DNA of 20,413 bases, taken from positions 1 to 20,413 of IMG/VR virus record IMGVR_UViG_3300005518_000044, one strand, 5' to 3'. Positions 1-20,413 of the stretch are shown piece after piece. Within the stretch, counting starts at the first letter, position 1. Every line of letters begins with the position of its first letter. The position numbers and the translations under genes were made by a program. The notes beneath the pieces are model-generated. The model was given only the letters and a program-made list of their open reading frames with translations, made no database searches and was not told the origin of the DNA. Source of the DNA: a virus.

Positions 1-15
1 CACCCGACCGGCCCG

Positions 16-747
16 TCAGGTCCACTGCTGGATCTTGATCGCCGAGCACTTCGCGGCGCCGTTGAGGAGCGCCGGCGCGGTGCGGCTCGGATTCGAGCTG
101 ATCGCCGCCTCGATGTAGGAATTGAGGAAGTAGATCCGCAGGTTCTTGGCGTCGTGCCGGAGCAGATGCAGCCCGAGCACGAGCTCAGTGTGGAGCGCCT
201 GGCCGACGGCGCCGGCCACCGACTGATACGCGGTAGCCTCCGCCGCACCGTCCCCGGTCTCCGCTTCCTCGTAGCCCATCAGCCGAAGGACGTTGAGTGC
301 GTTGTTGCAGAGCAGCGACCAGGAGATGCCGAACTCCGTCGTTCCGGGCAGGTAGACTACCGGCGCATCGCCAACCTCTTCGAAAACGGCAGTGAGCGAT
401 CGGGAGCCGGTCCAGGTGATGCTCCCCTGGCCGATCTTGCCCATCGAGACCGCGAGCGCCCGCACGAACCGAGCCCCGGTGGTCTGGGCGAGCTTGGGCG
501 GCGGGGAGATCGGCATCGTGGCCGCCGGCGTGCCGATCTTCACGATATCGAGACCGCCGTCCCCGATGATGAAGACCGGATCCGCCGCGGTGAACCCCGC
601 CGCGCTGGCCACGTCCAGCGTCGTCTCGGTGCCATCGCCCAGGACGGCCTCGGACACCGTGGTCTCATTGGGCGTGGTGTGCTTCCGGTACAGCGTCAGC
701 GACACAACGCTCTTGATCAGTTCGCCAGCTGCATTGGTCCGCGGCAT
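16..747 (-). CDS. probable major tail tube protein (siphovirus)
   Basis: A 243-residue protein that I read as the phage tail tube subunit, mainly because it follows the tail-terminator-like gene in a canonical HK97-type head/tail order; I cannot point to a diagnostic motif. It has no membrane segment or signal peptide. It is rich in Gly, Ala, Ser and Thr with alternating beta-like stretches (for example SITWTGSRSLTAVFEEV near residue 108 onward), as expected for a beta-sandwich tube protein. The ATG is well supported: AAAGGAG lies 7 nt upstream, and this Shine-Dalgarno overlaps the stop codon of the upstream gene (stop at 760), so translation is probably coupled. Another minor tail or structural protein is possible. 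Confidence 0.55.
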   Translation of the reverse strand: MPRTNAAGELIKSVVSLTLYRKHTTPNETTVSEAVLGDGTETTLDVASAAGFTAADPVFIIGDGGLDIVKIGTPAATMPISPPPKLAQTTGARFVRALAVSMGKIGQGSITWTGSRSLTAVFEEVGDAPVVYLPGTTEFGISWSLLCNNALNVLRLMGYEEAETGDGAAEATAYQSVAGAVGQALHTELVLGLHLLRHDAKNLRIYFLNSYIEAAISSNPSRTAPALLNGAAKCSAIKIQQWT

Positions 748-759
748 GATCCAGCTCCT

Positions 760-1200
760 TTACGGTAGGTACAGCAGGGTGAGCGTTGCGAGAGACTCCG
801 CGAGGTTGGGCTGGCCCTCGCGGTTGACCGCTCCGAGCACGGAGTTATCGTCGCCCACCCCGATACTCGCCCGCGATTCGTTGAACACCGCCACGTCGAG
901 GGATTGCGCGGCGAAGGCGTCCGTCGTGTAGCCGGCCACGGCCGCCTCCAGGATGGTGCGGCACTTCCGCGAGCTCTCGAGTTCATCCGCGACCGCCACC
1001 AGCCGCAAGCGTCCCTCGCCGGTCGCGCTGTGAAACTCTTCCAGATCGTACACCAGCACGGGAAGCTCGGTGCCGGGGCCGAAGACGTCACGCTCGATGA
1101 TCAGGTTGTTCGCTCGCCCCAAGACCGCCTTGAACGCCCCATTCGCCTCGGCGATCGCGACGATCGCTTCCCGGACGAGGCCCTCGATGTCGGTTGTCAT
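760..1200 (-). CDS. tail-terminator-like / minor tail protein
   Basis: A 146-residue protein. In HK97- and lambda-like modules the gene between the gp10-like protein and the tail tube encodes the tail terminator (tail completion) protein, which caps the tube and joins it to the head; the size and position fit. The sequence is a small alpha/beta protein without membrane segments: an N-terminal helix (residues 1-25, IEGLVREAIVAIAEANGAF) is followed by a strand-rich core that includes ELPVLVYDLEEF. The ATG overlaps the stop of the preceding gp10-like gene by 4 nt (ATGA), showing tight translational coupling. The assignment rests on order and size rather than a recognised motif. Confidence 0.55.
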   Translation of the reverse strand: MTTDIEGLVREAIVAIAEANGAFKAVLGRANNLIIERDVFGPGTELPVLVYDLEEFHSATGEGRLRLVAVADELESSRKCRTILEAAVAGYTTDAFAAQSLDVAVFNESRASIGVGDDNSVLGAVNREGQPNLAESLATLTLLYLP

Positions 1201-1745
1201 TTGCCCGCCGTGATCGACAGGCCGGCCAGGTCACCGAACACGGTCGCCATCTCGTCCTTGGCCGATTCAACCGCCTCGAGCAGGTAGGGACGGGCCGCGA
1301 TCTTCACCGTGCGCTGGACCTTCCCGGCTAGCTGTCGCCGGCCGCCGAGCTTCTGCCGCACCGTGCTTCGGTTCCGCTGCTTCCGCGTACCAGCGATCGC
1401 GTTGACGCCTTCCTGTAGCATCAAACCGGTGAACCGGAGCGGTCCTATGCGAATCCCGGTGCCGACGACGCCCACCTTCACCGATTTCGCGAACTGCTTG
1501 GTCTGCGCGTGGGGCGGCTTGCCGGGGGCCGAGGGCGTGCCGCCGATGGCGATGAGCCGCCGCGACGCGAGGGACTGCGCAACGCGGGCACCGCCGCTCA
1601 CCGAGAGCGTCTTCCGCTGATGCTTCGCCAACACGTTGGCCGTGGCCCTCATTTCCCTCGACTTCGCCCCGCCCACGTGGGCGAGGCTCCCACGAATCGC
1701 GCCATTCAGACCCCGCAGGTTGGTCACCAGGTTGAACGCGCTCAT
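1197..1745 (-). CDS. HK97 gp10-like head-tail/tail component protein
   Basis: 182 residues. It resembles the HK97 gp10 family of putative tail-component proteins: a basic N-terminal region with helices (LRGLNGAIRGSLAHVGG), a middle GTPSAPGKPPHAQTKQ segment typical of the family's 'TPVRTGRLRRS'-like loop, and a C-terminal ARPYLLEAVESAKDEM segment matching the usual 'ARPFLRPALE' ending. These proteins act at the head-tail joint and are always found just before the tail terminator and tube genes, as here. The start is chosen at the ATG that overlaps the preceding stop by 4 nt. A reading that extends far upstream of this ATG would overlap the preceding gene completely and is not credible. Confidence 0.8.
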   Translation of the reverse strand: MSAFNLVTNLRGLNGAIRGSLAHVGGAKSREMRATANVLAKHQRKTLSVSGGARVAQSLASRRLIAIGGTPSAPGKPPHAQTKQFAKSVKVGVVGTGIRIGPLRFTGLMLQEGVNAIAGTRKQRNRSTVRQKLGGRRQLAGKVQRTVKIAARPYLLEAVESAKDEMATVFGDLAGLSITAGK

Positions 1746-2110
1746 GGGATCGACTCCGTCGTGCTCTCGAGGGCGAGATCCGCGTGGCCGCGCAGTGTCC
1801 TGGCCTGCCCACCCACCGCGAAGACCCGATACGTCTTTCCGGCGCGAAACCCTGCCGTCACCTTGATCGCGTCCTTCGGCAAGAAGACCTGGGTGCCGGG
1901 GATCAGCGCGCGATCCTTCACCGTCTCGGGTGCGCCGAAGATCTTCTGCACCCATTCGTCCGAGATCGGCTGGATCTCGGCGGCGATCGCGGTGCCCATG
2001 GTCGTCCAGCTGGTCACGCGCTGGCCGCCGTCCGCCGTCTGCGTATACCCGCTCGGTCGATACCAGCTGACCGTCGAGCCTTTGATCGCCGCCCGGCCGG
2101 CCAGACTCAC
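1742..2110 (-). CDS. head closure / head-tail adaptor (stopper)-like protein
   Basis: 122 residues. The position directly after the gp6-like connector and before the gp10-like protein is where SPP1 gp16/HK97-type head closure (stopper) proteins sit; they bind under the connector and keep packaged DNA in. The sequence is a small beta-rich protein: STVSWYRPSGYTQTADGG, a WTTMGTAIAAEIQPIS strand pair, and a late FRAGKTYRVFAVGG strand pair, which fits the beta-barrel fold of that family. It starts with GTG in a 4-nt GTGA overlap with the upstream stop and itself ends in an ATGA overlap with the next gene. The role is inferred from order, size and strand pattern. Confidence 0.6.
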   Translation of the reverse strand: MSLAGRAAIKGSTVSWYRPSGYTQTADGGQRVTSWTTMGTAIAAEIQPISDEWVQKIFGAPETVKDRALIPGTQVFLPKDAIKVTAGFRAGKTYRVFAVGGQARTLRGHADLALESTTESIP

Positions 2111-2697
2111 AGATGAATCCGCCGGTGCATCGCCACCGCGTCCTTCCAGGTCGGATCGACGGCGAGGGAGAGGTCCGTCCGAATGCCGCCGAACCCTTCG
2201 CCCGCCGCGTCCTCCGCGCCTCGCTGCCGCCAGATCCGCGCGATTTCCCGGAGACAGGCTCGCTTGGCATCGAGCGGGAGATCGGCCGCGGCGTTGTAGA
2301 CCACCTGCACGTAGCCGGGGAATCGCGACTCGTGGCCGATGACGCTCGGGCCGAAAATGCCGCCATCGACCCGGGCGATGCGATTCGTGCCTGCCACGAT
2401 CTGGATCACGTCCGGATCCGCGACGTCGAGCGTCTCATCCGGATCGGTGCTGTCGTACCCGAGCTTCACCGACGTCAAGGCCGAGATCGGGTAGGCGGTA
2501 TGAATCGTGCCGCGTCGCACCCCGTCGATTCGTTCCGTCCTCGCCGTCTGCGTGGTCCGGAACGGCGCGTCCTCTCGACCGCATTCCGCCGCGAACCGCG
2601 CCACCACCTGGTCCACCAGCGCGGTCAGATCCGTGTCGGCGGCTCCGAGACCAAGCGTGGTCTGCGCCTCGGACGCCGATACGAGATCATTTGCCAC
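2107..2697 (-). CDS. gp6-like head-tail connector (DNA packaging) protein
   Basis: 196 residues, with the pattern of the phage gp6-like head-tail connector family: an N-terminal all-helical part (residues about 8-40, ASEAQTTLGLGAADTDLTALVDQVVARF) that forms the ring under the portal, a strand-rich insertion containing TIHTAYPISALTSVKL ('yPi..v.sV' signature) and VQVVYNAAADLPLDAK ('V.Y.aG...lP.dl..A' signature), and a C-terminal helical part (RACLREIARIWRQRG). It connects the portal to the closure protein. It begins with GTG; GGAG lies 5 nt upstream and the start overlaps the previous gene by 11 nt. The length is typical of the long form of this family. Confidence 0.82.
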   Translation of the reverse strand: MANDLVSASEAQTTLGLGAADTDLTALVDQVVARFAAECGREDAPFRTTQTARTERIDGVRRGTIHTAYPISALTSVKLGYDSTDPDETLDVADPDVIQIVAGTNRIARVDGGIFGPSVIGHESRFPGYVQVVYNAAADLPLDAKRACLREIARIWRQRGAEDAAGEGFGGIRTDLSLAVDPTWKDAVAMHRRIHL

Positions 2698-2971
2698 CGG
2701 TGCTCCGCCCAGGCTTCTTCGCGGGCTGCTTGCTCACCGCCGGCGCCTTCACCGGCGTCTTCGGGCTGCCGGTCACCGCCGCGGTGGTCTTCTCGCCCAC
2801 CGCGGCGGGTGGCTTCGTCGCTGCCGCGTCCGATGTGACCGGACGGGCCCACCCCTCCGACACCGCCAGGCTCCCCCATTTCTCCGGGAGTTCCTGGACT
2901 CCCGCCAAGACGTGCACGACACCGCACCCGTCTGGCGAGTAGTCGAAGGGGCGTACCACATCGACGCGCAT
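2687..2971 (-). CDS. small hypothetical phage protein with Ala/Pro/Lys-rich tail
   Basis: 94 residues, not recognised. The first half (to about residue 45) looks folded (MRVDVVRPFDYSPDGCGVV, then a Trp-containing segment WGSLAVSEGWARPV). The second half is low-complexity and rich in Ala, Pro, Thr and Lys, ending in a basic stretch (PAKKPGRSTGGK), so it is probably disordered. Small genes with a folded N-terminus and a basic disordered tail often lie between capsid and connector genes in such modules. The ATG has GAGG about 8 nt upstream, starting just after the stop of the upstream gene. No function is assigned. Confidence 0.65.
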   Translation of the reverse strand: MRVDVVRPFDYSPDGCGVVHVLAGVQELPEKWGSLAVSEGWARPVTSDAAATKPPAAVGEKTTAAVTGSPKTPVKAPAVSKQPAKKPGRSTGGK

Positions 2972-2983
2972 CTCGCCGCCCTC

Positions 2984-3412
2984 TTACGCCGGCGGATTCG
3001 CGGTCGCGGCCCGGTGCGGATGGCCCCGGACGCACACGGCCGCCATCGGCGCATTGCCCGCATTGCCGGCCGGCGTGATGGTGAGCCGACTGTACCGCAT
3101 CGAGCCCTTGTAGCCGAGCTTGAACGTCTTGCTGTCACTCGCCTGGGTGAACGAGGCCAGCGCCTCGGTCCCGATGAGGTCCCCGTCGGCGACGGCGGTG
3201 GCGCCGGCCATGCCGGAGTCCTCGCTCTCTTCGAGCAAGACGGTGAACGTGGCGCCGGCGTCAGCCAGGGTGCCGGTCACGATCAGGTACGTGATCGATT
3301 CGTAGCCTTGGTGGTCGATGATTGCGCCCACCTGGGCGGTATCGTCGGCGAGCGCCACGGCCACCGGCACGAGCACCGGGCGGATGTCGATGTTGTTGAG
3401 CAGGTCACGCAT
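2984..3412 (-). CDS. hypothetical head protein, possible capsid decoration
   Basis: 142 residues encoded directly after the major capsid gene (55 nt gap). Strong AAGGAG 8 nt before the ATG at 3410-3412 fixes the start; a longer reading that runs into the capsid gene is rejected. The sequence is strand-rich with no membrane segment: RPVLVPVAVAL, ESITYLIVTGTL, ATFTVLLEESED, TFKLGYKGSMRYSRLTITPAG. Alternating strands plus a position next to the capsid gene fit an outer-capsid decoration or auxiliary head protein, and an own strong ribosome binding site fits high expression. This is an inference from position and strand pattern; no family was recognised. Confidence 0.7.
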   Translation of the reverse strand: MRDLLNNIDIRPVLVPVAVALADDTAQVGAIIDHQGYESITYLIVTGTLADAGATFTVLLEESEDSGMAGATAVADGDLIGTEALASFTQASDSKTFKLGYKGSMRYSRLTITPAGNAGNAPMAAVCVRGHPHRAATANPPA

Positions 3413-3467
3413 GGATCGGTCTCCTTCGTAAGGGCGGCGCGAGGCGGCCCCGGTGAGAGCGCTCGGC

Positions 3468-4805
3468 TTAGGCCGAGAACTCGATGAGCTTGATGGCCTC
3501 GAAGTTGACCACGTCCCCACCGACCCGCTTCGTGGTGTAGAACACCACGTAGGGCTTGGCGGTGAACGGATCGCGGAGGAGCCGGATCCCGAGCCGATCG
3601 GCGACTTGGTAGCCCGCGCGGAAATCGCCGAACCCGATGCCCAGGGCGCCCGTCGCGATCGCGGTCATGTCCTCGGCGAGCGTGACCGGGTAGCCGAGGA
3701 GCTGGAAGGGCTGGGCCGCCTGGAACGACTTCTCCCAGAGGTAGGTCCCATCGCCGTCCTTGATCTTTCGGGTGGCCGCGAGCGTCGCGCGATTCATCAC
3801 CCACTGCGCGTTCGCGAGGTAGGCGGCTTTGAGCTTCCCGATCGTGGTGTGGAAGACGTCGCCCGGGAGAGTGGCGTGGAAGCCACCGTTGACCCCGGTC
3901 TTGCTCCGCTCGATCACCTGCCACGCCGCGATGCTGGTGCCCGCCGGCACACCGTCGGCGTAGGTGAGGAAGCCGCGCGGCTTGCCGACGCCGTTCCCGC
4001 TCACGAAGGCGGTGTTCTCGCGGCGCGCAAGCTTGCTGCTCACCTTCCCGTTCAGCCAGGACTCGACATCGGGGATGTCGTCGATCGCTTGCTGCGTGGC
4101 GCGCGGGGCGGCGTACTGCTCATGCGCCGCGATCCGCCAGGCGCCGAGCTCCGGCGTGCTCGTTTCCGGCCGCGCAGCCGTCTCGCTCACCCAGCCGCTG
4201 TCGGCCTCGTCCAGATCGAGCGTGCCGAGCAGCTCGTTGCCTTTGATCGACTGCACCGAGGCGAGCTGGCGAATCGGCGAGGTCTCGTACACCAGCTGCA
4301 CCATGCGCCCGCTCATGTCCGGCGGGACCAGATATCCGCCGTCCGGGTCGGTGCCCACCGAGAGGGCCGCGAGGATCTCGGGCGCGAGGGCGTTGCCGCC
4401 CTGTCCGCCGCGCCGGACCAGCGCCAGGAACGCGGGCTTGTAGGCCCGCACCTTCGTCCGATCCTCGGCCGTCACGGTGATCGTGTCGATCGGGACGCCA
4501 CGCGTCCGCGCGAGGAAGCTGCGGATCCCGAGCTCCTCGCGAGCTTCGGCCTCGGAGTTGGCGGCGGGGGCGTGCGTGCCGAGCCGGGCGATCACCGTCT
4601 CGAGTTCGGCGGCCCGCGCCGTCACCTTCTGATGCTCGGCCTGGAGTTCAGTCAGCTTCGCGTCGATCGCCGTGACCTTCGCGACAGTTTCTGCGCTCGC
4701 CCGGCCCGTGGCCTTGATCTCGGCGAGCTCCCGGTCGTTGGCCTCCTTGAAGGCCGCGAGATTGGCCGTGATCTGATCGGCCAGCTTTTTCAGTTCCGGA
4801 TCCAT
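3468..4805 (-). CDS. phage major capsid protein, HK97 family
   Basis: 445 residues, the main shell subunit. Residues about 1-75 are a heptad-rich, charged helical segment (KKLADQITANLAAFKEANDR onward), the delta domain that scaffolds assembly and is removed by the protease encoded next to it. After a linker (about 75-95) comes the HK97 fold: GIRSFLAR at about 93, the GGYLVPPDM motif typical of the family near residue 167, an SVQSIKGNELLGTLD segment, and the A-domain/P-domain region around FVSGNGVGKPRGFLTY and WVMNRATLAATRKIKD. Near the C-terminus GIGFGDFRAGYQVADRLGIRL and the following PYVVFYTTKRVGGDV match the usual 'GDf..gY.i.dr.gi.i' ending. Order protease-capsid and a 4-nt gap to the protease gene are canonical. 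Confidence 0.95.
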   Translation of the reverse strand: MDPELKKLADQITANLAAFKEANDRELAEIKATGRASAETVAKVTAIDAKLTELQAEHQKVTARAAELETVIARLGTHAPAANSEAEAREELGIRSFLARTRGVPIDTITVTAEDRTKVRAYKPAFLALVRRGGQGGNALAPEILAALSVGTDPDGGYLVPPDMSGRMVQLVYETSPIRQLASVQSIKGNELLGTLDLDEADSGWVSETAARPETSTPELGAWRIAAHEQYAAPRATQQAIDDIPDVESWLNGKVSSKLARRENTAFVSGNGVGKPRGFLTYADGVPAGTSIAAWQVIERSKTGVNGGFHATLPGDVFHTTIGKLKAAYLANAQWVMNRATLAATRKIKDGDGTYLWEKSFQAAQPFQLLGYPVTLAEDMTAIATGALGIGFGDFRAGYQVADRLGIRLLRDPFTAKPYVVFYTTKRVGGDVVNFEAIKLIEFSA

Positions 4806-4808
4806 GGG

Positions 4809-5612
4809 TCAGGTCCTCGAGGGGGTGAGGTGGGTCGTGGCGTCCCGCAGCAGCGTGAGGAACTCGCCTCTGGCCCGCGCGTCACGCTCGGCACCAGGGG
4901 CGCCAATGGCCGCCCTCGCGGCGACCTTGGCTTCGGAGTGCGAGAACCCTGCGTCACGCAGAGCCCGCTCCACGTCGCGGATGTTCGGCTCCTTCGTGCT
5001 GCCGGTCAGCGCCGCCGGCGCGCGCTGATAGCGGAATCGTTCGGGATCGTAGCTGGCCTTCGTCGGGCTCGCGTCGTCGATCGCGTCGACGAACCCAGCG
5101 TCCTTCGCTTCCTCCGCGGAGAACCAGGTCTCCTCCGCCATCCAGTCGCGCACCTGGTCCTCCTCGGCGCCCGTCTTGGTGGCGTAGGCCTTGACGAGGG
5201 TGCTGTCGCTCACCTTGTCCAGCATGTCCGCCGTCTTGCGATGCTCGGTCGCGTTCCCGATCGTGATCCCCCAGGGGTCGTGGATCATCAGGAGCGCGTT
5301 CGAGGCCATCCGCACCTCGGCGCCGGCGAGGGCAATCAGGCTCGCCGCGCTGGCGGCCAGCGCATCGATCTGCGTGGTAACCTGCGCCGGGTGTGTCCGC
5401 AGCGCGTTGTAGATCGCCACCGCCTCGAGCAGGTCTCCGCCCGGGCTGTTGATCCGGACCAGGATCTTCTTGGCCGTGATGCCCTTGAGCTCGCGGACGA
5501 CATCGACGGCCCGAATCCCGAACCAGCCGATCTCGTCGTAAATCAGGATCTCGACCTCATCCCCGGCGGCGTTCCGCACCAGGCGAAGGGCCGCGCGCTC
5601 ACGTGTCGTCAC
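4809..5612 (-). CDS. prohead protease, ClpP-like (S14 family)
   Basis: 267 residues. A ClpP-fold serine protease that trims the capsid delta domain during head maturation. Visible landmarks: VRINSPGGD at residues 52-60 (oxyanion and substrate loop), LAASAASL with the nucleophile Ser88, and MIHDPWG with the active-site His111. The third catalytic position, in the segment ETWFSAEEAKDAGFVDAI (about 161-178), lacks the Asp of ClpP, as is common in phage members. Residues after about 185 are a basic/acidic phage-specific tail. It starts with GTG; AAGGAG sits 5 nt upstream, and the start overlaps the portal gene by 14 nt. Confidence 0.93.
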   Translation of the reverse strand: MTTRERAALRLVRNAAGDEVEILIYDEIGWFGIRAVDVVRELKGITAKKILVRINSPGGDLLEAVAIYNALRTHPAQVTTQIDALAASAASLIALAGAEVRMASNALLMIHDPWGITIGNATEHRKTADMLDKVSDSTLVKAYATKTGAEEDQVRDWMAEETWFSAEEAKDAGFVDAIDDASPTKASYDPERFRYQRAPAALTGSTKEPNIRDVERALRDAGFSHSEAKVAARAAIGAPGAERDARARGEFLTLLRDATTHLTPSRT

Positions 5613-6843
5613 GTCGTCTCCTTGCGGTGGCGGGGTCGGGTGGTGGCGGCTTGTCGTCGGCCCCGCCCATGTTCAGCTGCGTCAGGAACTCGTCGAGTCC
5701 GGGCTCGCGGTTCATGTTCTCGCGCTCGCGGACCTCGTTGCGATTCATCCAGCCCGTCGTGACCGCCGTGCGGTAGCCGGCCATTCGATTGTTGAAGTCC
5801 CCCCGCAGCAGGCCGTCGAACAGGAACTCGGCGAAGACGGTGTCTTGCTCGCGCTCCGGGACCAGCTGCAGCGTGATGTCTTCTTCCCACGTCCTCGCGA
5901 TCGGCATCATCGTGTAGGTCACCATCTCGAGGCCCTGCGACTCGATGTTGCTGAACGTGGCCCGCTCGAGGTCTCCGATCCGGTGGGGCGGCACCCCGTA
6001 CATCGCCGCGATTTCCGTCCGGTTGAGCTTCCGCGACTCGAGGAATTGCGCGTCCTCGTTGGTCATCCCCGAGGCGGTGAACTTCATGCCCTCCTCGAGG
6101 AGCATCGTCTTCCATGCGTTGTCGGCGCCGGCGTACAGCGCATCGAAGTCGGCCTGGAGCCGGTCCTTCGCGGGCTTGCTCAACACCTTCGGGTGCTCGA
6201 GCACGCCGCTCAGCCGGGTGCCGTTCGAGAAGACCTTGGCGCCGAACTTCGTGAGCTGGAGTCCGGTGCCAATCACCTCGCGCATGTAGCTGATCGGGCT
6301 CAACCCCGTGAAGCCGTCGAGACTCATCCCGCGCAGGTGGAAGATCCGGCTCGCCGGCACGACCCAAGGCTCGCGGCCGTCGGGGAAGGTGATCGTGTAG
6401 GTGAGGCGCCAGAGCTCGTCCTGCTTCACCTTGACCCAGCTCGGCGGAACGGGGATTAGCTCGCGGATCTCGTCCCGCACCACCGTCTTGATCGCGTAGG
6501 CGTTGCCGTTGAGCTGGCGGTGCGCCTCCATCATCTGGCGGAAGCGGAAGCTGGTCTGCCACTGGTTGGGACGGAGGTGTAGGAGGCGCCAGAGGGGATG
6601 CGTCCTGGCCCGCTCCCGACCATCGGCGATGGTGTTGTACACCAGAAGCGGGACCTGGGCGATGCTCTGCGAGAGCACCCGAATGCAAGTATATACCGCC
6701 GCGAGGCGCATCGCCGAGTCTTCGGTGACGTGCGCCCCGGAGTCGCTGACCTGGCTCCGGAGCATCAGCTGGCGGACCTGCTCGGTCGTCAGCACCACGT
6801 CGTTGCGAATGCGCGGCTGCAGCGCGCTGCCGAGCAGACTCAC
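5599..6843 (-). CDS. phage portal protein, HK97 family
   Basis: 414 residues, the dodecameric ring at the head vertex through which DNA enters. It has the typical course of the family: AVYTCIRVLSQSIAQVPLLVY (about 50-70), PLWRLLHLRPNQWQTSFRFRQM (about 82), NGNAYAIK, the RIFHLRGMSLDGFTGLSPI block, the clamp helix around VFSNGTRLSGVLEHP, the FLESRKLNRTEIAAMYGVPPHRIG block and the ATFSNIESQGLEMVTYTMMPI block. It begins with GTG in a GTGA overlap with the small membrane-protein gene upstream. The C-terminal tail (GGADDKPPPPDPATARRRRDDT) is basic and probably disordered. Gene order TerL-portal-protease-capsid is that of HK97-type phages. Confidence 0.95.
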   Translation of the reverse strand: MSLLGSALQPRIRNDVVLTTEQVRQLMLRSQVSDSGAHVTEDSAMRLAAVYTCIRVLSQSIAQVPLLVYNTIADGRERARTHPLWRLLHLRPNQWQTSFRFRQMMEAHRQLNGNAYAIKTVVRDEIRELIPVPPSWVKVKQDELWRLTYTITFPDGREPWVVPASRIFHLRGMSLDGFTGLSPISYMREVIGTGLQLTKFGAKVFSNGTRLSGVLEHPKVLSKPAKDRLQADFDALYAGADNAWKTMLLEEGMKFTASGMTNEDAQFLESRKLNRTEIAAMYGVPPHRIGDLERATFSNIESQGLEMVTYTMMPIARTWEEDITLQLVPEREQDTVFAEFLFDGLLRGDFNNRMAGYRTAVTTGWMNRNEVRERENMNREPGLDEFLTQLNMGGADDKPPPPDPATARRRRDDT

Positions 6844-7016
6844 GAGGGACTCCCACCGTCAGGCTTTTCCAGACGGGCCACATAGACAGCAGCTGTCAAA
6901 GAGCAGAAACCGGCGGCGATCATGCCCGCCTCAAGGCACCACAACGCGGCGCCGGTGACCACGAGGGCCACCCCGACTAGGGCCAGCAGATCCGCCCAAC
7001 CGAAGCGACGTGGCAT
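6840..7016 (-). CDS. small one- or two-helix membrane protein
   Basis: About 58 residues from the ATG at 7014-7016 (a GTG at 7023-7025 would add three). A hydrophobic stretch covers residues about 8-44 (LLALVGVALVVTGAALWCLE, then GMIAAGFCSLTAAVYVA), long enough for one or two transmembrane helices, followed by a short polar tail. GGAGG lies only 2 nt before the ATG and nothing good precedes the GTG, so the start is uncertain. The stop overlaps the portal GTG by 4 nt, which argues that the gene is real and translated with the portal. Small membrane proteins at this position are known in siphovirus modules but have no settled function. Confidence 0.6.
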   Translation of the reverse strand: MPRRFGWADLLALVGVALVVTGAALWCLEAGMIAAGFCSLTAAVYVARLEKPDGGSPS

Positions 7017-7030
7017 GTCCTCCACGGGCG

Positions 7031-7076
7031 GGAAAAGAAAAGAGGCCCCTCCGGCGCGATGCCGAACGGGCCTCTT
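7031..7076 (-). terminator. Rho-independent terminator between TerL and the portal block
   Basis: Perfect 9-bp inverted repeat AAGAGGCCC (7040-7048) / GGGCCTCTT (7068-7076), with a second inner stem CGGC/GCCG (7052-7055 and 7061-7064). Read on the minus strand, the hairpin is followed at once by TTTTCTTTT (7041-7031 region). It lies about 66 nt after the TerL stop, and only about 15 nt before the start of the small membrane-protein gene. It probably ends or attenuates transcription of the packaging genes. Confidence 0.75.
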
Positions 7077-7142
7077 GGGCCTCTGCTAGCGAATTGGTGT
7101 ACGGGTGAAAAGTAGGGAGGCGGCCGCTGGAGCGCAACAGCC

Positions 7143-8858
7143 CTAGCCCAATACGGTTAGCCCGCGCTCCTCATAAATACTGATCGCCGACTCCGCCAGC
7201 TGGGCCCGGCCCATGGCCATGATCAAGGCCGTCGCCCCGTCGATCTTGAGCTCGGGCCGGTCCTTCCGCGGGTAAATGTTCTCATTGGCGTCCTCCTTCA
7301 CCACGACGTTCGAGATCATCCAGGTGAGCGCGGGATTCCCATCGTGGTGCAGTTGCCCCGACTTGACCAGAGCCTCGACCCACTTCATGGGATCCGAGAA
7401 ATGTTTCGTCGTCTGCGGCACGGCGATCGCGACGATGCCCTGCCGGCCGCACTCCTGGAGCGTCTCGGCGGCGCCCCATTCATCCAGGGCGAGCTCGGCC
7501 AGGCCGTGGTCACGCGTGTCCTGGAAGAGATCCTCGCGGATCCGGGCGAAGTCGTTCACTTCGCCGTCGGTCACGGTCAGGAAGCCATCGTGCGCCCAGC
7601 CCTGGTAGTGGCGGTTCTTGGGATCCGAAACGGTGTCGGCCGGGAGGTAGTGCCGGCTGAAGATGTAGAAGTGAGGCTTGCCGTCGGCCTCGACGCGGCG
7701 AAACACCCGGACCACGGAGGCGATATCGAGCTTGCTGGCCAGGTCACCGCCGGCGTAGCAGGGCACGTCCTTGAACGCGGAGGGGTGCAGCTTCCGATCG
7801 GCCTGCCGGTTCCACCACTCCATGTTCATCCAGGCGTTCCGCGCCGTGACCCAGATATTCAGGTGCTTGGTCTTGAAAACGTTTTGCTGCCGGCTGTGGG
7901 CGACGGCGTCACGCTGCGAGGCCTTCAGGAACTCGGCGCTCACCGACACCCCGTAGTTCGGATTCGCCTTCCTGAGCGCCCGCTCGCTCGTCCAGTTGTC
8001 GCCCTCGTCGATCGTATAGATGATGCCGAAGATCCGCTCGTTGGGCTGGGTACCGTCGAGTGCCGCAATCACTTGGGTCCGGAGCGCGTAGCAGGGGCCC
8101 TCGATGTTGTCGCCCGCGGTCGTGAGCACGTCGACCAGCGGCTGCCGGCGCGCCCCCATGCCGGTGACCATCGTGTCGTAGAGGGTGGAGTCCAGGTGCT
8201 CGTGGTACTCGTCGACAATCGCGATCGAGGGCGACGCCCCGTCCCCCGGCTTCCCGATGATCGGTTCGAACCGGGAGCCGTTGGCCACGATCGCGATATT
8301 CGAGGCACTGACCTGGACGCCGTAGTGCTCGCGGAACGCCGGCGTCCGCTCGGCCATCAACTTGGCCGGCCGGAAGACCTCCCAGGCCTGTTTCTCGGTG
8401 GTGGCGCCGCTGTAGACCTCCGCCCCGAACTCTCCGTCGGCCGACAGACCGAGCAGACCGTCGAGCGCGCCCTCCGTGCTCTTGCCATTCTTGCGGGGGA
8501 TTTCAGTGTAGGCGATTTGAAACCGGCGGAGGCCCGTCGCGCGATCGACCCAGCCGAAGATCGCGGACCGCCGGAAGCACTGCCAGTCCTGAAGCCTGAT
8601 GCGGGTGGCCCCGGGATTCCCGGGGTGCGGAATGGCCCAATGTCCCTTCACGTGCGGGAAGAGCTCGGCGAACTGGCACGCCCGCTCGGCGAGCTCGGGG
8701 TTGAACAGGTAGGGCGCGTGCTTCCCGGTCCACCGCCTCAGGTCGTTGAGGTGACGGGCGCAGGCCAGGCGGACCCATTTGCACGCGAGGATCTTCCCAC
8801 TGACAACGCCCTTGGCGTAGGCCGTGGCGCGCGCGACATGCGGATACTTCGCCGGCAT
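7143..8858 (-). CDS. terL: terminase large subunit (TerL, Terminase_1 type)
   Basis: 571 residues; the ATP-driven motor and nuclease that cuts concatemeric DNA and pumps it through the portal. ATPase part: the variant P-loop PRKNGKST at residues 121-128 (HK97/phiC31-type 'RKNGKS'), Walker B SIAIVDEYHE at 211-220 with Asp216-Glu217, and coupling motif VLTTAGD at about 244-250. RNase H-like nuclease part: acidic residues Asp372 (GGDLASKLD), Asp459 (LALDEWG) and Asp540 (KIDGATALI), the expected three metal-binding positions. Full length for the family. The ATG overlaps the TerS stop by 4 nt. The HNH endonuclease gene encoded upstream is a usual partner of this terminase type, favouring cos-type ends. 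Confidence 0.97.
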   Translation of the reverse strand: MPAKYPHVARATAYAKGVVSGKILACKWVRLACARHLNDLRRWTGKHAPYLFNPELAERACQFAELFPHVKGHWAIPHPGNPGATRIRLQDWQCFRRSAIFGWVDRATGLRRFQIAYTEIPRKNGKSTEGALDGLLGLSADGEFGAEVYSGATTEKQAWEVFRPAKLMAERTPAFREHYGVQVSASNIAIVANGSRFEPIIGKPGDGASPSIAIVDEYHEHLDSTLYDTMVTGMGARRQPLVDVLTTAGDNIEGPCYALRTQVIAALDGTQPNERIFGIIYTIDEGDNWTSERALRKANPNYGVSVSAEFLKASQRDAVAHSRQQNVFKTKHLNIWVTARNAWMNMEWWNRQADRKLHPSAFKDVPCYAGGDLASKLDIASVVRVFRRVEADGKPHFYIFSRHYLPADTVSDPKNRHYQGWAHDGFLTVTDGEVNDFARIREDLFQDTRDHGLAELALDEWGAAETLQECGRQGIVAIAVPQTTKHFSDPMKWVEALVKSGQLHHDGNPALTWMISNVVVKEDANENIYPRKDRPELKIDGATALIMAMGRAQLAESAISIYEERGLTVLG

Positions 8859-9379
8859 CAGCCGAGCTTACTGAACGGGTTCGATCCCATCCCGTCGGGG
8901 TTGGGCTGGCGCGACACTTTGCCGAGCGTGGCGGGCGAGAGGCCGAACTCAGCCAGCAGGGACTGCGCGTGCCGCGCCGCCTCCGACCGGAGCGCCACCT
9001 CCGGCCGGGCGCGCATCATCGTCTTCGTTTCCCGCTTCGGTGTGCTCTTCCCACCCTTCTTCGTCGACGCCGTTTTGGTCGTGGTGGTCTTAGACGCATA
9101 CGTATAGCCCTCGCGCTCGAGGACCTCAGTGAATTTTTCGACCTCGTGCAGTCGCATCGCCGCCAGGGCGAGCATCTCGGTGTGGGATTTTGACGCGAGC
9201 TGCTGCAGGTCGAGGCGCGTGGCGAGTGCGGCGAAGATCTCCACCGCGCGCCGCGGCAGCCACTCCGGCGCGCGCGGCGCATCGGGATCCGGCGTCGGCG
9301 CGTTAGGGTTTACGCGATCGGGCCGGATGGTACCGATGATTTTCTTTGTCGCGTCCGGAGTGCGCTTTCGTCCCTTCAC
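8858..9379 (-). CDS. terS: terminase small subunit, P27 family
   Basis: 173 residues; the DNA-recognition subunit that loads TerL on the packaging site. The N-terminus is basic (MKGRKRTPDATKKIIGTIRP) followed by PEWLPRRAVEIFAALATRL, as in the P27 family. The C-terminal ARPEVALRSEAARHAQSLLAEFGLSPATLGKV (about 124-155) is the family signature. Between them, residues about 95-120 form an unusually long Thr/Lys-rich loop (ASKTTTTKTASTKKGG onward) where most relatives have a short linker. It starts with GTG; GAGGTG lies 8 nt upstream. It is translationally coupled to TerL by an ATGA overlap. Confidence 0.93.
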   Translation of the reverse strand: MKGRKRTPDATKKIIGTIRPDRVNPNAPTPDPDAPRAPEWLPRRAVEIFAALATRLDLQQLASKSHTEMLALAAMRLHEVEKFTEVLEREGYTYASKTTTTKTASTKKGGKSTPKRETKTMMRARPEVALRSEAARHAQSLLAEFGLSPATLGKVSRQPNPDGMGSNPFSKLG

Positions 9380-9490
9380 AACGATTTCACCTCAATTCCG
9401 ACCGAACAAAAAAACGCCTGGGCGCACGGCTTCCGGACGACGATGCCAGAGATCGGACACACCCTCCCCCTGGCACGATCCTTGGCTCGG

Positions 9491-9727
9491 TCAGCCCACT
9501 ACCTGAATCGCGCTGACACGTCCGTTCTCCCCGCGCGCGATCTCCACGCGCTGCCTTGCCGTGAGAGCCTTCCACTCCTTGCCCTTCTCCTTCGTGTGCG
9601 TGGCCGAGGCAGCGAGCGAGCCCTGGGCACCTTCCATGATGGCATCACCCACACCCACCTCACTGCCTGGCTCCTCGCCCTTCACCCGGGCAACGGCTCG
9701 CGTCTTACTGGGCTTTCCTTTTGACAT
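9491..9727 (-). CDS. small basic hypothetical phage protein
   Basis: 78 residues from the ATG at 9725-9727, chosen because GGAGG lies 8 nt upstream; an earlier ATG in the same frame has no good ribosome binding site. Not recognised. The N-terminus is strongly basic and polar (MSKGKPSKTRAVARVKGEE), the middle is Gly/Ala-rich, and the C-terminus KALTARQRVEIARGENGRVS looks like a short basic helix. It overlaps the 3' end of the HNH gene by 23 nt and sits between HNH and TerS. It may act in DNA packaging by location only. Confidence 0.6.
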   Translation of the reverse strand: MSKGKPSKTRAVARVKGEEPGSEVGVGDAIMEGAQGSLAASATHTKEKGKEWKALTARQRVEIARGENGRVSAIQVVG

Positions 9728-10094
9728 TGCCGAATCCTCCATCGAAGGTTGCGGTCTTGCGATTATGGCAGCTTGACCACCATGCCCGGACATTCGCACG
9801 ATCGAGCTCGAGGTCCGGTCGTTCGCTGCGCGGGATGGTATGGTCCACCGTGTCCGACGGTTTCCCGCAGCCGCACCGGCAGTACGGTTCCTCCTTCAAC
9901 ACCTCGGCCCTGAGCGCGCGCCAGGGCTTGCTGCTGTAGAACTGTCGATCCGGGCCCTTGGCCAAGTCGGCCCGCGCGCGGCGCTGGTGCGGGCTGCCAT
10001 ACGCGGTGCGCACATGCGCGGGGCAGTAGCCGCCGCCTCGTACCGTCAGCCGGCAACCTGGTTGCCTACAAGGGCGCAGCGGAGCGCTCGGCAT
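9705..10094 (-). CDS. HNH endonuclease (packaging-associated)
   Basis: 129 residues. An N-terminal Cys/His cluster (Cys9, Cys14, Cys24, His27; CRQPGCRLTVRGGGYCPAH) precedes the HNH core: FYSSKPWRALRAEVLKEEP, then CRCGC (72-76), the catalytic TVDHTIPRSE with Asp84-His85, Asn101, and the closing CHNRKT (109-114). This matches phage HNH proteins encoded beside P27/Terminase_1 terminases, which assist TerL in cutting cos sites. The start is the ATG overlapping the preceding stop by 4 nt; a longer reading through the upstream gene is rejected. It is the last link of a chain of five genes joined by 4-nt overlaps. Confidence 0.92.
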   Translation of the reverse strand: MPSAPLRPCRQPGCRLTVRGGGYCPAHVRTAYGSPHQRRARADLAKGPDRQFYSSKPWRALRAEVLKEEPYCRCGCGKPSDTVDHTIPRSERPDLELDRANVRAWWSSCHNRKTATFDGGFGNVKRKAQ

Positions 10095-10327
10095 CAGGCG
10101 GCCTCGACCTTCAACTGGTACATGCACTTGCAATCGCAGATCCATGCGATCGTGAGCTCGCCGCCCTTGACCACGGCAAACCGCAGCAGCCGCATGCGAA
10201 CCACCGTATCCGGGCCTGGAATCCCCCAGATCTCCCGACACCTCGAGCAGCGCACACGATCGCCTGCACGGAAGGTTTCCACCTCAAAGCCGAGCGTGGC
10301 GGCGGGCATCCTCCTAGTTCTGGTCAT
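10094..10327 (-). CDS. small zinc-ribbon-like protein (fourth of four)
   Basis: 77 residues. CSRC at 27-30 and CDCKC at 64-68 give two metal-binding knuckles about 33 residues apart; between them are beta-like stretches (TVVRMRLLRFAVVKGGELTIAWI). No enzyme motif, signal or membrane segment. It shares both ends by 4-nt ATGA overlaps with its neighbours (start over the stop of the preceding small Cys-rich gene, stop over the HNH start). This is a plausible zinc ribbon that binds nucleic acid or protein; the function is unknown. Confidence 0.7.
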   Translation of the reverse strand: MTRTRRMPAATLGFEVETFRAGDRVRCSRCREIWGIPGPDTVVRMRLLRFAVVKGGELTIAWICDCKCMYQLKVEAA

Positions 10328-10551
10328 GTGGCCACCGTGGCGTCGTCAGCTCTCAGAATGTCCTTCGCGCGCGCCACGAGTAGGTCGGTGCATTCCAGGC
10401 AGACGGTCCCCACTCGCTGCTGCCGAGGCTGACCTTGAAGCACCAATCCCAGGAACGAACTGGCAGCCATATCCCGGAGGACGATGTCCAGCACTACGCA
10501 TTGCTGGTCGGTCACGTCGGCGCCGCATCGATCACAGGAGACTGTGATCAT
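10324..10551 (-). CDS. small zinc-ribbon-like protein (third of four)
   Basis: 75 residues, starting at the ATG at 10549-10551 that overlaps the upstream stop by 4 nt. CDRC at residues 7-10 and CLEC at 51-54 form the two halves of a likely zinc ribbon, separated by a hydrophobic strand-rich core (VVLDIVLRDMAASSFLGLVL). The C-terminal RAKDILRADDATV is helical. An in-frame extension upstream is possible but would overlap the preceding gene almost entirely and has no support. The function is unknown. Confidence 0.65.
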   Translation of the reverse strand: MITVSCDRCGADVTDQQCVVLDIVLRDMAASSFLGLVLQGQPRQQRVGTVCLECTDLLVARAKDILRADDATVAT

Positions 10552-10844
10552 GCAGCCGCCGCGCGGTCGAGCATTGAGGTCTCGAACCGATTGATCGCCC
10601 CGCAGCATCGAGCTCGACATTCGAAGCCCGTGATCGGGCCCCGGCGGATCCAGGCAAGACCGACGAGCTTCATACGGGTATCTCTGCTGTGGCACTTCTG
10701 GCACCGGAGTAGTACTGGCACGGCAGGTGAGAGCGGTCCGGGCTTCGGCCCGAAGAGCCCGGCCTGGTGCAGGGCGAAGAGCAGCTGCGCGAGCGGATCC
10801 GTGAGCTCGCAGCCGACCGGGGACAGGGGCTCGAGCTCGATCAC
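10548..10844 (-). CDS. small zinc-ribbon-like protein (second of four)
   Basis: 98 residues, GTG start in a 4-nt GTGA overlap with the upstream gene. The N-terminal half is a short helix and a Pro-rich stretch (ALHQAGLFGPKPGPLSP). The C-terminal half carries CQKC (48-51) and CRARCC (76-81), a spacing that fits a zinc ribbon. No catalytic motif. It resembles the neighbouring small genes in layout (two cysteine knuckles around a strand-rich core) but the sequence similarity is too low to call paralogy by eye. Confidence 0.65.
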   Translation of the reverse strand: MIELEPLSPVGCELTDPLAQLLFALHQAGLFGPKPGPLSPAVPVLLRCQKCHSRDTRMKLVGLAWIRRGPITGFECRARCCGAINRFETSMLDRAAAA

Positions 10845-11209
10845 GCGGGCTTCGCCAGGTTAGGGTGATCGGGGTCCGCGATTTCACCGCGAGAGACTTT
10901 CGAGGCGTGAGAGATCCCCCGCTTCATGATCCGCACGACCCGCTCCCATGGCTTCCGATCGAAGGCGCAGCCCAGGCAGCCGATCTCGGCCAAGATCAGG
11001 CTGAGGTTCTCAACCTGTTGTTCTGCTCGCCTCCAGATGGACGGCTCGTTGCTCGCTTGCTGGAATAAAAGGATGTTGGCGACCACGATGGCCGCTTTCC
11101 AGGGACTCGACTCCTTGATCTCCAGCTCCACGACGACGAGCTCGTGGAGGCATCGCGAGCAGAGCTGAGGGACGCGGATCGCATCCTTTGGCAGGTCGTT
11201 GGCGGTCAT
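10841..11209 (-). CDS. small Cys-rich hypothetical protein (first of four)
   Basis: 122 residues. CSRC at 17-20 and CLGC at 78-81 flank a helical core with [28 protein letters not shown] and [19 protein letters not shown], so a zinc-held helical hairpin is plausible. The C-terminal part is basic ([21 protein letters not shown]). It is the first gene of the minus-strand run; its ATG lies only about 90 nt from the junction with the comM fragment, and a small stem (CCGGA/TCCGG, 11216-11230) sits just upstream of it. No function recognised. Confidence 0.6.
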
Positions 11210-11285
11210 CGGCTGCCGGAGGCCTTCCGGTGGTGGACGCGCAGAGGTGGGAGGTTCAGCGTGCGAACGATCGGGCGGGTTTTCA

Positions 11286-11303
11286 GGTACTGGTTATCTC
11301 GCC
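11286..11303. other. junction of prophage right end with comM
   Basis: Plus-strand comM homology starts abruptly at the CTC of 11298-11300 ([10 protein letters not shown]). The codons just before it read GFSGTGY, whereas ComM normally has a basic segment ending in 'ITVN' there. The sequence to the left belongs to the phage operon. I read this as one attachment-site half (attL or attR) of the prophage. The exact crossover and core length cannot be fixed without the empty site. Confidence 0.65.
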
Positions 11304-12147
11304 CCGGCGGATGTGCGCAAGGAGGGCTCGGGGTTCGATCTGGCTGTCGCACTCGGGATTCTCGCCGCGAGCGAGCAAATCCAGGCGGCGTCGCTGGAGG
11401 GTGTCGTCGTACTGGGAGAGCTCGGGTTGCAGGGAGACCTCCGTCCGGTGCGGGGTGCCTTGCCGATGGCCATCGCCGCGCGGGCGGGGGGTGCCCGCGA
11501 GGTGATTCTTCCCGCCGTGAATATGGCCGAGGCGGCGGTGGTGGAGGGGCTGGTGGTCACCGGGGCGGATTCGCTGCTCGCGGTCACCCGGCATCTCGGT
11601 GGGCAGTGCCTCATCGCGCCCGCGGTGTCCGCTGTCTTCTGCGGTCAGGATACTGGTCCAGGTGACGGCGTCGACTTCGCGGAAGTGCGCGGCCAGCTCG
11701 CCGCCAAGCGGGCGCTCGAAGTCGCGGCGGCCGGCGCGCACAATGTTCTGTTGATTGGCCCGCCCGGGGCGGGGAAGACCATGCTCGCCCGGAGGATGCC
11801 ATCGATTTTGCCTGCCGCACCGCTCGACGAGGCGCTCGAGATCACCAAGGTGCACAGTGTCGCGGGACTATTGCCGTCGGGAACCGCTCTGATCCGACAT
11901 CGGCCGTTTCGCGCGCCGCATCACACCATCAGCGACGCGGGACTGGTGGGTGGTGGGTCCTCGCCGAAGCCGGGCGAGGTCAGCCTGGCGCACGGGGGCG
12001 TGCTCTTCCTCGACGAGCTGCCGGAATTCCATCGTCATGTGCTGGAAGTCCTGCGCCAGCCGCTGGAGGATGGGGTCGTGACACTCTCGCGGGCGGCGGC
12101 TCGGCTCACCTTCCCGGCGCGTTTCACTCTGATCGCCGCGATGAATC
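11298..12147 (+). pseudogene. comM: comM/yifB (Mg-chelatase-like AAA+ ATPase), internal fragment
   Basis: About 283 codons of ComM, the hexameric helicase that helps integrate transforming DNA by branch migration. Visible: [20 protein letters not shown] at the left end, the lid of the N-terminal Lon-S16-like domain ([19 protein letters not shown]), the P-loop [13 protein letters not shown], the conserved [19 protein letters not shown], Walker [12 protein letters not shown], and [11 protein letters not shown] at the right end. Missing are about 70 N-terminal residues and everything after AAMN (normally PCPCG, sensor 2 and the C-terminal Mg-chelatase part). The frame is intact inside, so the break is by insertion at both ends rather than by decay. 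G+C is high, as in the rest of the left half. It cannot make a working protein. Confidence 0.93.
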
Positions 12148-13689
12148 TCTGAGGGTTTGGGAACCTTTTGTTTTGTCTTTAGCCGAAGGCTTAGAATCAG
12201 AGGGCAGGTAGGCCAGTTGTATGGTTATCTCGTTGTCTGCCACAAGGATATGGTCGGTGATCCCTTCAATGATCTGACGCCGGTCTACAAACGGAAGGGA
12301 AGGCCAGCGGGAGTAGAGGTCTCGGGCTTCTGACAGGACTTCGTCTGAGGAGCGGAGCTGAAGCCTCAGGAAATCAACCTCGGCTTGGAGTCTTGGCGTC
12401 TCGTCCTGGAGCTGTCTAAGCCGCTCCTCAAGGGGAGTGTTGCGATCTGCAAACAGTTGACCCGAGATTTGATCCTTCAGATAGAGTTGGTAGAGCTTGT
12501 CCATTTCGGCTGAAACGCTGGCTTTTTCTGTTTCTAGGGAATCCAAGACTTGTTGCTTGCCGGAGAGGTTCTGGTCGGCCTGCTCCAGCGTTTCGGCCAT
12601 TTGAGTTGGGGAAAGGACAAGGCCTTTCAGTTGGTCGACAAAAACGGCCTCAAGGTCCTCCTCCCCTACGCTATTTAGGCACTCTTGGCAGACATAGCTC
12701 TTGCCGCGGGTCCTGACATACATCTTCGTTTTGCACTTGCAGACCACGATTCCTGAGAAGAGGTGCGCGCCGCCTTTGGTTGGGGCTGCACCAGGCACCT
12801 TCTGGGCTCTGAGGATCGCGTTGCAGGCCTCCCATAGATCCTCTTGGACTATTGAAGGGGCTTCGACGTAAACCCATTCTGAGGGCTTCTTGAAGGCTGA
12901 ACCACGGCCCGGGCTTTCCCGGTAGTTCATTCTCCGGATGCCCTTAGCAAGGGGATCTGCAATAAGCCGTTCGATACCGCTCGGGCGGAACTTGAAGCCC
13001 TTGCGAGTCCGGTGGCCGGCCTTAGTTAGGAGCCTTGCCACGGTCGCCTTTCGCTTGTGTTCGGCGAAAAGCTCAAAGATCAGCCGCCGAATCGGAGCTT
13101 CCTTCTCGTCTACAACGAGTTTCTGGTCTTGCCAGCGGTAGCCGAACGGGGCGGCCCCACCCAGTGTCTTTCCGAGCTTTGCTCTGATCGGAACCGAGGC
13201 GGCAACCCTCGCCGAGATTTCGGAGCGCTCCCATTCTGCCAATGCCGCCATCATCGTATAGAACATCCGGCCGGCGGGGGTGGTTGTATCTATTGATTCC
13301 TGAAGGGAGATGAGGTCTGCCCCGTGGGCTTGAAACTCGTCGGCGAAATCAAGCAACTCCCGAACATTGCGGGCGAGTCTAGCGATCTTAGAGAAAATGA
13401 TCGCAGTGATCCTGCCTGATCTTACATCAGCAAGCATCCGTTTCGCTTCGGGGTGATTACTAACCTGCTTGCCTGAGACCCCTTCAAGGCGGTAGACCGT
13501 TACGACATCCCAGCCTTTGAGTTCTGCGTAGTAGCTGGCCCGCTTCTCGTGGTGCTCGGGGCTCTCTCCCCTAGCCTGATCCTCAGTGGAAACCCTGATC
13601 CAGATGCCCACCTTACGCTTCGGCTCAGCAAGTGACTCTGTAGGCAATCGACTTTGGCGTGACGTGCGTGCCACATCGTCCTTACGCAT
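12124..13689 (-). CDS. large serine recombinase (site-specific integrase)
   Basis: 521 residues. The N-terminal resolvase domain carries [12 protein letters not shown] with catalytic Ser34, [19 protein letters not shown] (the conserved 'sRlaR' active-site arginines) and [33 protein letters not shown] (about 125-157). The Recombinase domain follows ([35 protein letters not shown]). A zinc ribbon is formed by CKCKTKM and CQEC (about 326-348), and a coiled-coil (about 370-450, rich in Leu/Glu/Gln) precedes the tail. It performs integration and excision of the right-hand element. ATG with GAGGAGGAG 5 nt upstream. The last 8-9 codons and the stop are read from antisense comM DNA, so its C-terminus in the excised circle would differ. 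G+C is clearly lower than in comM. Confidence 0.95.
12141..12156. other. junction of comM with the serine-recombinase element
   Basis: ComM identity stops within the codons ATG AAT C (12141-12147), where the family motif should continue with Pro-Cys-Pro-Cys-Gly; instead the plus-strand frame ends at once (TGA at 12150-12152). The recombinase gene begins on the other side. This is the expected layout for an attachment-site half next to a large serine recombinase. The exact crossover dinucleotide cannot be told from one junction. Confidence 0.7.
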
Positions 13690-13694
13690 TTTTA

Positions 13695-13754
13695 CTCCTC
13701 CTCTAGTTTTGTTGCTAGCGTAACCGATTTAGCGACGGCATTTCTAGAGGGGAG
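13695..13754 (-). promoter_or_regulatory. recombinase leader: hairpin that can mask the ribosome binding site
   Basis: CTCC-T-CCTCTAG (13695-13706) and CTAGAGGGGAG (13744-13754) are complementary over 11 bp with one bulged base, with a 37-nt loop. On the minus strand the 3' arm is the recombinase Shine-Dalgarno itself (GAGGAGGAG, 5 nt before the ATG). A transcript starting upstream of 13754, for instance by read-through from the ATPase gene, would hide the ribosome binding site; one starting inside the loop would not. I saw no convincing promoter here. Confidence 0.45.
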
Positions 13755-13783
13755 CGTGTGCGTCAGACGCCGCGTGTTGGGGA

Positions 13784-16783
13784 TTACTTCTTCGATCTCT
13801 TAAGTGACCGTGAGACAACATCAGCAATTAGCTTCTGGCGGGCTTCCTTGTCCTCCTCAGAGAGTGCTCGGAACTTCACTTTGACCTTATAACCTCTGAC
13901 CTGATTGCTTGTTTCCGAAAGCGTAGCCTCTACTTCCTCCAGGAAGGCAAAGAAAGCCTCCGGAGTAAGAAATCGAAGTTTGTCCTTCGGCTGTCCCATT
14001 TCGGTTGTCATCTCCTGCTCCGCTCTGGCTAGCACTCTCTTGTCAGAGCTTACCAGCACAGCATAGTCAAAACCCGCGGCCAAGCATTTGCTGAGATTGG
14101 CAAGCTCCTTGGTCTGCGGGGTTGTGATGTGCACCTCACAGGCGATTGTCAGTTCGTCTCGTTCTAGGGCGACGTCGATGTGCCCGGCGCCATCCAGCAC
14201 CCTCTTTTCAAGGGTTACGCGGTAGCCGCGATCCTCTGCGGCACGCTTCAGTAGGGCCTGCAAGTACTTGTGTTGTGGGCCGCCCCTACCGGAAAGGACC
14301 CCTTCTGGCTTTGTCTCCTCTGGAGGTCTCCGAGCAGGTACTGCATCCGGTCGTTTAGCCGGAGGAACTATACGCGGAGCTTCGGCAGCAGGTCTTTCAG
14401 GATCAGCCTTAGCTTGAATCCCTGGGCTTGCAGCAGCCTTGGGCGATTGCGTCGTTAAGGCAGCTTCAACCTCGGCCAGTGGAGTAGCGTATCGGTTTCT
14501 GGAGCTTTCGATTGTCGCGCTTCTGGCTGCGGTAGCCGTCTGAGAGGGCTGATCCGTTACTCGAATGGTCTCTAAGTTGAAATCGAAGCTTGCGCGCTCA
14601 ACCCGTGCTATCGCCTGTCCAAGACCTAGGTTCTGAAGATCCTTTGCTTCGAATGAATGCAGACCATCCGCAAGAGCGCTGGCATCCTGTTCGCCGACAC
14701 GAAAGACGATGCGAGTGCAAGGGTTCGTTAACACAGCACTTGCAACATCCTCGCTCCTACTCTTCATCTGCCTCAAGTCCTGATGTGCCAGAGTCAGACC
14801 TACGGCATATTTCCGCACACCGGAGACTAGCTGAGCAAGGGAAGGTGTGATGAAGTTATGGAACTCATCGAGGTATACGAAGAAGGGCTTTCGAGAATGT
14901 GTATCCTGTTCCTGTCTGCTGGCAGCAGCTTGGCTAAGCCTGGCACAAAGTAGGCTCCCGAGTAGGTACGAATTTTCATCTCCGATCGCGCCCTGGGATA
15001 GCTTGGCAAGGAGGATGTTGCCTTTGTCCATGATCGAGCGGAAGTCGAGCCGATCCTGCTTTTGCGCGACCATGTAACGAATCGACTTCGGTCTTAGGAA
15101 AGCATCGAGGCGGGTAAGAAGCGGTGCTTGAGGGATTCCCTTAAGGAGGGGAAACTCCTGTTGCCAAAAATAGCGAACCTCCTGGTCCGTCACGGTTTCG
15201 AGAAAGTCCCTGCGGAAATCTGCTTCAATGAGGAACCGCCTCAGGTCTAGCAGAGTGCCGCCCCTCGTGCTCTCTAGGAAAGCCAGGATTGCATTGCCAA
15301 ACACCGCTGTCATTTGATCGCCCCAGCTCGTCGACAGCCGACGGAAAACGCCCACTAAATCAGAGGAAAGCAGTGTCTGCTCCAAGTCAGAGTGAGCCGA
15401 AAGGACATTGAATCCAACGGGGTACTCGGCATCCGAAGGATCAATCAGGGCAACGTCACCCGCCCGCCCTATAGGGATTCGGGCCAGAACATCCTCGACC
15501 AAATCCCCGTGCGGATCCAGTACGGCAACTCCGTGACCCTGATCGATATCCTGCAGGATCATGCTCAGAAGCAGATTGCTCTTGCCGGTACCGGAGGCCC
15601 CGATGACATAGGTATGGCGCAGGCGGTGCTCGGTGCTCAAAAAGACTGATCGCTGCTCATCGTCATGCTTGTTGATGCCAATTGAAGTGGAGCCTTGATG
15701 AGTTAACGCAGGAGCGGCCTTTGTGGTTGCCTGCTGCCGGACAAGGCGCTTCGAGCGGACCATTGCGGATGGCAAGTGAACAAGGGTTAGAAGCTCTGTA
15801 TTGCTCAAAATCATGCCCGAGCGATGCGACGTGCGATCGAGGATATCCTCTTCGTGTAAGGGGTCTGGATACCCTTCATTGTCTAGGGGGAAGAGATTGT
15901 TATACCCTGATTGAGTCGCGGCTAGTAGTGCGTTACCGAGAGCACGCGCCCGTTCAAACGCTGAGTCTGCGGTGGCAGAAAGGGCGGCCACGCGAATGAC
16001 ACTGGCATGAAGCGGTTGGGCAAACTTAGCCTCAACTAGTGAAAGTAAATCCTTGGCCTCGTCCACACTTGAGGCGAAGTGCCAAAGGTCTCTTCCCCAA
16101 GGCGCAATCGCAGGCTGAAATAAGACTTGAAGAAGACCAAGTTCCCCAGGCTCAAGGTCATTAAGCGCTCCGACGATGGCAATTAGCGGATCCGTCTCCA
16201 GATGACTATCCGCCTTGAGTTGGCGGTAGACAGGCTCGTAGAGGCCGAAGTCTATTAGCGTTGCGTAACGGGCCGCGCTAAACCACTGTGACGCGAGAAG
16301 ATTCTGACGATGCCGGAGCCGCACCTCAGGGAAAAAGGCACCCAAAGTGGCCTGAACTACCTGGTCGTCGGCCTCTGCATAGCTGAGTTGGACAATGATC
16401 CCCTCATGCAGTCCTAAGAGCTCGAATGAGAGTGGGGAAGAGAGGTTCTGAAAGGAAGTAAGCAATTCACGGGCAAGAGACGCCTTGACGACAAAGCCTT
16501 CGGGGAGTACAAGCTGAATCTCAAGCTGGCTTGGACTCATGCTGCGAGATGGAGCGAGTGCTTGGTCCGGGGCGGTCGGAGTCAGCTCTTGCTGCGGCTT
16601 AGTCTGCCAAGTTTGGAACAGGCCGGGCCGGCGACCATCGTCAAGACCGGCGGGATTGGTGCGGAGTCTATTTAGAAGTGGGCTATATGGAGGCTCAAGG
16701 TCTACGCGGTATGGCCAAACCCGGTAACCACGAGTACCGAGTTCCCAGTCTTCGAACAGTCCCAATTGCCCTTCCGAGAGCAC
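13784..16783 (-). CDS. HerA/TraG-like ATPase fused to PD-(D/E)XK-like domain
   Basis: 999 residues. The N-terminal ~370 residues are an element-specific domain (ASLARELLTSFQNLSSPLSFELLG and onward). The motor domain has Walker A GASGTGKS at 395-402, the VLDPHGDLVEDVL block at about 421-433 and ALIDPSDAEYPVGFNVL, and Walker B FFVYLDEFHNF at about 634-644, with AHQDLRQM as the later sensor. This is the pattern of HerA/VirD4-TraG ATPases that move DNA through membranes in conjugation-like systems. A Pro/Ala-rich linker (about 775-830) leads to a C-terminal domain with HKYLQALLKRAAEDRGY, GHIDVAL (Asp870) and TIACEVHI (Glu883), a restriction-endonuclease-like fold in which the usual catalytic Lys is His885. 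GTG start, AAGGGA about 9 nt upstream, 12 nt after the preceding gene. No transmembrane segment was seen. Confidence 0.88.
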   Translation of the reverse strand: MLSEGQLGLFEDWELGTRGYRVWPYRVDLEPPYSPLLNRLRTNPAGLDDGRRPGLFQTWQTKPQQELTPTAPDQALAPSRSMSPSQLEIQLVLPEGFVVKASLARELLTSFQNLSSPLSFELLGLHEGIIVQLSYAEADDQVVQATLGAFFPEVRLRHRQNLLASQWFSAARYATLIDFGLYEPVYRQLKADSHLETDPLIAIVGALNDLEPGELGLLQVLFQPAIAPWGRDLWHFASSVDEAKDLLSLVEAKFAQPLHASVIRVAALSATADSAFERARALGNALLAATQSGYNNLFPLDNEGYPDPLHEEDILDRTSHRSGMILSNTELLTLVHLPSAMVRSKRLVRQQATTKAAPALTHQGSTSIGINKHDDEQRSVFLSTEHRLRHTYVIGASGTGKSNLLLSMILQDIDQGHGVAVLDPHGDLVEDVLARIPIGRAGDVALIDPSDAEYPVGFNVLSAHSDLEQTLLSSDLVGVFRRLSTSWGDQMTAVFGNAILAFLESTRGGTLLDLRRFLIEADFRRDFLETVTDQEVRYFWQQEFPLLKGIPQAPLLTRLDAFLRPKSIRYMVAQKQDRLDFRSIMDKGNILLAKLSQGAIGDENSYLLGSLLCARLSQAAASRQEQDTHSRKPFFVYLDEFHNFITPSLAQLVSGVRKYAVGLTLAHQDLRQMKSRSEDVASAVLTNPCTRIVFRVGEQDASALADGLHSFEAKDLQNLGLGQAIARVERASFDFNLETIRVTDQPSQTATAARSATIESSRNRYATPLAEVEAALTTQSPKAAASPGIQAKADPERPAAEAPRIVPPAKRPDAVPARRPPEETKPEGVLSGRGGPQHKYLQALLKRAAEDRGYRVTLEKRVLDGAGHIDVALERDELTIACEVHITTPQTKELANLSKCLAAGFDYAVLVSSDKRVLARAEQEMTTEMGQPKDKLRFLTPEAFFAFLEEVEATLSETSNQVRGYKVKVKFRALSEEDKEARQKLIADVVSRSLKRSKK

Positions 16784-16795
16784 GAGAGCGTTCCC

Positions 16796-17311
16796 TTACT
16801 GGAAAAAGCCTTTCAGTATTGGTCTGCGTTCGCTTTCGGACAGGGTTGGAAGCTTCGCTGTGCTGGTTATGGCATCAACGGCTTCCATTAGTGCGCTGTG
16901 CGTGAGTTGTTGGAAGGCCTGGGCAGTATCGAGCTTGTAGTAGGTATCAACGCCAAGGGCCTTTGAAGTTAGAAGCCCTGTCACCTGTCCTAGCATTCCG
17001 CTGCCCTTCATGTCCCCAACCATCGTGTCAACCAATTTCCCCTGCGCGAATAGTCGTGCCGAAACGAAGAAGCTTTTGCCGAATGGTGCCGCGCCAACCT
17101 CATATCGCAAGTCGCCCCTCTCGATTCGCAGATACTCGCGAGAGGCGGAGAGCATACCGCCCTCCTTGAAGTGTGGCCTGGAGAACTTGACGTCGGGAAC
17201 ACCGCGGCTGCCAACGGCCTTCTCTATTGATCCGTAGAACGCGTCTACGTCTGCGTTTGCTCCGTCGAAGGTGCGAAACCACTGCGATAGGAGCTCTGTT
17301 TGCTCTGCCAT
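16796..17311 (-). CDS. hypothetical protein co-transcribed with the ATPase
   Basis: 171 residues, not recognised. No membrane segment, signal peptide or cysteine motif. The N-terminal 35 residues are helical and acidic (TELLSQWFRTFDGANADVDAFYGSIEK), then come strands (REYLRIERGDLRYEVGAAPFGKSFFVSARLF) and a C-terminal helical region with TAQAFQQLTHSALMEAVDAITS. The stop TAA lies 12 nt before the ATPase GTG, so the two are almost surely one operon and this may be a partner of the ATPase. ATG with GAGG about 4 nt upstream. Confidence 0.75.
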   Translation of the reverse strand: MAEQTELLSQWFRTFDGANADVDAFYGSIEKAVGSRGVPDVKFSRPHFKEGGMLSASREYLRIERGDLRYEVGAAPFGKSFFVSARLFAQGKLVDTMVGDMKGSGMLGQVTGLLTSKALGVDTYYKLDTAQAFQQLTHSALMEAVDAITSTAKLPTLSESERRPILKGFFQ

Positions 17312-17627
17312 GTTACCTCGAGGAAGGTATAGAGGGTCCTCACGCGGGTCTGCTCGCAGATGGCGAGTCGCCCGAAAGTGACATGAGGCAGCCAGAAGCT
17401 GCCTATTGAATCTTGATTGGTAGGGCGAGAATAGCTCTTGGATTGAATTGGGGCAACCTATGAGATCTTATAGTCCTCACAGGACCCGATTCGACACGGA
17501 GATCACAGCACAGAAGCCGTTCAGAAGAGGGCAGGCTGGCGGCTTTGATCCGCCGTTAGCAGTCACCAGTTATCCAGGTCTTCAGCCAGAGCCGAACAGC
17601 TTTGGGAACAAGCAGACCTGTCTGCTG
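17312..17627. other. gene-free interval with two hairpins
   Basis: No credible gene: short readings on either strand lack ribosome binding sites and family features. It holds a 7-bp stem AGGCAGC/GCTGCCT with a 5-nt loop (17386-17404), about 75 nt upstream of the start of the 171-residue gene on the minus strand, and the inverted repeat at 17611-17626. It probably contains the promoter of the ATPase operon, but no clear -35/-10 pair stands out. Confidence 0.5.
17611..17626 (-). terminator. inverted repeat just after the Ig-like gene, possible terminator
   Basis: AGCAGAC/GTCTGCT, a perfect 7-bp repeat with 2 nt between the arms, begins 2 nt beyond the stop codon of the secreted protein gene on the minus strand. 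It is followed by TTGTTCCC rather than a clean T-tract, so it is at best a weak terminator or an mRNA 3'-end stabiliser. Confidence 0.35.
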
Positions 17628-18863
17628 CTACGGGTGGATAATCGTCGGACCGAAGTAGTCCTGCCCGCCACGGCTTAGCATGTATGGCACGGCGTCGCGA
17701 GTAAGCTTACCCGCAAACCCAAGAAGCGCTGCAGTTGAACTCAAGGCATTCGTCATACCCGGTGCAGGTGTGGTCGGTGAACCGATCTTGAGATACTTGC
17801 AGACCGACCCACCACCAATTCCTGCTGATGACTGGGTCGAAATGCACAAGCGCACGCTGTCTCCCGGCTGACCAGTAGTTCCGAACCCCCCGGTAAGGTG
17901 TCCGGGCGAGAGAAACTGTCCGGGATTTGTAACCCCCTCGCCTGGCTCGAAGCCCACCAGCGTGCCTCGCCAGCCATTTGTGAAGTGTGCGGCAATACCA
18001 CTCGGAATGTTGGTCGAGACTGCGTCCCTTACCCACAAATGGATATTGGTGAAGGAACCTGTAGGGATAGGGTTTGGGGTGATTGAATCGAACCCCGGGG
18101 CTCGAGCTGCCAGCAGGACTGTAAAGCTGTCCGAACTAATCAGCCCGGCCACCCCTTGGGCAGTGACTCTGACCCGAACATAAGCTCCAAGAGCTGCGGT
18201 CCAGGTCTGCGGCATAGTACTGCCAGGAGCATACCCGAACGTACCGCAAGGATCACCTATGATCTCAGGAAATACTGTATTAGGCGCACCAACCGTTGTG
18301 TTGGGATTCAAATCGACGGCGCAGGAGACGGTGTTCTGGGTCGAAGATGCGATAGGGAAAGTGCTCACGAGCCAGGCGATATAGGGTGGCGGTGACATCG
18401 GTGAGACAGTGATGCTCGGAGGAAGTCTCTTAACGGTGATCCTTCCTTGCTTGGTCTGCGGGTTGCCGTCCGTACCGGAGCAGGAAAAGGTGAGGCTGGT
18501 GTCTGCGACGATCAAAATGATTGTTAGCGTCCCCGAGGTCGGTTGAATTTGGCTGTTGATTTTGAAGGAGTTGGTTATGCAGTTGGTCGCCACGTAACTG
18601 ATCTGCGCCGTGGCCTTCAGGTCAACTTCTTGCAGCTCCGGTGTGACCGTAATTACAGCCGGAAAGTGCTGCTCTTCTGGTGGCGCTGTTCCGGCGCTGC
18701 CGCAGGAGAGCAGACCCGCGCCGAGCACTGCCCTGTACAAAGGCTCCAAGATCGAGTTAGTGCTCAGTCGCCGCCCGCCAACCGCAGTTGAGCGACGTTG
18801 AGTAATTGCCACAGTCCCAGTCATGAGCCTTCGAAGCAGTCCAATCATCGAGTGCGCCCCCAC
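17628..18863 (-). CDS. secreted Ig-like repeat protein, probable lipoprotein (cargo)
   Basis: Up to 411 residues. A short hydrophobic run and lipobox AVLGAGLLSC (Cys54) followed by the linker GSAGTAPPEEQ suggest a lipoprotein; the first 40 residues are basic and may not be translated, so the true start may be later (an ATG at about residue 14, or a TTG just before YRAVLG). The mature part is Thr/Ser/Pro/Gly-rich with beta-strand patterns: AVITVTPELQEVDLKATAQISY, TLTIILIVADTSLTFSCSG, a second module with YVRVRVTAQGVAGLISSDSFTVLL, and GDSVRLCISTQSS with a paired cysteine (VCKYL). These resemble tandem Ig-like/fibronectin-like domains of surface proteins. No enzyme motif. It shares the region upstream with the divergent HTH gene. 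No specific function assigned. Confidence 0.65.
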   Translation of the reverse strand: MGAHSMIGLLRRLMTGTVAITQRRSTAVGGRRLSTNSILEPLYRAVLGAGLLSCGSAGTAPPEEQHFPAVITVTPELQEVDLKATAQISYVATNCITNSFKINSQIQPTSGTLTIILIVADTSLTFSCSGTDGNPQTKQGRITVKRLPPSITVSPMSPPPYIAWLVSTFPIASSTQNTVSCAVDLNPNTTVGAPNTVFPEIIGDPCGTFGYAPGSTMPQTWTAALGAYVRVRVTAQGVAGLISSDSFTVLLAARAPGFDSITPNPIPTGSFTNIHLWVRDAVSTNIPSGIAAHFTNGWRGTLVGFEPGEGVTNPGQFLSPGHLTGGFGTTGQPGDSVRLCISTQSSAGIGGGSVCKYLKIGSPTTPAPGMTNALSSTAALLGFAGKLTRDAVPYMLSRGGQDYFGPTIIHP

Positions 18864-18997
18864 CTAACTCATTCGAAGGACTCTTCTTGCGGGAATCGGG
18901 AGCCTACCATATGCTGCGGTGTGTACAAACGAAATTACAGCCCAGTTTTCAGCTCACTGTCTAGCCCACAAGCTATGGCCGGACCCGGCAGGCGTCA
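18864..18997. promoter_or_regulatory. divergent promoter region between the Ig-like and HTH genes
   Basis: A 134-nt region lies between two divergent genes. On the plus strand TTGCGG (18887-18892) and TATGCT (18910-18915) are 17 nt apart, a weak sigma70-like match (3/6 and 4/6). No operator palindrome stands out. Regulation of the cargo gene by the HTH protein is plausible from the arrangement alone. Confidence 0.35.
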
Positions 18998-19387
18998 ATG
19001 TCGCCTAAAGGGAGTTTCGGGCTGGCAGCTATTCGTGCATTGGTCCTGGCCCGATCAGAGCAACAGTCACTGCGGGAGGTGGCAAGGGAGATAGGGATCA
19101 GCTACACCGGACTGCGGTTCTTCCTGAAGGGAAGTAAGCCGCAGCCAGAGACCCTTCGGCGGCTAATCGCTTGGTATGGAGGCGCAAGAAGTGGTGCCAG
19201 TAGAGATATCAACCCACAAGACGTCCGAGCTGCGATTTTGCTTCTGCTCCGGCACATCCAACTGACAGCAACCCCGGCACTTCGAAAACAGCGCCTGGAA
19301 TCAATGATTCGGGCGCTTCTTGCCGAGCTTGAAACTCAGGATCGGCGTGTGGTCCTAACAGCTCTTCTAGAGCGCCAAGGCGCCTAA
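18998..19387 (+). CDS. HTH-type DNA-binding regulator
   Basis: 129 residues, the only plus-strand gene seen in the right-hand element. A Cro/CI-type helix-turn-helix fits SLREVAREIGISYTGLRFFLKGSKPQPETLRRLIAWYG (about 24-60): turn at EIGIS, recognition helix YTGLRFFLKG. The C-terminal half (VRAAILLLLRHIQ onward) is all helical and rich in Leu and Arg, possibly for dimerisation. ATG with a weak AGGCG upstream. The divergent neighbour is the secreted Ig-like gene. It may control that gene or element excision; neither can be told from sequence. Confidence 0.72.
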   Translation: MSPKGSFGLAAIRALVLARSEQQSLREVAREIGISYTGLRFFLKGSKPQPETLRRLIAWYGGARSGASRDINPQDVRAAILLLLRHIQLTATPALRKQRLESMIRALLAELETQDRRVVLTALLERQGA

Positions 19388-19555
19388 TCGGGGCAGAACC
19401 GGAAACTGTCTCCAAAGTTGCCTAGCGTTCTGGCACTTTTCTTCCTGGCGGGGATACGGCGGATGCCGGGTTAGACCCCTCTGAAGGGCGAGTAATGACA
19501 AGGGCAGGGGACCAAGCCGTTCTACACTGCGCTCGCTCCTGGAGGGCATAACTGT
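19388..19555. other. convergent gap between HTH gene and zinc-ribbon membrane gene
   Basis: 168 nt between two convergent stop codons. No gene, T-tract terminator or repeat could be supported in it. Confidence 0.4.
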
Positions 19556-19933
19556 TCAGTGTCTGCGTGATCTGCCAGGACCAGAAACAAACAACAGCCA
19601 AGCAAGAGCGATTCCTAGCCCGACCAGCATTGTAGGTAGTGTGCTACTTGGATCTGTGAGCAGCTGCCCAATGAATTGGACGAGATAGAAGAGCGTGCCA
19701 ACAAGGAGCAGCATGCCGATGATCACGCCGACAGCTGTTGCGCCGCGAGCAAAGGCGGTGGCTGCCCGGTGTGGGCTGCTTAGTTCCCTTGAGCCGCACT
19801 CAGCGCACACCGTCGCACTCACAGGGTTGCGGTGTAACTTTGGGCAGAGCCTTATTCCATAGCTCCTGCCGCATTTGCTGCAAAACAGTGGCCTTCCAGG
19901 CGTCAATCTTCGACATGAACGACAGAACTTCAT
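19556..19933 (-). CDS. double zinc-ribbon membrane protein
   Basis: 125 residues. Four cysteine knuckles occupy the N-terminal half: CRSC (4-7), CSKC (18-21), LCPKLH (Cys30, His34) and CAEC (43-46), giving two stacked zinc ribbons. Two hydrophobic helices follow (about 65-90, GVIIGMLLLVGTLFYLVQF, and about 100-117, MLVGLGIALAWLLFV), ending in a basic tail RSRRH. The zinc ribbons would face the cytoplasm if the basic tail does (positive-inside rule, two helices). The ATG overlaps the stop of the replication-relaxation-like gene by 4 nt (ATGA), so the two are translated together. The function is unknown; it could anchor a DNA-processing partner at the membrane. Confidence 0.75.
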   Translation of the reverse strand: MKFCRSCRRLTPGRPLFCSKCGRSYGIRLCPKLHRNPVSATVCAECGSRELSSPHRAATAFARGATAVGVIIGMLLLVGTLFYLVQFIGQLLTDPSSTLPTMLVGLGIALAWLLFVSGPGRSRRH

Positions 19934-20413
19934 ATGCCTCCCAAGAGCGGTAGCCGCCGCTCCCCTTCTGGTCTGAGCCAGACTGAGGCAAGAAAGCCAC
20001 CGCGGTTAATTGCTTGAGTCGTCGATATCCAAAAGATCTTTCTGGTCTGTCCGCTAATCAGCGCGCGGAGCTGAGCGAGCCGCTTATCGGAGGGAACTAC
20101 CACCAAGACACCAAAACGCTCATCGCCAAGCAGGTCGCGTAGTTCTGGGTACCTGGCAAGTGCGAGGTACTTGGCGATCTTTGCCTTCCAGATGCCAGCC
20201 CCTTCCGTTGCCCGGTCAACTTCGAGAAGGAATGTCCAGCGCTTCCCTGATGCCTCAAGGCGAATGAGTGCGTCAGGGATCACACCTGCCGGGCCAAGAG
20301 GCTCTTTTGGCCTGTCCCAGGAAAACAACCATCCCAGACCCTCCAGAGCCCGCCTCAGGGATAGGTACACTTCGCCAATGTCCAGCGAGTGGGTGATCGC
20401 TGCCTCGAAGCCC
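19930..20413 (-). CDS. replication-relaxation-like protein (partial, runs off the window)
   Basis: The reading frame is open to the right edge, so the N-terminus is missing; a GTG at 20368-20370 is probably internal because the frame upstream (HSLDIGEVYLSLRRALEGLG) matches the family's conserved 'H.l.v.d...al'. Then come the typical VIPDALIRLE ('rPDa.f.l') and WTFLLEVDRATEG ('fflElDrgTe') motifs, followed by KIAKYLALARYPELRDLLG and FGVLVVVPSDKRLAQLRALI. This family (replication-relaxation, Replic_Relax) is found on plasmids and integrative elements next to TraG/HerA-type ATPases and is thought to act on supercoiled or replicating element DNA. It is translationally coupled to the zinc-ribbon membrane gene. 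Confidence 0.75.
   Translation of the reverse strand, partial: GFEAAITHSLDIGEVYLSLRRALEGLGWLFSWDRPKEPLGPAGVIPDALIRLEASGKRWTFLLEVDRATEGAGIWKAKIAKYLALARYPELRDLLGDERFGVLVVVPSDKRLAQLRALISGQTRKIFWISTTQAINRGGFLASVWLRPEGERRLPLLGGI

Follow-up and report, generated by a model that had tools for sequence, protein, structure and literature searches.

A comM-inserted integrative element with a conserved ATPase–partner module, possibly an integrative mobilizable element of the MOBC type

The locus analysed here raises the question of how an integrative element organized around a DNA-pump ATPase moves between cells when no type IV channel genes are seen beside it. The window under study is an entire IMG/VR contig of 20,413 nucleotides, the 'viral' part of which is a separate tailed prophage at 1–11.29 kb. 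The element begins at 12150 and runs to the right edge (20413), so that one of its ends and its first ~8 kb are available; its GC content is 56%, compared with 67% in the surrounding context. The analysis confirmed that the five proteins named in the initial annotation (a serine recombinase, the ATPase, a 171-residue partner, a replication-relaxation-like protein and a zinc-ribbon membrane protein) are encoded on the minus strand where it had placed them (Table 1). As the order p171–ATPase1–recombinase recurs in about 30 unrelated genomes, these genes are not chance open reading frames. The gene for a 411-residue protein was absent from the list in that annotation; it is unrelated, is not conserved in relatives and is probably cargo. 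The small helix-turn-helix protein is a possible regulator, and the zinc-ribbon protein may be a membrane partner or cargo.

Table 1. Features of the element and of the interrupted host gene in the window.
Feature	Position	Strand	Evidence and remarks
comM/yifB, interrupted internal fragment, host gene	11298..12149	+	YifB-family Mg-chelatase-like AAA ATPase; Pfam Mg_chelatase 1.5e-72, ChlI 1.1e-23
Attachment-site core dinucleotide TG, inferred	12150..12151		Alignment with complete elements, both ends of which share exactly TG
Large serine recombinase (integrase), 521 aa	12124..13689	-	Pfam Resolvase 2.9e-32, Recombinase 3.2e-14; PHROG integrase 1e-104
ATPase1, 999 aa	13784..16783	-	TrwB_AAD_bind 2.2e-10, TraG-D_C 1.5e-6, DUF87 4.5e-5
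p171, 171 aa, directly upstream of ATPase1	16796..17311	-	No family match; conserved partner of ATPase1
Secreted/lipoprotein-like protein, 411 aa	17628..18863	-	No family; no cross-element cluster
Small helix-turn-helix protein	18998..19387	+	Weak HTH_3 match, E 0.001, below curated cut-off
Double-zinc-ribbon protein, 125 aa, two predicted membrane helices	19556..19933	-	DZR 1.9e-4, below curated cut-off; helices by eye
Replic_Relax (PF13814), MOBC-type relaxase, C-terminal half	19930..20412	-	Pfam 1.1e-9; 5' end cut by contig edge

The left border of the element is a precise insertion into comM, the gene for a helicase of natural transformation, which the initial annotation had missed. The comM fragment in the window stops after the codons ...LIAAMN, placing the insertion point between ...AAMN and PCPCG (the crossover can also be given as lying between NP and CPCG), and the last seven codons and the stop of the recombinase gene lie inside comM, past the junction. 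The nearest comM in the Acidobacteriota sample was 61% identical to that of the window. This is the single element/comM junction in the window, the other lying outside the contig; it recurs at the same codons in six relatives. Orthologues of the recombinase (best identity 58.5%) sit at the same comM junction. When a complete relative of 21,789 bp was excised in silico at the TG core, an intact comM of 513 codons resulted, and joining the flanks restored intact comM in both relatives for which the two ends are known. Around TG, the attP arms of the complete relative are inverted repeats of each other (AAAGGCAACGC...GCGTTGCCTTT). Such inverted-repeat arms around the core are the expectation for serine integrases. 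With the recombinase at the junction, the TG core and comM restored in two relatives, the locus displays the own integrase and precise site-specific insertion of an integrative mobilizable element. On sequence grounds, it is the large serine recombinase that inserted the element into comM, and the insertion breaks this gene. The analysis supports the initial proposal that the locus is a compact integrative element centred on a DNA-pump ATPase.

Because the contig is catalogued as viral, and ATPase1 has a match to the uncharacterised phage family phrog_5156 (3e-54), the element might be a phage or phage satellite in which ATPase1 serves as the packaging motor. However, no capsid, portal or terminase gene was seen in the element or in complete relatives, the terminase genes of the contig belong to the separate prophage left of comM, and the ATPase1 motor is coupling-protein-like; we consider this reading highly improbable. 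Viral contigs scanned with ATPase1 alone and with the recombinase alone gave no matches, and a pattern search covering the whole family recovered nothing but distant ATPases among them.

Our scans recovered about 40 relatives, spread over at least five phyla (Gemmatimonadota, Verrucomicrobiota, Acidobacteriota, Nitrospirota and Bacteroidota). Their common core consists of p171, a TrwB/VirB4-type ATPase1 of ~1,000 residues and the recombinase, and their cargo is variable and rich in anti-phage genes. ATPase1 is 53–55% identical over its length to homologues from Gemmatimonadota. Co-occurrence of the pump and the 171-residue protein, a check proposed at the outset, was found at 31 of the 34 loci with enough upstream sequence, where p171 lies directly upstream of ATPase1; one of the three remaining loci merely carries a frameshift. 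The divergence of ATPase1 was correlated with that of the recombinase (r=0.72) and of p171 (r=0.62), with 0 of 2,000 permutations reaching these values. In most relatives p171 has a membrane hairpin or an N-terminal membrane helix, whereas the p171 of the window has no membrane helix. Attempts to assign a fold to p171 returned mixed unrelated folds (best Foldseek E 1.4e-3, VIA Z ≤8.9) and led to no functional conclusion.

ATPase1 comprises an N-terminal region (residues 80–345), a TrwB/VirB4-type motor (349–755), a low-confidence linker and a C-terminal domain (836–957). The RecA-like motor contains the inserted all-alpha region typical of coupling proteins, in agreement with its Pfam TrwB_AAD_bind match, and its similarity to TrwB (Z 30.7 over 367 residues) exceeds that to VirB4 (Z 28.9). 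The N-terminal membrane domain of coupling proteins is lacking, ATPase1 having no membrane helix in the window or in most relatives. As to a possible VirB4-type N-terminal domain ahead of the motor, the best Foldseek match was TrwK/VirB4, but the VIA rmsd was as high as 10.3 over 563 residues, and Pfam VirB4 did not match ATPase1. The C-terminal domain has a PD-(D/E)XK-like order of elements with conserved D870 and E883, and does not have the usual ExK lysine. The idea that this tail duplicates the relaxase domain of MOBC proteins was rejected: the order of motifs is alike by eye, but the profile–profile probability was 1.6%.

A nuclease-like tail on such a motor could also point to defence. 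The p171–ATPase1 pair might then be an element-stabilising or anti-invader module, in which a membrane-tethered HerA-like translocase uses its tail to attack incoming DNA or competing elements. The motor scores well against DndH (Z 27.8) and against defence HerAs (Z about 20), mad8 was the best PADLOC model for ATPase1 (70 bits), and the elements carry much defence cargo. However, the mad8 and HerA matches span the motor only, which ATPase1 shares with these defence ATPases as a member of the same superfamily; the full-length architecture is not common to them, no matching partner genes or other system genes were found, and the highest motor score is that to TrwB. The missing ExK lysine likewise speaks against this reading. 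Moreover, p171–ATPase1 behaves as backbone and not as cargo, being conserved together with the integrase in different phyla, whereas the defence genes vary. We regard a defence role as rather unlikely.

The initial annotation had seen no recognisable relaxase. MOBC relaxases have as hallmarks a winged-helix N-terminus and, for nicking oriT, a catalytic domain of the PD-(D/E)XK type. The Replic_Relax fragment in the window, of which the N-terminal half lies outside the contig, retains the PD...ExD...K motif of its element relatives and belongs to PF13814, which is the family assigned to MOBC relaxases (PMC5357655). Family match and motif together point to the relaxase of a canonical integrative mobilizable element, contrary to the earlier statement. 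The view of a single ATPase has to be revised too, since 17 of 20 genomes encode a second coupling-protein-like (TrwB-like) ATPase of 400–450 residues, ATPase2, which in several relatives adjoins or is near Replic_Relax. Replic_Relax itself was matched in 9 of 26 relative genomes; relatives lacking the match have a second serine recombinase and RepO-like and RuvC-like proteins in its place. Neither ATPase2 nor Replic_Relax was found in one well-assembled relative (G006), so neither is universal. No oriT was identified; around the relaxase fragment there are short inverted repeats, but they are too weak to be called one.

Complete relatives were used to examine the absence of a channel, since the contig edge truncates the copy in the window. 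Channel genes were absent from the 21.8-kb relative, both borders of which are known, and from the Pfam tallies of this relative and of another of 46.6 kb; no VirB10 or MOBP relaxase was found on any element contig, and most relative genomes lacked any VirB10. The absence of type IV channel genes, originally noted for the window, thus extends to complete relatives, in which no full VirB set lies beside the core. The contig does end inside the relaxase gene, and in actinobacterial plasmids such as unnamed2 of Embleya sp. NBC_00896 a VirD4-like ATPase is followed by Replic_Relax, in unnamed2 next to genes for PrgI, a further ATPase and NlpC/P60. This would fit an ordinary integrative conjugative element with VirB genes beyond 20413. 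The alignment of the Embleya ATPase is confined to the motor and covers 42% of the query. The absence of channel genes from the relatives makes an ordinary conjugative element very unlikely.

Alternatively, ATPase1 and p171, with or without ATPase2, might be a self-sufficient minimal transfer system that moves DNA, perhaps double-stranded, with no type IV channel, like TraB in Streptomyces. Besides the integrase, only p171–ATPase1 was found in nearly every relative, the relaxase and ATPase2 not being universal, and the scarcity of VirB10 among the relative genomes is consistent with such a system. In contrast, most hosts are diderms, in which we know of no channel-free transfer of the TraB kind, and p171 has only one or two membrane helices, and none in the window copy. 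We consider self-sufficient transfer improbable. Equally doubtful, if not slightly more so, is the broader proposition that p171–ATPase1 is an undescribed minimal DNA-translocation machine by which comM-targeting elements move between diderms without a type IV channel, the relaxase and ATPase2 being optional.

With no transfer channel of their own, these elements probably use those of other elements to move. Helper-dependent mobilisation, one of the modes suggested initially, is the best-supported mode of transfer. We give slightly better than even credence to an integrative mobilizable element of the MOBC type that brings its own coupling/pump complex, tethered at the membrane, along with variable cargo, and is moved by the type IV channel of a helper. 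In such an element the serine recombinase would insert the circular form into comM by a 2-bp TG crossover, as the junctions indicate, and could in principle re-excise it. After excision the Replic_Relax protein would, judging by its family, nick the oriT of the element. p171 may hold ATPase1, a motor with no membrane domain of its own, at the inner membrane; as the p171 of the window has no helices, another anchor would be needed there, for example the zinc-ribbon membrane protein. ATPase1, joined in most relatives by ATPase2, would then feed DNA into the channel of the helper conjugative element. Against this scheme weigh the lack of VirB10 in most relative genomes, which means that a helper must be transient, the patchy occurrence of Replic_Relax and ATPase2, the helix-free p171 of the window, the truncated relaxase gene and the lack of an identified oriT. 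For the p171–ATPase1 module, a role in DNA transfer is what we infer.

Parts of this scheme have precedents. Among mobilizable elements, the few that encode a VirD4 coupling protein of their own have a MobC relaxase as well (PMC5704250). Like the family described here, two streptococcal non-canonical integrative mobilizable elements and plasmid CloDF13 combine a MOBC-family relaxase and their own coupling-protein-like ATPase with the lack of a type IV channel, and the streptococcal elements also encode an integrase. The present family differs in occupying other phyla, in having two ATPases in most members, in targeting comM, and in ATPase1, where the N-terminal region is large, the C-terminal domain is nuclease-like and p171 is a conserved partner. 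A coupling protein without a membrane domain is paired with a membrane protein in TraJ/TraI of pIP501 (PMC7431656); in most relatives the helix-free motor likewise has a small membrane protein encoded next to it, a likeness of arrangement, although the p171 of the window is devoid of helices. AbaR islands and other comM elements of Acinetobacter are also mobile, inactivate comM and in some cases carry defence genes. In contrast to AbaR islands, which are carried by a Tn7-like element, the present family uses a large serine recombinase and an exact codon site, and resides in other phyla. Taken singly, integrases, the pairing of a MOBC relaxase with an element's own coupling protein, and insertion into comM are all known; as far as we could find, the conserved p171–ATPase1 module and its spread have not been described.

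These results define a family of cargo islands across Gemmatimonadota, Verrucomicrobiota, Acidobacteriota, Nitrospirota and Bacteroidota, phyla in which, to our knowledge, few mobilizable elements have been described. Given the insertion site, the borders and the core genes, it becomes possible to count these elements and to draw their limits in any genome. They also provide an independent, recombinase-driven case of comM-disrupting islands with defence genes, of relevance to the proposal that such elements guard against their own removal by natural transformation. The conserved pump-plus-partner module, finally, is open to a two-gene test of its role in transfer or defence.

The window consists of three parts: a tailed prophage, a piece of comM and the element studied here (complete IMG/VR record, 20,413 bp). 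From position 12150 onwards GC content falls to ~56%. The five genes named in the initial annotation begin there, and all were found where it had placed them. For the prophage TerL, identity reached 65% with an IMG/VR contig and 52% with a Paraburkholderia phage. The prophage (window 1-11297) likewise ends within this comM gene, at about codon 63; thus two unrelated elements appear to have entered one comM ~850 bp apart.

Features of the window preceding the element
Feature	Position	GC content	Location
Tailed prophage	1 to ~11.29 kb	64-70%	
TerL	7143-8858		in tailed prophage
TerS	8858-9379		in tailed prophage
comM/yifB internal piece	11298-12149		

The element border in the window is an exact insertion into comM. 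Here and in six relatives, drawn from Verrucomicrobiota, Acidobacteriota and Bacteroidota plus one unassigned bacterium, the end of the recombinase gene meets comM directly after ...AAMN or ASMN. The Bacteroidota genome G019 carries the entire element on a single contig (21,789 bp; order comM N-part, recombinase, rest, comM C-part), and rejoining its flanks at TG restored a 513-codon comM reading ...ASMNPCPCG.... Flank joining also restored comM in an acidobacterial relative (G008/L024), whose two ends lie on separate contigs. The attP arms deduced from a relative delimited at both ends form an 11-bp inverted repeat, AAAGGCAACGC / GCGTTGCCTTT, flanking TG, an arrangement that fits large serine integrases. 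In several elements the comM-C end is marked by an XRE-type regulator gene. A 46.6-kb relative in G025 (L058-L060; C43 37-90 kb) occupies another comM position, between ...HHTI and LVGGG..., so the recombinase family uses at least two comM sites; some relatives sit outside comM. In Acinetobacter, islands that often carry defence genes inactivate comM and thereby lower transformation (PMC11472951).

The recombinase frame itself crosses the attachment site (12124-12151), its last 7 codons and stop being antisense comM after insertion, and a similar overlap was seen in several relatives. Its C-terminal tail must therefore differ between the integrated and circular element, a change that could act as a switch.

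An ATPase-motor pattern scan of 84,980 genomes retrieved 41 loci, 39 of them forming a near family (L017-L055) that includes L054, which may represent just the shorter ATPase. Judging by record titles, all near-family loci come from metagenome-assembled genomes, and the 'Akkermansia' labels among them are probably misnamed environmental bins. By tblastn and clustering, the relatives share the gene order p171 (the 171-aa protein), ATPase1 (the 999-aa ATPase), serine recombinase; antisense frames aside, no fourth gene family had similar spread. The co-occurrence search proposed initially bore out p171 and ATPase1 as co-conserved: of the 34 loci whose upstream sequence was long enough, 31 have p171 directly preceding ATPase1. 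The exceptions were an ATPase1-gene frameshift, a fragment and the G005 C103 copy, in which p171 was undetectable. Distances correlated between ATPase1 and recombinase (r=0.72; 0/2000 permutations), ATPase1 and p171 (r=0.62; 0/2000) and p171 and recombinase (r=0.37; 2/2000). Full-length ATPase1 was not found in the 72,556 plasmids and 50,697 phages searched, where matches spanned at most about half, and near-full-length copies occurred in 4 genomes of a 150-genome Gemmatimonadota sample. Because p171-ATPase1 is, integrase aside, the sole part present in nearly every relative, it could itself be a channel-free transfer machine, which we consider improbable.

G005, one Verrucomicrobiota bin, holds three related elements with differing cargo (L061-L067; C138, C51, C103), the C51 element having an apparent radical SAM/ABC-transporter cluster. 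Two IMG/VR contigs, L009 and L010, each encode Replic_Relax and a pair of TrwB-like ATPases, and L009 has a tyrosine integrase as well; though listed as viral, they are probably mobilizable elements of a related type.

ATPase1 has a TrwB/VirB4-type motor. In its AlphaFold2 model (mean pLDDT 82), residues 349-755 matched TrwB with Z 30.7 (rmsd 3.7 over 367 residues) and VirB4 with Z 28.9, ahead of HerA (23) and FtsK (~18). TrwK/VirB4 was the best whole-chain Foldseek match, a hint that the N-terminal domain may be VirB4-like. The tail (836-957) follows the PD-(D/E)XK fold order, helix-strand-strand-strand-helix-strand; D870 is invariant and E883 nearly so, but this putative nuclease-like domain lacks the lysine normally found in ExK. 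ATPase1, DndH, HerA and mad8 have a common motor superfamily, which would suit a defence or stabilising role for p171-ATPase1; however, the pair acts like backbone rather than cargo, and we judge this main rival reading unlikely.

ATPase1 has no membrane helix. An internal membrane hairpin is predicted in most p171 copies from Verrucomicrobiota, Acidobacteriota and Gemmatimonadota, whereas several Flavobacteriia-type copies have a membrane helix at the N-terminus; p171 of the window and a few others lack membrane helices. A precedent for the pairing is pIP501 TraJ/TraI, in which a coupling protein lacking a membrane domain may depend on a membrane partner (PMC7431656).

Replic_Relax (PF13814) is given as the MobC relaxase family in integrative mobilizable elements (IMEs) (PMC5357655), and the catalytic domain of MOBC relaxases is of restriction-endonuclease type (PMC12857230). 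The 160-residue Replic_Relax fragment in the window retains the PD...ExD...K motif of full-length relatives. Judged by family and motif, the window encodes a MOBC-family relaxase interrupted by the contig edge, where the initial annotation had recognised none.

Complete or near-complete relatives encode another TrwB-like ATPase (390-534 aa), which was detected in 17 of 20 genomes. Accessory genes form one of two sets. The first is Replic_Relax with a CHC2/Toprim primase, to which the three G005 copies add a replication-type HTH protein; the second combines an additional serine recombinase with a RepO-like and a RuvC-like protein. Parts of the latter set occur in G006 (417-kb contig), where the second ATPase was not detected. 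The RuvC-like protein, conserved at 164-171 aa and without a Pfam match (L077:756-1247 and relatives), recurs together with the second recombinase and RepO-like gene where Replic_Relax is absent; it may substitute for the relaxase, or its role may be to resolve intermediates of replication.

Among the cargo genes of G019 and G025 are HamA, ThsB-type TIR, caspase, PRTase-CE with NADAR, C5 DNA methylase and restriction proteins. Near or in the G006 element (C1 392-395 kb; L179-L181), a SIR2-like gene adjoins a HerA-like gene, and the two probably form a SIR2-HerA defence pair. Neither VirB nor capsid families were among the 25 of 38 Pfam families listed in the tally for G019 and G025, and the genes listed for the complete G019 element included neither. 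Genome-wide, VirB10 was found in 6 of 20 genomes and MOBP relaxases in 3 of 20, all on other contigs; the element contigs held none of either.

Each building block of the element is already known. Searches of an open-access paper library did not turn up the p171-ATPase1 module, the association of this module with a comM-targeting integrase or its spread, which is no proof of absence; the module spans at least five phyla. IMEs and mobilizable plasmids with their own VirD4 also have a MobC relaxase, and are believed to use this VirD4 in place of the helper's coupling protein (PMC5704250). With an integrase, a MOBC relaxase, its own coupling-protein-like ATPases and no channel found in complete relatives, the element resembles this known, rare kind, and we therefore adopt, by a narrow balance of probability, its reading as a MOBC-type IME. 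The sequence and structure comparisons establish the insertion, the element borders in relatives, the conserved core and the type of motor. Such an element would excise, be nicked by its relaxase and dock on a helper's channel, with p171 presumably playing a part within transfer.
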